The position numbers were made by a program, and so were the translations under genes. A stretch of DNA of 64,000 nt from Candidatus Enterococcus testudinis (GTDB lineage Bacteria; Bacillota; Bacilli; Lactobacillales; Enterococcaceae), in NCBI RefSeq assembly GCF_002140915.1, contig NZ_NGKU01000001.1, positions 3,121,003-3,185,002 on the forward strand. Direction: 5' to 3'. Below are positions 1 to 64,000 of this stretch, in pieces (within the stretch, counting starts at the first letter, position 1; the number at the start of each line of letters is the position of its first letter). The notes under the pieces were generated by a model. That model saw nothing but the letters and a program-made list of their open reading frames with translations. It did no database searches and was not told the DNA's origin.

Positions 1-107
1 TGCATCTGTCGATGGCGTTTGTAAAAGAAGCGCATGATCAGTCGATAACGTCCGACATTATCGACATTTAGATAATTTGTCACTTGAATTTTCTCCAACC
101 CTGCCAC
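1..107 (-). CDS. 5' end of an unidentified gene cut by the window edge (possibly DUF2397-like)
   Basis: Only the first 35 codons are present; the gene runs off the left edge. The ATG at 113 abuts the Shine-Dalgarno AAGAGGG, so the in-frame GTG at 107 with about 6 nt spacing is the better start. The visible peptide includes VTNYLNVDNVGRYRLIMRFF followed by YKRHRQMQ, a soluble, basic stretch. From memory this resembles the N-terminus of DUF2397/TIGR02677 proteins, a family reported in some Wadjet-type SMC plasmid-defence clusters. Thirty-five residues are too few to establish that, so the product name is a guess; the existence of the gene is better supported than its identity. Confidence 0.45.
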   Translation of the reverse strand, partial: MAGLEKIQVTNYLNVDNVGRYRLIMRFFYKRHRQM

Positions 108-335
108 TTTCATCCCTCTTTTCATGAATGATTTACTCAAAAAGATGTTAATTCATTTATATTTCTAACAGTTTTACTACATTTTTATAATACCCATAAT
201 GACAAACAAAGTGCAAGAAACAATCTAACTGGCACGTCAGTCCTTTATTATTTTCAATAGAATCGTTAGAAATACTTATGTCTTTCTTTAAACAAAAATA
301 GGACAAATGCCCCTCATAGCGGCTCTCTAATTTAT

Positions 336-380
336 GGGCCTGATGAATCAGAATTGATTCATCAGGCCCATTTTCATTTT
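336..380 (+). terminator. Perfect 15-bp hairpin with T-rich tail
   Basis: Arms 336-350 and 355-369 (GGGCCTGATGAATCA and its complement) enclose a 4-nt loop. T-rich sequence follows on the plus strand only. No plus-strand gene precedes it here; it may be a backup terminator between rpsI and the edge gene. The rest of 114-384 shows only A+T-rich spacer. Confidence 0.5.
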
Positions 381-384
381 AAGT

Positions 385-415
385 ATTAAAAAGACATCCT
401 CCAATGGAGAATGCC
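385..415 (-). terminator. rplM-rpsI operon terminator
   Basis: Just downstream of the rpsI stop, the minus strand reads GGCATTCTCC-ATT-GGAGGATGTC (one G-U pair in each direction) followed by a T run. This is a standard intrinsic terminator. Confidence 0.75.
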
Positions 416-438
416 TTTCGATATCTGTATAAAAAAGA

Positions 439-831
439 TTAACGTTTTGAGAACTGTGAAGCTTTACGCGCTTTTTTAAGACCTGGTTTTTTACGTTCAA
501 CCATACGAGCGTCACGTGTAAGCAAGCCAGCACGTTTAAGCGCTAGACGGAAGTCAGGATCTACTTCTAACAATGCACGTGCGATACCATGACGGATTGC
601 ACCTGATTGTCCAGCATATCCTCCACCATTTACGTTTACAAAAACATCATAAGAACCTTTAGTTTCTGTAACGCCGAATGGTTGGTTGATAACTTCACGC
701 AAGTCTGCGTGTGGGATGTATTCTTCAACATCTTTTTTGTTAACAGTAATTTTACCAGTACCTGGTACTAAACGTACGCGGGCTACTGCATTTTTACGAC
801 GGCCAGTGCCGATATATTGAGCTTGTGCCAA
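439..831 (-). CDS. rpsI: 30S ribosomal protein S9
   Basis: Ribosomal protein S9 (uS9) of the small subunit, 130 aa, the usual length. The N-terminus [20 protein letters not shown] and the basic C-terminus ending SQFSKR are typical; the S9 tail reaches the P-site tRNA in ribosome structures. It lies 20 bp downstream of rplM on the same strand, the nearly universal rplM-rpsI pair, and is followed by a terminator at 385-415. It is presumably transcribed from the rplM promoter at 1383-1411, since no separate promoter is evident in the short gap. No anomalies. Confidence 0.98.
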
Positions 832-851
832 TGAAATTCCCTCCTAATGAA

Positions 852-1295
852 TTAGATTAAGTTTGTGATATCCAATACTTCTGGTTGTTGAGCAGCATGT
901 GGGTGTTCAGCGCCAGCATAAACATGAAGTTTCATTCCTTGTTTACGGCCTAAAGTGTTTTTAGGAAGCATGCCTTTAACAGAAGTTTCGATCAAACGAC
1001 GAGAATTTTTAGCACGTAATTCACCAGCAGAGATTGATTTCAATCCTCCTGGGAAATTTGAGTGACGGTAATAAATTTTATCGCTTGCTTTGTTACCTGT
1101 TAATTTGATTTGTTCTGCATTAATGACGATTACGAAATCGCCTGTATCCACGTTAGGTGTGAATGTTGGTTTATTTTTACCACGTAAGATAGATGCTACG
1201 ACTGCTGAAAGACGACCCATAGGAACATCTGTTGCATCTACTACGTACCATTTACGTTCTACTTCGCCTGGTTTGGCCATATATGTTGTACGCAC
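852..1295 (-). CDS. rplM: 50S ribosomal protein L13
   Basis: Ribosomal protein L13 (uL13), 147 aa, an early-assembly protein of the large subunit. The start is the GTG at 1295 ([20 protein letters not shown]), because GGAGG lies 9 nt upstream and family members begin with this same MRTTYMAK sequence. An in-frame extension to 1367 has no Shine-Dalgarno and lies inside the leader. It forms an operon with rpsI. Its roughly 80-nt leader could carry L13-type autoregulation (see 1296-1376). Confidence 0.98.
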
Positions 1296-1376
1296 GATTT
1301 TTTTCCTCCAATTCAATTTCACGAATGTTTGACATACACTTGAGTTTCCGGGGCTCTTGTGGGGCAAACAATACCA
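1296..1376 (-). promoter_or_regulatory. rplM 5' leader, possible L13 autoregulatory element
   Basis: About 80 nt separate the predicted start of transcription from the rplM GTG. Firmicutes commonly carry an L13 leader (Rfam L13_leader) in this position. I see short complementary segments but could not confirm the Rfam fold by eye, so the assignment rests on position. Confidence 0.35.
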
Positions 1377-1382
1377 TCTAAC

Positions 1383-1411
1383 ATAATACCTTCTTAAATG
1401 CCTAATGTCAA
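1383..1411 (-). promoter_or_regulatory. Sigma-A promoter of rplM-rpsI
   Basis: On the minus strand TTGACA (1411-1406), a 17-bp spacer, then TATTAT (1388-1383): a near-consensus vegetative promoter placed about 90 bp upstream of the rplM start. Confidence 0.85.
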
Positions 1412-1500
1412 CGTATTTCCACGTGTTTTCAAAAATTTTCTTTTTCTCTTTTGGGTTTGAGACTTTCCCTTCTTGTTTCTCTATAAACGGCGCCTACAAA

Positions 1501-1521
1501 ATTGAATATAAAAATGAATAT
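1501..1521. promoter_or_regulatory. Possible ARG box (ArgR/AhrC site) upstream of argG
   Basis: Two direct TGAATAT heptamers 12 bp apart (1503-1509 and 1515-1521) sit in an A+T-rich stretch 185 bp upstream of argG. They resemble half-sites of ArgR/AhrC operators, which would suit arginine repression of argGH. The match is loose. The remainder of 1412-1705 is A+T-rich promoter DNA without a gene. Confidence 0.3.
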
Positions 1522-1705
1522 AGTGTATATTTACCCTTTAAAAACAGGACGAATTCTCTGCTATATATAAGATGCGCAACGTATAATAGTAAATCATTTC
1601 GTCACTTTATGTATAAATATTTAATTTTATGCTTGATTTTCTATTTTTATTCTGTTAAGATAACTTCAATCACATGACTACAGTTTAGAAAAGGAGTTCA
1701 TAAAT

Positions 1706-2920
1706 ATGAAAGAAAAAGTAATTTTGGCTTACTCTGGAGGCTTAGATACCTCTGTCTCAATTAAATGGTTAACTGATCAAGGCTACGACGTGGTCGCTTG
1801 TTGTTTGGACATCGGTGAAGGCCGTGACACTGAGTCGATCAAGAACAAGGCTTTAGAAGTTGGGGCCATTGAATCATATGCCATCGATGCCCGCGAAGAA
1901 TTTGCGCAAGATTACGCGTTGATTGCTTTACAAGGCAACACTTTCTATGAGAACTCTTATCCGTTGGTCTCAGCTTTGTCTCGACCATTGATTGCCAAAA
2001 AATTGGTGGAGTTGGCTTTGGCGACTGGCGCAACGACGGTTGCCCATGGTTGTACCGGCAAAGGCAATGACCAAGTGCGTTTCGAAGTGGCGATCTCGGC
2101 TCTGGCACCACATTTGAAAGTCATCGCACCTGTCCGGGAATGGAAATGGTCGCGGGAAGAAGAGATTGCCTACGCTGCTGAAAAAGGGGTACCGATCCCG
2201 GCTGATTTGGACAATCCTTACTCCATCGACCAAAACTTGTGGGGCCGTGCGTGCGAATGTGGCGTCTTAGAAGATCCTTGGGCAACACCGCCTAAAGGAG
2301 CTTATGCCATCACACAGGAGTTGGAAGACACCCCTGATGTACCAACGATCGTTGAGATTACGTTTGATCAGGGCGTACCGACAGCAATCGATGGCGAAAC
2401 GTTGAATCTGGCTGAATTGATTTTGAAATTGAATCGGATGGCTGGCGAACATGGTATCGGTCGGATCGACCATATCGAAAACCGGTTAGTGGGCATCAAA
2501 TCTCGGGAAGTCTACGAATGTCCTGGTGCGATCACATTGATGACTGCCCATAAAGAATTGGAAGATTTGGTCTTTGTCCGTGAATTGGCCCATTTCAAAC
2601 CAATCATCGAGCAACAACTGGCACAAATCATCTACGACGGTCTATGGTTCAATCCAATCACAGATGCCTTGATTGCTTTCTTAAAGAGTACGCAAGTCTA
2701 CGTGAATGGAATCGTCCGTTTGAAATTATTCAAAGGCAATGTGATTTGTGAAGGTCGGAAATCGGAAAATAGTTTGTATGATGAAAACCTAGCGACGTAT
2801 ACATCTGCAGATACCTTTGATCAGCATGCAGCGATTGGCTTCATCAAACTATGGGGACTGCCAAGCAAAGTCCATGCAGAGATCCAAGCGCAACAAAAGT
2901 TAACAGAAACATTGATTTGA
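1706..2920 (+). CDS. argG: Argininosuccinate synthase
   Basis: ATP-dependent condensation of citrulline and aspartate to argininosuccinate, the penultimate step of arginine synthesis, in the cytoplasm. The protein has 404 aa, normal for the family. The N-terminal PP-loop [11 protein letters not shown] (residues 8-18) binds [16 protein letters not shown] near residue 115 is a second family signature. AAAAGGAG lies 12 nt upstream of the ATG. argH follows after a 72-bp gap that contains a terminator-like hairpin, so argH is probably transcribed at a lower or regulated level. No other arg genes are in the window, so citrulline must come from elsewhere or from uptake. Confidence 0.98.
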
Positions 2921-2929
2921 AAATCCAAG

Positions 2930-2976
2930 ACGGCTGAAAAGACACGCAGGTGCCGCTTCAGCCGTACTCTTTTTTT
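2930..2976 (+). terminator. Intergenic hairpin between argG and argH
   Basis: ACGGCTGAA (2930-2938) pairs with TTCAGCCGT (2957-2965), followed by a run of seven T. It would terminate or attenuate transcripts leaving argG. Its U tract lies directly upstream of the argH Shine-Dalgarno. Confidence 0.7.
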
Positions 2977-2992
2977 GAGGTGAGTGTGACAA

Positions 2993-4372
2993 ATGGCAAA
3001 ATTATGGGGTGGCCGTTTTGATGGCAAAAATGAAGCGTGGATCGATGCATTTGGTGCCTCGATTTCCTTTGACCAAAAATTAGCGAAACAGGATATCATG
3101 GGTAGTTTGGCCCATGTAAAGATGTTGGCGCATACCGGAATCATCAGCCAAGCAGATAGCGAATTGATCATTAGCGGACTGACGACGATCCAGGAGAAAG
3201 TGGCCGCTGGCGAATTGACCTTCACTGTGGAGAATGAAGATATTCATTTGAATATCGAAACCTTCTTGCATGAACTGATTGGGCCAACTGCCGGCAAACT
3301 GCATACTGCCCGCAGTCGGAATGATCAAGTGGCGACGGATATGCACCTTTATCTAAAGGAAGTCGTTGTTGAAGTGATTGCATTGATTGAAGAGCTGCGC
3401 GGTGCATTAGTGGCTCAAGCGGAAGCCAATATTTATACTGTGATGCCTGGTTATACCCATTTGCAACATGCACAACCGATTTCTTTTGCCCACCACCTAT
3501 TGGCCTATTACAGTATGCTGACGCGGGATCAAGCTCGTTTCACTGAAAGCTTGGACCGGATCGATATCATGCCATTAGGCAGTGCTGCATTAGCTGGTAC
3601 GACTTTCCCTATCGATCGAAGCTTTACCGCTGAAGCATTGGGTTTTACACACATCTATGGAAATAGCCTGGATGCAGTCAGCGACCGTGACTTTATTGTT
3701 GAATTCTTAAGCAACGCATCGATCTTGATGATGCATTTGTCACGTTTTTGTGAAGAGATCATTCTATGGTGCAGTCACGAATATCAATTTGTGGCGCTAA
3801 CTGATACATTCTCCACTGGCAGCTCGATCATGCCCCAAAAGAAAAACCCCGACATGGCGGAATTGATCCGCGGAAAAACAGGACGTGTCTATGGGAACCT
3901 CTTTGGTCTTTTGACGGTGATGAAAGGCTTGCCTTTGGCTTACAACAAAGACTTCCAAGAAGACAAGGAAGGCATGTTTGACAGCGCTGAGACCATCACC
4001 AAGAGCCTGCAGATCATGACTGGAATGATCGCAACCATGACGGTCAATCAAGACCGGATGAAAGAATCAACAGAGAAAGATTTTTCCAATGCGACAGAAT
4101 TGGCAGATTACCTTGCAACCAAAGGCATTCCATTCCGAAAAGCCCACGAGATCGTTGGGAAGTTGGTCAGTGATTGCCTCAGCAAAGGCATCTATCTACA
4201 AGATATTCCGTTGGAGGAATACCAAGCCATCAATGACGTGATCGAAGCGGACATCTATGACAAACTTGATTCCTATGCGGCTGTCAAAAATCGTCACTCT
4301 TATGGTGGGACTGGGTTTGATCAAGTTATGCACCAGATCAGCGTAGCCAAAGAATCATTGGCTAAGCAATAA
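2993..4372 (+). CDS. argH: Argininosuccinate lyase
   Basis: Splits argininosuccinate into arginine and fumarate, the last step of arginine synthesis. The protein has 459 aa, the usual size of this fumarase/aspartase-superfamily tetramer. The superfamily signature [12 protein letters not shown] lies near residue 280 with its catalytic serine, and the substrate loop [12 protein letters not shown] is near residue 107. The start [11 protein letters not shown] has GAGGTGAG 8 nt upstream. It is co-oriented with argG. A strong bidirectional terminator follows and separates it from the convergent dps. Confidence 0.98.
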
Positions 4373-4411
4373 AAAAAACCTGTGGAGAATTGACTCTCCG
4401 CAGGTTTTTTT
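4373..4411. terminator. Bidirectional terminator between argH and dps
   Basis: A-run, AACCTGTGGAGA, short loop, CTCTCCGCAGGTT, T-run. It is symmetrical and so serves both convergent genes. Confidence 0.85.
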
Positions 4412-4415
4412 ATGA

Positions 4416-4904
4416 TTAATGACGTACGCGTGATTTCGCTGGATCGATCAGTGGCGCTTCGCCTAGATGCGCTTGGATCATCCAAATGCGTTTTTCGATG
4501 GCTGTTTTGAAGCCGATAAAGATATCTTGTGTTGGATCATCGCCTTCTTCACCACTGACTTCGATGCCTTTTTGGTATAAGTCAGCCAAGTAGCGATAGC
4601 CTTCCACTAATGTCGCTAAGCGTTCTGGGATCGTACGGTCCCAATTGCCTACTTCATCATGGATTTGTGTATTGTCAGCCATTTCTCGTAATGTTGAATA
4701 AGGTGAACCATCCAATGTGATCAAACGCTCTGAGATCTCATCCAATTGATCGTTCAAATCATCCATAAAATCATCCATCATCGGATGTAAAGTCAAAAAT
4801 CCTGGTCCACGCATATACCAATGTGTTTGGTGAACGACCATTGCCATTTGGCTCAAATCAGCAACGAGTTGGTTCAAAACTTCTTTTGTTTGTTCAAATT
4901 TCAT
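4416..4904 (-). CDS. dps: Dps-family ferritin-like DNA-protecting protein
   Basis: Dps mini-ferritin, 162 aa, which forms a 12-subunit shell that oxidises and stores iron and protects DNA from peroxide. The inter-subunit ferroxidase signature is clear: HQTHWYMRGPGF near residue 25, then the acidic helix MMDDFMDDLNDQLDEISERL. AAGGAGGAATCGTT precedes the ATG. The gene is monocistronic, with its own upstream region (4905-5026) and a shared terminator downstream. PerR control would be usual for the family, but I could not identify a clear operator. Confidence 0.95.
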   Translation of the reverse strand: MKFEQTKEVLNQLVADLSQMAMVVHQTHWYMRGPGFLTLHPMMDDFMDDLNDQLDEISERLITLDGSPYSTLREMADNTQIHDEVGNWDRTIPERLATLVEGYRYLADLYQKGIEVSGEEGDDPTQDIFIGFKTAIEKRIWMIQAHLGEAPLIDPAKSRVRH

Positions 4905-5026
4905 AACGATTCCTCCTTTAAATTTTCTATTTTAAGCATAGTACGAATAAGAGAAAAAGTACACTAAAATCCTCTACATGAGAAAATTTCTCAACATGTT
5001 TACGTATTTCTTTATGAGGTGATTAT

Positions 5027-5662
5027 ATGAAACCCTTTCTTGTCTTTGTGTTTGGCTGGATATTCAGCCTGAGTGCGCTCTGCTGGCTATATCGCGATAG
5101 CCTACACCCATTTATGCAAACCAAGCATGCCGTTGCACCGATCGTAAGGGATAGACTGCGAGGCATGGACGGATTTTTCCCAGCCAATATGCTTCTTATT
5201 GGTTTCCTTTACAGCCTACTCATTTGGTCTATCGTCAACTTTGTGCCGGCATCAGAGCAGCTGTTAGCGATCATTTGGCTGACAAGCAGCTATTGGCTAA
5301 GTGTGACGGACATCATTGATTATAGCGTCCCTGGGCTAGTGCTTTATCCGGGACATATCTTATTGGCTGCTTGGCATTTGTGGTACGGTCAGCCCATTCA
5401 ATGGCTGTCTCTGCTCTTTGTCGTACCCCTGATTGGGTTTGTTTGGCGGCAAACATTGGGTGGCGGAGATGTCTTACTTTTGCTGGGGTGGGCGCCATGG
5501 CTGCATGTGCGAGAACTGGCATTTTTGCTGCTATTGGCAAGTTTTTTTGGAATGTTGGTGTTTGGTTGCAGCCGCTTACTGTGGAGGAAAAAGTTGATAC
5601 ACTTGCCATTTGTTCCTTTTTTGAGCCTTAGTTTATATCTTGTGCGCTTTGGCTATTTTTGA
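5027..5662 (+). CDS. comC: A24-type prepilin peptidase (ComC-like)
   Basis: Integral-membrane aspartic protease that processes type IV-like prepilins, in Gram-positive bacteria the competence pseudopilins (ComGC and relatives). The protein has 211 aa with about six hydrophobic segments. The two catalytic aspartates are visible: one in VTDIIDYSVP (near residue 90) and one in the GGGD motif of LGGGDVLLLLG (near residue 147), equivalent to the family GxGD. The N-terminal cysteine-containing methylase domain of full PilD proteins is missing, as in short ComC proteins. It stands alone, away from any comG operon here, and converges with rpoC across a terminator. Confidence 0.82.
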   Translation: MKPFLVFVFGWIFSLSALCWLYRDSLHPFMQTKHAVAPIVRDRLRGMDGFFPANMLLIGFLYSLLIWSIVNFVPASEQLLAIIWLTSSYWLSVTDIIDYSVPGLVLYPGHILLAAWHLWYGQPIQWLSLLFVVPLIGFVWRQTLGGGDVLLLLGWAPWLHVRELAFLLLLASFFGMLVFGCSRLLWRKKLIHLPFVPFLSLSLYLVRFGYF

Positions 5663-5714
5663 GCGGTACAGTTTCATTGTCTGTGCATCGTATATCTTTT
5701 CGTTTTCTTACATG

Positions 5715-5758
5715 CAAAAAAATACCCGTGAAATCAAGCTTGATTTCACGGGTATTTT
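5715..5758. terminator. Bidirectional terminator, rpoC/comC
   Basis: A perfect 15-bp stem (5722-5736 with 5741-5755, ATACCCGTGAAATCA), 4-nt loop, flanked by an A-run and a T-run. It ends the rpoBC transcript and the comC transcript. Confidence 0.9.
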
Positions 5759-5783
5759 GCGTATGACCACCGCTAAGCGACGC

Positions 5784-8700
5784 TTAGTTTTGGTTATTCA
5801 ACGCATCTTCAGCAGCCATTTGGGCTTCAATGTCAGAAATGCTGTAGACATTTTCGCTTACTACTGAAACTTCTTTTGGTTCCATTTCACGGTAACGAGC
5901 CATACCAGTACCAGCTGGGATGATTTTACCGATGATTACATTTTCTTTCAATCCTAGCAATGGATCTTTCTTGCCGCGGATCGCTGCATCTGTTAGGACA
6001 CGGGTTGTTTCTTGGAAGGACGCAGCAGATAAGAAGCTGTTTGTTTCCAAGGAAGCTTTGGTGATCCCTAGCAATACAGGACGGCTTGTTGCAGGAACGC
6101 CACCAGCAATCAATGTATTGTAGTTTTGATCAGTAAAGTCTGCGATATCCAACAATGTACCTGGTAAGATACCTGAATCACCTGGATCCATGACGCGGAC
6201 TTTACGCAACATTTGACGAACCATTACTTCGATATGTTTGTCGCCGATTTCTACCCCTTGCATCCGGTATACACGTTGGACTTCACGCAATAGGTAATTT
6301 TCAACTGACAAGACATCGCGAACTTGCAACAATTGTTTTGGATCGATAGACCCTTCAGTCAATGGTGCACCACGGTGGATGAAGTCGCCTTCTGCCACTT
6401 TCATGCGGGCTGTATACGGTACTGTGTAAGTACGTGTATCAGTTTCACCTTTGATCGTCACTTCTTTGGTACGCGTTGAAGGATCTTCAGAGATGTCGAT
6501 CACTTCACCTGTTACTTCAGTAATGACTGCTTGCCCTTTAGGATTACGGGCTTCAAAGATTTCTTGGACCCGAGGCAAACCTTGTGTGATATCGTCTCCG
6601 GCTACACCACCGGTATGGAATGTACGCATGGTCAACTGAGTACCAGGTTCACCGATAGATTGGGCAGCGATGGTACCAACTGCTTCACCAACTTCAACTT
6701 GAGAACCAGTTGCCAAGTTGCGGCCATAACAATGTTTACATACACCATGTTTGGTGTTACATGTAAAGACGGAACGGATAGAAACTGTTTCAATGCCTGC
6801 ATCCACGATGGCACGGGCTAAATCTTCAGTAATCAATTCGTTGACACCCATCATCACTGCACCTGTTTCAGGATGGATGACAGATTTACGTGTATAACGA
6901 CCAACCAAACGTTCTTCAAGTGATTCAATGATTTCATTGCCTTCACGAATTGCTTGGATATCTAAACCACGGTCTGTACCACAATCGTCTTCACGAATGA
7001 TGACATCTTGGGCCACGTCAACCAAGCGACGAGTCAAGTAACCTGAATCGGCTGTTTTCAAGGCGGTATCGGTCATCCCTTTACGGGCACCATGGGTAGA
7101 GATAAACATTTCTAAGACAGATAGACCTTCACGGAAGTTCGAGATGATCGGCAATTCCATGATACGGCCATTCGGTGCGGCCATCAATCCACGCATACCA
7201 GCAAGCTGTGTAAAGTTGGAGATGTTCCCACGGGCACCAGAATCTGACATCATGAAGATTGGGTTTTTGGCTTCCAATGATTCCATCAGTTTCAATTGGA
7301 TCTCATCTTTGGCTGCATTCCAAACACCGATAACACGTTCATACCGTTCGTCGTCTGTAATCAATCCACGACGGAATTGTTTGGTGATGGTTTCAACTTG
7401 TTTGTGGGCATTGTCAATGATGTCATGTTTTTCGTGCAAGTTCATGATATCGGCAATCCCAACAGTGATACCGGCCATCGTTGAATGGCTGTATCCTAAG
7501 TCTTTCATGCGGTCAAGCATGCGTGATGTTTCTGTGATACGGAAACGTTTGAAGACTTCAGAAATGATATTTCCCAAGTTTTTCTTCTTGAATGGCAAGA
7601 CCAATGGTTGTTCTTTGATAAAGGTTGGTACGTCAGTACCGGCATCCACAAAGTACTTGTCTGGTGTTTGCACAGTCAAGTTGAAGTCCGTTGGTTCGTT
7701 CAAGAATGGGAATTCAGGCGGCATGATCGAGTTAAAGATCACTTTACCGACAGTCGTTACCATCAAACGCTCTTTTTGTTCAGCTGTGAAAGGTTTTTCG
7801 CCTAATGTGTTTGGATTGACAGCGATACGTGAGTGTAAATGCACGTAGCCATTGCGCCAAGCAGTGACAGATTCGTCCATGTCGCGGAAGATCATGCCTT
7901 CCCCTTCACGGCCTTCTTCTTCCATCGTCAAGTAGTAGTTCCCTAGGACCATATCTTGAGATGGGGTTACAACTGGTTTACCATCTTTTGGATTCAAAAT
8001 GTTTTGCGCTGCTAGCATCAACATACGTGCTTCTGCTTGCGCTTCTTCGTTCAATGGTACGTGAACGGCCATTTGGTCTCCATCGAAATCGGCATTGTAG
8101 GCTTCACAAACCAGTGGGTGCAAACGAATCGCACGGCCTTCGACCAATACAGGTTCAAATGCTTGGATCCCTAGTCTGTGCAACGTAGGTGCCCGGTTCA
8201 ATAGAACTGGGTGTTCTCTGATAACGTCTTCTAAGACATCCCAGACTTCATCTTCTTGGCGTTCGATTTTGCGTTTGGCATTTTTGATGTTTGATGCGAT
8301 TTCGCGAGAAACCAATTCACGCATCACAAATGGTTTGAACAATTCGATCGCCATTTCTTTTGGCAAACCACATTGATACATCTTCAAGAATGGACCTACG
8401 ACGATAACAGAACGACCAGAGTAGTCAACCCGTTTACCTAGCAAGTTTTGACGGAAACGTCCTTGTTTCCCTTTCAACATGTGAGAAAGAGATTTTAATG
8501 GGCGGTTACCTGGACCTGCGACTGGACGGCCGCGGCGGCCATTGTCGATCAATGCATCGACTGCTTCTTGAAGCATCCGTTTTTCATTTTGAACAATGAT
8601 GTTTGGTGCATTCAAATCTAACAAGCGTTTCAAACGGTTGTTACGGTTGATTACACGACGGTATAAGTCGTTCAAGTCACTTGTGGCAAAACGGCCACCT

Positions 8701-9434
8701 TCTAATTGCACCATTGGGCGCAAATCAGGCGGGATAACTGGGATAACGTCCATGACCATCCAGCTTGGTTTGTTTCCTGAAGCACGGAAGGCTTCTAAGA
8801 TATCCAAACGACGGATCGCACGGGTCCGTTTTTGACCAGTTGCGTTTTTCAAATCTTCTTTTAGTTCAGCAACTTCGCCTTCTAGATCCACACCATCCAA
8901 CAATTGTTTGATGGCTTCAGCACCCATCGCTGCTGAAAATTCTTGGCCGTATTGGTCACGTTTTTCACGATATTCCCGTTCAGTCAATAATTGTTTTTTC
9001 TCTAGGCTAGTATTGCCTGGTTCGATCACGACATATGACGCAAAGTAGATGATTTCTTCTAATGCGCGGGGGCTCATGTCTAAGACAAGACCCATCCGTG
9101 AAGGAATGCCTTTGAAGTACCAGATATGTGATACTGGTGCAGCCAATTCAATGTGGCCCATGCGTTCACGACGCACTTTAGAGCGGGTCACTTCGACGCC
9201 GCATCGGTCACAAACGATTCCTTTATAACGGATCCGTTTGTATTTTCCACAAGCACATTCCCAGTCTTTGGTAGGACCGAAAATACGCTCGTCAAACAAC
9301 CCTTCGCGTTCAGGTTTTAACGTACGGTAATTAATGGTTTCTGGTTTTTTTACTTCACCATAAGACCAGCTTCTGATTTTTTCAGGAGAAGCCAAACCGA
9401 TTTGCATACTTTCGAATTTATTTACATCGATCAA
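5784..9434 (-). CDS. rpoC: RNA polymerase beta' subunit
   Basis: Catalytic beta' subunit, 1216 aa, as expected for Firmicutes. The N-terminal zinc-binding [20 protein letters not shown] lies near residue 60; the active-site Mg motif [12 protein letters not shown] is near residue 446; the second zinc site [13 protein letters not shown] is near residue 890. The start is TTG at 9434 (protein [13 protein letters not shown]) with GGAGGG about 9 nt upstream. The gene lies 90 bp downstream of rpoB and ends at a strong terminator. No truncation or insertion was seen. Confidence 0.98.
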
Positions 9435-9524
9435 AAAAGGTTCCCTCCATTTCGTTTCATGGACATGTCCGATAGCAAGGGCCCTCTATTTCCGCAGAGG
9501 CGAAAATAGAGTGGCGCTTGACTA

Positions 9525-12500
9525 TTATTGCAAGCGATCTTCTGCTGTTTCGATTTGTTGGTTCAACGCATCGTCGGCATTTTTAGCTTCTGTTTGTGCT
9601 TTTTGCTCTAATTCGCGAGCAGTTTGTTGTTCAGCAAATTTTGTTAAGGCATCGACGGTGATCAAGTCATCATCGTCATCATCCATGTCGCGCAATTCGA
9701 TTTCTGCATCATCGATATCCAAGACACGCATGTCTAGACCTAATGATTGCAATTCTTTGACTAATACGCGGAATGATTCTGGTACGCCTGGTTTTGGAAT
9801 TGGTTCACCTTTGACGATGGCTTCGTATGTTTTCACACGACCTACAACGTCATCAGATTTGTATGTCAAGATTTCTTGCAATGTATACGCAGCACCATAT
9901 GCTTCCAGTGCCCATACTTCCATTTCTCCGAAACGTTGTCCACCAAATTGGGCTTTACCACCCAATGGTTGTTGTGTAACCAATGAGTATGGTCCAATAG
10001 AACGGGCATGCAATTTATCATCGACCATGTGGGCCAATTTGATCATGTACATGACACCAACAGAGATACGACCATCAAATGGTTCTCCGGTACGGCCATC
10101 ATAAAGGACAGTTTTGGCATCGCTGGCCATACCAGCTTCTGCAACGGTTGCCCAAACATCTTCATCGCTGGCACCATCAAAGACTGGTGTTGCCACATGG
10201 ATACCTAGTTGGCGAGCAGCCATTCCTAAGTGTAATTCCAATACTTGTCCGATGTTCATCCGAGAAGGTACCCCTAATGGGTTCAACATGATATCGACTG
10301 GTGTGCCGTCTGGTAAGAAAGGCATGTCTTCTTCAGGCATGATGCGTGAAACGACCCCTTTGTTTCCGTGACGTCCGGCCATCTTATCGCCTTCATGGAT
10401 TTTACGTTTTTGTACGATATATACGCGAACCAGCATATTGACACCAGGTGACAATTCATCGCCAGCTTCACGAGTAAAGATTTTGACATCATGGACGATA
10501 CCGCCGCCGCCGTGAGGGACACGTAATGACGTATCGCGGACTTCGCGGGCTTTTTCACCAAAGATTGCATGCAATAAGCGTTCTTCAGCGGACAGTTCAG
10601 TTACACCTTTTGGCGTGACTTTACCGACAAGCAAATCACCATCTTTGACTTCAGCACCAATGCGGATGATTCCCATTTCGTCTAAGTCTTTCAATGCGTC
10701 TTCCCCAACGTTCGGGATTTCGCGGGTGATTTCTTCAGGTCCTAATTTTGTATCACGGGCTTCTGATTCATATTCTTCAATATGGACAGAGGTGTAGACA
10801 TCATCTTTGACCAAACGACGGCTCATGATGATGGCATCTTCATAGTTGTACCCTTCCCAAGTCATGAATGCGACTAAGACGTTTTGACCTAGGGCCATTT
10901 CGCCATTTTCCATAGAAGGGCCATCTGCTAAGATATCGCCTTTTTCTACTTTTTCGCCAAGGGCAACCAATGGGCGTTGGTTATAACTTGTACCTGAGTT
11001 TGAACGACGGAATTTTGTCACTGAATAAACGTCTAATGCACCATTGTCGCGACGAACGCGTACTTCAGAAGCATCCACATATTCAACAACACCATCTTGT
11101 TTACATAGCAATGCAGCACCTGAGTCATGGGCTGATTTGTATTCCATACCAGTACCGACCCAAGGGGATTTAGGGTTGATCAACGGTACAGCTTGCCGCT
11201 GCATGTTGGCACCCATCAAGGCACGGTTGGAGTCATCGTTTTCTAAGAAAGGAATACATGCAGTCGCGACAGCAACTACTTGTTTCGGTGAAACGTCCAT
11301 GTAATCGACTTTATCGATCGTTACTTCCAAGTTCTCAGAAGTAGCACGGGCCATCACGACATCATTTACAAATGATCCATCTTCGTTCAACAAGCTATTT
11401 GCTTGGGCAACAACGTAATGGTCTTCGGTGTCGGCTGTTAAGTAATCGATTTTGTCTGTTACACGACCTGTTTCGCGGTCAACACGACGGTAAGGTGTTT
11501 CGATAAAGCCATATTTATTGACCTTCGCATATGACGCCAAGCTATTGATCAACCCGATATTTGGTCCTTCAGGTGTTTCAATCGGACACATACGGCCATA
11601 GTGGGAATAGTGAACGTCTCGAACTTCGTAGCCGGCACGGTCACGAGTCAAACCACCAGGTCCTAAGGCAGATAGACGACGTTTGTGGGTCAACTCACCC
11701 AGTGGGTTTGTTTGGTCCATGAACTGTGACAACTGAGAAGAACCAAAGAATTCTTTGATACTTGCTACAACAGGACGGATATTGATCAATTGTTGTGGTG
11801 TCAATGTTTCCGTGTCTTGAATAGACATCCGTTCACGAACCACACGTTCCATCCGCGCCAAACCGATACGGAATTGGTTTTGCAACAATTCACCGACTGA
11901 ACGGATCCGACGATTGCCTAAGTGATCGATATCATCGACATTGCCGATATTTTCCATCAAGTTGAAGAAATAACTCATTGATGCAATAATATCCGCTGGG
12001 CGGACAGTCCGTGTTGCTGTATCTGGATAGCCATTACCAATGACGTTGACTTCTTGTTCAGGGTCTTTTGGTGAAAAGACTTTGATCACTTGTACTGTCA
12101 TTGGTTCAGTCACGACACCATCTTCAGAAGGATAGTACGTCACGCTGTTCAAGCCATTGTCGATGAAGGCGCCCAATGTTTCCATAACTTGGTGTGTCAA
12201 AACAGTACCTTTTTCAACGATGATTTCGCCTGTTTCAGGATCAACCAATGTTTCTGCTAAAGTAAGATTCAATAAACGTGTTTTCAAATCTAATTTTTTG
12301 TTGACTTTGTAACGACCAACATTTGCTAAGTCGTAACGTTTTGGATCGAAGAAGCGGGCATTCAGCAAACTTCTTGAGCTGTCTGCTGTTTTGGGCTCGC
12401 CTGGACGCAGACGTTCGTAAACATCTTTCAATCCTTCTTCTGTACGAGAATCGCTTGCGTTTTTGTGCAAGTCTTTTTCGATCGTATTGCGTAATGAATC

Positions 12501-13142
12501 ACTGTCACCGAAAATTTCAAAGATGGTGTCATCTGAACCGAACCCTAAAGCACGGACCAAGACAGTCAAAGGAATTTTACGGGTACGGTCGATCCGTACG
12601 TAAGAGATATCTTTGGCATCTGTTTCCATTTCCAACCATGCGCCACGGTTAGGGATGACCGTTGAGCCAAATCCTTCTTTTCCGTTTTTGTCCACTTTAC
12701 CGTGGAAATAGACACCTGGAGAACGAACCAACTGAGAAACGATAACCCGTTCTGCTCCGTTGATAATGAATGTGCCTTGTTCTGTCATCAATGGGAAATC
12801 GCCAAAGAAGACTTCTTGTGATTTGATTTCGCCAGTTTCACGGTTTGTCAGACGCAATGTCACGTGCAATGGTGCTGAATAGTTCGCATCATGGGCACGG
12901 GCTTCTTCTACTGTGTACTTCGGTTCTTTCAATTCGTAATCAACAAATTCAAGGGACAAGTTGCCATTAAATCCTTCGATCGGCAAAATATCTTCAAACA
13001 TTTCTCTTAGGCCCTCATCAAGGAACCATTGGTAAGAGTCGGTTTGAATTTCAATCAAATTCGGTAATTCTAATACTTCACTGATCCGTGCGAAACTTCT
13101 ACGTTCGCGGTGCTTTCCGTATTTTACTACGTGTCCAGCCAA
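9525..13142 (-). CDS. rpoB: RNA polymerase beta subunit
   Basis: Beta subunit of RNA polymerase, 1205 aa from the TTG at 13142 ([17 protein letters not shown]), which has GAGGTG 6 nt upstream; a GTG three codons earlier lacks proper spacing. The rifampicin-resistance region near residue 470 reads [20 protein letters not shown], with the usual Ser, Gln, Asp, His and Arg residues of sensitive enzymes. The C-terminal [13 protein letters not shown] lysine region is intact. The acidic tail (runs of Asp near the C-terminus) is typical of enterococci. It is transcribed with rpoC from the consensus promoter at 13375-13403. Confidence 0.98.
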
Positions 13143-13374
13143 GCTCTTCACCTCTTCATAAAGTCTTTCAAAAAGGCTATCCGATTATTTACAAAACTAT
13201 TACAAATATTAAGTATATGTAACAGAAAGCATTTTTTGCGGCATTTAGGCAAAAAAAAACCAAAAATAGAACGGATGCATTGGGCATTTTCTACTTTTGT
13301 TTTGCTATTCCTACGCCGAAACGGACAATATTTCGTTTCTGCTTTTTTCGTTCAGATAGTTTTTGCAACTCCTT

Positions 13375-13403
13375 ATTATACAGATGAAACACTTTTCTGT
13401 CAA
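13375..13403 (-). promoter_or_regulatory. Consensus sigma-A promoter of rpoBC, with long leader
   Basis: TTGACA (13403-13398), exactly 17 bp, TATAAT (13380-13375): a perfect vegetative promoter on the minus strand. It leaves an untranslated leader of about 220 nt before rpoB. Within 13152-13575 I see no gene; the remainder is A+T-rich leader and birA promoter DNA. Confidence 0.9.
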
Positions 13404-13575
13404 GCTTTCATTGGAAGTTCCAGTCCTTTTCTACCAACCGCAAATACTAAGAATTCCTAAAGAATATTTGGGGGCGCTGTACCTGTGATTTTATGTAAAA
13501 ATTCTTTGCTTTTTCTTATTTTCTTGCTATGCTTACGAAAACGTTACACGTGAAACAATTGAAAGGAAACCGGCT

Positions 13576-14538
13576 ATGACAACCAAAGAAAAAATCCTCC
13601 TATTATTGCAGCAATCAGACGTCGTCCTCTCGGGTGAAAAAATCGCTCAATCATTGACCATATCCCGGACAGCAGTCTGGAAAGCCATCAAAGAATTGGA
13701 AAAAGAAGGCTATCAATTTGATCATCTGGCCAATGGCTATCGCTATCTTTCTACTGATTTATACAACGCCGCAGTCTTGCAGAAAGAGTTGCCGATGATT
13801 CCTACCATCGAAGCCAGTGATGCCACCGAATCAACCATGAAGGAAGCCAAACTTGCCGCCCTTGATCCTACCGTGGCGACACCTGCCTTGTTTCTGACGG
13901 AAACCCAAATTGGCGGGCACGGACGCTTCAATCGTCCTTTCTTTTCGCCAAAAAAACAAGGAATCTACATGAGTCTGCTGTTGAAGCCCAACCAATCTTT
14001 CCAAGAATTGCCACAATATACAGTGTTGGCAGCTGTAGCAGTTTCTGAGGCAATCGATGCATTATTGGGTAAAAAAACGGCGATTAAATGGGTCAACGAT
14101 ATCTATCTAGACGGCAAGAAGATTTGCGGCATTCTATCTGAAGCCACCAGCGATTTCGAAAGCGGCCGTATCACTTCGATCATTATTGGCGTTGGTATCA
14201 GCTTCTCGATTCCGCAGACCGACTTTCCCGCTGAGATTCGCGACAAGGCGACAAGTTTGTTTGCCGGTGGCGAAACACCGCCATTTTCTCGTAGTGCATT
14301 GATTGCGGAAATCTGGACGCGCTTTTTCGCTTTATTGGCGCAATTACCCAACGATGACTATCTAGATCGTTACCGTCAGAAATCTTTTGTCTTGGGTCGC
14401 ACTGTCCAATTTACCCAACAAGGGGTGACTTATACGGGCATCGCCCAAGATATCACGGCCACCGGTGAATTGGTGGTACAAACCGCCCATGAGCAAAAAA
14501 TCCTGTCTTCAGGTGAAATCAGTTTAGAAAAATATTAA
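13576..14538 (+). CDS. birA: Bifunctional biotin-protein ligase / biotin repressor BirA
   Basis: Attaches biotin to acceptor lysines of carboxylases and, through its N-terminal winged helix (residues 1-60, ending in the EKEGYQFDHLANGYR wing), represses biotin genes. The protein has 320 aa, the full two-domain length. In the ligase domain, GGHGRFNRPFFSPKKQGIYM (near residue 113) corresponds to the biotinyl-AMP loop and KWVNDIYLDGKKICGIL (near residue 173) to the KWPND motif. AAAGGAAA lies about 8 nt upstream of the ATG. It is monocistronic, diverges from rpoB and shares a terminator with the convergent dmkA. Confidence 0.95.
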   Translation: MTTKEKILLLLQQSDVVLSGEKIAQSLTISRTAVWKAIKELEKEGYQFDHLANGYRYLSTDLYNAAVLQKELPMIPTIEASDATESTMKEAKLAALDPTVATPALFLTETQIGGHGRFNRPFFSPKKQGIYMSLLLKPNQSFQELPQYTVLAAVAVSEAIDALLGKKTAIKWVNDIYLDGKKICGILSEATSDFESGRITSIIIGVGISFSIPQTDFPAEIRDKATSLFAGGETPPFSRSALIAEIWTRFFALLAQLPNDDYLDRYRQKSFVLGRTVQFTQQGVTYTGIAQDITATGELVVQTAHEQKILSSGEISLEKY

Positions 14539-14547
14539 ACACAAACA

Positions 14548-14602
14548 AACAGCGTCCGCTGCTGATCCACTCTTTGGTGATCAGCGCAGACGCTGTTTTT
14601 TT
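14548..14602. terminator. Bidirectional terminator, birA/dmkA
   Basis: AACAGCGTC pairs with GACGCTGTT, with an internal CTGATC/GATCAG extension, then a T-run. The T-run overlaps the dmkA stop codon. Confidence 0.8.
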
Positions 14603-15554
14603 AGACCATTTGCCACAAGAAACAAAGGAACAAGCCGAGTGCATAGCAGCTATTGAATAAAATCATGTTTTTGATTGAATAGCCAAAACTCTTTGGCTGC
14701 GGCAAACTGGCTTGATGGGCTTTCAAATTCTGACGGATTTTTGGCAACGATAAGAAGACCAGTAAGATCGGCCATTGAAAAATACCAAACAAGAAGCCTA
14801 GCAACAGGACGACATAAGAAGCCAACATCATCCCTTGAAACAATTGGATCCCATGTTGGCGACCAATATAATAAACCAACGTATAGCGATGGTTCTCAAT
14901 GTCTGTTTCTAAGTCCCGCAAGTTATTGGCCAACATAATATTGGCAATTGTAAAGACCAGCGGCAACGAGGCCAATACAATAGCGCAGACTGCCCACAGA
15001 TTGCCGACCAAGCCGAAGGTGCCACTGGCAAAGTCTAAGGCCAAATAAAAGACCTTTTGCTCCACGGTATTGATATAGATCGTAATCGCAAAAATCCCCA
15101 GTCCCATCGTGAACCCACTAAAGACTTCCCCTAAAGGCATCCGCGACAGCGGGATCGGCCCAAAGGTATAAAAGACCCCAATAAAACAAACCACTCCACC
15201 CATGACCAGCAGCAACCAGCCAGTGGCATAAGTCAGATACAAGCCAATCACAAAGGTCAGAGCCAGCATCCCAAAAATCATATTGCGGACCACTGTTTCC
15301 GGTACTTTTTCTCGTCCAATGACATTGTGCTCAAACTTGTAGGTATCTGATTTGGCTTTTTTAAAATCCATATAATTATTGATCGAGGTCGTGGTCAAAT
15401 CAAAGACCAACATCCCCAGAAAGAAAATCAAGGTATTCAGGGGATGATATTCATGAAAGTACACCAGCGAAAACAAGACCCCCATGATAAACGGGAACAC
15501 ACTTGCTACCTTGGTCCGAAGCTCGACAACTTCTAAAAACACCGAAAGGGACAT
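14601..15554 (-). CDS. dmkA: UbiA-family prenyltransferase of the EET locus (DmkA/MenA-like)
   Basis: Integral-membrane prenyltransferase that joins DHNA to a polyprenyl chain to make demethylmenaquinone. The protein has 317 aa and about eight or nine membrane segments. Both aspartate-rich metal/diphosphate motifs are present: NNYMDFKKAKSD near residue 60 and NNLRDLETDIENH near residue 210. It sits 10 bp after fmnB on the same strand, and dmkB lies on the far side of the locus. In Listeria the equivalent gene (dmkA) makes a quinone dedicated to extracellular electron transfer; that role is inferred here from the conserved neighbourhood. A general MenA function is the alternative. Confidence 0.87.
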   Translation of the reverse strand: MSLSVFLEVVELRTKVASVFPFIMGVLFSLVYFHEYHPLNTLIFFLGMLVFDLTTTSINNYMDFKKAKSDTYKFEHNVIGREKVPETVVRNMIFGMLALTFVIGLYLTYATGWLLLVMGGVVCFIGVFYTFGPIPLSRMPLGEVFSGFTMGLGIFAITIYINTVEQKVFYLALDFASGTFGLVGNLWAVCAIVLASLPLVFTIANIMLANNLRDLETDIENHRYTLVYYIGRQHGIQLFQGMMLASYVVLLLGFLFGIFQWPILLVFLSLPKIRQNLKAHQASLPQPKSFGYSIKNMILFNSCYALGLFLCFLWQMV

Positions 15555-15564
15555 TTGACTCCTC

Positions 15565-16641
15565 CTACTCTAAATCTGAACGATCGCCCATTGTATAACC
15601 TGATTCATCGGATAGTTCAAAAGTATCTTTGATACCGTCCGTGACATAGACCTTGTCTTCTTTGGTAATGAAAATCGCATCGGTACCATCTTCTGTATGT
15701 TGTTCGATATAAGCCAGTCCTTCTTTGACACCTTTGTCGAATGCTACTGTCGTTAAGCCATCGCCATCAATTGATTTGTCAGTGATCACGGTGACACTGG
15801 CCACATCGTTGTCATAGGGATAACCAGTTTCGGAATCAAAAATATGGTGATACGTCTTATTGCCGACTTTAAGATAGCGTTCATAAATACCTGAGGTCAC
15901 CACTGTTTTATTGGTTTCCTTGATACTGCCAATGATCGAACCGCGGGATTTATTCGGATCTTGGATACCGACATTCCAAGGCTCATCTTCGCCACGATTG
16001 CTGTGACCCAATACATAAACATTGCCACCCAAATCTACGATAGCCGACGTCACGCCATTGTCTTTCAATACTTTGACCACTTCATCCGTGATATACCCTT
16101 TGGCGATCGCACCTAAATCAAGGATCATCCCTTTGTCAGGCAAATAAACCGTTTGGTCATCATCATTGAATGCAACTTTTTTGTAATCGATATGCTGCAA
16201 GGCGTCATCGATCTCAGACTGTTCTGGTTTGCGGGCATCGTCAAAGCCGATGCGCCACAATTGGGTAATGGCTCCAATTGCCATGTTGAACCCGCCATCG
16301 GATTTTTCACTATAGGCATAGGCATCTTTTAGCAAGGAATAAATATCATCTGACACTTTGACTGGTTTGATCCCAGCTTGTGCATTGATATCATCTATTT
16401 CAGAGCCCGATTGATTAATGGTGATCTTGTCACCTAATTCTTTGATCCGTGCAAAAGCCGGCTCCATCGCCGCTTCTTTGCCTTCATCATAAATACGGAT
16501 ACGGGTATAAGTGCCTAACAAAAATTCTTCTTGATAGTAAGGATCTTCTCGCAGTGTCGTTGTTTCCTTATTGCTGCCGCATGCTGCCAACATTGTGACA
16601 CATAAAACAATCATCAGAAAAAACGGTAATTTCTTTTTCAT
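15565..16641 (-). CDS. fmnB: ApbE-type FMN transferase lipoprotein
   Basis: Transfers FMN from FAD onto Thr/Ser of extracytoplasmic flavoproteins. The protein has 358 aa from the ATG at 16641 (GAGG 6 nt upstream; a second ATG lies one codon before). The signal peptide ends in the lipobox LAAC (Cys21), so it is anchored on the outer face of the membrane. ApbE features include GAIAKGYITDEV near residue 183 and DLGGNVYVLG near residue 210. The natural substrate is very likely PplA, encoded beyond the accessory block. It is co-oriented with dmkA. In Listeria the counterpart (fmnB) directly adjoins pplA; here about 8 kb intervenes. Confidence 0.9.
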   Translation of the reverse strand: MKKKLPFFLMIVLCVTMLAACGSNKETTTLREDPYYQEEFLLGTYTRIRIYDEGKEAAMEPAFARIKELGDKITINQSGSEIDDINAQAGIKPVKVSDDIYSLLKDAYAYSEKSDGGFNMAIGAITQLWRIGFDDARKPEQSEIDDALQHIDYKKVAFNDDDQTVYLPDKGMILDLGAIAKGYITDEVVKVLKDNGVTSAIVDLGGNVYVLGHSNRGEDEPWNVGIQDPNKSRGSIIGSIKETNKTVVTSGIYERYLKVGNKTYHHIFDSETGYPYDNDVASVTVITDKSIDGDGLTTVAFDKGVKEGLAYIEQHTEDGTDAIFITKEDKVYVTDGIKDTFELSDESGYTMGDRSDLE

Positions 16642-16905
16642 CATTTTCCTCTTTTCTATTGACTTCAACCACCATATCATAGCCTTTTTTGGGAAAGATG
16701 AAAAGGGTTTTTCTATGATTTGGCAGTGGTTTTATGATTCTTTAAGGGTAAAAAACTATGGCAAATACCAATTACATGTCCAAAAAGGATAGAAGAGGAA
16801 TGGGTCAATGTATGAACAGATAAAAAAGGCATCCGAAGATACCTTGATAGTAAGCATATGATATGTCTAATTTTGTGCAAACTCAAACAATGCAAAATCT
16901 AACGC

Positions 16906-17556
16906 TTATTCTTTAGAAACTGGTTTAAGCCTGCGATCTTCTATCAGATACATCTCATGACACAAATCATCTAGATCGATTTGATTATGACTTGTCAAAA
17001 GAATTGTTTTTCCTTCTTTATATAATGTCATGACGAGTTCTTTTACGATTGAAACCGATTTGGCATCTAAAGCATTAAAGGGTTCGTCCAGAATAATAAT
17101 ATCCTGATTTTCCATTACTGCCTGAATAATACCCAATTTTTGTTTCATCCCCAATGAATAGTTCTTCACCAATGTCTTATCATTAGGATCTAATCCTACT
17201 AACTGCATCAGCTCAATAATTCTGTCTTCATTGATTTTGTTCTGAATACCAGCAAGATAGTTTAAATTTGCTAGTCCAGTATACACGCCAATAAAGCCTG
17301 GGCTATCCACTAAAAGTCCTAAGTCTGTTGCAAAATCTATTCCCCCATCGCCTAGTTTCACATCACGAATAAAGACGCCCCCTTTATCTGCATGGTAAAT
17401 GCCAGCAATGATTTTAAACAATACCGACTTTCCACTACCATTCTCTCCGATAAAGCCCACTATTTTAGGTCTATCAATGGTTAACTGTAAATCTGAAAAG
17501 ATAGATCGCTTTTTAAAGGTCATTTCAATGTTTTCTAATGCAATAATATGATTCAC
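16906..17556 (-). CDS. ABC transporter ATP-binding protein of the accessory peptide locus
   Basis: ATPase subunit, 216 aa. Walker A GENGSGKS near residue 36, ABC signature YSLGMKQKLGI near residue 128, Walker B IIILDEPFNALD near residue 152 and switch histidine in LLTSHN near residue 188 are all intact, so it should hydrolyse ATP. It is the last of a run of four co-oriented genes behind the secreted-peptide gene, 27 bp after the nearest permease. Similar ATPases accompany DUF2705-type or bacteriocin-immunity membrane proteins. It could export the peptide, protect the producer, or both. The sequence is visibly richer in A+T than fmnB next door. Confidence 0.85.
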   Translation of the reverse strand: MNHIIALENIEMTFKKRSIFSDLQLTIDRPKIVGFIGENGSGKSVLFKIIAGIYHADKGGVFIRDVKLGDGGIDFATDLGLLVDSPGFIGVYTGLANLNYLAGIQNKINEDRIIELMQLVGLDPNDKTLVKNYSLGMKQKLGIIQAVMENQDIIILDEPFNALDAKSVSIVKELVMTLYKEGKTILLTSHNQIDLDDLCHEMYLIEDRRLKPVSKE

Positions 17557-17583
17557 TGTATATCACTCCTATTTTTAATTTTT

Positions 17584-18363
17584 TTAACGAGAAAAAACAT
17601 GTCTGAAGCCTTTTTTCCATATGATAAAATAGCCAACAACAAATGAGACTAGTAATATACCTGCCGCGACAACACTTGCTGGCACAAATTTCTGACCGAG
17701 CATGACCAATCTTTGAATCGATGATATGCCCACTGGCAAGTATATAGACAGATTGAAAAACAAGAGGCTATACAATCCTATACAAGATAAAAAGGATACT
17801 ACTGTATTTTTACTAAAAGCATATATCATCAAATAAAACATTTGTAACGTCATGAGTTCACAGATTTTCAAGATACTTGTGATAAAGAGAAGCTGTAAGA
17901 CAGGTACATGAATAAAAAAACCTTGATTCGTCTCAAGAATGTCCGTAACAGAGAAGTAAGATGTATCTGTAGAAAATATAAATGTGATACTTGCAACGAA
18001 GATGGCATACAGAAGAACATAGACGGTTATGACGAAAAAATGAACTATTTGCATTTGCCTAAAACTCCTACGAAAGTTTCCAAGCCGAATTATCAGTGCG
18101 TTATTGCTAAACGCATCCTCTGCCATCACCATGCTGATAAAATAAATTGGCGTACAATGTAAAATCAATATCTTCACAAAATCAAGTAAATGTACATATC
18201 CTTGGCCATAACCAAGCCCTGAATGTATAATCAACTCTTCTTTAGAGAAGACACCTACATACAAAGCATCTAATATTGTGAGCATTGAAAGTACGATCAG
18301 TGTTATCATGATGATTTTTTTAGACGTAAAATGAGTGAAATACCAGAATAAACCCTTACTCAT
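17584..18363 (-). CDS. Six-helix membrane protein, ABC-transporter permease partner
   Basis: The protein has 259 aa and about six hydrophobic segments (near residues 18-38, 62-85, 108-130, 150-175, 188-212 and 228-250) and no soluble domain. I do not recognise a specific family by motif. Its place between two similar membrane genes and the ATPase suggests an ABC-2/DUF2705-like permease half. The start MSKGLFWYF overlaps the end of the upstream gene by 8 bp, so translation is probably coupled. Codon use is A+T-rich like the rest of the block. Confidence 0.65.
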   Translation of the reverse strand: MSKGLFWYFTHFTSKKIIMITLIVLSMLTILDALYVGVFSKEELIIHSGLGYGQGYVHLLDFVKILILHCTPIYFISMVMAEDAFSNNALIIRLGNFRRSFRQMQIVHFFVITVYVLLYAIFVASITFIFSTDTSYFSVTDILETNQGFFIHVPVLQLLFITSILKICELMTLQMFYLMIYAFSKNTVVSFLSCIGLYSLLFFNLSIYLPVGISSIQRLVMLGQKFVPASVVAAGILLVSFVVGYFIIWKKGFRHVFSR

Positions 18364-19117
18364 AGCTTTTTATCCCCTTACCATTTTTTACACAATAGAG
18401 CACAAGTCCCACGACAAGTAATTGAACAATCAGTATATTAAAAAGCGCATTTTTCGCGATCGCGTGATGTAGAACCAAATAATTATTGATGAATAGATAA
18501 GGGAGGTATTCATCCCAACCCATTTGCAACCCAATCACACCAGTAAGATAAATGGTCCAGGTTACTATATGAATACTACGTTGGGAGATATAGTGTTCTA
18601 TCCATCTAATGATGATAGTGAAAAAAATCAGCCCCATAATCAAAAACAAAGATACAATAGCCAGGGTAATGATTGGTGCAGAAAAGGTCTCTCGGTACAC
18701 ATCTAATGGCAGCTCAGGCGATGGAATTCCTCTGAACTCAAATGTTGCCGGAAAGAGCAGGAAGCCGATCATACCAATAGTGAACAAATGAATACTAACC
18801 ATGAAAATTGCTAGTAAAACACTATTCAATAATTCTTGGAGCCAAAAGTATAGATAGTTTTTACAACGCATCATTACAAGTGCTCTCTGCTTTTTTTTGA
18901 CATTGTTTGCTGCAAAAATATAGAGTGCAAGGAAAATGTATAAGATATAATAATGGTCTGTGATCAACAAAATCATAAATTCAATTGCCGTTAACTCTAA
19001 TTGGTAGCCTGTACTTATATACGTTGACACATAAAAGGAAAAAAGAATCATCACGAATATGGTTTTCCATGAATACAATTCTTTGACTAAATCATATCGA
19101 AAAATAGAATGATTCAT
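18356..19117 (-). CDS. Six-helix membrane protein, ABC-transporter permease partner
   Basis: The protein has 253 aa from the ATG at 19117 (MNHSIFRYDLVKEL), which has AAGGAG about 10 nt upstream; longer in-frame starts overlap the previous gene without a better site. About six hydrophobic segments alternate with short loops. The amphipathic, charged N-terminus before the first helix (Y-D-L-V-K-E-L-Y-S-W) is typical of ABC-2 permeases. It lies in tandem with two other membrane proteins of similar size. Family assignment beyond permease-like is inference. Confidence 0.65.
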   Translation of the reverse strand: MNHSIFRYDLVKELYSWKTIFVMILFSFYVSTYISTGYQLELTAIEFMILLITDHYYILYIFLALYIFAANNVKKKQRALVMMRCKNYLYFWLQELLNSVLLAIFMVSIHLFTIGMIGFLLFPATFEFRGIPSPELPLDVYRETFSAPIITLAIVSLFLIMGLIFFTIIIRWIEHYISQRSIHIVTWTIYLTGVIGLQMGWDEYLPYLFINNYLVLHHAIAKNALFNILIVQLLVVGLVLYCVKNGKGIKSYE

Positions 19118-19137
19118 AAATCGACTACTCCTTGTCA

Positions 19138-19881
19138 TCAATTGAAGACCCCTCTTCTCCTTTGCAAGAGCATGAATGCTGCAATGAAAAGAACAAGGAT
19201 CAAAGGACCAATCAGCAAGCTTGGAATCGTCGTCCATTCAGGGTTCACACGTGTAGGGATAAGTGAAGAAGTCATCGAATATTGTGGTCTACCCAAAATT
19301 GAAAAAATGAAGTTTTCGATAAGAGAATAGATAAACCCACCTGTTGACACAATAAAAATATTCGACGTAAAAAATACTAAATGAAATGTCAACGTGTAAT
19401 ACACTATACCAAGTAACCCGCGCCACAATGATAATAAGAAACCATAAATCAACGGCTGATTCAGTCGAATGCCATCAAAGAAGTACCTCATTTCAACTTC
19501 AGCATCTGTTGCTGGAAAGCGAATATGAATAAGATAGACAACGATAATGAAGCTGATAAACGAAATGAGAAAAATACTCAAGCCACAAAGCAATGCTCCT
19601 GCTTGATATTTTACCTTCAAATATTTTTTTATTTTTATTCTGTTATGTACAAAGGTTAGATACCCCCCTTTGACTTCTAAGAAAAGCAGCGTACAAAAAG
19701 GAATTGTGGCAAATAAAGGAAACAAAAAGTTGAAAAAATCTTGACTGACTTCCCATAATTGCAGATTACTTTCGAACATTGAATTATTATTGACAATCAT
19801 AGAGTAAATCAAAATTATTGCTAGACCACAGAAAAAGGAAATCAATGCTATCCATCTTAATTGTTTTATTTCGTTCATCAT
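19138..19881 (-). CDS. Membrane protein, ABC-transporter permease partner
   Basis: The protein has 247 aa from ATG 19881 (tandem ATGs; AGGAGCG upstream). About six hydrophobic segments are followed by the basic end LLQRRRGVFN. It is the first gene after the perfect hairpin attenuator at 19918-19957, so the membrane/ATPase genes are probably read through from the secreted-peptide gene at reduced level. Three membrane proteins plus one ATPase recall DUF2705-type transporters found beside small secreted peptides, but I recognise this by layout, not by a diagnostic motif. Confidence 0.65.
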   Translation of the reverse strand: MMNEIKQLRWIALISFFCGLAIILIYSMIVNNNSMFESNLQLWEVSQDFFNFLFPLFATIPFCTLLFLEVKGGYLTFVHNRIKIKKYLKVKYQAGALLCGLSIFLISFISFIIVVYLIHIRFPATDAEVEMRYFFDGIRLNQPLIYGFLLSLWRGLLGIVYYTLTFHLVFFTSNIFIVSTGGFIYSLIENFIFSILGRPQYSMTSSLIPTRVNPEWTTIPSLLIGPLILVLFIAAFMLLQRRRGVFN

Positions 19882-19917
19882 AAAATCATCGCTCCTGCCT
19901 TCACTTATATTTGGTTT

Positions 19918-19957
19918 AAAAAAATAAGGCAAATAAAATCCTATTTGCCTTATTTTT
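19918..19957 (-). terminator. Attenuator hairpin between the secreted-peptide gene and its transporter genes
   Basis: A perfect 14-bp stem (19922-19935 with 19942-19955, AAATAAGGCAAATA), 6-nt loop, followed on the minus strand by a run of T. It lies 23 bp after the peptide stop and 37 bp before the first permease. The arrangement lets an abundant peptide mRNA and a scarcer transporter mRNA come from one promoter. Confidence 0.85.
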
Positions 19958-19980
19958 CTTTTCTAACGATTCTTTTAACT

Positions 19981-20373
19981 CTATCTCGCTCTCCACGACC
20001 CACTTGATTGTGTGTTTACAGTCGTTGTTAAATTATTAGAAACCTGTATTCTAACACTTGTCCCTGATTTCACACTTGAATGTGGTGCAATAGTAGTTGT
20101 AGTAGATTGACTTCCGATTTGGCGTCTCCATGTACCACTCCCTACACTACTATTCATTCGGATGTCTGCATTGTATCCTCCGTTATAAAATTTTTGTACA
20201 TCCCCTGAGTTACTAGCATTTGTTTTCTTTTGATATGCCGTATAGCCACTTCCATTGAGCTTACCTGTAGTGGTACTAAACGATGACAATGATGTTTGTG
20301 CTGAAGCAATAGGACCGCCGATTAAAGTTAGCATAAAAGCAAATGCCATAATTTTTTTTCTTGTTTTATTCAT
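19981..20373 (-). CDS. Secreted Thr/Ser-rich peptide, candidate bacteriocin or effector (DUF2712-like?)
   Basis: The protein has 130 aa from the ATG at 20373 (GAGGAG 7 nt upstream; a longer frame to 20409 has none). A Sec signal peptide, basic MNKTRKK then a hydrophobic core, is followed by a probable cut after ASA (residue 25). The mature part of about 105 aa lacks cysteine and is rich in Ser, Thr, Asn and Gly, with tracts such as SQSTTTTIAP and VSNNLTTTVNTQSSG, and ends WRAR. This looks like a small secreted beta-rich protein. Neighbouring permease-like genes suggest the DUF2712 group or a bacteriocin; I cannot prove either. It follows the agr operon on the same strand and has its own candidate promoter at 20606-20636, so quorum-sensing control is likely. 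Confidence 0.6.
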   Translation of the reverse strand: MNKTRKKIMAFAFMLTLIGGPIASAQTSLSSFSTTTGKLNGSGYTAYQKKTNASNSGDVQKFYNGGYNADIRMNSSVGSGTWRRQIGSQSTTTTIAPHSSVKSGTSVRIQVSNNLTTTVNTQSSGSWRAR

Positions 20374-20605
20374 AATATTTCTCCTCACTATATATTTTTT
20401 AGTTTTCATTCATTAAATCTTCAATTCAACTCTGCTTGTCGAATAGGGTTCATGCTCTTAGTAACTATCCGTTCCTCCTTCCAAAGCTATACATTAAATT
20501 TTTTTAGCAGATATACTTTTAATGTTTGGCTTTTTTATTTCTTCTTTACACTTATTAGTATACTTAGATATCAGCACAAGATACGTTTCCTTCTTCAAAC
20601 CCATA

Positions 20606-20636
20606 ATTATATGCGTAACCGCTTTATTGCTTTCAA
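20606..20636 (-). promoter_or_regulatory. Candidate activator-dependent promoter of the secreted-peptide gene
   Basis: TTGAAA (20636-20631), a 19-bp spacer, TATAAT (20611-20606) on the minus strand. The over-long spacer is like the AgrA-dependent P2/P3 promoters of S. aureus, which also have non-optimal spacing. Repeats lie immediately upstream (20636-20692). It would give a leader of about 225 nt; a second, weaker TTGAAG-17-TAAAAA lies nearer the gene. No other gene is seen in 20374-20769. Confidence 0.45.
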
Positions 20637-20692
20637 TTAAAAACAGTCACGACGTCTTCAACGCCATTCTTAATCTGTTTATTAAAAACAGT
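20636..20692. repeat. Two 12-bp direct repeats, candidate response-regulator sites
   Basis: ATTAAAAACAGT occurs at 20636-20647 and 20681-20692, 45 bp apart. The second copy is also half of the inverted pair CTGTTT/AAACAG. They lie just upstream of the -35 of the secreted-peptide promoter, where a LytTR activator would bind. The match to the canonical LytTR consensus is imperfect. Confidence 0.45.
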
Positions 20693-20709
20693 TGATAGGT
20701 ATGCCAACT

Positions 20710-20741
20710 AAAAAAGCAAAAGACTTTCTCTTTTGCTTTTA
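20710..20741 (-). terminator. Terminator of the agr-type operon
   Basis: AAAAGCAAAAGA pairs with TCTTTTGCTTTT around a 5-nt loop, with T-rich sequence following on the minus strand, 29 bp after the regulator stop codon. Confidence 0.75.
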
Positions 20742-20769
20742 TTATTCTATTTGGTTTCGCACATCCTAT

Positions 20770-21513
20770 TCATTTTTCTTGACGCAAGATTTTGGCTAAT
20801 CTAGGAATCGCTCTTACGGACACAAAGCATTCCATCCCATTTGACATCTCCACTACTCGCTCTTGTTTCTTCAACTGAGACACATGATCTAGATTAATGA
20901 GAAAGGATTTATGACTCCTAAAGAAATTTGGCAGTCTTTTTTCTAAATTTTTCATTGTATCGTAAAATTCTATTTCGCTGTCCTGGGTGTATAAAATCAA
21001 CCGATGCGCTGACGTTGAGGCTTCAAAAGCTATAATGTCAGCTATCGGCAAGCTTTGCTGGGTGTCACCTATTTTTAATTGAAACAGCTTTTTCTTACCA
21101 CTACGATCAGTCATATATCTTTGGTAAGCTGTTTTGATGCAGCTTTGAACTTTTGCCTGCAATTGATCAGTTTCTTCTTTAATAATGAAATCCATCGCTT
21201 CTATTTTATAAGTGAACGTCAAAAAAGACATCTCAGCGTGGGTGGTCACAAACACAATCTTCCCTAAATCATCGATTTCTCTGATGGCAGAGGCTAACGT
21301 CATGCCGTTCATTTGATGACCTAAATCTATATCTAAAAAGTATAAGCCAACTTTTTCAGGATTCTGCTGGACGTACGTCAACATTTCCTCCGGATCATCA
21401 GTGGATAACACTAATTCCATATCTAGCGCTTCGATCATGATGAATTCGGTTACAAACCGCTCCATTTTCTTTCTTTGGTTACTGTTGTCTTCACATATAT
21501 AAACGGATAGCAT
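20770..21513 (-). CDS. agrA: LytTR-family response regulator (AgrA-like)
   Basis: The protein has 247 aa. A receiver domain (1-125) carries the acidic pocket ICEDN and the phospho-acceptor Asp in LYFLDIDLG (near residue 61). A LytTR DNA-binding domain (about 140-240) contains FEASTSAHRLILY and RSHKSFLINLDHV. The ATG at 21513 (GAGGAG 9 nt upstream) overlaps the kinase stop by one base, so the pair is translationally coupled. The receiver-LytTR layout and gene order match AgrA/FsrA regulators. Probable targets are the agr operon itself and the secreted-peptide promoter downstream. Symbol given by family, not orthology. Confidence 0.87.
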   Translation of the reverse strand: MLSVYICEDNSNQRKKMERFVTEFIMIEALDMELVLSTDDPEEMLTYVQQNPEKVGLYFLDIDLGHQMNGMTLASAIREIDDLGKIVFVTTHAEMSFLTFTYKIEAMDFIIKEETDQLQAKVQSCIKTAYQRYMTDRSGKKKLFQLKIGDTQQSLPIADIIAFEASTSAHRLILYTQDSEIEFYDTMKNLEKRLPNFFRSHKSFLINLDHVSQLKKQERVVEMSNGMECFVSVRAIPRLAKILRQEK

Positions 21514-22817
21514 CACAAATCACTCCTCGTAATAATGAGCTGCTGAGTAAATAATTGGTCTTTAATGGTTGTTTTTAGCACGACGTCTGGATATTTGGTT
21601 AACATCTCTTTCACATTACTAAGCCCAAGTCCTCGGTTTTCTCCTTTGGTAGAAAAACCTTCTTTTTTTAGCTGTTGAATGGATGGCATATGATCTTTAC
21701 AGTCATTTTGAATAATGAATTGTATTTCTTGTTTATTCTTAAAAACGGCCACCGTCAACTTGCCAATTGACAATTCCTCTAATGCTTCAATGGCGTTGTC
21801 CAACAATATACCCAACGCGCGAACCAAAACAATCGCATCCAAGGGAATATCCTCAATCACTTCTTTTACTTCTAGATCGACTTCGATTTCAGCATTTTGA
21901 GCAGTCATCAACTTCAAAGCAAGAACACTTTTTATCTCTCTTTGTTTCATATTTTGTAATTCAGTTAATTTAAAGTTCATATCTGTGATTTCTTCAGATG
22001 TTGGTTTGATTTCATCTAAGTAGTAATTCTTTAACCCTGAAAAATCTTCGGATAAGACATAATCATCCAGAGAATTTAAAATATTCTGAAAATCATGTCG
22101 GAATTTTCGAACTTCTTTGTACTGATTTTCCATTGATTCTGTATACTCCATCAACGCTTGGTAATCTGACTCCTTTTTGATCATTTCAACCTTCGCTTTC
22201 ATTGTTCGATAGTAGAAACTGAATGCCATGATAGATAAACACAGATATAATAAAAAGAAGAAGAAATTCATCCGAATCAAGTCTGGTGTATTACCAAGGA
22301 AAGAAACCAAAAAAATATTGCAATAGTAAGTAATGAGAATGAAAAAATTGACGAAAATGAAGATTGTGTTGTTCAATAAATCAATCTGCTTATTTATTCT
22401 AAAATAAATTACAATAGAAGAAACAAGCACTGCTAAAGTCATTGTGAGTATACCAAAGAAAATACCGTAGTGCATTTGATTAGAAAATAAAAAAAAATTA
22501 GAATCGCCTCTTCCTAAAAGCATCCCTAATGTGGAGGTTAAATGATCCGAAATAATGAGTAAGATTGACGCATTCGAGGTAACTCCCAGCGATCGAACCC
22601 AATTTTTATTTCGTTGAACGTTTATAAAATATATACTCATTAACATAAATAAAGCGCCATAAATCCCGAGAAATATTCCTGATATCGCTGAACATACACA
22701 CAGGATAACGGCGAGAAATATTTGCTTTGAAGGCATTTTTTTAAGACTATCATTATCTAAGAGATAACAAATCAGAAATAATAAAAACGACTGATAGAAT
22801 GTATAGAGATGCCACAT
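21513..22817 (-). CDS. agrC: AgrC-type sensor histidine kinase (start corrupted by an adaptor artefact)
   Basis: The protein has 434 aa from the ATG at 22817 (MWHLYTFYQ). The N-terminal 190 or so residues form about six membrane helices for peptide sensing. The HPK10-type H-box VRKFRHDFQN places the phospho-histidine near residue 241; the ATPase domain has DNAIEA and GLGLSNV boxes. The assembled sequence extends the frame upstream with the false residues MCIRDRY, a translation of Nextera mosaic-end DNA at 22828-22865. Removing the insert and one 9-bp duplicate restores GAAAGAGG-TATATGACT-ATG, a good Shine-Dalgarno. An ATG two codons upstream (22823) is too close to it. The kinase itself appears intact. 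Confidence 0.87.
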   Translation of the reverse strand: MWHLYTFYQSFLLFLICYLLDNDSLKKMPSKQIFLAVILCVCSAISGIFLGIYGALFMLMSIYFINVQRNKNWVRSLGVTSNASILLIISDHLTSTLGMLLGRGDSNFFLFSNQMHYGIFFGILTMTLAVLVSSIVIYFRINKQIDLLNNTIFIFVNFFILITYYCNIFLVSFLGNTPDLIRMNFFFFLLYLCLSIMAFSFYYRTMKAKVEMIKKESDYQALMEYTESMENQYKEVRKFRHDFQNILNSLDDYVLSEDFSGLKNYYLDEIKPTSEEITDMNFKLTELQNMKQREIKSVLALKLMTAQNAEIEVDLEVKEVIEDIPLDAIVLVRALGILLDNAIEALEELSIGKLTVAVFKNKQEIQFIIQNDCKDHMPSIQQLKKEGFSTKGENRGLGLSNVKEMLTKYPDVVLKTTIKDQLFTQQLIITRSDL

Positions 22818-22818
22818 A

Positions 22819-22874
22819 GTCATATACCTGTCTCTTATACACATCTAGATGTGTATAAGAGACAGGTCATATAC
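22819..22874. other. Inverted Tn5/Nextera mosaic ends with 9-bp duplication (assembly artefact)
   Basis: CTGTCTCTTATACACATCT at 22828-22846 is followed by its exact reverse complement at 22847-22865. The 9-mer GTCATATAC flanks it on both sides (22819-22827 and 22866-22874), the target duplication made by Tn5 transposase. This is library adaptor, not genome: two neighbouring tagmentation fragments were joined. The genome most likely has a single GTCATATAC here, so 47 bp should be removed. Confidence 0.97.
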
Positions 22875-22934
22875 CTCTCTTTCATTTATAATTTCATCCA
22901 TTATATCATTAAACATCTGCAAAAATGCAAAATG

Positions 22935-22966
22935 CAAAAAAAAAACATATCTAAAATATGTTTTTT
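22935..22966 (-). terminator. Hairpin between agrD and agrC
   Basis: AAAAAACATAT (22940-22950) pairs with ATATGTTTTTT (22956-22966) around CTAAA; T-rich on the minus strand. The stem is pure A+T apart from one pair, so it is weak. It may trim the agrBD message relative to the kinase and regulator genes. Confidence 0.4.
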
Positions 22967-22975
22967 GATAAATAT

Positions 22976-23098
22976 CTATAATAATTCATCTGGCACTTCA
23001 TATTCGTCTGCGAACCCATAACAACAACTCAAAACAGCAAAACCTCCAATTCTATTTAAAGTGAAAATAATTGCCTCTATCAGCTTATCTTTTAACAT
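22976..23098 (-). CDS. agrD: AgrD-type cyclic peptide pheromone precursor
   Basis: A 40-codon gene overlapping the end of agrB by 14 bp, the usual agrB-agrD arrangement. Residues 1-20 form an amphipathic, hydrophobic leader (MLKDKLIEAIIF and onward). The core and tail are AVLSCCYGFADEYEVPDELL. Aligned with S. aureus AgrD, the Ser-x-Cys core and the following Asp-Glu-x-Glu-Val-Pro-x-Glu-Leu tail fall into register. The predicted pheromone is therefore a five-residue thiolactone Cys26-Tyr-Gly-Phe-Ala30 with a short N-terminal tail that may include the adjacent Cys25. The tail after Ala30 would be removed by AgrB. The ring prediction is inference; the gene itself is clear. Confidence 0.88.
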   Translation of the reverse strand: MLKDKLIEAIIFTLNRIGGFAVLSCCYGFADEYEVPDELL

Positions 23099-23693
23099 CA
23101 TCGTATTGTACCTCTTTCTTTTTTATTGTTAGGCATGTTGCAAGAAACATTCCGCTTGCAATTAAATTAGCTATTAGGAGTGGTAAAAATATTTGAATGA
23201 CTATTAATACTATTCCAGTTATTCCTACTTTCTTTCTCAATTCTTGCTTCTTTTTTTCATCACGAATTTTATTTTTTGCTGTCACTCCAGGCGCAAATAT
23301 TGCAAGAATCGTAAGTGAAAAGATATTTTGGATCATGATTATAGGCAATGGCAGAACCCATTGGCGAATCAAATAGGGGATGCATATGAACAGTAGAATG
23401 CTGATACAAACACAATGAAACGTATTTTTCGCATGTCTGCCATAAGCATGTCTGCGTATCAGAAGAAAGCTCACATGAAAGATCAGCGTGACCATAAACA
23501 ACTCGAAATATAGCGCCATTCCATAGATAATCAATGTCTTCAGTAAGTTGTTCATCAACACATCTGCTCCAAATGAAACTTTGATATATAAGTGCTGATC
23601 ATGCTCTTTATGGATGGGTAATTTTCCAACTAGCCATGAGCTCATTCTTTTTTCAATATGCCATAGGTTTAGTAATTGCGCCTTCTCTTCCAT
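23085..23693 (-). CDS. agrB: AgrB-type membrane endopeptidase that processes the pheromone precursor
   Basis: The protein has 202 aa and several membrane segments. AgrB enzymes use a His and a Cys seven residues apart; here GRHAKNTFHC supplies His87 and Cys94 with exactly that spacing. The nearby HAYGRHAK and the C-terminal basic cluster are typical. The enzyme cuts the AgrD tail and closes the thiolactone in the cytoplasmic membrane. GAGGGG lies 6 nt upstream of the ATG. It follows the 146-aa gene by 16 bp and overlaps agrD. Confidence 0.9.
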   Translation of the reverse strand: MEEKAQLLNLWHIEKRMSSWLVGKLPIHKEHDQHLYIKVSFGADVLMNNLLKTLIIYGMALYFELFMVTLIFHVSFLLIRRHAYGRHAKNTFHCVCISILLFICIPYLIRQWVLPLPIIMIQNIFSLTILAIFAPGVTAKNKIRDEKKKQELRKKVGITGIVLIVIQIFLPLLIANLIASGMFLATCLTIKKKEVQYDDVKR

Positions 23694-23709
23694 TCTTTTC
23701 CCCTCTATC

Positions 23710-24150
23710 CTAATGTCCTAGTTCTGTCTCAATCACCCTATCGACAATCAGTCCGCTCACTGGACCTTCCATATCCGGTATTTCAACCCATTTTCGATCC
23801 ATGACACGCAACAGATTCTTCACCTGTTCTTTTAGCAGCACGATACGTTCTTTGGAAGTCTCAGATTCAATGAACAATAAGAAATGGCCTTTTCCATCTA
23901 AATGATTGAAAAGCTTATTGGAGAAAACATCTACCTGATCATTTACTTTTTGCTTGATGAATAATTGGTTGTTTACAACGATGATGAGTGCCGCATCATA
24001 CTCTTGTATGTTATCTTGCCTATTCTGATACTTACAATGAAGCAACTTAAAAATTTCGTGTATGACAACTGGCTCACCATTTGCCTGTTCGATCATTTCA
24101 AATGACGTAAAAGGAATACTTGTTAATTTGTCTTCAAACTTGCACAACAT
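23710..24150 (-). CDS. Unknown 146-aa cytoplasmic protein, first gene of the agr-type operon
   Basis: The protein has 146 aa with no signal peptide, membrane segment, cysteine pair or motif that I recognise. The sequence alternates short beta-like stretches (DAALIIVVNN, GHFLLFIES) with helices (ERIVLLKEQVKNLLRVMD), suggesting a small alpha/beta domain. GGAGG sits 9 nt before the ATG. The stop is 16 bp before agrB and no promoter separates them, so it is co-transcribed with the quorum-sensing genes. Canonical agr and fsr operons have no counterpart in this place. A regulatory, chaperone-like or immunity role are all open. Confidence 0.7.
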   Translation of the reverse strand: MLCKFEDKLTSIPFTSFEMIEQANGEPVVIHEIFKLLHCKYQNRQDNIQEYDAALIIVVNNQLFIKQKVNDQVDVFSNKLFNHLDGKGHFLLFIESETSKERIVLLKEQVKNLLRVMDRKWVEIPDMEGPVSGLIVDRVIETELGH

Positions 24151-24188
24151 CCATGCGTACCTCCTTTCTTATCTGCCTAACTACTTCT

Positions 24189-24194
24189 ATTGTA
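24189..24194 (-). promoter_or_regulatory. Candidate -10 of the agr-type operon
   Basis: TACAAT on the minus strand about 39 bp upstream of the first gene. No good -35 is found at 16-18 bp, as expected of a promoter that needs an activator. Confidence 0.4.
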
Positions 24195-24248
24195 TATAAG
24201 TTCATTCAATACACGCGTTTCTTTCGTCAAACATCTAGTTTCAATCAT

Positions 24249-24298
24249 GAACGTCGTTCAAATGGGTCAAGACAACGTTTAGGCCTACTCAAACGTTG
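24249..24298. promoter_or_regulatory. Candidate LytTR (AgrA-like) binding sites upstream of the agr-type operon
   Basis: An 11-bp palindrome with one central base, GAACGTCGTTC (24249-24259), and an inverted pair CAACGTTT (24273-24280) / AAACGTTG (24291-24298). AACGTTTAG at 24274-24282 fits the general LytTR half-site [TA][AC][CA]GTTN[AG][TG] exactly. Several ACGTT cores are clustered in 50 bp. They lie 55-105 bp upstream of the candidate -10. Confidence 0.5.
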
Positions 24299-24317
24299 CT
24301 TACGTGCTTTGGATAGA

Positions 24318-24345
24318 CAAAAAAACAGCATCCCTTAGGATGCTG
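24318..24345 (-). terminator. Terminator belonging to the pplA relic
   Basis: CAGCATCC-CTTA-GGATGCTG with a T-run on the minus strand. It is nearly identical in sequence to the terminator after intact pplA (24747-24780). It insulates the agr-type promoter from upstream transcription. Confidence 0.8.
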
Positions 24346-24364
24346 CTCGCGCATATTCGTATAT

Positions 24365-24462
24365 TTATTCCGGCATAAAGTTGTTCACTTTTCCCGGTAT
24401 TTATTTGTCTTTCTCACATCCGATCCGCATTGCTGCCCTTCTCTTGTTGATTATTCTATAGC
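24365..24462 (-). pseudogene. Decayed 3' fragment of a pplA-like gene
   Basis: The minus strand ends PGKVNNFMPE-stop, matching the last residues of intact PplA (PIEVDNFVTE). Upstream, EKDK-stop-I aligns with EKGDQT, so a Gln codon has become TAA at 24401-24403. Further upstream, a QQ...EKG-like segment aligns only after a frameshift. Similarity fades near 24460. No start or signal peptide is left. With the matching terminator this is a remnant of a duplicated or replaced pplA. Confidence 0.75.
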
Positions 24463-24501
24463 GACTCCCGACTATATAAATCAACTAATTTGGGCCTATA
24501 T

Positions 24502-24546
24502 AAAAAAAAGAAAGTATTGGCTGAAACTTCACTAACGGCCAATACT
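24502..24546 (-). terminator. Second minus-strand terminator between pplA and its relic
   Basis: AGTATTGGC (24513-24521) pairs with GCCAATACT (24538-24546), with a T-rich tail on the minus strand. The rest of 24463-24746 holds no convincing gene; a small inverted pair TTCACT/AGTGAA lies near 24700. Confidence 0.6.
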
Positions 24547-24746
24547 AGTCTTAAGAATATGCAGATCTGACATCATTATAGCCATATCTTCATTTTTAGT
24601 CAAATTAGAATATATTCTTTACGTATAAAGACATAATACCCTGGATATTTCATACGAATAATGTACCACGCCACAAAAATGAAGCGGAAATCAAGATATT
24701 CACTTATTAGTGAACTATTTGATGTAGAAGGCTTTCTTCCTAGGAA

Positions 24747-24780
24747 CAAAAAAACAGCACCCCTTAGGATGCCGTTTTTT
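24747..24780 (-). terminator. pplA terminator
   Basis: CGGCATCC-taag-GGGTGCTG with a run of seven T on the minus strand, just past the pplA stop codon. Confidence 0.75.
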
Positions 24781-24790
24781 GTACTTAGAT

Positions 24791-25732
24791 TTATTCAGTG
24801 ACAAAGTTGTCCACTTCGATTGGTGTTTGGTCGCCTTTTTCAGCTGCATTCAATAATTGTTGTGCATAGATCACAAAGCTGTGGAAGCTGTGGGTTGCGC
24901 CTGATACAACATCCATGTCAGCAACAGAACCGTCTTCGCCATTCACTGCCGTCACGAATTCTTCGTTAAAGTTCGGAATGAATTCTTCTGGGTTGGTACC
25001 AGATTTTGCTTTCATGTTTTCGTTGTAGTCAGCGTCATCTTTCTTGGAGTCGCCAGCTTCATTAACATAGTCATAGTTTGATTCTGATACTTTCCCATCA
25101 GCAACTGTGATTGAGAAGGCCACGCGGTAGCCATTAGAATAGTTCTTTTCTTCCAATGTGTACGTACCATCTTGCAAGTCAGCGCCATTGTCGATTTCAA
25201 TCGTATCTGTGTTGCCTGCTTGTGCTGCTTGAATCAATTGTTGTGCATAGTTTTGGAATGAATCAAATGAATGAGTCGCACCAGATACAACTTCGATTGA
25301 AGATGGGCTTTGGGCTGCAACCAATTCTTCGTTGAATTTTGGAATGAATTCTTCTGGGCTAATGCCTGCTTTTTCTTTCATTGTTTCATTGTACTCGGTG
25401 TTTTCTGTTTTTGATTCGCCATCGGCATTGATGTTGTCATACTTAGATTCAGTGATTTTTCCATCAACGACTGTGATCTCAAATGATACACGGTAATCGT
25501 TCTTATAGTTCTTTTCTTCTAATTTGTACGTGCCATCTTGCATCGGTTCGCCAGCCACCACTGTCGACTCACTTTCGCTTGTTGCTGTTGATGACGCTAC
25601 TGTAGAACTTTGTGATGTTTTTTCGTTAGTTGACGAAGAATCGGCACTACTGTTGTCTGATCCGCATCCCCCTAACAATAACACTGCGAATGAAAATGTT
25701 GCCATACCTACAATCAGTTTCTTTGCTTTCAT
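24791..25732 (-). CDS. pplA: Flavinylated electron-transfer lipoprotein with two FMN-binding domains
   Basis: Extracellular lipoprotein of 313 aa that carries covalent FMN and passes electrons to outside acceptors. The signal peptide ends in the lipobox LLGGC (Cys23). A Ser-rich linker of about 35 residues is followed by two tandem FMN_bind repeats (about 65-175 and 185-300). Each repeat has the flavinylation motif SGATHSF, where FmnB/ApbE attaches FMN to the Thr. The two repeats are close paralogues (QDGTYKLEEKNYKND and QDGTYTLEEKNYSNG). It is divergent from ndh2. It is separated from its probable modifying enzyme FmnB by the agr accessory block, and a broken second copy of its 3' end lies downstream. 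Confidence 0.92.
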   Translation of the reverse strand: MKAKKLIVGMATFSFAVLLLGGCGSDNSSADSSSTNEKTSQSSTVASSTATSESESTVVAGEPMQDGTYKLEEKNYKNDYRVSFEITVVDGKITESKYDNINADGESKTENTEYNETMKEKAGISPEEFIPKFNEELVAAQSPSSIEVVSGATHSFDSFQNYAQQLIQAAQAGNTDTIEIDNGADLQDGTYTLEEKNYSNGYRVAFSITVADGKVSESNYDYVNEAGDSKKDDADYNENMKAKSGTNPEEFIPNFNEEFVTAVNGEDGSVADMDVVSGATHSFHSFVIYAQQLLNAAEKGDQTPIEVDNFVTE

Positions 25733-25790
25733 AATTATCCACCTTTTACTAATTTATTTTCTCCACAAAAAAGTTTGTGATATATATAAC

Positions 25791-25818
25791 ATTGTAACGG
25801 AAAATAACTATATGTCAA
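25791..25818 (-). promoter_or_regulatory. pplA promoter
   Basis: TTGACA (25818-25813), 16 bp, TACAAT (25796-25791) on the minus strand, about 60 bp upstream of the pplA ATG. Confidence 0.75.
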
Positions 25819-25918
25819 CCGCTTCCTTTACGCTTTTTCACATAAGTTTACTTTCTTTTTTGATTTCCGTAAATTTTCACGAATTTCATTAAATCAACAT
25901 TTTTTTCACTATAATAGT

Positions 25919-25947
25919 TAGACAAATGGAACTTTTCTCTATATAAT
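25919..25947 (+). promoter_or_regulatory. ndh2 promoter
   Basis: TAGACA (25919-25924), 17 bp, TATAAT (25942-25947), some 57 bp upstream of the ndh2 start. It diverges from the pplA promoter, with about 100 bp between them for shared control. Confidence 0.8.
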
Positions 25948-26003
25948 AGGAGCGATTGTGTAATTATTATCATAGATTATTTTTTATTAAGGAGAGATTT
26001 GCA

Positions 26004-27935
26004 ATGGCAAAGAAAAACATTGTCGTTGTCGGTGCGGGGTATGCAGGGGTTTCTGCAACAAAGTACATGGCAAAAAAGCTAAAAAAAGACAATGATGTTG
26101 AGATAACATTGATCGACCGTCACTCTTATCATACGATGATGACTGAACTGCATGAAGTCGCTGGGGGCCGCGTTGAACCAACTGCGATCCAGTACGACTT
26201 GCAACGCTTGTTCGCCCGTAAGAAAAATGTCCGCTTGGTTACCGATACCGTTACTGGCATCGATAAAGAAAATAAAACCGTCCAAACAAAATTAGGCAGC
26301 TATTCATTTGACTACCTTGTTTTAGGTATGGGTGGCGAACCAAATGACTTTGGTACCCCTGGTGTCAAAGAAAATGGCTTTACACTTTGGTCATTCGATG
26401 ATGCGGTCCGCATTCGCGAACATATCGAAAAAACAGTGGCAAAAGCAGCCATCGAGCCTGATGCAGCATTGCGTCAAGCTATGTTGACATTCGTTGTCTG
26501 TGGTTCTGGCTTTACTGGGATCGAAATGATCGGCGAACTGATTGATTGGAAAGACCGTTTAGCCGAGGATTATAAATTAGATCCTAGCGAAATCAGTCTG
26601 AAAGTCGTTGAAGCAATGCCAACGATCTTGAACATGTTGGATCGTAACGATGCTGCGAAAGCTGAACGTTACTTGAAGAAAAACAATGTTGATTTGGTAC
26701 TGAATGCGCCTATCGTTGAAGTCGCACCTGACCATATCAAACTAAAAGATGGTTCAACTGTTCCAACCCATACCTTAATCTGGACTGCCGGTGTCAAAGG
26801 TACCAGCGATGCTGCAGACTTTGGTTTGGAAACAGCTCGTGGATTCCGCTTGGTTGCCAATGAATATATGGAAGCCAAAGGCTATGAAGACAAAAATATG
26901 TATATCATCGGTGACTTGGTCTACTTTGAAGAATTCCCAAATACACCGACACCGCAAATCGTGCAAGCAGCTGAACAAACAGGTCACACAGCAGCAAGCA
27001 ATATCGTTGCAGCCATCAAAGGCGGCGAAAAACATACATTCAAGGGAAACTACCAAGGATTTATGGTATCTATCGGCGCGAAATGGGGCGTGGCCAACTT
27101 ATTCAACAAGATTCATTTAAGTGGTTTCTTAGCTATCATTATGAAACATATCGTCAACTTGAAATATTTCTTTGATATTCGTTCAGGTTACTACATGTTC
27201 CAATACTTGATGCACGAAATTTTCCGCATCAAAGACGACCGGACAGTGGCTCGCGGCCATACTTCTCGTTACGGGAATGTCTTGTGGAGTGTCCCTCTGC
27301 GTATTTTCTATGGCTTGGTTTGGTTCATTGAAGCCTTCACGAAAATCCTAGGCGATAATGGCGAAGTCTTTAAACCAGGCACTTGGTTTGGTGAAGGTTC
27401 TTGGTTCCAAGGAAACAGTGTTTTCCCTTGGACATGGGAATATCAGACTGTTGCGGATGCAGCAAGTGGTGCAAGTGAAGCCGCTGATGCTGCAAGTGCT
27501 GCGAGTGGTGCCGGCGAAGCTGCTGGTGAAGCTGCGCATTTCGGTTTAAGCTATGCTTACGGCGAACAACCAATGATCGTGATCGAAAAATCACCTGATT
27601 GGTTTACTAAAGTCATGCAATTTATGATGCCAAACAACGATGTTGCGATGTTCTTCCAAAAATTCATGGTCTTTGCTGAAATTGCTTTGGCTTTGGCTTT
27701 GATGGCTGGTTTGTTCACTTGGTTAGTCAATGCAACAACCATCATCTTGGTGATCACTTTCTGTATGTCCGGCATGTTCTACTGGGTCAACATCTGGTTC
27801 ATTCCAGTTGCCTTTGCCCTAATGAACGGTTCAGGGCGCGCGGTTGGGTTAGACCGTTGGGTGATTCCATGGTTGCAACGAACTGTCGGTAAGTGGTGGT
27901 ACGGTACACCGCGTTCATTATACGGCAAAAAATAA
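26004..27935 (+). CDS. ndh2: Type II NADH dehydrogenase of the EET locus, with C-terminal membrane domain
   Basis: Oxidises NADH and reduces the EET quinone. The protein has 643 aa from the ATG at 26004 (AAGGAGAG 8 nt upstream). The FAD Rossmann motif VVVGAGYAGVSA is at residues 6-17, the second nucleotide fold VVCGSGFTGIEM is near residue 165, and the second FAD contact NMYIIGDLVYFEE is near residue 300. The last third is a DoxX-like membrane region with about four helices, as in the Listeria Ndh2. Between helices, near residues 485-515, is an Ala/Ser/Gly-rich low-complexity stretch not expected in the family. It leads the plus-strand operon toward eetA but has its own terminator. Confidence 0.92.
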   Translation: MAKKNIVVVGAGYAGVSATKYMAKKLKKDNDVEITLIDRHSYHTMMTELHEVAGGRVEPTAIQYDLQRLFARKKNVRLVTDTVTGIDKENKTVQTKLGSYSFDYLVLGMGGEPNDFGTPGVKENGFTLWSFDDAVRIREHIEKTVAKAAIEPDAALRQAMLTFVVCGSGFTGIEMIGELIDWKDRLAEDYKLDPSEISLKVVEAMPTILNMLDRNDAAKAERYLKKNNVDLVLNAPIVEVAPDHIKLKDGSTVPTHTLIWTAGVKGTSDAADFGLETARGFRLVANEYMEAKGYEDKNMYIIGDLVYFEEFPNTPTPQIVQAAEQTGHTAASNIVAAIKGGEKHTFKGNYQGFMVSIGAKWGVANLFNKIHLSGFLAIIMKHIVNLKYFFDIRSGYYMFQYLMHEIFRIKDDRTVARGHTSRYGNVLWSVPLRIFYGLVWFIEAFTKILGDNGEVFKPGTWFGEGSWFQGNSVFPWTWEYQTVADAASGASEAADAASAASGAGEAAGEAAHFGLSYAYGEQPMIVIEKSPDWFTKVMQFMMPNNDVAMFFQKFMVFAEIALALALMAGLFTWLVNATTIILVITFCMSGMFYWVNIWFIPVAFALMNGSGRAVGLDRWVIPWLQRTVGKWWYGTPRSLYGKK

Positions 27936-27965
27936 TCCATTCCGGATCATTTCAATAGCACGAGA

Positions 27966-28010
27966 AAAGACTGAGGCAGCCTGATTTTCGATCAGTGTCT
28001 CAGTCTTTTT
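27966..28010 (+). terminator. ndh2 terminator
   Basis: AAGACTGAG (27967-27975) pairs with CTCAGTCTT (27999-28007), with an inner CTGAT/ATCAG pair and a T-run. It partly separates ndh2 from eetA-eetB-dmkB. Confidence 0.8.
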
Positions 28011-28122
28011 CAAAGCAACGGATCGTTGCCAAACTCCTGCACATAAATCGGTGGATAAACCTAGTAGAAGAATGGGTGATTGTGCTAGAATGAAACAGAT
28101 CCCATGTCAGAACAGGAGTCTT

Positions 28123-28536
28123 ATGATGACAAACTTAAAAACATTTATCCGCAATGCCCACTTGAAACCATGGGACGGTGTAATCATCCTCCTATTGATT
28201 CTTAGCTCGTTTTTGCCGATTTTAATTTTTGGGCAAACACAAACAGCAACCAAAGAAGCGGTGTTGCGGGTCGATGGCACGGAGATCACACGTTTTGATC
28301 TCGTTGAAGGACAACAAAGCTATACCTATCTTTATGAAGATGAAGATGGAGATTATAATTTACTTGAAATAGATGGTGACCGAATCCGGATCAAAGAAGC
28401 CAATTGCGGTGATCAAATCTGTGTCCGGCGCGGCTGGGCCAGCAAAAATGGTGAGACCATCGTTTGTCTGCCCCACAAAATGGTGATAGAAATCCAAGCT
28501 TCAGATGGGAGTGAAACCGACGATCTGATTTATTGA
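28123..28536 (+). CDS. eetA: NusG-domain-II membrane-anchored EET protein
   Basis: The protein has 137 aa from the ATG at 28123 (ACAGGAG 5 nt upstream). One N-terminal membrane helix (about residues 18-42) is followed by an extracellular beta-rich NusG_II domain with CGDQICVRRGW and IVCLPHKMVIEI, the family landmarks. In Listeria the matching gene, eetA, is needed for extracellular electron transfer, with an unproven role in moving electrons from quinone to flavoprotein. It lies 10 bp before eetB. The two conserved cysteines near residue 90 (NCGDQIC) are intact. Confidence 0.85.
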   Translation: MMTNLKTFIRNAHLKPWDGVIILLLILSSFLPILIFGQTQTATKEAVLRVDGTEITRFDLVEGQQSYTYLYEDEDGDYNLLEIDGDRIRIKEANCGDQICVRRGWASKNGETIVCLPHKMVIEIQASDGSETDDLIY

Positions 28537-28546
28537 TCGTTTGCTT

Positions 28547-29110
28547 ATGAGTCGATTACAACGAATAATTTTCATTTCCCTCTTAGTGGCACAAGGTGTC
28601 GTGATTGGTTTAGTGGAAAACATGATTCCGTATCCTTTCGCATTTGCCCCTGGGGCCAAGCTGGGTTTGGCAAATCTGATCACGATCATTGCCTTATTCA
28701 CGATGCCAAAAAAAGACAGTTTTTTGTTGATTTGGTTGCGGCTGATCCTTACGACGTTGCTCGGCGGAACTGTTTCCACTTTCCTTTATAGCATGAGCGG
28801 TTCTTTGCTCAGCTATTTCGGGATGCTGCTAGTAAAACAACTCGGACCTAAACGAGTCAGCATTATAGGGATCAGCGCTGCCGGCGGTTTTTTGCATAAT
28901 GTGGGCCAATTGGTGACTGCCTCTTGGATTGCGCAATCATGGAGTGTGATGCTCTATCTGCCAGTCTTGTCTTTCTTTGGCATCTTATCCGGGATCGCCA
29001 TCGGGATCGCCGCCAATTATTTATTACAACGGGTTGAAACACTTCGGCGATTTCAACTGGATTATGAGCGTCAGACAAAGGTCAAATGGCGCAGCACGGA
29101 TTCAAAATAA
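28547..29110 (+). CDS. eetB: Gx-transporter-family membrane EET protein
   Basis: The protein has 187 aa from the ATG at 28547; a TTG two codons earlier is possible and neither has a strong Shine-Dalgarno, so coupling to eetA is likely. About five hydrophobic segments are present. The N-terminal ENMIPYPFAFAPGAKLGLAN and the following IITII region are typical of the Gx/heptaprenyl-synthase-component-I family, which resembles ECF substrate-binding (S) components. In Listeria it pairs with EetA in flavin-based electron transfer. It overlaps nothing and is followed 11 bp later by dmkB. Confidence 0.85.
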   Translation: MSRLQRIIFISLLVAQGVVIGLVENMIPYPFAFAPGAKLGLANLITIIALFTMPKKDSFLLIWLRLILTTLLGGTVSTFLYSMSGSLLSYFGMLLVKQLGPKRVSIIGISAAGGFLHNVGQLVTASWIAQSWSVMLYLPVLSFFGILSGIAIGIAANYLLQRVETLRRFQLDYERQTKVKWRSTDSK

Positions 29111-29121
29111 AGGAGCGAATT

Positions 29122-30108
29122 ATGAAACTTCATCCGATGTGGCAAGAATATCCAGCACTGCAAGCTGACTTGTCTGCCTCCTTGCAATTGATGGAAAAAT
29201 CTCTAAAATTAAAAAATAAAGCTGTAGAAGACGCGATTTTGGCTATGATTCATTCTGGGGGCAAGTTATTACGTCCCGCCTACCAGCTCTTATTCTCTTC
29301 TTTTGGCAGTGACAAAGACCATGAAAAAGCAGTCGCGTTGGCGGCATCGATCGAGATGCTGCATACCGCCTCATTGATTCATGATGATATCGTCGATCAC
29401 GCAGATACCCGCAGACGCTTACCCACGATTCGCGCGACTTTTGGTAATGACGTAGCGGTCTATGCAGGTGATTACTTATTCGTCTGCTGTTTCAAATTAA
29501 TGGCGGATTATGCCAGCTCAATGAAAAGTCTGCAAATGAATTCCCGCAGTATGGAAAAAATATTGTCTGGTGAACTGGGCCAAATGAGCAAACGCTACGA
29601 TGTTGATGTGACTGTTGCGGATTACTTAGAAAATATCAGCGGCAAAACAGCGGAATTATTTGCTTTGAGTTGTTTCATTGGTGCTTACGAAAGCGGCGCT
29701 TCATTACGTTTTGCCAATCAAGCCAAAGAAATCGGCCAATCGATCGGTCTGGCTTTTCAGATCATGGATGACATCCTTGATTATAGTCAAGCTGCCGACC
29801 ATCTTGGTAAGCCAGTGTTAGAAGATGTCCGCCAAGGGGTCTATTCATTGCCTTTATTGATGACATTAAAAACGGACCGCGCGCGCTTACTGCCACTCTT
29901 AGCCAAGAAAGAAATGATGACTGATGCGGATACCCAAGCAGTCTATCAACTAGTGCAAAATGGCCAGGGACTGATCGAAGCGCAAACATTAGCCGCCAAG
30001 TATACGGACAACGCGCTGCAAGCCATCAAAAAGCTACCTGAAACCCAAGATCAGAGCAAAGCATACCTCTATCGCATCACAGAACAAATCTTAGGGCGAA
30101 CAAATTAA
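29122..30108 (+). CDS. dmkB: Polyprenyl diphosphate synthase of the EET locus (DmkB/HepT-like)
   Basis: Builds the long prenyl chain later attached to DHNA by DmkA. The protein has 328 aa from the ATG at 29122 (AAAGGAG 7 nt upstream). The first aspartate-rich motif DDIVDHADTRRR is near residue 90 and the second, QIMDDILDYSQ, near residue 215; GGKLLRP near residue 46 binds isopentenyl diphosphate. It is last of the eetA-eetB-dmkB run, ended by a bidirectional terminator. With DmkA it implies a quinone pool tied to electron export. Confidence 0.9.
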   Translation: MKLHPMWQEYPALQADLSASLQLMEKSLKLKNKAVEDAILAMIHSGGKLLRPAYQLLFSSFGSDKDHEKAVALAASIEMLHTASLIHDDIVDHADTRRRLPTIRATFGNDVAVYAGDYLFVCCFKLMADYASSMKSLQMNSRSMEKILSGELGQMSKRYDVDVTVADYLENISGKTAELFALSCFIGAYESGASLRFANQAKEIGQSIGLAFQIMDDILDYSQAADHLGKPVLEDVRQGVYSLPLLMTLKTDRARLLPLLAKKEMMTDADTQAVYQLVQNGQGLIEAQTLAAKYTDNALQAIKKLPETQDQSKAYLYRITEQILGRTN

Positions 30109-30145
30109 AAAAAGTTGCTGAGGATCATCCTCAACAACTTTTTTT
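30108..30145. terminator. Bidirectional terminator, dmkB/gor
   Basis: AAAGTTGcTGAGGA-tca-TCCTCAaCAACTTT with flanking A and T runs, between two convergent genes. Confidence 0.85.
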
Positions 30146-30147
30146 GT

Positions 30148-31491
30148 TTAGCGCATGGTCACAAATTCTTCTGAACCAGTCGGATGGATCGCGACTGTTT
30201 GATCGAAATCAGCTTTCGTTGCGCCCATTTTGATTGCGACTGCGAAGCCTTGCAGCATTTCGTCAACGCCGACACCAATGGCATGCAAGCCGATGATTTT
30301 TTCCTCTTTGCCTAGACAGATCAATTTCATTTCACACTTTTGACGATAGTCATTTAGGGCAAAGTACATAGGCGTAAAGCGTGATCGATAGACTTTGATT
30401 GCCTCTCCATGTGCCGCAATGGCTGCTTCTTCGGTCATACCAATCGTTGCAATCGGTGGATGAGTAAAGACGACCGTCGGTACGAGATCATAATCCAAAT
30501 AGGCATTTGTTTGTCCATTGAACAACCGCTCAGACAAACGACGTCCAGCTGCGATGGCCACGGGGGTCAGATCTAATTTGCCAATCACGTCCCCGACAGC
30601 GTAAATATGATCAACGGTTGTCGTTTGGTACTTATCGACTACAACGAATCCTTTTTCATCTAGCGTGACATCGGTATTGTCAAGACCTAGCTGATCGGTA
30701 TTCGGTACCCGTCCCCCAGCGAATAAAACACAATCCCCTGTCAATGTAGCGCCATTTTCAAAAGTCACCGTAAAGGTTTCTTCTTCTTTGCTGATTGAAG
30801 ATGCAGTGTAACCCGCGTATGTCTCGATGCCTGCTTCTTGATACATCTCTACTAAGTTATCCGCCAACATATGGTCAAAAGTCCGCAATGGTCGTTCTTT
30901 ACGATAGGCCCACGCCACTTGACTGCCTAGTTGTTGACTGACACCACTGATTTCCGCTGCGATATAGCCAGCGCCTAAGACGATCATCCGCTTAGGTGCT
31001 TGTTTCAACGCAAAGAATCCATTTGAATCAATCGCATATTCGCCACCCGGTATGCTCATTTTACTTGGCTTGCCTCCGGTGGCAATCAAGATATGTTTCC
31101 CGATATACGCGGTGCCATTCACTGTTACAGTATGGTTATCCACAAACTGTGCATAACCTCGAACCACTTCAATATGATTGCTGTCTAAGCCTTTTTGATA
31201 GGCTGTATGCAGAAAATCAATATATGATTCTCGTTTATCCACAAGTTCAGCGAAATCAAATGTTTCCACATGTGGATAAATACCGTAGCTTGGTGCATCC
31301 CGTTTGATCATCTCTAGCATTTCACTGGCTTGCCACATGACTTTTTTGGGTACACACCCGACATTGACACAGGTGCCTCCTAATTCATTACCTTCCACCA
31401 ATAATACCTTGGCGCCATGCATACCGGCACGATTGGCAGACGCAATTCCCCCGCTGCCGCCGCCGATCACTATGTAATCATATGTTTCCAA
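30148..31491 (-). CDS. gor: Glutathione-disulfide reductase
   Basis: FAD/NADPH disulfide reductase, 447 aa. GGGSGG near residue 10 binds FAD; the redox-active pair is Cys41 and Cys46 in [13 protein letters not shown]; the NADPH fold [11 protein letters not shown] is near residue 175; the C-terminal catalytic His-Pro is in AIHPTGSEE. The spacing and the VNVGC motif favour glutathione reductase over lipoamide dehydrogenase or mercuric reductase. It is a single gene between terminators. It keeps glutathione reduced under oxidative stress. Confidence 0.9.
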
Positions 31492-31574
31492 ATTTTATGT
31501 CCTCCTTCTTCTATGTATCACGTGTTGGTTTGCTATTTTTACTCAAGCAAAAAGGCCGAGAAATGCGCTCGACC

Positions 31575-32816
31575 TCATTTTTTCTTCCGAATCATATCTC
31601 CAACAGCTACTGGTTCTTTGACCGGCATCGTTAAGAGCATCATAGGGTTAGGTGCCCGATCGATAGCTTCACCGTCTTCATTATACATGACTTCCACGGT
31701 TTGGTGAAAGTGATGGAATCCGGGACCATAGAATTCGATCTCATCTCCTACGGAAAAGTGATTTCTTTGGCGAATCGTGGCTGTTTCAGTGATTGGGTCA
31801 TATGCCATGACTTCACCGATAAATTTGTATTGCGGAATTTTGCGGCGGGCGCCGAACAATTGCTCGTTTTCACTTGGTGTATCGTAGTAAAAACCGGAAG
31901 CCAATTCTCGTTGCGCCACTTTCCAAAGCTCGTCAATCCACTCTTGCTTGCAGACATAATTATCGGGATCGGCCATATAACTGTCAACCGCTGCTTTATA
32001 GACATTGGCTACTGTTGATACATAATGGATCGATTTCATGCGGCCTTCGATTTTGAAACTATCGACGCCATTTTGGATCAAATCGGGAATGTGTTCGATC
32101 ATTGACATATCTACTGCACTCATGGAATATTCTTCTTCCACAGCACCGTTTTTGGTCAAACTGTTGCGTTCTCCTGCAAAAGGCATATCGAATAAGTCGT
32201 ATTTCCAACGGCAAGACTGTGAACAGCCGCCGCGATTGGCATCGCGCATCGACATATGATTAGATAAGGTGCAACGGCCTGAATATGATATACACATAGC
32301 ACCATGGATGAAAGCTTCAATCTCAACACTGGTGTGTTTGCGGATCTCGGCAACTTCTGCCATAGAGACTTCCCGTGCCAAAACCACACGCTCTAGTCCT
32401 TCTTCACGCCAAAATTCAAGGGTTTCATAATTGGTGGCACTGGCTTGTGTCGACAAATGGATTGGCAAACCTGGTGCTTCTGCTGCACAGATGCTGATCA
32501 AAGCTGGATCTGATACGATAACAGCTGAAATACCGACATCCCGTAACTCCCGGAAAAATTCACCCGCGCCTTCTTGATTGCCTTCATGGGTCACCATATT
32601 TGCTGCCACATAGACCTTTGCATCGTGGGCTTTGGCAAAAGCAACACCTTCCGCCATGTCTTCATAAGTGAAGTTACCGGCACGGCTGCGCAGACCATAG
32701 GCATTCCCACCAATATAGACAGCATCTGCACCGTAATGGATCGCTGTTTTTAATTTTTCTAACGTACCAGCAGGTGCTAAGACTTCTGGTCGTTTCAATG
32801 CTTGTTTGACTGTCAT
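31575..32816 (-). CDS. trhP2: U32-family tRNA hydroxylation protein, larger subunit
   Basis: The protein has 413 aa from the ATG at 32816 (AAGGAG 9 nt upstream); a longer frame to 33023 runs inside the neighbour. It begins KRPEVLAPAGTLEKLKTAI, the usual U32 opening. The U32 core motif EIEAFIHGAMCISYSGRC with its cysteine cluster (SGRCTLSNHM..GGCSQSCRW) is near residue 165-195 and should hold a metal or Fe-S site. Such proteins pair with a smaller homologue and take part in prephenate-dependent 5-hydroxylation of U34 in tRNA (TrhP in B. subtilis). The peptidase name is historical. The smaller partner lies 14 bp upstream. Confidence 0.85.
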   Translation of the reverse strand: MTVKQALKRPEVLAPAGTLEKLKTAIHYGADAVYIGGNAYGLRSRAGNFTYEDMAEGVAFAKAHDAKVYVAANMVTHEGNQEGAGEFFRELRDVGISAVIVSDPALISICAAEAPGLPIHLSTQASATNYETLEFWREEGLERVVLAREVSMAEVAEIRKHTSVEIEAFIHGAMCISYSGRCTLSNHMSMRDANRGGCSQSCRWKYDLFDMPFAGERNSLTKNGAVEEEYSMSAVDMSMIEHIPDLIQNGVDSFKIEGRMKSIHYVSTVANVYKAAVDSYMADPDNYVCKQEWIDELWKVAQRELASGFYYDTPSENEQLFGARRKIPQYKFIGEVMAYDPITETATIRQRNHFSVGDEIEFYGPGFHHFHQTVEVMYNEDGEAIDRAPNPMMLLTMPVKEPVAVGDMIRKKK

Positions 32817-32829
32817 TTCTGCTTGCTCC

Positions 32830-33750
32830 TTACTTGATATCATCTGGATCGATGAGATAAAATCCAGTATCCAACCCGCGATTTTCCGGATGCAGGGCTT
32901 GGACCTTGTCACTGAGTGCGATTGCATCTGCTGGAGACAATTGTTCTCCTTCGATGGCTGCTTTCGCTTGGGCAAATAAAGCCGCAATCTGGACAAAGGC
33001 TGTACCACGGGTGTATAGGCCATCCAATTTCCATGTATGATAACCGTGCGCTGTTAACTCAGGCAATTGCGCCATCAAATTAAGATCATTGTTGGCAAAA
33101 ATATGCGTACCATGGCTGTCTTCATAGATAGAATAATGGGTCTCTTCTTTTTTGGGCTCAGAGAGGAACAACCCGCGATCATGGTCTTTGGCTTCTGTTT
33201 GTTGAGTATAGTTATAATAATTTTGCAGCAATGGACGTTTCGACTGATGGATGCACGTTGCACCATAAACCAGAACTTCCACTGGCAGATCCACTTGCGG
33301 TGCCAGAACTTTCATCTCGCCAAAAGGGACTTCACGGGCTAACACAGCGCCGATTGCACCTTTGCGGCCCCAAAAATTGATCTGGCGGGCACTGGTAACT
33401 AAAGTTTCCCCTGCATATATAAATGGCAATGCACAGTCGGGATTCTGTTGCATGCGATAAATGATACCTGGATCACCGATCGCAATCTGATCCACCTGTT
33501 GTGCGCGTAAAAAACGTAAATATTCAGGAATCAACGTCATTTTTTCTGGGTGCATTATGCCATTGACGGCAATCGTCACCTTTTTGCCAGCTTGATGCGC
33601 CATTTGAATCAGTGTGGCTTGTTCCTCACGGGTAAAGGATGCTGGTAAACGCAGTCCAAATGTTTCTTCTCCGAAAAATAAAGTATCGATATAGGGCATA
33701 AGTGCCGTCGCTTGTTCGATCGATTCGACCGTTGCAATAATCTCGACCAT
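32830..33750 (-). CDS. trhP1: U32-family tRNA hydroxylation protein, smaller subunit
   Basis: The protein has 306 aa, homologous to the N-terminal part of its neighbour, with the core VEVLVYGATCIHQSKRPLLQNY near residue 160, but lacking the full cysteine cluster. It matches the B. subtilis YrrN/TrhP1 member of the TrhP1-TrhP2 pair used in tRNA U34 hydroxylation. The start MVEIIATVESIEQA has AGGAGG upstream. It is transcribed before trhP2 with a 14-bp gap. The region upstream (33751-33950) contains only A+T-rich promoter DNA. Confidence 0.8.
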   Translation of the reverse strand: MVEIIATVESIEQATALMPYIDTLFFGEETFGLRLPASFTREEQATLIQMAHQAGKKVTIAVNGIMHPEKMTLIPEYLRFLRAQQVDQIAIGDPGIIYRMQQNPDCALPFIYAGETLVTSARQINFWGRKGAIGAVLAREVPFGEMKVLAPQVDLPVEVLVYGATCIHQSKRPLLQNYYNYTQQTEAKDHDRGLFLSEPKKEETHYSIYEDSHGTHIFANNDLNLMAQLPELTAHGYHTWKLDGLYTRGTAFVQIAALFAQAKAAIEGEQLSPADAIALSDKVQALHPENRGLDTGFYLIDPDDIK

Positions 33751-33950
33751 AGTGCGCCTCCTTTTTTCAACTCATTCATAGTATCACATACCTCCGTAGT
33801 TTCCAATAGTATGACCTAGTCTTTATTTCACGAAAAAAAGAAATATCTACCTTAACATACTTAATCATAAGGTTTTTACTGGTAAAAAATCTGTGAATAT
33901 TCATTCAATTTAAGTGAGATTCCTTTGATACAAATCATACATAAGCAGCA

Positions 33951-33986
33951 AAAAAAAGACAGCAGGATTATCTGCTGCCTTTTTTT
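33951..33986 (-). terminator. ctsR-clpC operon terminator
   Basis: CAGCAG/CTGCTG stem with a long T-run on the minus strand, 3 bp past the clpC stop codon. Confidence 0.8.
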
Positions 33987-33988
33987 GA

Positions 33989-36478
33989 TTATACTTGTTG
34001 TAAGACTTTGGCTTGGCCTTCTTTGACATTCAAGGTGATCGTTCCCTTAGAAGCACCAATAGTGACTTTGTCTCCTAAGTGAATTTGTCCTGAGAGCAAC
34101 GCCTCGCTTAGGCGATCTTCCACTTCTTTTTGCAAGGCCCGTCGAATTGGACGTGCTCCATATTCTGGATCGAAGCCGGCTTTACCGATCACATCAATAG
34201 CTGATGGAGTGATTTTCAATTGAATATCTTGTGTCGCCAATCGTTTGATGATCGATTTGCTCATGATTTTGACGATTTCATGAATTTCCCCTTCGCCTAA
34301 CGATTGGAAAACCACGGTTTCGTCGACCCGATTCAAGAACTCTGGGCGGAACGCTTTTTTCAACTCTTCAAGGATCCGTTTTTGCATCGCTTGATGGTCT
34401 TTTGTTAAGTCGGTGACATTGAAGCCGACGCTTTTTTCTTCCCGAATGGCTTGAGCCCCAATGTTTGAGGTCATGATCAAGATCGTGTTGCGGAAATCGA
34501 CTTTTCGGCCTTTGGCATCCGTCAAATGACCGTCATCTAAGACTTGCAGCAAAATATTGAAGACATCAGGATGGGCTTTTTCTACTTCGTCTAACAGAAT
34601 CACTGAATAAGGTTTAGAACGGATTTTCTCGGTCAATTGTCCACCTTCGTCGTAACCGACGTAGCCTGGCGGTGAACCAATCAAACGACTGGTACTGTAT
34701 TTTTCCATAAACTCGGACATATCTACCCGTACTAGGGCATCTTCACTGCCAAACATCGCTTCAGCCAATGCTTTGGCTAGTTCTGTCTTACCGACACCAG
34801 TTGGTCCTAAGAACATAAAGGAACCGATGGGACGATTTGGATCTTTCAACCCGCTTCTCGCACGACGAATCGATCGGGCGACGGCTTTAACGGCTTCTTC
34901 TTGACCAACAAGACGTTGGTGCAAGATCTTTTCCAGATCCAATAAGCGTTCGCTTTCTTTTTTCTCCATTTGCTGCAGCGGCACACCGGTCCATTGTGAA
35001 ACGACAGATGCGACGTCTTCAGCCGTCACGCTATCAGCGTATCCTGAGGCTTCTTTGACTTCCATGAAGGCCACTTCGGTCAGCTGTTGTGTCAGCTTTT
35101 TCTCTTTGATCCGCAAACGCGCGGCTGCTTCAAAGTCTTGTTGACGAATAGCGGCTTCTTTTTCTTCAATCAAATTGGCAATGTCATTTTGCAACTCTAC
35201 CAGTTCTGAGCTTTCATCTGTACGGTCTAATCGGACTTTGGCTGCTGATTCATCCATCAAATCAATCGCTTTGTCAGGTAATTGGCGAGAATTGATATAA
35301 CGTACGGATAATTGAACAGCAGCGTGCAACGCATCATCAGAAATCTCAACACCATGGTGTTCCTCGTAACGTGGACGTAAGCCCCGCAAAATTTCTTCTG
35401 CTTCTTCTGGCGTTGGTTCATCCACTTGCACCCGCGCGAAACGACGTTCTAATGCGGAATCTTTTTCGATATATTTTTGGTACTCATCTAATGTGGTTGC
35501 CCCGATGGTTTGCAATTCTCCACGGGCCAATGCTGGCTTCAAGATATTGGAGGCATCGATTGCGCCTTCTGCACCACCTGCACCGATCAATGTATGCAAT
35601 TCATCAATAAATAGGATGATTTGACCATCTTGATAGATTTCATCAATGATTTTCTTCATCCGGTCTTCGAATTCGCCGCGGTATTTGGTGCCTGCGACCA
35701 ATGCGCCCATGTCCAACATCATCAAGCGTTTGTTTTGCATATCTTCTGGTACTTCGCCGTTGATGATCTTTTGGGCTAACCCTTCAGCAATTGCCGTTTT
35801 ACCGACACCAGGTTCTCCTACCAATACTGGATTGTTTTTGGTGCGGCGGCTTAATATTTGAATCAAGCGTTTGACTTCTTTTGCACGACCGACAACCGGA
35901 TCTAACCGTTTGTCACGGGCCAATTTGGTCAAATCCCGCGCCAATGAATCTAGGGTTGGTGTCCCTTGTACTTGTGCTTTGCCTTGTGCTGGACGGCGCC
36001 GACCAGCGGAACCACTCTTGGCTTCATTGAAACCCATTTTTTTCTTTAAGAGTTGGCGCATCTTGGCCAAACTCAAGCCAAGATTCAGCATGATGCGAGA
36101 AGCCAAAATATCTTCATCTCTTAAAAGACCGAGGAGCAAATGCTCCGTACCGATTTGTGGTGCGCCAAGGCGTTTGGCTTCATCGCCAGCATATGCAAAG
36201 GTCTGTTTTGCTCTTGGAGAATAGGCCAAATAGGCATTTTCTGGATAGTGGCGTACAGTACCGTAACCGGTCAAATGTTCAATTTCTTCCCGGATATCAT
36301 TTTCCGCGATATTCATTTCCCGCAAGGTTTTGCCGGCGATGCCATTTTGTTCAATGACTAAGGCAAGCAAGATGTGTTCTGAACCAACGGCTTGGTGCTT
36401 AAAGTATTTCGCTTCTTCTTGCGCAATCGCCAAAACGGCTTTCGCGCGTTGGGTGAATAGTTCATCCATCTCTTTCAC
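33989..36478 (-). CDS. clpC: ATP-dependent Clp protease ATPase subunit ClpC
   Basis: Hsp100 unfoldase that feeds proteins to ClpP. The protein has 829 aa. The N-domain (1-150) has two Clp_N repeats ([21 protein letters not shown]). The first AAA+ domain has Walker [10 protein letters not shown] near residue 219 and Walker B FIDELH; the middle UVR/M domain is near residue 430; the second Walker [10 protein letters not shown] is near residue 557. The ClpP-binding loop region is near residue 670 (DVTDLTKDH area). The start overlaps the ctsR stop by 4 bp. Regulation by CtsR through the operator at 36955-36972. Confidence 0.97.
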
Positions 36479-36942
36479 TTCCTGTCTTCGTAACTTAATC
36501 GTTCTAGTATTGCATGGAGCAAATCTGCTCGTGTTCTATTTTCATAAGGAGAACGTCCTAGAACTGCTTTCGCGATTACAGTCAATAATAAATTGCCTTC
36601 TCGCTTGGACAGGATTCCTTCCTCATACAGCTTTTGAATAATCGCATACGCATCTTTTTCCGAAATCGTTTCATCAAATAATTGATTGATTTCTTTTAGA
36701 TAATGATGACTATCTGTGATTTTGACTTTTTCTATCCGAATGTATCCGCCCCCGCCTCGCTTGCTTTCAACGGTATAACCCCGCTGCACGGTAAAACGGG
36801 TATTGATGACATAATTTATTTGTGAGGGCACACAATTGAAAAGGTTGGCCATTTCTGCACGGCGAATTTCGATGATCTCGCTGTCTTCAAGGATTTTTTT
36901 CAAATAGGCCTCAATCAAATCGGAAGTGTTATGATGACTCAA
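36475..36942 (-). CDS. ctsR: Transcriptional repressor CtsR
   Basis: Class III heat-shock repressor, 155 aa. The N-terminal winged helix includes CVPSQINYVINTRFTVQRGY, and the glycine-rich wing RGGGGYIRI (near residue 63) is the temperature-sensing element of the family. The start is a TTG at 36942 with AGGGAGG 8 nt upstream. It is autoregulated with clpC from the promoter and operator just upstream. There is no mcsA-mcsB between ctsR and clpC, the usual two-gene layout of enterococci and lactic acid bacteria. Confidence 0.95.
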   Translation of the reverse strand: MSHHNTSDLIEAYLKKILEDSEIIEIRRAEMANLFNCVPSQINYVINTRFTVQRGYTVESKRGGGGYIRIEKVKITDSHHYLKEINQLFDETISEKDAYAIIQKLYEEGILSKREGNLLLTVIAKAVLGRSPYENRTRADLLHAILERLSYEDRK

Positions 36943-36954
36943 TTCATTTCCCTC

Positions 36955-36972
36955 CCTTGACTAATTCTGACC
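36955..36972 (-). promoter_or_regulatory. CtsR operator of the ctsR-clpC operon
   Basis: On the minus strand, GGTCAGA-ATT-AGTCAAG: two heptads in direct repeat 3 bp apart, matching RGTCAAA-NAN-RGTCAAA with two mismatches. It lies just downstream of the -10 and covers the likely start of transcription. Confidence 0.8.
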
Positions 36973-36975
36973 TTC

Positions 36976-37003
36976 ATTATACCCAAATTTCAGTCACTTG
37001 CAA
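36976..37003 (-). promoter_or_regulatory. ctsR-clpC promoter
   Basis: TTGCAA, 16 bp, TATAAT (36981-36976) on the minus strand. The -10 is perfect; the -35 has four of six consensus bases. Confidence 0.7.
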
Positions 37004-37085
37004 AGACGTACGCCTTTTAGAAGACGTTTACTAAAGGAATCTTTAAAGTCAAACAACAGATTGGCTGCTTTTGGGTCTGTTCAAC

Positions 37086-37136
37086 CGAAAAAAATCGATC
37101 GACGCCACGGATGATGATCCGAAGCTGTCGATCGAC
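37086..37136 (-). terminator. Terminator after pknB
   Basis: GTCGATCGA/TCGATCGAC outer stem with an inner CGGAT/ATCCG stem and a T-run on the minus strand. Confidence 0.85.
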
Positions 37137-37164
37137 ATATGATACACCTCACTCGATATACGCG

Positions 37165-39150
37165 TTACTCATCATCCGATTCAGTTGAACTGGTTGAGGG
37201 TTCCGTTGTTGAGTCAGAATTGGTTGAGGTACTGCTGCTTGATTCTTCTGGTTCTGGTCCTTTTGATATAGTGACTGTCACGGTTGATCCAACAGTGACC
37301 GATGTCCCTGCTCCGGGGGAAACTTTTGTTACTTGACCGGCAGGAGTATCACTGTAATCAGAAGCTTCTTCAATCTCGTACGATAAGCCAGCTTCATTCA
37401 AGTCCGCTTCAGCATCCGCTTGGTTCTTGCCGACGATCCTTGGTACATTGACCATTTCTTGTCCACTGCTGATCGTCAAAGTAATCGTTGTTCTAGAAGC
37501 AATAACTTCACCCCCTGATGCAGGGGCTTGTGCGATCACAGTTCCTGAAGGCTGATCACTGGAAGCATAAACAATCGAAATTTGGCTCGAAGCAACACCT
37601 TTGGAGGTTAAGTCCGCTTTGGCCGCGGCTTCAGTCATGCCATAATAATTGTCCATCTCAAAAGAAGCAGGTCCGCTGCTGACCACAAATGTGACTGTAT
37701 CATCTTTCGGTGAAACCTCTTCATCTTCTGCCGGAGATTGACTGATAATATCGCCTTCCGCTACTTCTTCGTCAGATTTGGTTTCCGATTTGATTTGATC
37801 TTCAGAGAACCCTTTATCGATTAATTCTGCTTTGACATCTTCAAAGGTTTGACCGGTATAGTCTTTGAAAGCAATCTTCTGAGTCCCCGTACTGATATAA
37901 ATGGTGACCGTCGCATTTCTTTTGACCTCATTGCCAGCTGGCGGATCGGTTTTGATGACTTGACCAATATCAATCTCGTCGTCAGCAATTTCTTCCACTT
38001 CATCCGCCACTTGCAATCCAGCATCCGTCAAAGTTGCACGGGCAGTCGTTTCAGTCTCTCCACGCACATCTGGGATCTCGACATCGCCTCGACCGCCGCC
38101 GAATAGAAAATATCCGCCGATTGCTAACATGGCTGCCACGACCAAGATTGGGAAGATCAACCACCATTTGCGTTTTTTCTTCTTCGGTTTCTCTTTGGTT
38201 TCTAGCTCAGGCTCTTCCACTGGTTCTGTTTCGACTGGTGCTGTGATTGCCGCTTCTTCGATCGGTGTGATCACCCGTGTTTCATCCATTAATGCATGAG
38301 GTGTCCATTTAGGCTCATTCAAGCGGTCTGGCGACAAGACGGTGGCCAAATCTTCATGCATCTCGTCTGCCGTCTTGTAGCGATCCGCTGGTTCTTTGGC
38401 AGTCGCTTTCAATACGACATTTTCAATTGATTGCGGGACATTCTTGTCATAAATTCGGATCGAAGGCATCTCATCTTGGAAATGTTTCAGCGCAATCGTT
38501 ACAGCCGATTCACCATCGAAAGGTACTTTACCTGTCAACATTTCATATAAAATGATCCCGATCGCGTAAATATCCGATTGATTGGTCGCCATACTGCCTC
38601 GGGCTTGTTCTGGTGACAGATAATGCACCGAACCTAGCATGGAGTTGGTTTGTGTGATAGAGGTTTCCGACAATGCGATCGCAATCCCAAAATCGGTGAT
38701 CTTCACCACGCCATCTTCGTTGATCAAAATATTTTGCGGTTTCAAGTCTCTATGAATGATGCGGTGCTGATGGGCCAAAGCGACTGCCGATAGAACTTGC
38801 TGAACGATATCGACCACTTGCAAGTAAGGTACTGGATAATGGGTTTGGATGTATCGTTTCAAATCCATGCCTTTGACATATTCCATCACCAAAAATTGCA
38901 TCCCATCTTCTTCACCTACATCGTAGACAGTGACAATATTAGGGTGCACCAATTCAGTAGCTGCCAATGCTTCCCGTTGAAAACGGCGAATCGCACTTTG
39001 GTCATTTTGAAAGTCAAAGCGCAAGACTTTGATCGCAACTTCGCGGTCTAAAATCAAATCATGCGCCAAAAAGACATTGGCCATACCACCACTACCGATG
39101 TTGCCGATGATCTTATAACGGCCATTGATTTTCTTGCCAATTTCTATCAT
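37165..39150 (-). CDS. pknB: PASTA-domain serine/threonine protein kinase (IreK/PrkC family)
   Basis: Eukaryotic-type membrane kinase, 661 aa, that senses cell-wall fragments. The kinase domain is at residues 1-270, with glycine loop [11 protein letters not shown], catalytic HRDLKPQN near residue 132 and DFG near 152. One membrane helix lies near residue 330-350, after a run of lysines. Four PASTA repeats follow (about 355-625) and a Ser/Thr-rich tail. In E. faecalis the homologue IreK controls cephalosporin tolerance. The start overlaps the phosphatase stop by 4 bp, so kinase and phosphatase are made together. Confidence 0.95.
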
Positions 39151-39887
39151 AGGCCCTCTCCTCCGACTTTGATCAGCAGCACGGTGATATTGTCTACGCC
39201 GCCTCTAGCGTTGGCTTGATCGATCAACTGTTGGACAGCAGATTCTAAGGCGGGTGTTTGTTCGATCGTCTCGGCGATTTCTTGGTCGGAAACCATGTTG
39301 GTCAAGCCATCGGAACAAAGCAATAAATAGTCCTGCGCCCCGAAGAAGTGGATTGCCACATCGACTTCCACTTCACTAGGCATCCCGACAGAACGGGTCA
39401 AGACGTTTTTTCTTGGATGATTCAAAGCCATTTCGGCTGTGATCTGACCCGATTTAACCAACTCATTGACCAACGAATGGTCTTCGGTGATTTGGGTCAA
39501 CGTCTGATTACGCAGCAAATACGCACGACTGTCCCCGACGTTGGCGATGGTAAATTGGTCACCAAAAAGGGCGACGGCAATGATCGTGGTTCCCATCCCG
39601 CTGAGTTCTTCTTGGGTTTGGCCCTTTTGATAGATTGCCTGGCTTTCTTGCTGGATCTTTTGGATGAGCCATTGGGCAGTTTTTTCACTATCGGTCAACG
39701 TCGTTTGTTCCCAAGCTGTACCGATCTCACTGACCGCTTGTCGACTGGCTACATCGCCGGCGCGATGGCCGCCCATGCCATCAGCCAGTAATGCCAATGT
39801 GATATTGGCTTTGTTGACATAGGTTGCTGCAAAGTCTTGGTTCGTGTTGCGCCGTTTACCGACATCTGATTGAAAACGTATCTCCAA
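39147..39887 (-). CDS. stp: PP2C-family protein phosphatase (IreP/Stp)
   Basis: Mn/Mg-dependent Ser/Thr phosphatase, 246 aa. Metal-binding motifs are visible in order: [11 protein letters not shown] near residue 10, [16 protein letters not shown] near 34, VGDSRAYLL near 117, and CSDGLTNMV and [10 protein letters not shown] toward the end. It reverses phosphorylation by the adjacent PASTA kinase. It is co-transcribed downstream of rsmB (14-bp gap). Soluble; no membrane segment. Confidence 0.95.
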
Positions 39888-39901
39888 TTTCTTTCACCTC
39901 G

Positions 39902-41260
39902 TTACTTTTTGCGCAGACAACTGATAAAAAAGCCATCTGTCATAAAATCTTGCGGATAGATCGTCAATAAGCCTTCTTTGATTGATGACGCAACCAATGG
40001 GTCCACATTGATTTCGTGTAACTCAAATTCAGGGTGGTCAGCCAAAAAGCCAGCCACGACTTGTTGGTTTTCTTCTGCAAGAATCGTGCATGTGCTGTAC
40101 ACCATTATACCCGATTTTTTCAGCGTTGGGGCAACACTTTCCAAAATTGCCCGTTGAATGACCGGCAAGCGCGCGAAATCAGCAGCTGTCTTATTGTACT
40201 TGATATCCGGCTTGCGGCGCATCAATCCTAAGCCAGAGCAAGGGGCATCAACCAAAATCCGATCAAAGGATTCCGCTGGAAATGTGTCAGCAACTTTGCG
40301 GGCATCTAAGACCATTGCTTCGACGCGTGCAGCAAGATCCAAACGATCCGCATTTTGCTGGATCAGTTTGACTTTGTGTTCATGGATATCCAATGCTGTC
40401 ACTTGGCCGCCTGCTTCTTCGGACAAGAAAGAAGCGATATGCGTTGTCTTGCCTCCAGGAGCAGCACAAGCATCCAAAACTTTATGTTCAGGGGCAATCT
40501 GCAAAGCAGGTGCCACCAGCATTGAACTTTCATCTTGAATGGTCAGTAAGCCTGCTTTATACAAGGACGAACCGGCCAAGAAGCCTTTGTCCGCGACAAT
40601 CCCATAAGGCGAGATCTCACTTGGTCGGGCATCGATGCCTTCTTCTTGTAATTGTGCGATGGCTTCTTTCTGAGAGATGCGGGTCAAATCAATGCGCCCG
40701 CTGGCATGGTTGGGTTCAAATAATGAATAGCCCAACTCTCGTGTCTCATCGATACCGATTTGATCGACCAATTGTTCTGTAAGCCATTTGGGCATACTGA
40801 TTTCTGTTGCCAAGCGTTTCAGTGGTTTTTTGAGCACCTTGACCGCTGGTACTCCTTTTCTTTGAACATTACGCAAAACACCATTGACGAATTTGCCTGT
40901 GCCCGGATTGCCTTTGGCTTTGGCGATATCTACAGCTTCATGGATAATGGCGTGATCAGGTACTTTATCTAAATACAATAATTGATACAAGGACAACCGC
41001 AGCAAAGATTTGACCCATGTTTCTACTTTTTTGGCATCCTTGATGAAATGTTCCAAGTAAAAATCAAGCAGGATCTGCCGGCTGACTGTACCATAGACCA
41101 ATTCTGTCAACAGACGGCCATCTTTGCTGTTCAAACGCCCCTGATTGATCAATTCACGCAACAAAAGATTGGAATAAGCGCCGCCCTTTTCGATCCGCAA
41201 CAAAGCATCCAATGCAACATAACGGACCGTATATTGAATATCTCCTACATCACGCTTCAT
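39902..41260 (-). CDS. rsmB: 16S rRNA (cytosine-967-C5) methyltransferase
   Basis: The protein has 452 aa. An N-terminal NusB-like RNA-binding domain (about 1-140) is joined to an SAM methyltransferase of the NOL1/NOP2/Sun group. SAM-binding CAAPGGKTTHIAS is near residue 266, DAPCSGLGLMRRKPD near residue 335 and the catalytic cysteine in YSTCTI near residue 390. The ATG overlaps the last codons of fmt (translation coupling). It is part of the priA-def-fmt-rsmB-stp-pknB run common in Firmicutes. Confidence 0.95.
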   Translation of the reverse strand: MKRDVGDIQYTVRYVALDALLRIEKGGAYSNLLLRELINQGRLNSKDGRLLTELVYGTVSRQILLDFYLEHFIKDAKKVETWVKSLLRLSLYQLLYLDKVPDHAIIHEAVDIAKAKGNPGTGKFVNGVLRNVQRKGVPAVKVLKKPLKRLATEISMPKWLTEQLVDQIGIDETRELGYSLFEPNHASGRIDLTRISQKEAIAQLQEEGIDARPSEISPYGIVADKGFLAGSSLYKAGLLTIQDESSMLVAPALQIAPEHKVLDACAAPGGKTTHIASFLSEEAGGQVTALDIHEHKVKLIQQNADRLDLAARVEAMVLDARKVADTFPAESFDRILVDAPCSGLGLMRRKPDIKYNKTAADFARLPVIQRAILESVAPTLKKSGIMVYSTCTILAEENQQVVAGFLADHPEFELHEINVDPLVASSIKEGLLTIYPQDFMTDGFFISCLRKK

Positions 41261-42203
41261 ACGTACCTACCTTCTCGCCAACTTGCACCTGTTGTCCACT
41301 ACCATTCAAAAAGGCAGCGATGTCTTGTTGTCCTTTGCCTGCAGGCTGCAAAGAGTCGATGGCTAAAACGCTCCCTGATCCGCATGCGATTTTCAATGAT
41401 TTTTTGCCGCGTTCAATAATCGTTCCTGGCGCAGCAGTTGTGGTTTCAGCCACAGGGGATACTGACCAAATCTTCCACCGCTGCTCTTGATACATCGTAA
41501 AGGCGATGGGCCATGGACGCATCCCTCTGACCTGGGCATCGATTTGTTGGGCTGTTTTGTTCCAGTCAATGGCTTCTTGTTCACGACTGATATTTGGTGA
41601 ATAAGTGACGTATGCTTCATCTTGTGGCGTGGGTGTTAATTCTTTCGACAAGATTTTTGGCAATGTTTGGAGCAGCAAGTCTTTGCCTAGTGCACTTAAT
41701 TTATCGAACATCGTGCCGACATCATCTTGCGGGGTGATTGGCAAACGTTCTTGCGCAAAAATCCCACCTGCATCCATCTTCTTGATCATCTCCATGATCG
41801 TCACGCCAGTTTCTTGGTCGCCTTCCATAATGGCATAGTGGACGGGTGCGCCGCCACGGTATTTAGGCAATAGCGACGCATGAACATTCAACGCACCATA
41901 CTTCGGTACAGCTAATAAAGCGCTTGGCAGAAATTGACCAAAGGCAGCTGTGATCAATAAATCTGGCGCCAATGCTTTGATTTGATCCATTTCAGGCGAG
42001 CCGCTGATTTTTTCTGGTTGTAAAACAAGCAAGCCGTGTTTTTGGGCTGCTGCTTTGACAGGTGTTGGTGTAATGATTTTTTTGCGGCCGACGGGTCGAT
42101 CAGGTTGCGTGACAACTGCAGCGATTTCATAGCCTGCATCTAACAGGCCTTCAAGAATGGGTACAGAAAAAGCCGGTGTACCCATAAAGACGATTTTAGT
42201 CAT
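41250..42203 (-). CDS. fmt: Methionyl-tRNA formyltransferase
   Basis: Formylates initiator Met-tRNA with 10-formyl-THF. The protein has 317 aa, the normal two-domain length. The N-terminal catalytic domain has HASLLPKYRGGAPVHYAI near residue 110, with the catalytic Asn/His/Asp set, and ETGVTIMEM after it. The C-terminal domain contains GMRPWPIAFT. It overlaps def by 8 bp, so formylation and deformylation enzymes are made from one message. Confidence 0.97.
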   Translation of the reverse strand: MTKIVFMGTPAFSVPILEGLLDAGYEIAAVVTQPDRPVGRKKIITPTPVKAAAQKHGLLVLQPEKISGSPEMDQIKALAPDLLITAAFGQFLPSALLAVPKYGALNVHASLLPKYRGGAPVHYAIMEGDQETGVTIMEMIKKMDAGGIFAQERLPITPQDDVGTMFDKLSALGKDLLLQTLPKILSKELTPTPQDEAYVTYSPNISREQEAIDWNKTAQQIDAQVRGMRPWPIAFTMYQEQRWKIWSVSPVAETTTAAPGTIIERGKKSLKIACGSGSVLAIDSLQPAGKGQQDIAAFLNGSGQQVQVGEKVGTYEA

Positions 42204-42687
42204 GGTCGTGTTCCTCCATATATTTTTCTAGGTCTTCTTCTGGAATACGTTCAATCAGTTTATCGGTAAACAATACACCGTTCAAGTGATCGATTTCATG
42301 CTGCATGGCACGGGCCAAATAGCCGAATGCTTCGACTTCCATTTCTTCCCCTTCACGGTCATAGTAGCGGACAGTGATCTCATCGGCACGCTTCACCGTT
42401 CCAAAGGTATGGGGAATACTTAGGCAACCTTCAACATCTAACGTTTCTCCTTTGGCTGTGACGATTTCTGGATTGATCAATTCAAACCGATCCTCTTCAT
42501 CCACTTCAACGATAGCCACTTGCAGATTTTTGCCCACTTGGGGGGCAGCAATACCGATGCCATCGTGGGCAATCATGGTTTCATAAAGATCATCTAGCAG
42601 TTGGACCAGTTCGTCTGTGATCACGGATACTGGTTTGGCTTTGCGACGAAGACGTTCGTCGGGATGTAAAATAATTGGATAGCGCAT
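42196..42687 (-). CDS. def: Peptide deformylase
   Basis: Metalloenzyme that removes the formyl group from new proteins. The protein has 163 aa. The three conserved motifs are present: GIGIAAPQVG near residue 43, EGCLSIP near 90 and MQHEIDHLNG near 129, whose Cys and two His bind the metal, with Glu catalytic. The length and motif 1 fit the standard (type 1-like) deformylases. It follows priA by 10 bp. Confidence 0.97.
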   Translation of the reverse strand: MRYPIILHPDERLRRKAKPVSVITDELVQLLDDLYETMIAHDGIGIAAPQVGKNLQVAIVEVDEEDRFELINPEIVTAKGETLDVEGCLSIPHTFGTVKRADEITVRYYDREGEEMEVEAFGYLARAMQHEIDHLNGVLFTDKLIERIPEEDLEKYMEEHDHD

Positions 42688-42697
42688 AATTTCTCCT

Positions 42698-45100
42698 CTA
42701 AATAAAATTCAACGGCTCTTGGTCAATCGAAACATACAGCCCTTTGCGCTGATCGATTTGACTTTGATCCAACAGACGGGTCAACATTGCTGGTAATTGC
42801 GGTTCCTGTTTATATTTAATGATCAGCTGATAGTAATAGCGATTTTTGATTCGTAAAATCGCACTTGGTGCCGGCCCCAATAAGACACTTTCTGGTGACA
42901 GCTCTTGTTTGAGGTCGCGGGCGATAGCAAACATTTTTTGCGCAGCTACCTGTTCTTCCGGGTGGCTGCAGGTGATTTTAACGGTATAAAAGTAGGGTGG
43001 ATACCCGCTTTGATGGCGGACCCACATTTCTTTTTGATAAAAGTCTTCGTAATCTTGGGTCTGAGCCAATTGGATCGCATAATGTTCTGGATTGAAGGTT
43101 TGGATCACCACTTCACCAGTTTTTTCTGCGCGACCGGCGCGACCGCTGACTTGGGTCAGCAGTTGGAACGTCCGCTCGCTTGAACGAAAGTCCGGCAAGT
43201 TTAGGGCGGTATCCGCATTCAACACACCGACCAAGGTGATATCAGGAAAGTCCAGCCCTTTGGCGATCATTTGTGTACCCAGCAAAATATCCGCTTTCTT
43301 TTCACCAAATGCCGTCAAGATTTTCTCATGGGCGCCTTTTTTGCGGGTCGTATCGACATCCATTCTCAGTACCCGTGCTTCCGGAAACAATTCCTTCAGC
43401 TCTTCTTCGACTTTTTGCGTACCTGTACCGTAATAGCGAATCTTGTCTGCTTGGCAATTGGGGCAACGATGAGGAATATGCTCCTCGTGGCCACAATAAT
43501 GGCAGCGCATCGTTTTGGTATCCATATGCAAGGTCAAAGAAATATCGCAGTTCGGGCAAGGTAAGACGTATCCGCAATCGCGACACATCACAAAAGAAGA
43601 ATAGCCTCGACGATTCAACAGCAAGACGATTTGTTCTTGACGCGCCAAACGATCAACGATTTTTTCTTGCAGCAATCGTGAAAAGGTTTGGTATTGCTTT
43701 TGGGCAAATTCGGTCCGCATGTCGACAACTTCAATAGTCGGCAGTTGCGCATTGGCTTTGGCCCGTTGGTTCAATCGCAACAGCTGATAGACGTTTTTTT
43801 GCGCGCGAGCCCGTGACTCCAATGAAGGCGTTGCACTACCCAACACCACAGGACAGTGGTGGTACGCCCCACGCCAAATCGCTAGATCTCGGGCATGGTA
43901 GCGAGGTGCTTCTTCTTGTTTGTACGTTGCCTCATGCTCTTCATCAACGATGATCAAACCAATGTTTTTTAATGGGGCAAAAATAGCTGAACGAGCGCCA
44001 ACCACGACTTGTGCTTCTCCCCGTTCGATTTTACGCCACTCGTCATATTTCTCTCCTTGCGACAGACCACTATGCAAGACGGCTACCGCATCGCCTAATC
44101 GGCTTTTGAAACGTTCCACCATCTGAGGTGTCAAGGCGATTTCCGGAACCAGCATGATGGCTGTTTTCCCTTGCTGCAGCAATTGAGCAATCGTTTGGAG
44201 ATAGACTTCGGTTTTGCCGCTGCCAGTGATTCCTTCCAGCAAAAAGGTCTGGGGCTGCTGGTTTTGAACCGCTGTTGAAATGGCGGTCACGGCGGCCACT
44301 TGGTCCGTATTTAATGCAAGTGGGGTGGTTTTTTGAAAGTCATGATCCTTGAAGGGATCTCGATAGGCTTCCACTTCTGTCAAGGTCAACCAACCTTCTG
44401 CTTCCCCTTGATTCAAGACAGCGGTCGAAATACCATTTTCGGTAAAAAAGGAAACCGGCAGATAGGCTTCCTTTGACAAAATCTGTAAGAGGGCTGCTTT
44501 GCGGGTTGATCCCTTGCGCAACTGATCAATGGCCTCAGGGATCGTTGCTGGATCGATTTGCCGCTGTACATAGCGGATCATTTTGGCCTTGTTCTTATTT
44601 TTGACTAAGTATTGTACTTCCACTACTGCAGCTGCCCGCAATGGTTTTAATTGCGGCAGCAGACCTGCTTCCTCCGCCTCTTGCCAGCTGAGAGTGCCGC
44701 TTTCTGGAAAATAGCTGCGGATCTGATGGGTTTTATCTAATAAGACGATTTGCTTTTGATATTCGGCCTTCATGACACTTGGCAGCATCGTTTGCAGGCA
44801 AGTGATTTTGAAGGCGAATGTGGTTTGCTTCATGTGGTCCGCAAGTTGGAGCAACTCGTCATTGACAACAGGAGAGAGATCCAATAAACGGGTAATGGGT
44901 TTCAATGGCTGGTCAACATTAGATACGTCGGATAGTCCGACGACGAATCCTTGGATATGTCGATCGCCTTGGCCAAAAGGAACCTCCACCCGCATCCCGG
45001 TTTCGATGACAGCTTGTAATTCAGTGGGTATTTCATATGTAAAAGGTTGATCGGTCTGCATCGTGGGTACATCCACGATAACTTCTGCTATGTGCGTCAT
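42698..45100 (-). CDS. priA: Primosomal protein N' (replication-restart helicase)
   Basis: Restarts stalled replication forks. The protein has 800 aa. The N-terminal DNA-binding domain is followed by the SF2 helicase core: Walker A EGITGSGKTE near residue 290 and DEEH near residue 392. Four paired cysteine motifs (CRDC, CPNC, CHYC, CPNC) near residues 510-560 bind zinc. The C-terminal helicase lobe has SGRAGRAEKTGEV. It is the first gene of the def-fmt-rsmB-stp-pknB run. A terminator upstream separates it from rpoZ. Confidence 0.97.
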   Translation of the reverse strand: MTHIAEVIVDVPTMQTDQPFTYEIPTELQAVIETGMRVEVPFGQGDRHIQGFVVGLSDVSNVDQPLKPITRLLDLSPVVNDELLQLADHMKQTTFAFKITCLQTMLPSVMKAEYQKQIVLLDKTHQIRSYFPESGTLSWQEAEEAGLLPQLKPLRAAAVVEVQYLVKNKNKAKMIRYVQRQIDPATIPEAIDQLRKGSTRKAALLQILSKEAYLPVSFFTENGISTAVLNQGEAEGWLTLTEVEAYRDPFKDHDFQKTTPLALNTDQVAAVTAISTAVQNQQPQTFLLEGITGSGKTEVYLQTIAQLLQQGKTAIMLVPEIALTPQMVERFKSRLGDAVAVLHSGLSQGEKYDEWRKIERGEAQVVVGARSAIFAPLKNIGLIIVDEEHEATYKQEEAPRYHARDLAIWRGAYHHCPVVLGSATPSLESRARAQKNVYQLLRLNQRAKANAQLPTIEVVDMRTEFAQKQYQTFSRLLQEKIVDRLARQEQIVLLLNRRGYSSFVMCRDCGYVLPCPNCDISLTLHMDTKTMRCHYCGHEEHIPHRCPNCQADKIRYYGTGTQKVEEELKELFPEARVLRMDVDTTRKKGAHEKILTAFGEKKADILLGTQMIAKGLDFPDITLVGVLNADTALNLPDFRSSERTFQLLTQVSGRAGRAEKTGEVVIQTFNPEHYAIQLAQTQDYEDFYQKEMWVRHQSGYPPYFYTVKITCSHPEEQVAAQKMFAIARDLKQELSPESVLLGPAPSAILRIKNRYYYQLIIKYKQEPQLPAMLTRLLDQSQIDQRKGLYVSIDQEPLNFI

Positions 45101-45182
45101 CTCTGCTCCTCCTTTAGGCTCTATTTTACTAAATAGCGGTCTATTTGTCTGTATCCCTTACAAAAATTTAACGATCAGCAAA

Positions 45183-45217
45183 ACAAATAAAAAGCCGGAA
45201 CACAGGCGTGCTCCAGC
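45183..45217 (-). terminator. gmk-rpoZ terminator
   Basis: GCTGGAGCAC-gcct-GTGTTCCGGC (two G-U pairs) and a T-rich tail on the minus strand, 9 bp past the rpoZ stop. Confidence 0.8.
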
Positions 45218-45225
45218 TGTTTTGT

Positions 45226-45531
45226 TTAAAGCTTTTGTTCGTCACGAATGCGCGCTTCTAATTCTTTTTGTTCTTGATCTTTTTGCGCTTTGCGTTCTTC
45301 TTGTTCCATCTTCAAACGGGCACGTTTGATTTCAGGATGCGGATCATTCACGACCATTTCTGCTTCGATTTCTTCTAATGCTTGGCCAACGCTTTTGACT
45401 GAGTCAAAAGATTCTAATGTTGCTTGGGCACCGGCATCTAGCTCATGGGCACGTTTGCTGGCTAAGATCACCAATGAATATTTTGAATTGACACGATCCA
45501 ACAATGAATCGATTGAAGGTTTTAACATCAT
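45226..45531 (-). CDS. rpoZ: RNA polymerase omega subunit
   Basis: Small RNA-polymerase assembly subunit, 101 aa. The conserved first half is plain: [20 protein letters not shown] and ASKRAHEL. The second half is a charged coiled segment rich in Glu, Lys and Gln, as in other enterococci. It lies 5 bp after gmk, the standard gmk-rpoZ pair. Confidence 0.95.
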
Positions 45532-45536
45532 TATTC

Positions 45537-46163
<627 letters not shown>

Positions 46164-46277
46164 TCACTGACATTTGCTTAACGTCTATTTTGCACTTTTT
46201 TTCAGCAACTTTCAAGAACTACTTTATTATAATGGGAATTTTATGAAATAGCTAGTCCCTAGTCTGCAGGATTCTCA

Positions 46278-46559
46278 TCAAAAGCCCATATTGCTCAATG
46301 TATTGATGACGCCAGCCAACTCATCTTTGGCTGTAATAGCTTTTTCAGTTGGATCTGCCACTTCTTGACAATCGATACGTACGATATAGCGTCGATTCAG
46401 TGAAACAGCATCGCCATTCACGAGAATATGCAAAAAATCTGCTTCGATAGCTGCACACGCATCTTGCCAAGCGTCGAAATTTGGTTTGTCCGAAGGGATA
46501 CTCCGTTTGATAATGCTTTTGCCGCTTAATTCATGGAAAGTGATATCGTAATATGTCAT
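46278..46559 (-). CDS. Unknown 93-aa protein
   Basis: A small acidic protein that I do not recognise. No signal or membrane segment is present. It contains paired beta-like stretches (YYDITFHELSG, HILVNGDAVSLNRRYIVRID) and a short C-terminal helix. AGGAGG lies just upstream of the ATG and it begins 12 bp after yicC ends, so it is probably co-transcribed. Phyletic spread cannot be judged from the sequence. Confidence 0.6.
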   Translation of the reverse strand: MTYYDITFHELSGKSIIKRSIPSDKPNFDAWQDACAAIEADFLHILVNGDAVSLNRRYIVRIDCQEVADPTEKAITAKDELAGVINTLSNMGF

Positions 46560-46571
46560 GGTTGTTTCCTC

Positions 46572-47456
46572 CTATTCAATATTTTGCACTTGTTCTCTGA
46601 TTTTCTCGATAATTGTCTTCATTTGGACCACCTGATTCTTGATGGTGATGGCACCTGATTTTGAGCCGATAGTATTGACCTCACGATTCATTTCTTGGAT
46701 CAAAAAATCCAACTCCCGACCCACCGGTGTTTCAGTGGCCAATAATTTCGACATTGTGTTCAAATGGATACCCAAACGATCGATTTCTTCATGGATATCC
46801 CCTCGTTCCAATAACAAAGCCATTTCTGTCAGCAAACGCTCTTGATCAACGGTCTCTCCAAGATAGGCGGTTAGCTTTTTCTCAAAGCGGGCTTGATAAT
46901 CGGCTTCATAGATGGCCACAAATGCTGCCAACTCTGTCAGTTTATCTTGCAGTTGTTGCTGGTTCTCTTGTAAGACATGCAAGATACCGGCCCCTTCCAC
47001 TTGGCGACTGCTTTCAATAGCCGATAACGCATCCGTCAATGCAGCCAGGACACCCGTTGCCAGTTGACTCTCCTCTGGTTCGATTTCCGTTACTGATAAA
47101 AAAGCCTCATGGGTCAAAAATTGTTCTAATACCTTTTCTTTAGGGAAATTTGTGAGACCAAAACGCTGCTGTGCTTCTGTTTCAACTTCAGCCATCACCG
47201 CAGACAACAGATCCCATTGAATACTGATCTGTTTTTGCTGCGTCACTGCTTCTTTGATCGTCACATACAGTTCGATCCGTCCCCGTTGCAAGGTCTGCTT
47301 GATTTGCTGCCGAATAATGCCTTCGATGGTATTCAACTGTTTGGGCATGCGTAACTGTAAGTCAAAAAAGCGCTGATTGACACTTTTGATCTCTACTTCG
47401 ATTTGGCCGGCCGCTGTTTCTGCGCTGCCTTTACCGAAACCCGTCATACTTTTCAT
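46572..47456 (-). CDS. YicC-family endoribonuclease
   Basis: The protein has 294 aa from the ATG at 47456 (GAGAGG upstream; longer frames add a tail unlike the family). It begins MKSMTGFGKGSAE, the YicC/YloC hallmark, and ends EKIREQVQNIE. The C-terminal half has LLERGDIHEEIDRL and FLIQEMNREVNTIGSKS, the DUF1732 signature. Homologues (E. coli YicC, B. subtilis YloC) are endoribonucleases. In B. subtilis the gene neighbours gmk, as here, with one small unknown gene between. Confidence 0.9.
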   Translation of the reverse strand: MKSMTGFGKGSAETAAGQIEVEIKSVNQRFFDLQLRMPKQLNTIEGIIRQQIKQTLQRGRIELYVTIKEAVTQQKQISIQWDLLSAVMAEVETEAQQRFGLTNFPKEKVLEQFLTHEAFLSVTEIEPEESQLATGVLAALTDALSAIESSRQVEGAGILHVLQENQQQLQDKLTELAAFVAIYEADYQARFEKKLTAYLGETVDQERLLTEMALLLERGDIHEEIDRLGIHLNTMSKLLATETPVGRELDFLIQEMNREVNTIGSKSGAITIKNQVVQMKTIIEKIREQVQNIE

Positions 47457-47517
47457 CTTGTCACATCCTCTCTTGATTGTATCTTTTCTAGTCAATCGCT
47501 GTTTTAGATAGCCGCTA

Positions 47518-47733
47518 TTACATAGCCGACAATGTTTTTTTCAATCCTTCAAATTCCTCATTGGACAATGTGATGCCTTTGCCCATCTTTTCATGATCCG
47601 GCGCCCAATCCCGCAAGTCAAACTTCGGTGGGCGTCCACTCCAACTGACCAAGTTCAATTCTTTGCGCCAGCCTTTCGGGTTTTCTGAAAGAACGGCAAT
47701 TTCTTCTACGATTTCATACGAAAATTTATCCAT
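47518..47733 (-). CDS. YdbC/PC4-like small protein
   Basis: The protein has 71 aa from the ATG at 47733 (AAGGAG 6 nt upstream), overlapping the end of the patatin gene by 8 bp. The sequence SWSGRPPKFDLRDWAPDHEK is typical of YdbC proteins, which fold like the PC4 transcriptional coactivator and bind single-stranded DNA (Lactococcus YdbC). The chromosomal role is unproven. Translation coupling with the upstream gene is likely. Confidence 0.75.
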   Translation of the reverse strand: MDKFSYEIVEEIAVLSENPKGWRKELNLVSWSGRPPKFDLRDWAPDHEKMGKGITLSNEEFEGLKKTLSAM

Positions 47734-49384
47734 CTGTTTCTCCTTCCAAAAGATAATAACTATACGCAGCAAGTGTCGCCAACAAAGGATAGCGTCGGCG
47801 TATTTGCTGTAATGCTGGTGTCGATAAGGTCTGTGTCCGATAAAAAAACAAGAACCGATTTTGCTCTGATAAAAGATAGAAGCGGTCTTTATAAAAGGTC
47901 AGCCATTCACTGATCGACCATGCGTCAGATTCGTTCATGACTTCTTGGGCAATTGTTTTGCCAATCCCTTGAACCATCGTTGTCTGTTCGTAAATGACCG
48001 TGGGAGACAAATGCAGGATCTTGGCGGTACATTCCAACAAGATCCGCCCCCAAGCATCTACCGGAATCGACCCTCGATAAAATTTACGCAATTTTTTTAA
48101 GAATGCTGTTTTTTTGATTTCCTCATAGAGGTACTCGTGGTTTTGCTTGAGCCAGTGCAAATACTGTCGCCATGGTTTTTGAAACGGCGCATCCTTCTCA
48201 AAGGTATACCAATAGCCTTGATATTTGCCAAACGTTTTCAACGTTTCTAAATAGCCCAAGGTCATGTTGTCTAGAGAGCGTTGGGCATCAAAGATCAAGA
48301 AACTGCCCATGGTCCACGGGGAGCCGAGGGCGATTTGGGCAATGTCTTCTGAAACCGCTATTTTCTTGTTGATCCCAGGGCCTTGGACATCTACCGTGAT
48401 ACACTCTGTGGCTCCTTGTGCAATCGCTACATCGATAGGCAGATTATTGCGGTAGCCGCCATCGATATAATAGGTGCCATTGATTTGCTGGGCTTGCATC
48501 GCAGGATAAAACGACGCAGAAGCCAGCAACCATTGCAGGTTTTCAGCAGCATCTGCTGGATCAAAGGCATGCACTGTCTCTTTGAAATCAGGCAGTCGCG
48601 TAGTACAAATCAGCAACTGTCTTGCAGTCTGATCAAATTTCTCTTGGTCAAAGGTTGCTGCTAATAAAGCGGCCAATGGTTCTGTACTGGCGCCATTGGT
48701 CTTTAATGCAGTCGTCACTAGGGAATGGGTCTGATTCATCATCTCCCGCAACGTTTGCGCCTTGGCCTCTGCCAATGGGTATTGCAGGACTTGCCCGCTC
48801 GAGATATTGGCCCATAAATGGACGGCTGCTTCCACATCATCCATCAAAATCAATGCACCGTTCAAAGCGCCGACCGATGTACCGGTGATCCAGTTAAAAC
48901 GGATGCCGCGTTCTTGCAGCGCCTGCCAAACCCCAATTTGATAGGCACCATGGGCGCCACCGCCACCTAACACCAGCGCTGTATTATAAACCAATGTTTT
49001 TTGAAAGCCGTCTGTGACTTTTTGATAGCTTTGTTTGGCAAAGAAATCTGACAAAACTGGATTGTCGGGTATTTGCCAGCATACCTTTGCGACAAACCGA
49101 CTACGGGCGAAGCTTTCGATCACGCCGATATATTTTTGCCAAGAAAACTGTGTATTCCTCTCATGCAGTAACGCGTAAATGATCAATTGGTCTTCTTCAA
49201 AGCAGCAACTGAGGTATAAACGGCCCTGTCGCGTACTGATTTGCCAACCTTGCGCTTCTAAATGTTCTTGAAAATAAGTCCTTCCTGCAGAATGGCTGTC
49301 AAAGAAAGAAAAGGTCAGCTGACTTTCTTGGAATGCCTTGCGCTGCGGCACGAAATCGACGGTCGTTATTTTTTTGACTTTCAC
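47726..49384 (-). CDS. Patatin-like phospholipase
   Basis: The protein has 552 aa from the GTG at 49384 (AAGGAGG about 7 nt upstream; a TTG one codon earlier is too near). The patatin core starts near residue 135: oxyanion GGGGAHGAYQIGV, nucleophile elbow GTSVGALNG near residue 168 and catalytic Asp in DGGYRNN near residue 307. Ser-Asp are intact. A roughly 130-residue N-terminal region and a 200-residue C-terminal region have no motif I know. No signal peptide, so it is probably cytoplasmic or membrane-associated. Confidence 0.85.
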   Translation of the reverse strand: MKVKKITTVDFVPQRKAFQESQLTFSFFDSHSAGRTYFQEHLEAQGWQISTRQGRLYLSCCFEEDQLIIYALLHERNTQFSWQKYIGVIESFARSRFVAKVCWQIPDNPVLSDFFAKQSYQKVTDGFQKTLVYNTALVLGGGGAHGAYQIGVWQALQERGIRFNWITGTSVGALNGALILMDDVEAAVHLWANISSGQVLQYPLAEAKAQTLREMMNQTHSLVTTALKTNGASTEPLAALLAATFDQEKFDQTARQLLICTTRLPDFKETVHAFDPADAAENLQWLLASASFYPAMQAQQINGTYYIDGGYRNNLPIDVAIAQGATECITVDVQGPGINKKIAVSEDIAQIALGSPWTMGSFLIFDAQRSLDNMTLGYLETLKTFGKYQGYWYTFEKDAPFQKPWRQYLHWLKQNHEYLYEEIKKTAFLKKLRKFYRGSIPVDAWGRILLECTAKILHLSPTVIYEQTTMVQGIGKTIAQEVMNESDAWSISEWLTFYKDRFYLLSEQNRFLFFYRTQTLSTPALQQIRRRYPLLATLAAYSYYLLEGETDG

Positions 49385-49457
49385 CAAAGACCTCCTTAGA
49401 AAACAAAAGAATAGTCGAATGACACGGCTGTTGACCTACCACTCGCTATCCTTCTCG

Positions 49458-50171
49458 TTAAAATGTCCGTTGTGCCATATTAAAGGCAGCCAACATCTCT
49501 GCTGTCGCATCCTCGACCGGGGTCACATCCTGCAAGTCCCCTTGTACGACCCGCCTTGTGATCCCCCCCATTTCGCCGCAAGTGATCAATGTGATCATCT
49601 TACGTCCCTCTACTTCATCTAAAAGATAGACATCTGTAGGATCGACGCGGATAGAAGACGTCGCGGTGTAGGTGTAGATATTTTCTAAATCAGTGATATA
49701 GATCGTTGCACCGATCTCGACATCATCTAAAGGGGTGAACAATAGCTCCGGCGACTGTGCCCGATGACTGGCCAATGCATAATTGCCTTCACCCATTTGT
49801 TGGGTAGGACTCAATGTTCCAGCGCCATATAACAAGGCTTCATTGGATAATCCTTTGAAAATCGGCAAATTGATCTCCACACTAGGGATCGCTACCCCGC
49901 CGATCACTGGTAGCACTTTGTTGCTGAGTTGGGCTCTAAGCACTGCTTCAGAACTGGCAGGTTCCACCGCATCGAAATCAAATGTCGTATCGGCCTCCAT
50001 GTTTTTTTCCACATCGGCGCGACTGATTTCACTGACCGCGTAAGCATCGCCAGTCTGCTTGATAAAGAAATTTTTGATTTGATTATTGAATACCAGCGCA
50101 AGTCCAACCAAAAGCAATAACAGCAAAAACAGATTGCTCAGCCAACGCCTGATTCTCTTCTTTTTTTTCAT
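49458..50171 (-). CDS. srtA: Class A sortase
   Basis: Transpeptidase that anchors LPxTG proteins to the wall. The protein has 237 aa from ATG 50171 (GGAG 9 nt upstream; a TTG five codons before is possible). A single N-terminal membrane helix (near residues 12-30) follows a run of Lys and Arg. Catalytic His is in ALASHRAQ near residue 136, Cys in TLITCGE near residue 198 and Arg in TRRVVQGDL after it. The TLxTC motif and N-terminal anchor are class A features. No substrate gene is adjacent. Confidence 0.9.
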   Translation of the reverse strand: MKKKKRIRRWLSNLFLLLLLLVGLALVFNNQIKNFFIKQTGDAYAVSEISRADVEKNMEADTTFDFDAVEPASSEAVLRAQLSNKVLPVIGGVAIPSVEINLPIFKGLSNEALLYGAGTLSPTQQMGEGNYALASHRAQSPELLFTPLDDVEIGATIYITDLENIYTYTATSSIRVDPTDVYLLDEVEGRKMITLITCGEMGGITRRVVQGDLQDVTPVEDATAEMLAAFNMAQRTF

Positions 50172-50402
50172 CTCGTTCGTCTCCAATTTTTATCTCCTTT
50201 TATCATACCAAAAAGCTCATGATAGCGCCAATTTTGCTCGTCTATTTTAGCAAAAGAAAAGAATTGTGCCGCCACCAAAATCTTTGGAACTTAAAAATTG
50301 TTTTTTCTGTTATTTTGTAATATAACTTTAAACGAAAAGATACAAGCATTTTTCAGCGCTTTGTTGTAGAATGAACTTATTACATAGGAGGGATCAACCG
50401 GC

Positions 50403-51191
50403 ATGTCCAATACGATTTACGTACATATAGATACAACCAGCAATGCCGTCTTGACCCGTGGGCTTGCCCCCCAAGATTTCAACAAGAGCATTGTGCATCA
50501 GCCCAAGAATCTGCTTTTGCTTGATCCTTCCAGCGACTTTGGTGAATTTGATGGTCATACCGGACTCAAAGTGATTCGCGGCATTGAACAGGTGCAACTC
50601 TTCTTTCAACAATTGAATAAAGGCCGGGTATCTGAGGAAATGAAATGGATCGATTTCAACGATTTTGACATGTTGAAAGAACTCACACCCTTGGAGATCT
50701 CAGAACTGTTATATTTTGGTCATATGAAAACCCATTTGCACTCACCGTTTTTTTATAAGTTGCAAAACAACTTTGTCTTTTTTGATTTGAAAGACGAACG
50801 TTCCCGCGTGTACTACCGCTATTTGGATGAATATTACCGCATTTTAGGCGATCGGATCACCCGCATGGTCCTCGAAAAAATCAATGACCGCCTCTCTTTT
50901 TTTAAAAAACCTGTTTCTGTCGAAAAATTAGATTTCAACCTGCTGAAAGAACTGCGCAGCGTGATGCAAGAAGGCGTCTTATTTTGCTTGAGCCAAGAGC
51001 AATTGATCGACAAAACTTTTACGATCCCGATTTACTTGATGGAAGACTCTGGCTTGAAAAGCAGCCAAGTCAACAAAAGTTCCCTCGACCAAATTGCTGT
51101 CTTGCGCTACTATGCCAATCAGAAGAAATGGACATTAGATATCGATCAAGAAGATTTGGCTTTTGGCTTTATGGACAAAAACATGTCATGA
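50403..51191 (+). CDS. Unknown 262-aa protein
   Basis: I do not recognise this gene. It has a good Shine-Dalgarno (GGAGGG, 10 nt before the ATG) and its own terminator overlapping the stop codon. No signal peptide or membrane helix. The sequence is rich in aromatic and charged residues (YYRYLDEYYRILGD, FFYKLQNNFVFFD) and looks like an intact soluble protein. The only plus-strand gene in the 31.5-58 kb stretch, so it is its own transcription unit. Confidence 0.7.
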   Translation: MSNTIYVHIDTTSNAVLTRGLAPQDFNKSIVHQPKNLLLLDPSSDFGEFDGHTGLKVIRGIEQVQLFFQQLNKGRVSEEMKWIDFNDFDMLKELTPLEISELLYFGHMKTHLHSPFFYKLQNNFVFFDLKDERSRVYYRYLDEYYRILGDRITRMVLEKINDRLSFFKKPVSVEKLDFNLLKELRSVMQEGVLFCLSQEQLIDKTFTIPIYLMEDSGLKSSQVNKSSLDQIAVLRYYANQKKWTLDIDQEDLAFGFMDKNMS

Positions 51192-51225
51192 CCCGCATCT
51201 GCGGTGCTATGACATGTTTTTTTTA
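51181..51225 (+). terminator. Terminator overlapping the stop of the unknown 262-aa gene
   Basis: CATGTCAT pairs with ATGACATG, followed by eight T. The left arm overlaps the last codons. Confidence 0.8.
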
Positions 51226-51299
51226 TCTTTCGGCATCAGTCATTTCGGGGCTGTTTTATGATCCATTTCTAAACGTATGCGGCGTTTGTTTTTGAAAAT

Positions 51300-51333
51300 C
51301 AAAAAACCTCTAGCAAATGATTCCTGCTAGAGG
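51300..51333 (-). terminator. prs terminator
   Basis: CCTCTAGCA/TGCTAGAGG stem with a T-run on the minus strand. Confidence 0.85.
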
Positions 51334-51362
51334 CGATTGATCTGTTTGCACCTTTGGGGCGC

Positions 51363-52337
51363 TTAGATCGATAATTTTGATTCAAACAATGGACTAACAG
51401 GTTTGTTCTCATGGATCCGTTTGATTGCTTCACCCATCAAAGCACCAACACTGATTTCATCGATTTTGTCTGATTTGCGGTCTTCTGGCAAATAGATTGA
51501 ATCGGTCACAACCAAATGTTCGATCGCAGAATCTTCGATGCGTTGCAAGGCTGGTCCTGACAATACGGGGTGGGTACAAGAGGCATAGACACTTTTAGCA
51601 CCGGCTTGTTTCAAAGCATTCGCTGCTAATGTGATCGTACCGGCTGTATCGATCATATCATCGATCAAGACACACGTTTTGCCTTCCACATGACCAATAA
51701 TGTTCATGACTTCCGCCACATTGGCTTTTGGCCGACGTTTGTCAATGATTGCAATTGGTGATTTAAGAAATTCTGCCAATTTGCGCGCGCGGGTCACGCC
51801 GCCATGGTCTGGTGAAACAACGACTACGTCATCGCCTTGAATGCCGCGTTCTAAAAAGTAGTTGGCGATCAAAGGTGCACCCATCAAATGATCGACTGGC
51901 ATATCGAAAAATCCTTGGATCTGAGAAGCATGCAAGTCAAGCGTCACCATCCGGTCGGCACCTGCTTTTTCAATCATATTTGCTACAAGTTTTGCTGTGA
52001 TTGGTTCTCTTGAACGTGCTTTTCGGTCTTGTCTAGCATAGCCGTAATAAGGCATGACCACATTGATTGTCTTGGCACTTGCGCGTTTCAGTGCGTCGAT
52101 CATGATCAACAATTCCATTAAGTTATCATTGACAGGACTGCTGGTTGACTGGATCACATAGACATGTGAGCCGCGAATACTTTCTTCAATATTCACTTGG
52201 ATTTCGCCATCGCTGAACTGTTTTACGGAACACTTCCCTAATTCGACACCTACTGCAGCTGCGATTTTTTCCGCCAAAGGACGATTTGAATTCAGAGAAA
52301 AAATCTTCAATCTTGGATCAAAATAATGATTTGACAT
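51363..52337 (-). CDS. prs: Ribose-phosphate pyrophosphokinase
   Basis: Makes PRPP from ribose-5-phosphate and ATP for nucleotide, histidine and tryptophan synthesis. The protein has 324 aa from ATG 52337 (GGAGG 5 nt upstream). Typical motifs include [18 protein letters not shown] near residue 36, [12 protein letters not shown] near residue 98, [11 protein letters not shown] near residue 130 and the PRPP loop [13 protein letters not shown] near residue 217. It lies downstream of glmU across a hairpin, a common pair in Firmicutes. Confidence 0.97.
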
Positions 52338-52370
52338 GAGAACCTCCACTTTCTTTACGTGTAACTAATA

Positions 52371-52427
52371 AAAAATGACGACTATTTACTAGAATCTTCT
52401 TCCTAATAAATAGTAGTCATTTTTTTC
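52371..52427 (-). terminator. Hairpin between glmU and prs
   Basis: ATGAC-ACTATTTA pairs with TAAATAGT-GTCAT around an inner loop, with T and A runs on either side. It probably lowers read-through into prs. Confidence 0.7.
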
Positions 52428-52447
52428 AAATAAATCAAGTCATTTCG

Positions 52448-53827
52448 CTATTTCTCATTTAGATAAGGCAGTTTTTTTGCGTAATCCGCTTTATTTTCTT
52501 GACGGGCACGGGCAATCGCCATACTATGCTTGGGAATATCTTGTGTGATCGTCGAACCAGCTGCAATCATCGTTTCTTCTGCAATCGTCAGAGGAGCCAC
52601 TAAATTTGAACCTGATCCGATGAAACTATTGTCGCCGACTGTCGTTTTAAATTTGTTTTTGCCATCATAATTGACAAAGACAACGCCACAACCGACATTG
52701 ATGTTCTTGCCTAATGTAGCATCACCGACATAAGTCAAATGCCCCACTTTGGTGCCTTCACCGATCGTCGCATTTTTGACTTCCACGAAGTTGCCGACAT
52801 GGGCCGCTTCCATGATTTCAGCTTTCGGACGCAAATGGGCATTCGGGCCGACATCAGCTTTGGCATGGACAATACTTTCTTCCACTACGGATGCTTTGAT
52901 GGTGACATTGTTGCCGATTTGACTGTCAATGATTTGCGAAGAGGCTGTGATGACGCAGTCCTCACCAATCGTTGTTTGCCCTTTGATAACAACACCTGCT
53001 TCAATCAATGTGTCCGATCCGATAACGACACCTTCATCGATATAGGTCGCAGCGGGATCGATCAATGTCACGCCATTACGCATATGGGCTTGATTGATTC
53101 GCGCCCGCATCAAACGGTTGGCTTCAGCCAATGCCAAACGATCATTGACACCCAGCGACTCATTGAAATCTTCTGTTTGATAAGCAGCAATGATTTTGCC
53201 GTCTTCTTTTAAAATTTCGATGATATCTGTTAAGTAATATTCCCCTTGGGCATTGTCTGTGTCTAATTTTGACAAGGCATCAAAGAGCAATTCATTGTCA
53301 AAACAATAGGTGCCGGTATTGATTTCTTTGACCAATGCTTCTTCGGTGGACGCATCTTTTTGTTCTACGATTTTCTCTACGATTCCCACATGGTCTCGGA
53401 TAATACGTCCATAACCGGTTGGATCTTCCGCATGAGCGGTCAAGATCGTCACTGATGCGTTCTTGCCTTGGTGGTAATCAAACAGGTTATTCAATGTTTC
53501 TGTCGTTAATAGGGGTGTATCACCGCTGATGACGAGGGTCGTGCCTTTCTTACCTTTCAAAAACGCTTCTGCTTGGACAACAGCATGACCTGTACCCAGT
53601 TGTTCCGCTTGTAAGGCATATTCGGTGCGCTCGCCTAATTGTTCTTTGACCATTTCCGCCCCATGACCCACGATCGTGACAATCTGTGCAGGTTCTGTTT
53701 CAGTGACGCGATTCATGATATGTTCGACCATTGGTTTCCCGCAGACTGGATGTAAGACTTTGTATAACTTAGATTTCATTCGGGTGCCTTTACCAGCTGC
53801 TAAAATAATTGCATAACGTGCTTCCAC
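52448..53827 (-). CDS. glmU: Bifunctional UDP-N-acetylglucosamine pyrophosphorylase / glucosamine-1-phosphate N-acetyltransferase
   Basis: Makes UDP-GlcNAc for peptidoglycan. The protein has 459 aa from the GTG at 53827 (AGGAG 8 nt upstream), which starts [19 protein letters not shown] like other members; an ATG nine codons earlier also has a weak site. The N-terminal nucleotidyltransferase has [11 protein letters not shown] and SGDTPLL; the C-terminal half is a left-handed hexapeptide beta-helix (repeats such as [25 protein letters not shown]) carrying the acetyltransferase. Full length. Confidence 0.97.
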
Positions 53828-53943
53828 GTATTCCACTCCTATCGATTGGGACATAAAAAGTCCTTTGGTTTATCCTACAATTAGTTTAGCCCAAGTGGTT
53901 GTAAATTTCAACGGTAAGCGTCACCTACACCTAGACCAATTCA

Positions 53944-53986
53944 CAAAAACACCTTGTACGCATACGAGACATCTGCGGACAAGGTG
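53944..53986 (-). terminator. purR terminator
   Basis: CACCTTGT/ACAAGGTG stem around a 21-nt loop, with TTTTTG on the minus strand. Confidence 0.7.
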
Positions 53987-53992
53987 CGTTCT

Positions 53993-54829
53993 TTATTCTG
54001 CTTTTTTCGTAAAATAATTGCCTGGTACGACCGAAATCGTTTTGGTTTGGGTATCGACATCTTCGACATACAGCAATGAACTGTAATCAGTGATCGCCCG
54101 TTTGCCTTTGAACTTGGTTTCAGCAAAGACAGTGATCCCAACAAGCTCTGCTTCGAATTCTTCAATCAAACTCTTCATGCCGTTGACCGTACCGCCGCCT
54201 TTCATGAAGTCATCGACGACCAATACACGAGACCCCCGCTTCAAACTACGTTTGGATAGCTCCATTTTTTCGATCCGCTCTGAAGAACCAGATACATAGT
54301 TCACGCTGACGGTAGAGCCTTCCGTGATTTTAGAGTCTCGACGAACGATCACAAATGGTACATTCAGATAATAAGATACCGCTTGTGCGATCGGTACTCC
54401 TTTGGTGGCAACCGTCATCACGGCATCGATTTTTTCGCCAAGGTATTTTGAAGCAATGATCCGCCCAACTTGGCGAAGCAATTCTGGTTCACCCAGCAAA
54501 TCTGAAAGATAAACATAGCCGCCTGGCAATAAGCGGTCTTGTTCGGACAGGCGCTCAGCCAATCCTTCGACATAGGCATAGGCTTCTTCTTCTGAGATTT
54601 CAGGCACAAAAAAAACGCCGCCTGCTGCGCCAGGTACCGTATCTAATAGGCCTGTGCCCCGCTCTTTGAAAGTCTTTTTGATAATCGATAGATCTTCACT
54701 GATGGATGATTTTGCAGATGCATAACGTTTAGAAAAAAAAGACAATGAAATCAATTCATGGGGATGATTCAATAAATAGTGGGTCATGTCGATCAGACGT
54801 TCACTGCGACGTATTTTCACACCGGACAA
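53993..54829 (-). CDS. purR: Purine operon repressor PurR
   Basis: The protein has 278 aa. An N-terminal winged helix (about 1-75; RRSERLIDMTHYLLNHP) is joined to a phosphoribosyltransferase-like domain with the PRPP-binding motif VLVVDDFMKGGGTVNG near residue 200. It belongs to the Gram-positive (B. subtilis) PurR type, which senses PRPP and is unrelated to E. coli PurR. It is followed by its terminator and then glmU, the usual purR-glmU order. No pur genes are in the window. Confidence 0.95.
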   Translation of the reverse strand: MSGVKIRRSERLIDMTHYLLNHPHELISLSFFSKRYASAKSSISEDLSIIKKTFKERGTGLLDTVPGAAGGVFFVPEISEEEAYAYVEGLAERLSEQDRLLPGGYVYLSDLLGEPELLRQVGRIIASKYLGEKIDAVMTVATKGVPIAQAVSYYLNVPFVIVRRDSKITEGSTVSVNYVSGSSERIEKMELSKRSLKRGSRVLVVDDFMKGGGTVNGMKSLIEEFEAELVGITVFAETKFKGKRAITDYSSLLYVEDVDTQTKTISVVPGNYFTKKAE

Positions 54830-54925
54830 CTCCTTTGGTTTATTCGCTTTATTATAAGGCTTTTACGAAATAAATGCGAGCATTATCTCAAAATAAGTTT
54901 GAAATGTTCGGCTTTAATTAGAAAA

Positions 54926-54960
54926 CAAAAAAAAGAAACGTGGATTCTTCGTTTCTTTTT
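54926..54960 (-). terminator. Zinc transporter operon terminator
   Basis: AAAGAAACG/CGTTTCTTT stem with a long T-run on the minus strand, 12 bp past the permease stop. Confidence 0.8.
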
Positions 54961-54971
54961 CATAAAGCGGT

Positions 54972-55802
54972 TTATTTGAGTCGTTGTTTCCGTTGTATCA
55001 CGATGACCACACGCTTGATCAAATTGATCAATAAAAAGAGACCAATAAAGACCAATGTAATCGTTGCTCCTGGCGGTGTATCCAAATAAAATGAGCTTGT
55101 CAATCCAGTCATCATGCCCACCATACCAATCACAACACTGATCAAGATCACCGCATTGAAGCTTTTGCCCAAGCGCATACTGATCGCTGCCGGCAGTACC
55201 ATGATTGCTGAAATCAACAACGCGCCGGCGATTGGGATCATCATTGCGATCGCAACACCCGTCAAGACATTGAACAGCATCGACATCAAGCGGATCGGCA
55301 AGCCATCGACATGGGCTGTATCTTCATCAAAAGTCAAAATATACATCGGCCGTTTGAATAAAAAGAACAATGCAAAGACAATCAAGAACAAAAAGCCTAA
55401 AATCCACACTTGGTCATGGGTGATCGTCACGATCGACCCAAATAAGTAGGATTGGATGCTCGTAGCAGAATTGCCGCCACTCAGGTTCATCAAGACCAAT
55501 GCAAGGGCTAAGCCTCCTGACATCAAGATAGCAATCGATATCTCAGAATAACTGCGGTAAAGCGTGCGCAAATATTCAAGAATGATCGCTGCGATCACCA
55601 CAATCAGCAATGTGGTGAGATTCGGATTCAAATTCAGGAAAAACCCTAAAGCAACACCAGCTAAAGAGACATGAGACAGCGTATCGGCCATTAAGGACTG
55701 GCGACGGATCACAAGAAAGACCCCTAACATAGGAGCAATCCCTGCAATAAAAATTGCCGCTAGAAATGCCCGTCTCATGAATTCATATGAAAGCAGCGCC
55801 AT
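54972..55802 (-). CDS. adcB: Zinc ABC transporter permease
   Basis: Membrane subunit of a cluster-9 metal importer, 276 aa, with about eight hydrophobic segments typical of ZnuB/AdcB proteins ([19 protein letters not shown] near residue 195; [17 protein letters not shown] near residue 38). The start overlaps the ATPase gene by 28 bp. The assignment to zinc rests on the histidine-rich loop of the binding protein in the same operon; manganese systems of the same family lack that loop. Confidence 0.9.
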
Positions 55803-56455
55803 GGTGAATCCTCCTTTCGCACTAAGCGGATCTGACGATCTGCATATTCTTTGATATCTTCATGGTCATGGGTGATCATTAAAATCGATTTGCCATGATC
55901 GTGGGCATTGTGCCGCAGCAACTCATAAAACAAATTCCGCGACTGTTCATCCATCCCTGTCGTTGGCTCATCCAAAATAAAGAGATCCGGGTCTGTGGCA
56001 AAGATCCGCGCCAAGCTGATCCGTTGCTTCTGACCGCCGGATAGTTCACCGATTCGTTTGTTGCGCATATCCCACATACCAACTGCATCCAAGGCCCGGC
56101 GGACATGTTCGTGGTCGCGTTTGGTCAAACGCTTGAACCAACGACCCTTAGGGTAGCGGCCGGATTGAACTAGTTCCAAGACCGTGCTTGGGAAACCAAC
56201 ATTGAAAGACGCAATCTGCTGGGGAATGTACGCAACGCTCAATTTTTCACCTGCCGCATTTTGACTAGCTACTGTGACCTGCCCTTTTGAGGGTTTCAGC
56301 AAGCCTAATGTCGCCTTGATCAGCGTTGATTTGGCTGCACCATTTTCTCCAGTCAAAATCACGAACTCGCCATCTTCGACAAAGTAGGAAATATCTTCTA
56401 ATACAGGTTCATCATCATAATAAAAGGTTAAGTCTTTTACATCGATATAACGCAC
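55775..56455 (-). CDS. adcC: Zinc ABC transporter ATPase
   Basis: The protein has 226 aa. Walker [10 protein letters not shown] near residue 37 has Ala where most ABC ATPases have Gly (GxxGxGKS/T); the first Gly and the Lys-Ser-Thr are intact, so it probably still binds ATP. Signature [12 protein letters not shown] near residue 138, Walker [14 protein letters not shown] near residue 158 and switch His in ITHDHEDI near residue 195 are normal. Between adcA and adcB, forming adcACB. Confidence 0.92.
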
Positions 56456-56466
56456 GGAGCGCCTCC

Positions 56467-57408
56467 TTATTTGATACTTTTTTGTAGGGCTGATAAATTG
56501 TCTTCCATTACAGTGATATAGGTTTCCCCATTGTCCATTTGTTCTTGTGTCAAGCTTTCCAATGGGTTCAAGACAGCCAATTCAACCCCTGTTTCATTGG
56601 CTAGGGTTTCGGCGACTTTAGAAGATGCATTTTCTTCAAAGTAAATCACACTGACCTGATTGGCATCAACATACGTTTTTAATTCAGCCAAGCGGCTCGG
56701 CGTCGGCTCTTGATCTGGCGAGATTCCAGAGATCGATGCCTCCACCAAATCGTACTGACGTGCCAAGTAACCAAATGCAGCATGCTGGGTCACGAATGTC
56801 CGTTGGGTCGTCGCTTCAAAAGCTTGGCTGTAGGCTTGATCTAAGGCTTCAAGCTGTTTGATATATCCAGCGGCATTCTCTGTGAATTGCGCCTTTTGTT
56901 CAGGATATGCGTTTGATAATTGGTCACGGATCGTTTCTACTTCTTGGATGGCCAACACAGGATCCGTCCACACATGCGGATCTAAATCGTGGTCATGATC
57001 CGTCTCGTCATGATCATGGTCATGGTCTTCGTCACTTTCTGCCAACTCGATTTCTTGTGCAGCTTCAATGATTGTGGTCTGCTCTGTATCGATGGTATCT
57101 GTGAGACTCGATACCCATGTCTCTAAGGATGGACTATTGTAGACAAAAGCATCTGCTTCCATGATCTTGGCCATATCTTTGGCACTGGGTTCGAAATCAT
57201 GCGGTTCCGTTCCTGCTGGAATCAACAAGGATACCTCTCCTGCGTCACCAACTACTTCTTTAGTAAACTCATACATTGGATAAAACGTCGTCACGATCGA
57301 CAATGCTGTGTCATCAGCTGAATCAGTCCCAGTATCCTGACCACTGCTGCAGGCCCCTAGTAGCAAACTGCTTAAAAGCAGTACGGTTGCGGCGATTGCT
57401 TTTTTCAT
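56467..57408 (-). CDS. adcA: Zinc-binding lipoprotein of the ABC importer
   Basis: Substrate-binding lipoprotein, 313 aa, with lipobox LLGAC (Cys20). The mature protein has the cluster-9 metal-binding fold. An Asp/His-rich loop near residues 125-145 ([16 protein letters not shown]) is the zinc-specific feature of AdcA/ZnuA proteins. Metal-site histidines occur in GTEPHDFEP and [10 protein letters not shown]. It lacks the C-terminal ZinT domain of longer streptococcal AdcA. The promoter region is unusually rich in palindromes (57440-57568). Confidence 0.93.
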
Positions 57409-57439
57409 TGATTTCTCCTTTACTCCTCTAAAAACCGAA

Positions 57440-57487
57440 AGTATCTATACAAAACGGACTTGTTCCGTTTTATCAGCAACAGATACT
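57440..57487. promoter_or_regulatory. Nested palindrome over the adc start of transcription
   Basis: Inner arms AAAACGGA (57451-57458) and TCCGTTTT (57464-57471) around 5 nt; outer arms AGTATCT (57440-57446) and AGATACT (57481-57487). The outer arm overlaps the -10 at 57485-57490, and the inner one would be a hairpin in the leader. Confidence 0.5.
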
Positions 57488-57513
57488 GTACCAAATGTTT
57501 GCAACTTCGTCAA
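57485..57513 (-). promoter_or_regulatory. adcACB promoter
   Basis: TTGACG (57513-57508), 17 bp, TACAGT (57490-57485) on the minus strand. Confidence 0.65.
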
Positions 57514-57525
57514 GACAAACCGTAC

Positions 57526-57568
57526 GTTTTCCGATTTACAGATAAAATCTAACACTAAATCGGAAAAC
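57526..57568. promoter_or_regulatory. Long inverted repeat upstream of the adc promoter
   Basis: GTTTTCCGATTTA (57526-57538) and its exact complement TAAATCGGAAAAC (57556-57568), 17 bp apart. Without a T-tract it is not a terminator. It lies just upstream of the -35 and looks like a regulator site. Confidence 0.5.
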
Positions 57569-57602
57569 ATTCGTATTGTCATTCATATGTGTCCATAAAA
57601 GA

Positions 57603-57628
57603 CAAAAAGCACAAGTTCAGCACTTGTC
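57603..57628 (-). terminator. ispE terminator
   Basis: Short ACAAGT/ACTTGT hairpin followed by a T-rich stretch on the minus strand. Confidence 0.55.
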
Positions 57629-57641
57629 CTTTTGTCGTCGG

Positions 57642-58499
57642 CTATTTCAATGTTCGAACCAAGTAGACCTCATCGCAAAACCCTTTTAATCCATTGTAGA
57701 CCCGTTGTGCTCGAGAATATTTTTGACAAAGGGCAAAGACTGTTGGTCCACTCCCCGACATCAAGGCAGTATCTGCACCATACTTCAGCATCCGATCTTT
57801 GATTTGCTGGACGATCGGATACTTAGGAATCGTGATTGCCTCTAAACTATTCCCCATGGCAGCCAGCATTGCAGCATAATCTTCCGCCAAAACTGCCTCA
57901 GATAGTGCAGCGATGTCCGGATGATGCAGTTGATCTAAAGCCACTTGTTGAAAGATTTTACTTGTTGAGACACTTAAGCGAGGTTTCACCAGTACGACCC
58001 AGCATTGCGGCATCGGCTTTAACGGTGTGACCACTTCCCCTTTTCCAGCAATGTGGGCAGTTGTACCATATAAACAATAGGGTACATCGGTCCCCACTTC
58101 CATGCCAATCTCAATCAGTTCCTCCATGGAGATCTGCAAATCCCATAAACGGACCATCCCCCGCAATGCGGCGGCGCAATCGGTACTACCACCACCTAAG
58201 CCTGCTGCAACAGGGATATTCTTAGTGATTTTGATTTTGATGCCTTTGGTGATCCCAAATCGCTTTTTGATCAGACTCGCCGCCTGATAGACGTTATTGC
58301 GCTTATCCACTGGTAAGAAGGCTTTATTGGTTTCGATAATGATTTTGTCTTCAGCCAACTCTTCCAATATCAGACGGTCAGCTAGATCAACACTGGACAT
58401 CACCATCTCTAATTCATGATACCCATCTGCTCTTTTGTCTACGACATCAAGACCGAGGTTGATCTTAGCGGGCGCTTTTTCAATAATCTCCATCTTCAT
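57642..58499 (-). CDS. ispE: 4-(cytidine 5'-diphospho)-2-C-methyl-D-erythritol kinase-like GHMP kinase
   Basis: GHMP-family kinase of 285 aa. The N-terminal APAKINLGLDVVDKRADGYHE and the ATP-binding loop PVAAGLGGGSTDCAAAL (near residue 92) are typical IspE, which phosphorylates an intermediate of the MEP pathway. Enterococci make isoprenoids through mevalonate and often keep only ispE in the neighbourhood of purR/glmU; an alternative physiological substrate is therefore quite possible. It is single-gene, with weak Shine-Dalgarno. Confidence 0.85.
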   Translation of the reverse strand: MKMEIIEKAPAKINLGLDVVDKRADGYHELEMVMSSVDLADRLILEELAEDKIIIETNKAFLPVDKRNNVYQAASLIKKRFGITKGIKIKITKNIPVAAGLGGGSTDCAAALRGMVRLWDLQISMEELIEIGMEVGTDVPYCLYGTTAHIAGKGEVVTPLKPMPQCWVVLVKPRLSVSTSKIFQQVALDQLHHPDIAALSEAVLAEDYAAMLAAMGNSLEAITIPKYPIVQQIKDRMLKYGADTALMSGSGPTVFALCQKYSRAQRVYNGLKGFCDEVYLVRTLK

Positions 58500-58596
58500 T
58501 CATCCAATCATCTGCTAGTTATTTAGTTCTATCATAGCAGATTCTGTAAAGATAGTTGAGTGATTTCTCTTGTTTTCTGTGATACTGACCTTTTGG

Positions 58597-58625
58597 TTGC
58601 CCTTTCCTTTCGTTCCTCGTAAAAT
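58597..58625 (+). promoter_or_regulatory. Candidate hsp20 promoter
   Basis: TTGCCC, 17 bp, TAAAAT, ending about 56 bp upstream of the start. No convincing CtsR operator accompanies it. Confidence 0.5.
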
Positions 58626-58681
58626 AGAAGTAGCGTCTGAGAACCAATCATTCATTCCACACAAGAAAGCGAGGGAACATT

Positions 58682-59089
58682 ATGGCAAACTTGATTCCAA
58701 AAGATTTTACAGGCGGCGAAGAATTACTCGGAAAATTAATGAATAGTTTTTGGCAAGAACGGCAGATGAATACCGATATCAAAGAATACGAGGATCAATA
58801 TCTCGTGAAAGCAGACCTGCCTGGTATCAAAAAAGAAAATATCCGCGTCAGCTACGTCAACAATACCTTGACCATCTCGGCAACACAAACGGATGAACTG
58901 GAAGAAAAAGATGACTTAGGTCATTATTTACGCAAGGAACGCTCCAGCAGCGCGTATCAACGGACCTTCACAATAACGGATATCGATGACGCATCGATCA
59001 AAGCCAAATTTGAAGACGGTGTGCTGACATTGACACTGCCAAAAGCGAGTTACAAAGATGCGCCCGCGAAAAATATTCCAATCGACTAA
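58682..59089 (+). CDS. Small heat-shock protein (Hsp20/IbpA family)
   Basis: ATP-independent chaperone, 135 aa. The alpha-crystallin domain (about 35-130) has YLVKADLPGIKKENIRVSYV, YQRTFTI and AKFEDGVLTLTLPK, the last ending in the family A-x-x-x-n-G-v-L motif. The C-terminal IPI-type anchor appears as NIPID. GCGAGGGAAC precedes the ATG. The gene is monocistronic with a long bidirectional terminator. Confidence 0.93.
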   Translation: MANLIPKDFTGGEELLGKLMNSFWQERQMNTDIKEYEDQYLVKADLPGIKKENIRVSYVNNTLTISATQTDELEEKDDLGHYLRKERSSSAYQRTFTITDIDDASIKAKFEDGVLTLTLPKASYKDAPAKNIPID

Positions 59090-59091
59090 CA

Positions 59092-59152
59092 AAAAACCTG
59101 TTTCGAAGGTTTGCACGCAGTAAGCATTGCAAACCTTTTGAAACAGGTTTTC
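59092..59152. terminator. Long bidirectional terminator after hsp20
   Basis: AACCTGTTTC-gAAGGTTTGCA pairs with TGCAAACCTT-ttGAAACAGGTT, with A and T runs on either side. Confidence 0.88.
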
Positions 59153-59167
59153 ATTATTTATCCCGTA

Positions 59168-59923
59168 TTATTTCGTCTTTTGTCGACGGTAGACCTGTCT
59201 AGAAGTAACGGATTCTTCTTGGCTCGCCGCTTTTTTGATATACAACTTCAAGCTGTATGGCTCGTGGTATTTGACATTATTTTTGACGAAGTCCCCGCCA
59301 GTAATGAATAACCCAACAGGCGTTAAGGTGTTCTCTTCCTGCCATTGGATCGTGCCAATGGGGGTCATCTCACCATAACTCGTGCCGATCTGCAGTGTAT
59401 AACGATCATTGGTGCGTTTTTTGATGAAATAATAAGGGTACAATGTATTCTTAGGAATCGTAAAGCCATTTTTCAACGGTTGCAAACGCAGTTCATCGCG
59501 ACTAATCAAGGTTTGCAAATAATCAGCCAAAATCAATTGATAATCTTCCTCAAAGTCGATTTGGACTTTTTCAGTTTGCAAGTGATCGATCTGTGTTGTC
59601 TGAATGCCTTCGCTTTCGATATTGAAGACTTCATCTGGCAATACTTTGACGAATACTTGTGTCACATCGCCTTTCATATTTTTATCCAAGAAATAATACA
59701 CAATATTTAAGACCCAGAAGTAGACCAGAATCAAAAAGCCAATACTATACAACGTCGCTTGGACATAATTCTGATTTGAGAATAATCCATAGATGATACG
59801 TAAAATATACGCAGTTGGGATAATGCTCAGTATCGTATAGGCCCGATTCAAATACTTCGGGCTAATATCCAAATAGCCCAAAAATTTGTGGATGCCATTG
59901 ATCATATCTAATAAAAGTGTCAT
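59168..59923 (-). CDS. Membrane-anchored protein of unknown function (possibly DUF6681)
   Basis: The protein has 251 aa. Two or three hydrophobic segments in the first third (near residues 28-47, 57-80) are followed by a long soluble domain rich in aromatic beta-like strands (NTLYPYYFIKKRTND, YTLQIGTSYGEM). From memory it fits the DUF6681 family of enterococci and lactobacilli, but I would not rely on that. It lies 8 bp after the Ser/Thr-rich exported protein and may be co-transcribed with it. Confidence 0.65.
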   Translation of the reverse strand: MTLLLDMINGIHKFLGYLDISPKYLNRAYTILSIIPTAYILRIIYGLFSNQNYVQATLYSIGFLILVYFWVLNIVYYFLDKNMKGDVTQVFVKVLPDEVFNIESEGIQTTQIDHLQTEKVQIDFEEDYQLILADYLQTLISRDELRLQPLKNGFTIPKNTLYPYYFIKKRTNDRYTLQIGTSYGEMTPIGTIQWQEENTLTPVGLFITGGDFVKNNVKYHEPYSLKLYIKKAASQEESVTSRQVYRRQKTK

Positions 59924-59931
59924 TTCTTCAC

Positions 59932-60354
59932 CTACTCATCCTGGTTTTCATCGGTCACGACTTGTGGATCCACGGTAGTTTCTTCACTGGAAGCAGGCGT
60001 TTGCTGCTTCTCTTCACTGGCTTGTGAGGTGTCCGCTTCACTAGAAGGTGTCGTACTCGTATCCGTTGTCACGCTGGTGGTTTCTTCCGTCACACCTTGA
60101 TCAACCGACGATGTTGGCTCTTCTTGCTCCATCGACTGCGTACTGCTTGTCGGCTGCGTATTTGGGTTATCTGTTTCTTGATTCACTGAAGACTGTGTTG
60201 ACACAGGCACTGACTGATCAGTCGTTTCGTTTGTTTGGGTGGCCGTACTTGGATGACGATAACTTTGAGAATTGACGACGCCCGTTGCCGTGGCGATAAT
60301 CGTTGAAATCGTCAATAAAGCAATCGGTTTTAAAATTGGCGGAACTTTGCGCAT
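59932..60354 (-). CDS. Exported Ser/Thr/Gln-rich low-complexity protein of unknown function
   Basis: The protein has 140 aa from ATG 60354 (AAAAGG about 9 nt upstream). A basic start (MRKVPPILKPIAL) and a hydrophobic stretch form a signal peptide or anchor. The rest is nearly all Ser, Thr, Gln, Glu and Asp, with repeated TSST/SSVDQ/TTSV themes and no folded-domain motif. No LPxTG. It resembles a wall-spanning linker rather than an enzyme. It overlaps no other gene and precedes the membrane protein at 59168 by 8 bp. Confidence 0.65.
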   Translation of the reverse strand: MRKVPPILKPIALLTISTIIATATGVVNSQSYRHPSTATQTNETTDQSVPVSTQSSVNQETDNPNTQPTSSTQSMEQEEPTSSVDQGVTEETTSVTTDTSTTPSSEADTSQASEEKQQTPASSEETTVDPQVVTDENQDE

Positions 60355-60508
60355 GAATCTCATCCTTTTCTTTCTCAATTTGCTGCACATTTGGAGTGAA
60401 AAATTGCACCGCTTATTTTCTTTATAATCGTTTCTTTCATAAGGGTCAAGGTTTCTTGGCAACAATTGCCTTGATTTAAAAAAAAGCTAAACTTGCATCC
60501 GCTTGCAA

Positions 60509-60535
60509 CAAAAAACGACTGTCTTAGCAGCCGTC
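60509..60535 (-). terminator. Terminator after the unknown 183-aa gene
   Basis: ACGGCTG/CAGTCGT (one G-U pair) and TTTTTTG on the minus strand. Confidence 0.65.
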
Positions 60536-61085
60536 AAACGAGATAAGGATAGATTTTCTCATACACTGTTTGCAGTGTTTCGTGATACTGTCTGATCAAG
60601 GTATCGACCGACAGGACTTCTTCGTATTCGATGGGTGCAGTCAACTGGATCACAACCTGCTGGCCATCAAGGTAGTAGGAACTGAATACCTCATCGTCCG
60701 TGGATTCCTCCAATTGATTACTCAATTCTTCATAAAATTTTTCGACAATGGGTTCGCATACTTCCATCATAACTGGCCGTAATGCGGCTTCCATAGCTGA
60801 AAAAGGCTGCTGGAGCAATTGATTGCCGCTCTTGGTTTGGTAGACATTCACCAATTGCAGATACAACAGATCGATATAGTCTGCTTCTTCACCGATTGCT
60901 TCTAACTGATCGATTGCCTCAGCAATCAGCACGGTACATAATTGGTCAACCACTGCGTGCATGTCCGCATCGACTCTTTCAAAACGTTCTTGCGGGATGC
61001 GACTCATTTCATTCCCCATAAAATCTAGTGTGACTTTCTCCACACACAATGGCGATTCTGCGATATATAGCTTGATGACAGCCAT
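60534..61085 (-). CDS. Unknown 183-aa soluble protein
   Basis: I do not recognise it. The protein is acidic, largely helical, with no signal peptide or membrane helix (start MAVIKLYIAESPLCVEK, AGAGGTG 6 nt upstream). It ends VYEKIYPYLV. It stands alone between terminators and diverges from the DJ-1 gene. The base composition and codon use look like the chromosome around it, so there is no sign of recent transfer. Confidence 0.65.
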   Translation of the reverse strand: MAVIKLYIAESPLCVEKVTLDFMGNEMSRIPQERFERVDADMHAVVDQLCTVLIAEAIDQLEAIGEEADYIDLLYLQLVNVYQTKSGNQLLQQPFSAMEAALRPVMMEVCEPIVEKFYEELSNQLEESTDDEVFSSYYLDGQQVVIQLTAPIEYEEVLSVDTLIRQYHETLQTVYEKIYPYLV

Positions 61086-61220
61086 GTGAGACACCTCTTT
61101 CTTCGGATGTTCATTCCTTCCAGTCTGACAAACAAATCATTTGTCAGCGAAGGAAATCTACGTTAGCATAAATAGTAACAGGTGAACAACGTGTTCATCA
61201 AATCATAAGGAGGAAATCAT

Positions 61221-61733
61221 ATGAGTAAAGTTGCAGTGATCGTCACCGATTTAGTTGAAGATATTGAATTAACAGCGCCTAAGGAAGCTTTAGAAACTGC
61301 GGGCCACGATGTCGTCGTCATCAGTAATGAAGGCACTTCTCAAGTAACCGGCAAACAAGGCGGCACATTTGCGGTCGATACCACCATCGATGCCATCGAT
61401 CCCGATCAATTCGATGCATTGCTGATTCCGGGCGGCTTCTCTCCAGATCAGCTGCGCACGGACGACCGTTATGTTGATTTGACCAAAGCCTTTATCACCT
61501 CAGATCGTCCGGTATTTGCTATTTGTCATGGCCCTCAGCTGTTTATTCAAACTGGACTGACAGATAAACTGACACTGACTGCCTATGATTCAGTGCGGCC
61601 TGACTTGGCGTATGCTGGTGCTACTGTCAAAGATGAACCTGTCGTGATCGACGAAACCTACCGAGTGATCACAAGTCGGAATCCCGATGATATTCCGGCG
61701 TTCAATCAAGCAATCGTAGACGCTTTGGCATAA
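61221..61733 (+). CDS. DJ-1/PfpI-family protein
   Basis: The protein has 170 aa of the class-I glutamine-amidotransferase-like fold. The nucleophile elbow FAICHGPQ holds Cys102, the acidic partner is probably Glu14 or Glu16 in LVEDIEL, and PGGFSPDQLR near residue 71 is the usual loop. These features match YhbO/PfpI-type proteins linked to glyoxal detoxification or stress. AAGGAGG lies 8 nt upstream of the ATG. It has its own promoter region and a bidirectional terminator. Confidence 0.9.
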   Translation: MSKVAVIVTDLVEDIELTAPKEALETAGHDVVVISNEGTSQVTGKQGGTFAVDTTIDAIDPDQFDALLIPGGFSPDQLRTDDRYVDLTKAFITSDRPVFAICHGPQLFIQTGLTDKLTLTAYDSVRPDLAYAGATVKDEPVVIDETYRVITSRNPDDIPAFNQAIVDALA

Positions 61734-61763
61734 CAACCTGACTACTCGCGTTCTCACAGACTG

Positions 61764-61806
61764 CAAAAAAAAGCAGCCGCTGATTTTGATCAGTCGGCTG
61801 CTTTTT
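61764..61806. terminator. Bidirectional terminator after the DJ-1 gene
   Basis: GCAGCCG-cTGAT/ATCAgt-CGGCTGC stem, with A-run and T-run on the two sides. Confidence 0.88.
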
Positions 61807-62104
61807 AGTCATTTTGGGGCAATTCAAACCCATCAAAGGTTTCCCCATCATAATACTTCAATAGTTCTTCCGTCGTTAACAAAGAAGAGGTCATCTCTTC
61901 TGTATGCTCGGTCCGTTCTCTTAACTGCGCCGCATAGGCTGCATAAGATTCTGCCAATTGACGATAGACTGCTTGTCGCGAAGGACCTTGTGCCTGCAGT
62001 GTCGGTAATTCACGAATAAAGGCCTGATAGACCGGTCGATCATCTACCCATTCAACTGGCAGTTCAATGACTTGCAGCTGTGCTTCTTCAAACCATCTGT
62101 CCAT
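61805..62104 (-). CDS. Unknown 99-aa protein
   Basis: An acidic small protein that I do not recognise, rich in Gln, Glu, Tyr and Ala in a long central helix (RQAVYRQLAESYAAYAAQL). No membrane segment. GAGGG precedes the ATG by 7 nt. It lies between two terminators, so it is its own unit. The stop overlaps the T-run shared with the convergent DJ-1 gene. Confidence 0.6.
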   Translation of the reverse strand: MDRWFEEAQLQVIELPVEWVDDRPVYQAFIRELPTLQAQGPSRQAVYRQLAESYAAYAAQLRERTEHTEEMTSSLLTTEELLKYYDGETFDGFELPQND

Positions 62105-62162
62105 ACGTATCCCTCATTTCACTCTCTATTATCAGCTAGACCGCTTAAAAGTCAACCTTGGA

Positions 62163-62209
62163 TAAAAGAAACCACTGATTTGCTTTATAGAAGAAGCAAA
62201 TCAGTGGTT
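62163..62209 (-). terminator. Mannitol operon terminator
   Basis: A 16-bp stem, AACCACTGATTTGCTT (62170-62185) with AAGCAAATCAGTGGTT (62194-62209), 8-nt loop and T-rich minus-strand tail. Confidence 0.88.
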
Positions 62210-62218
62210 GTCATGTGT

Positions 62219-63367
62219 TTATGCTGCCACATAGGCGTACTTTTCAATATTTTGGCGAATCAACCCAATAATTTCTTCATCGGTCAATCCTGTGACTTCT
62301 GCAATCACCTCTGACAATTCTTTTTCTGCCAATAGTTCTTGCAATTGACGACTTTGTTCATCCTCTGGATCATGATAATTAAAGATCATGCCAATCGTTT
62401 CATAGAGATGATCAGGTTGGACATTTCTTTTTTCCAATTCCAATACTGGTCGGATGAAGCGTTCTTCGGTCCCTAATTTTCGGACAGGTGTCCGTGCCAC
62501 CCGTGTAATGGCATCAGAAATATATTTATTTTTGAAGCGTTGGATGATTTTTTCGATATACCGTTCGTGTTCCTCTGGATCAAAAGCCCACTTTTCAATC
62601 AATAGCTGTCCTGTTTCTTCTAAGACCGATTTTAATTGGATCACGACCAAATGGTCCTTCATTGCTTCATCGATCGTCTGATAGCCTTGTAGTGCCCCTG
62701 TATAGGCAACCGTTGCGTGACCAGTATTGACACTAAACAATTTCCGCTCAATATACGGTTCTAGATCTGCGACATAATGAACACCTGATAAATGAATGTT
62801 GGATTTCATCCCTGTTTCTTGGATCACCCATTCACTAAAAGGTTCCACTTGGACGAACAACGGATCGTCATGCTGTTGCATTGGCACGATTCGATCGACC
62901 GCGGCATCTGGAAAGCCAACTATTGCTTCAATCTCTGACCATGAAGTCAGATGCTTTTGGACTTCACTTTTCAGATATGTTGATCCGCCAATCATATTTT
63001 CACACGCAATCACATCGATTGGTTGTTTCTTTTGGCCTTGTGCCCGTGCTTCCAAGCCTTGAGCAATCAAGCCAGCGATCCGCGGCAAAATATTGGGGCC
63101 TATTGCCGTCGTCACAATATCTGCTTCGCTGATGGCTTGGATCACTGCCTCAGGTTCTTTGGCATTATTCAGCCCGGTCACATGATCGATCTGGATTTGT
63201 TCGTGGCTTTCATCCGCCAACTCTATCGTATAGCTTTTTCGTGTTTTCAAGGCATCAATGATCGTATCGTTGACATCAATAAACGTGATCTCAAATTCAT
63301 TGTTGGCTAATATTTCGCCGATAAATCCACGGCCAATATTGCCAGCACCGAAATGGACTGCTTTCAT
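62219..63367 (-). CDS. mtlD: Mannitol-1-phosphate 5-dehydrogenase
   Basis: Oxidises mannitol-1-phosphate to fructose-6-phosphate with NAD. The protein has 382 aa. The N-terminal HFGAGNIGRGFIGEIL binds NAD; the polyol dehydrogenase catalytic region has KLFSVNTGHATVAYTGAL near residue 213, with the family Lys and His. GAGGG precedes the ATG. It follows mtlF by 14 bp and ends at a strong terminator: a sugar-PTS operon. Confidence 0.97.
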   Translation of the reverse strand: MKAVHFGAGNIGRGFIGEILANNEFEITFIDVNDTIIDALKTRKSYTIELADESHEQIQIDHVTGLNNAKEPEAVIQAISEADIVTTAIGPNILPRIAGLIAQGLEARAQGQKKQPIDVIACENMIGGSTYLKSEVQKHLTSWSEIEAIVGFPDAAVDRIVPMQQHDDPLFVQVEPFSEWVIQETGMKSNIHLSGVHYVADLEPYIERKLFSVNTGHATVAYTGALQGYQTIDEAMKDHLVVIQLKSVLEETGQLLIEKWAFDPEEHERYIEKIIQRFKNKYISDAITRVARTPVRKLGTEERFIRPVLELEKRNVQPDHLYETIGMIFNYHDPEDEQSRQLQELLAEKELSEVIAEVTGLTDEEIIGLIRQNIEKYAYVAA

Positions 63368-63381
63368 TCTTGTTCCCCCTC

Positions 63382-63819
63382 TTATGCAACTGTTAAACTT
63401 TTGGCAATCTCTTCTTTGTCCAGTGCATCGGCTAGCTCGACCACATTGTCGATATCACTGCAAAACAGGGCAATCTGTTGGACCAATTGTAAATGGTCTT
63501 CGCCTTTGCCAGCGATGCCGAAAAGAACGGTGACGATTTTTTCTTCTTCCGCTGTTCCAAAGTTCACGCCGTCTGGTACTTGTACGATACAGATTCCCGA
63601 TTCTTTGACATATTTCTTTGCTTCATCGGTCCCATGGGGAATCGCAATAAAGTTTCCCATATAGACAGACAGCATTTCATCTCTGACGACCATTGCATCA
63701 ACGTATTCCGGTTCAACGCATCCAGCAGCCAATAATTTTTCTCCACAATAGCGAATGGCTTCTTCTTTTGTGGCAAATTGTTTGTTGAGTTCAATCATTT
63801 CTTTTTGTAATTCCTTCAT
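63382..63819 (-). CDS. mtlF: Mannitol PTS EIIA component
   Basis: The protein has 145 aa from ATG 63819 (GGAGGG 8 nt upstream; a GTG three codons earlier overlaps that site). EIIA of the fructose/mannitol class, with the phospho-histidine in [13 protein letters not shown] near residue 60. It receives phosphate from HPr and passes it to EIIB on MtlA. It lies 13 bp after mtlA and 14 bp before mtlD; the regulator mtlR is not between them. Confidence 0.96.
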
Positions 63820-63832
63820 AGCGCACACCCTC

Positions 63833-64000
63833 CTATACGGTTTCTTTCAATGAAGAAACGATTCGTTGATAATTGGTATTGCCCATCAAACTATTGACCG
63901 AAAAGTGAACGGCTTCTGGAGCAGTATCTTTGGCTTGTTGGGTCAATGATTCTTTGGTGATGACCAACGACGTCGCATTCGCGTGCAGGTCATTGATATG
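63833..64000 (-). CDS. mtlA: Mannitol PTS EIICB, C-terminal end (truncated by window edge)
   Basis: The last 55 codons of a minus-strand gene that enters from the right. The residues [15 protein letters not shown] and [15 protein letters not shown] match the end of the EIIB domain of MtlA (compare E. coli LVITHRDLTERA and HISLTNFLDS). The phospho-cysteine and the membrane EIIC domain lie outside the window. It is directly upstream of mtlF in the same operon. Confidence 0.85.

Follow-up and report, generated by a model that had tools for sequence, protein, structure and literature searches.

Among the closest described systems are the agr/fsr quorum-sensing operons, agrBDCA of Staphylococcus aureus and fsrBDCA of Enterococcus faecalis, which encode AgrB, an AgrD with an acidic tail, a GHKL kinase, and a LytTR regulator in BDCA order. 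In E. faecalis, Fsr controls enterocin O16 (as stated in the accessible part of PMC5454873). Secondly, the lactococcin 972-type operons (Lcn972, streptococcin B) combine a gene for a small secreted protein with membrane protein and ABC ATPase genes. Lcn972 is located on the 11-kb pBL1 (excerpt of PMC4055356). Streptococcin B, which is Lcn972-like, is controlled by a peptide pheromone acting through ComE, according to PMC11796350 (in the portion available); the same source states that the function of the membrane protein and ATPase genes has been verified in no lactococcin 972 locus. Thirdly, in DUF2712 (PF10916) operons, a term not found in the literature searched, a secreted protein was encoded beside permeases of about 220-270 amino acids and an ABC ATPase in seven of the ten places read.

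In a relative of E. gallinarum within the genus Enterococcus, ten co-oriented minus-strand genes at positions 16906-24150 of the window (the whole 64,000-nucleotide stretch of DNA analysed) unite components resembling these. Their order was u146, agrB, agrD, agrC, and agrA, followed by genes for a small secreted-type protein, three membrane proteins, and an ABC ATPase. An earlier note on this DNA had named these genes in this order and on this strand, but counted nine instead of ten. The features are as follows.

16750..24745, no strand: insertion between pplA and fmnB, with approximate limits placed where the flanking homology to congeners and the sister species ends
24317..24390, minus: diverged repeat of the pplA terminator region, located upstream of u146; its 74 bp share 76% identity with about 24746-24816
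23710..24150, minus: u146, 146-aa protein, first gene of the agr block, without Pfam or NCBIfam assignment
23085..23693, minus: agrB, AgrD-processing membrane endopeptidase, 202 aa (PF04647, E 5.9e-29, 101.2 bits, cut-off 23)
22976..23101, minus: agrD, putative pro-pheromone, 41 aa, predicted ring CCYGF (PF05931 and TIGR04223 scores, position, length, motif)
22828..22865, no strand: 38-bp presumed adapter palindrome just before the agrC start (exact match, 0 expected)
21513..22817, minus: agrC, receptor histidine kinase, 434 aa (GHKL domain PF14501, 2.7e-17)
20770..21516, minus: agrA, LytTR response regulator, 248 aa (LytTR PF04397, 4.8e-20; Response_reg, 2.7e-14)
20712..20740, listed on the plus strand only: 12-pair hairpin after agrA, possible terminator
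19981..20373, minus: secreted-type protein (bacteriocin-like effector), 130 aa; signal peptide by eye
19920..19957, listed on the plus strand only: 16-pair attenuator-like hairpin separating the effector gene from that of permease M1
19138..19881, minus: permease M1, 247 aa; 22-30% identical to the post-effector permease of other copies where BLAST finds one
18356..19138, minus: permease M2, 260 aa (from position and size compared with relatives)
17584..18363, minus: permease M3, 259 aa; similar by tblastn to the C-terminal part of the 488-aa permease of the sister species (36% over 72 aa)
16906..17556, minus: ABC ATPase, 216 aa (ABC_tran, 4e-23)

The block is an insertion, since pplA and fmnB lie 220-240 bp apart, with their junction intact, in four of the five congeners; it was also missing at this junction in both genomes examined from other genera. 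Its G+C content amounted to 34.5%, compared with 44.3% for the rest of the window and 43.2-47.2% for 166 other windows of 7245 bp, confirming the A+T richness reported earlier. The surroundings were recognised as an EET (FLEET) locus, as ndh, pplA, fmnB, a quinone prenyltransferase gene, and eetA/eetB-like genes occurred together, with the domains Pyr_redox_2, FMN_bind, ApbE, UbiA, NusG_II, Hpre_diP_synt_I, and polyprenyl_synt in a profile search. This context looks incidental, because the insert lies past the pplA terminator and does not displace a conserved stretch immediately upstream of fmnB.

The agrBDCA set was complete, as claimed earlier, with profile matches for AgrB, AgrC, and AgrA, and with the putative AgrD scoring just under both curated cut-offs (PF05931, 22.5 versus 22.7 bits; TIGR04223, 18.7 versus 19 bits). 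The genes for a GHKL-type AgrC and a LytTR-type AgrA adjoin agrBD in the BDCA order of agr/fsr. In AgrD, CCYGF is followed by an acidic tail, and the CC-x-GF motif is common to the AgrDs of two other loci of the same family (L118 and L119); the predicted ring is not among the rings tabulated in the available part of PMC12312760. The best NCBIfam model for AgrC was staphylococcal AgrC (NF046015; E 1.2e-66, 225.7 bits, cut-off 500), and the protein is 77% identical to AgrC of the sister species. Unlike agr/fsr, the locus has the extra gene u146 in front and the effector/ABC operon behind, and the window gave no Rfam match over the gathering score; at E up to 1, Rfam matches in the block concerned only the palindrome before agrC. 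This palindrome, which we take to be a Nextera-type sequencing adapter, recurs at at least 18 other places in the same genome and is therefore an assembly artefact. It was also the only part of the block matched in a DNA search for copies on plasmids (five records). For u146, the best Pfam match had an E value of 0.088, with none over the cut-off, and no NCBIfam model matched. The protein was found in eight of the 105 genomes of the family, namely this one, the sister species (58%), and six of genus g13, all six of which also have agrC matches (three of them read in context).

The second half of the block encodes an effector with a mature part of about 105 amino acids that ends in SGSWRAR. Its family occurred in 12 of 295 Lactobacillales genomes and, by a narrower profile, in six of 299 genomes of the class (own genome counted in both). 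One effector search matched seven genomes, from which G082, G028, and G026 were left out, the match lying inside a frame of 299-561 amino acids; the matches in G172 and G620 (the latter holding a stop) lay outside the set read in context. Elsewhere in the Lactobacillales and other Bacilli, the module mostly retains the secreted protein, the permeases, and the ATPase (about 37-50% identical to the one in the window), and one copy resides on a mobilisable Priestia plasmid of 9971 bp. M2 and M3 stand where many relatives have a single protein of 479-509 amino acids. The best NCBIfam model for the ATPase was the lantibiotic-protection ABC model TIGR03740 (7.3e-38, below cut-off). No Pfam family matched the effector or the three membrane proteins at E up to 1, so that the DUF2705 and DUF2712 searches proposed earlier gave no direct match for them, and no NCBIfam model matched the permeases at E up to 1. 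The effector had one weak NCBIfam match, to the SSU0592/SSU0593 family (E 0.0028, 18.5 bits, cut-off 80); against solved structures, its profile reached a best E value of 0.088, which is not meaningful, and no relatives were found in viral contigs. An identity with TMcin was rejected, as the TMcin cluster described in the available part of PMC12328743 has a metalloprotease gene and the window cluster has none.

Where lactococcin 972-type operons encode a single membrane protein (673 or 726 amino acids in the two copies read), the module has three permeases of about 250 amino acids, and none of these three matched the TIGR01654-type immunity membrane protein. Similarly, the effector matched neither PF09683 nor TIGR01653, and a profile-profile comparison with lactococcin 972 gave 17.8%, on the signal peptide only. 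As to DUF2712, the effector did not match PF10916 at E up to 1, a PF10916 search of G000 did not retrieve it, and direct profile-profile comparison gave 9.8%. The two could be linked solely via an intermediate group (94.5% for the first step and 96.8% for the second, with signal peptides in the alignments), three members of which matched PF10916 weakly (E 0.01-0.068, under cut-off). The genes surrounding the PF10916 members read nevertheless form a set like that of the module, with permeases and an ABC ATPase. In contrast with the window, no agr was recognised beside the DUF2712 operons in the ten places read.

A parallel arrangement was found in another genus of the family (G085, locus L170). 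There, a small protein (only a tentative u146 relative) and agrB-agrD-agrC-agrA are followed, in the same order and on the same strand, by genes for a lactococcin-972-like precursor (TIGR01653, 29.6 bits against a cut-off of 32.1, E 6.1e-7), a membrane protein of the TIGR01654 type (143.9 bits against 189, E 6.5e-42), and an ATPase of the TIGR03608 type (241 bits against 255, E 6.2e-72). It differs from the window in its effector class and in its predicted AgrD ring, CCLFT. In addition, the own genome contains another agrC-agrA pair, this one lacking agrBD, which is divergent from a lactococcin-972 operon whose precursor (PF09683, 3.8e-10) and membrane protein (TIGR01654, 1.6e-83) exceed their cut-offs. 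In G084, the same agr type with u146 is located beside a C39-peptidase ABC exporter, short Cys-containing frames, and thioredoxin-like proteins, the latter distantly PedC/BrcD-like (below cut-off). A general association of agr with ABC transporters was rejected, as ABC ATPases were found near 4 of 20 agr loci versus 6 of 20 control regions by a strict detector that apparently missed a C39 exporter. The combination of agr with a probable bacteriocin-like cassette consists of parts of known kinds and is unusual, not unique. The earlier note knew of no described system with this exact composition; none was found among the literature matches listed either, but the statement has to be qualified by the G085 counterpart with its lactococcin-972-like effector.

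The best explanation, to which we give about an even chance, is an acquired two-module competition island, in which agr would control a bacteriocin-like secreted protein with ABC self-protection. It builds on what was seen directly, namely gene content and order, the insertion, the occurrence of the modules apart, and the parallel lactococcin-972-like arrangement elsewhere. In the first module, AgrB would cut and cyclise AgrD to a thiolactone peptide with the predicted ring CCYGF, which AgrC would sense and to which AgrA would respond. The second module would be an operon for a small bacteriocin-like protein with a putative secretion signal and presumed antibacterial activity, from which the ABC transporter would most likely shield the producer as an immunity system. 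In dense cultures, AgrA would activate the agr operon itself and, probably, the adjacent effector operon as well.

Alternatively, an effector/ABC module and an agr operon may have entered a permissive intergenic site separately and be regulated independently, agr controlling other genes, which is possible but doubtful. Indeed, the two parts are separable modules, since in the sister species the agr part is accompanied by another ABC module, and a distant effector cassette lies elsewhere without agr. At the same site, its different insert consists of u146, another ABC module, agrC, and agrA, with a 57-bp repeat (96%) at both ends. This species retains both AgrCA pairs, but no AgrB was found in its genome by protein query and PF04647 profile, searches by which the AgrB of the window was the sole copy found among six congeneric genomes. 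Hence, the insertion between fmnB and pplA proposed in the earlier note is supported, but its entry as a single unit is not, as the sister species has the parts separately. Furthermore, no agr gene was recognised near the effector module in any of the 21 other copies read (several of which end at contig ends), and ABC ATPases were not enriched near agr loci.

The regulatory sequences likewise favour independent neighbours, as a hairpin separates agrA from the effector gene and no regulatory word is held in common. On the minus strand, the complement of this hairpin closes with a short run of T, some of which belongs to the stem. Of the terminators or attenuators noticed earlier at the joints, hairpins were retrieved after agrA, after the effector gene, and upstream of u146, but the six terminator-like sites did not exceed shuffles (mean 4.0, sd 2.2). 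With an S. aureus LytTR/AgrA-site consensus scored against shuffles in 13 regions, the sequence preceding the effector gene showed no conspicuous AgrA-like direct repeat (p 0.96), nor was anything above shuffles upstream of the window agr operon or the lactococcin-972 operon; one region (agrB of L148) had a p value of 0.043, as expected by chance. The effector promoter had no 9-mer in common with the window agr promoter and only A-rich ones with the agr promoter of the sister species. The word ACGTTCATG occurred in five of nine agr-island promoters (up to one mismatch, 0.33 expected), an enrichment that is overstated because two of the islands, L148 and L149, belong to closely related genomes; it was absent upstream of the effector and from the G085 agr promoter. 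RNA folding upstream of the effector (z -3.65 with the agrA hairpin, -2.2 without it; -1.75 for the G085 counterpart) was too weak to claim a regulatory RNA, and no Rfam match exceeded the gathering score. The effector system cannot be called under thiolactone control as plainly as before, as no AgrA-like site common to the two promoters was found. Against mere coincidence, G085 has a different bacteriocin-type operon directly after agrA in the same order, and the second agrCA pair of the own genome adjoins such an operon, indicating that the arrangement recurs.

It is unlikely that the secreted protein is a surface or signalling protein without antibacterial action, which the ABC proteins export, or beside which they sense or remove outside antimicrobials. 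No characterised relative of the effector or the permeases was found, and the ATPase is similar to those of lantibiotic protection, which can be protective even where no toxin gene is linked to them. However, the effector has a signal peptide by eye and should therefore need no dedicated exporter, a copy of the module is on a small plasmid, and the gene set mirrors that of lactococcin 972 operons. Lastly, an ancestral block, weighed as a contrary case in the earlier note, that was lost from the other species is highly improbable: u146, agrC, and agrA at the site in both sister species mean that at least the agr part may be older than their divergence, but the block is absent at the junction in four of five congeners and both other-genus genomes, and its base composition is far from that of the surroundings.

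Returning to the agr-controlled competition island, the single AgrBD might serve its own AgrCA as well as the orphan AgrCA next to the lactococcin-972 operon, so that one thiolactone would trigger two unrelated secreted bacteriocin-type weapons, and the sister species would eavesdrop on this signal cost-free; this extension is distinctly speculative and improbable. If agr controls the cassette, agr regulons would gain a new class of effector, consisting of a secreted DUF2712-like protein with ABC permeases, and a family without assigned function would obtain its first functional context. With a signal maker and receiver in the window species and a receiver only in the sister species, at the same site, the two species form a natural contrast for studying receivers that are blind to the signal or eavesdrop on it.

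The window (G000:C1:3121003-3185002) belongs to a 3.20-Mb genome, which was compared within a genus sample of six genomes, its own among them. The block considered here is surrounded by a standard EET locus, as its neighbours carried the domains UbiA, ApbE (FmnB), FMN_bind (PplA), Pyr_redox_2, NusG_II, Hpre_diP_synt_I, and polyprenyl_synt; FLEET locus content is described in the available text of PMC9864754. Two features were located:

16906-24150, minus strand: block of ten genes
22828-22865, start of agrC: exact palindrome of presumed Nextera type, with a 9-bp direct repeat on each side

The earlier note had the common minus-strand orientation right but counted nine genes. Its impression of an A+T-rich block was borne out, with 34.5% G+C versus 44.3% in the remainder of the window, a value that none of 166 other equally long windows reached; pplA has 41.7% G+C. 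The profile searches that it proposed succeeded in part. Indeed, AgrB, AgrC, and AgrA were clearly identified by their domains (Pfam, NCBIfam), whereas AgrD scored just under both cut-offs, its size, position, and motif being those of an AgrD. The secreted-type effector (130 aa) and the three permeases that accompany it and an ABC ATPase had no Pfam family at E-values up to 1, the effector matching the NCBIfam family SSU0592/SSU0593 weakly (E 0.0028), with a score well short of the cut-off. The palindrome, which we take to be a Nextera-type adapter sequence, recurs at at least 18 other places of the genome and in five enterobacterial plasmid records, and gives the agrC frame a spurious MCIRDR start.

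The island is real, acquired, and composed of two modules, an agr operon (headed by u146, a 146-aa protein gene) and the effector module. Its proposed entry between fmnB and pplA is supported by the junction without insert in four of the five congeners (G047, G048, G049, and G051; spacing 220-240 bp), and the insert was also absent in both genomes of other genera examined at this junction. The junction holds about 8.0 kb in the window and 6.5 kb in the sister species Enterococcus sp. RIT-PI-f (G050). The insert starts past the pplA terminator, and the last 55-70 bp before the fmnB start match at 87-95% between G047/G049 and G050/window, this stretch aligning less well for G048 (E. gallinarum NBRC 100675) and G051. 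As terminator and pre-fmnB stretch were both kept, neither neighbour was cut by the insert. In the sister species, the agr insert is flanked on both sides by a 57-bp copy of the pplA terminator region (96%); the window's copy, located upstream of u146, spans 74 bp and has diverged (76%). These repeats suggest a route of entry or rearrangement.

The sister species shows that the two modules are separable. Its order is pplA, u146, thioredoxin-like protein, ABC ATPase, permease, 208-aa protein, agrC, agrA, 89-aa frame, and fmnB, with 58, 77, and 79% identity to the window for u146, agrC, and agrA, respectively. Neither agrB nor agrD was found at this site; AgrB was retrieved in one of the six congeneric genomes, namely the own one, by both protein query and PF04647 profile. 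Sequence similarity to the agrD-agrC spacer of the window (72%) persists ahead of agrC, which fits a loss of agrBD. A distantly related effector module, its effector being 31% and its ATPase 50% identical to those of the window, occurs on another contig, with no agr beside it there and, by eye, recombinase-like and methylase-like frames close by. The 89-aa frame (L076, 8890-9159), following the second terminator copy, has no Pfam match and perhaps encodes a bacteriocin-immunity-like protein.

The effector module also occurs by itself elsewhere. Of 295 Lactobacillales genomes searched for the effector family, 12 had a member; a search of the class with a narrower profile gave members in 6 of 299 genomes. 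Both counts include the own genome. BLAST recognised no agr gene beside any of 21 other copies read in context (L081, L084, L085, L108-L117, L152, L153, and L220-L225), several of these stretches stopping at contig ends. Most contained the usual set of effector, permease M1, one long or two short permeases, and ATPase. Deviations were an unrecognised ATPase (L109), a broken permease frame (L112), fewer permeases ahead of the ATPase (L116), an effector on the opposite strand (L113, L117, and L153), and a gene resembling, by eye, a transposase that stands between effector and M1 in a class-level relative (L220, 7958-12938), where the place of the ATPase lies outside the stretch read; L114 was read in part and L223 is cut by a contig end. 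One copy is on a 9971-bp mobilisable Priestia plasmid.

DUF2712, which the earlier note had listed for HMM searches, was not matched directly by the window clade (9.8%), and was reached via an intermediate group (94.5% and 96.8%, profile-profile). Its members, found in 9 of 246 genomes (8 over the cut-off), resemble the window effector in their neighbours, which at the seven places read, out of ten, were permeases and an ABC ATPase, some with broken frames. Lactococcin 972 matched the same intermediate group weakly (51 columns, 91.6%), with no profile-profile connection to the window clade. Distant kinship of the three is possible. No publication naming DUF2712 or DUF2705 was found in the literature searched.

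Parallels to agr beside bacteriocin-type operons exist. In genome G085, the genes that come after agrB-agrD-agrC-agrA on the same strand encode a lactococcin-972-like precursor, a membrane protein of TIGR01654 type, and an ATPase of TIGR03608 type, the E-values being strong and the scores below curated cut-offs; a 127-aa gene at the u146 position is tentatively a u146 relative (BLAST E 0.15, hhalign 53%). Both the own genome and the sister species have a further agrC-agrA pair that lacks agrBD and is oriented divergently from a lactococcin-972 operon. In the own genome this orphan pair and operon occupy L086 (4466-10115; G000:C1:2028000-2046000), the precursor being 100% and the membrane protein 99.6% identical to those of the sister species. 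The pairing is not general. PF09683 occurred at 16 places in 15 of 105 genomes, the G085 precursor being outside these, and among the matches listed agrC lay within about 3 kb in these two species only; an ABC ATPase lay within 6 kb of 4 of 20 agr loci versus 6 of 20 control regions of the same genomes. The u146-type agr island of G084 contains a C39 exporter, thioredoxin-like proteins, and an ABC ATPase/permease pair, and that of G074 resembles it (BLAST, length). Both the sister-species insert and the agr part of the window look like trimmed versions of such islands. In islands of another genus of the family (L149, about 13068-14938; L148, about 5046-6928), short frames between thioredoxin-like genes and agrB, with a leader-like part ending AG and a tail with two Cys, look by eye like bacteriocin precursors. 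Two or three tandem agrC paralogues (L118 of G086, L171 of G071, and L149 of G074) possibly let several pheromone receptors feed one regulator.

The earlier claim that the effector is under thiolactone control found no support in the sequence. Upstream of the effector, no AgrA-like repeat stood out, no 9-mer was common with the window's agr promoter, and the word recurring in agr-island promoters was absent, these tests being weak as LytTR sites are degenerate and the site of this AgrA is not known. A hairpin separates agrA from the effector gene, so that the latter probably has its own promoter. Definitions of agr and ring sequences are given in the accessible part of PMC12312760. Fsr of E. 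faecalis controls enterocin O16 (PMC5454873, in part), and Lcn972 is encoded on pBL1 (PMC4055356, in part). The Lcn972-like streptococcin B is under ComE, with presumed Sec secretion, lipid II binding, and unverified functions of the B and C genes, according to the available sections of PMC11796350. In the one paper found in the accessible literature that names both lactococcin 972 and agrBDCA, they belong to separate loci. Most likely, the island of Candidatus E. testudinis is a putatively quorum-controlled, bacteriocin-type weapon.
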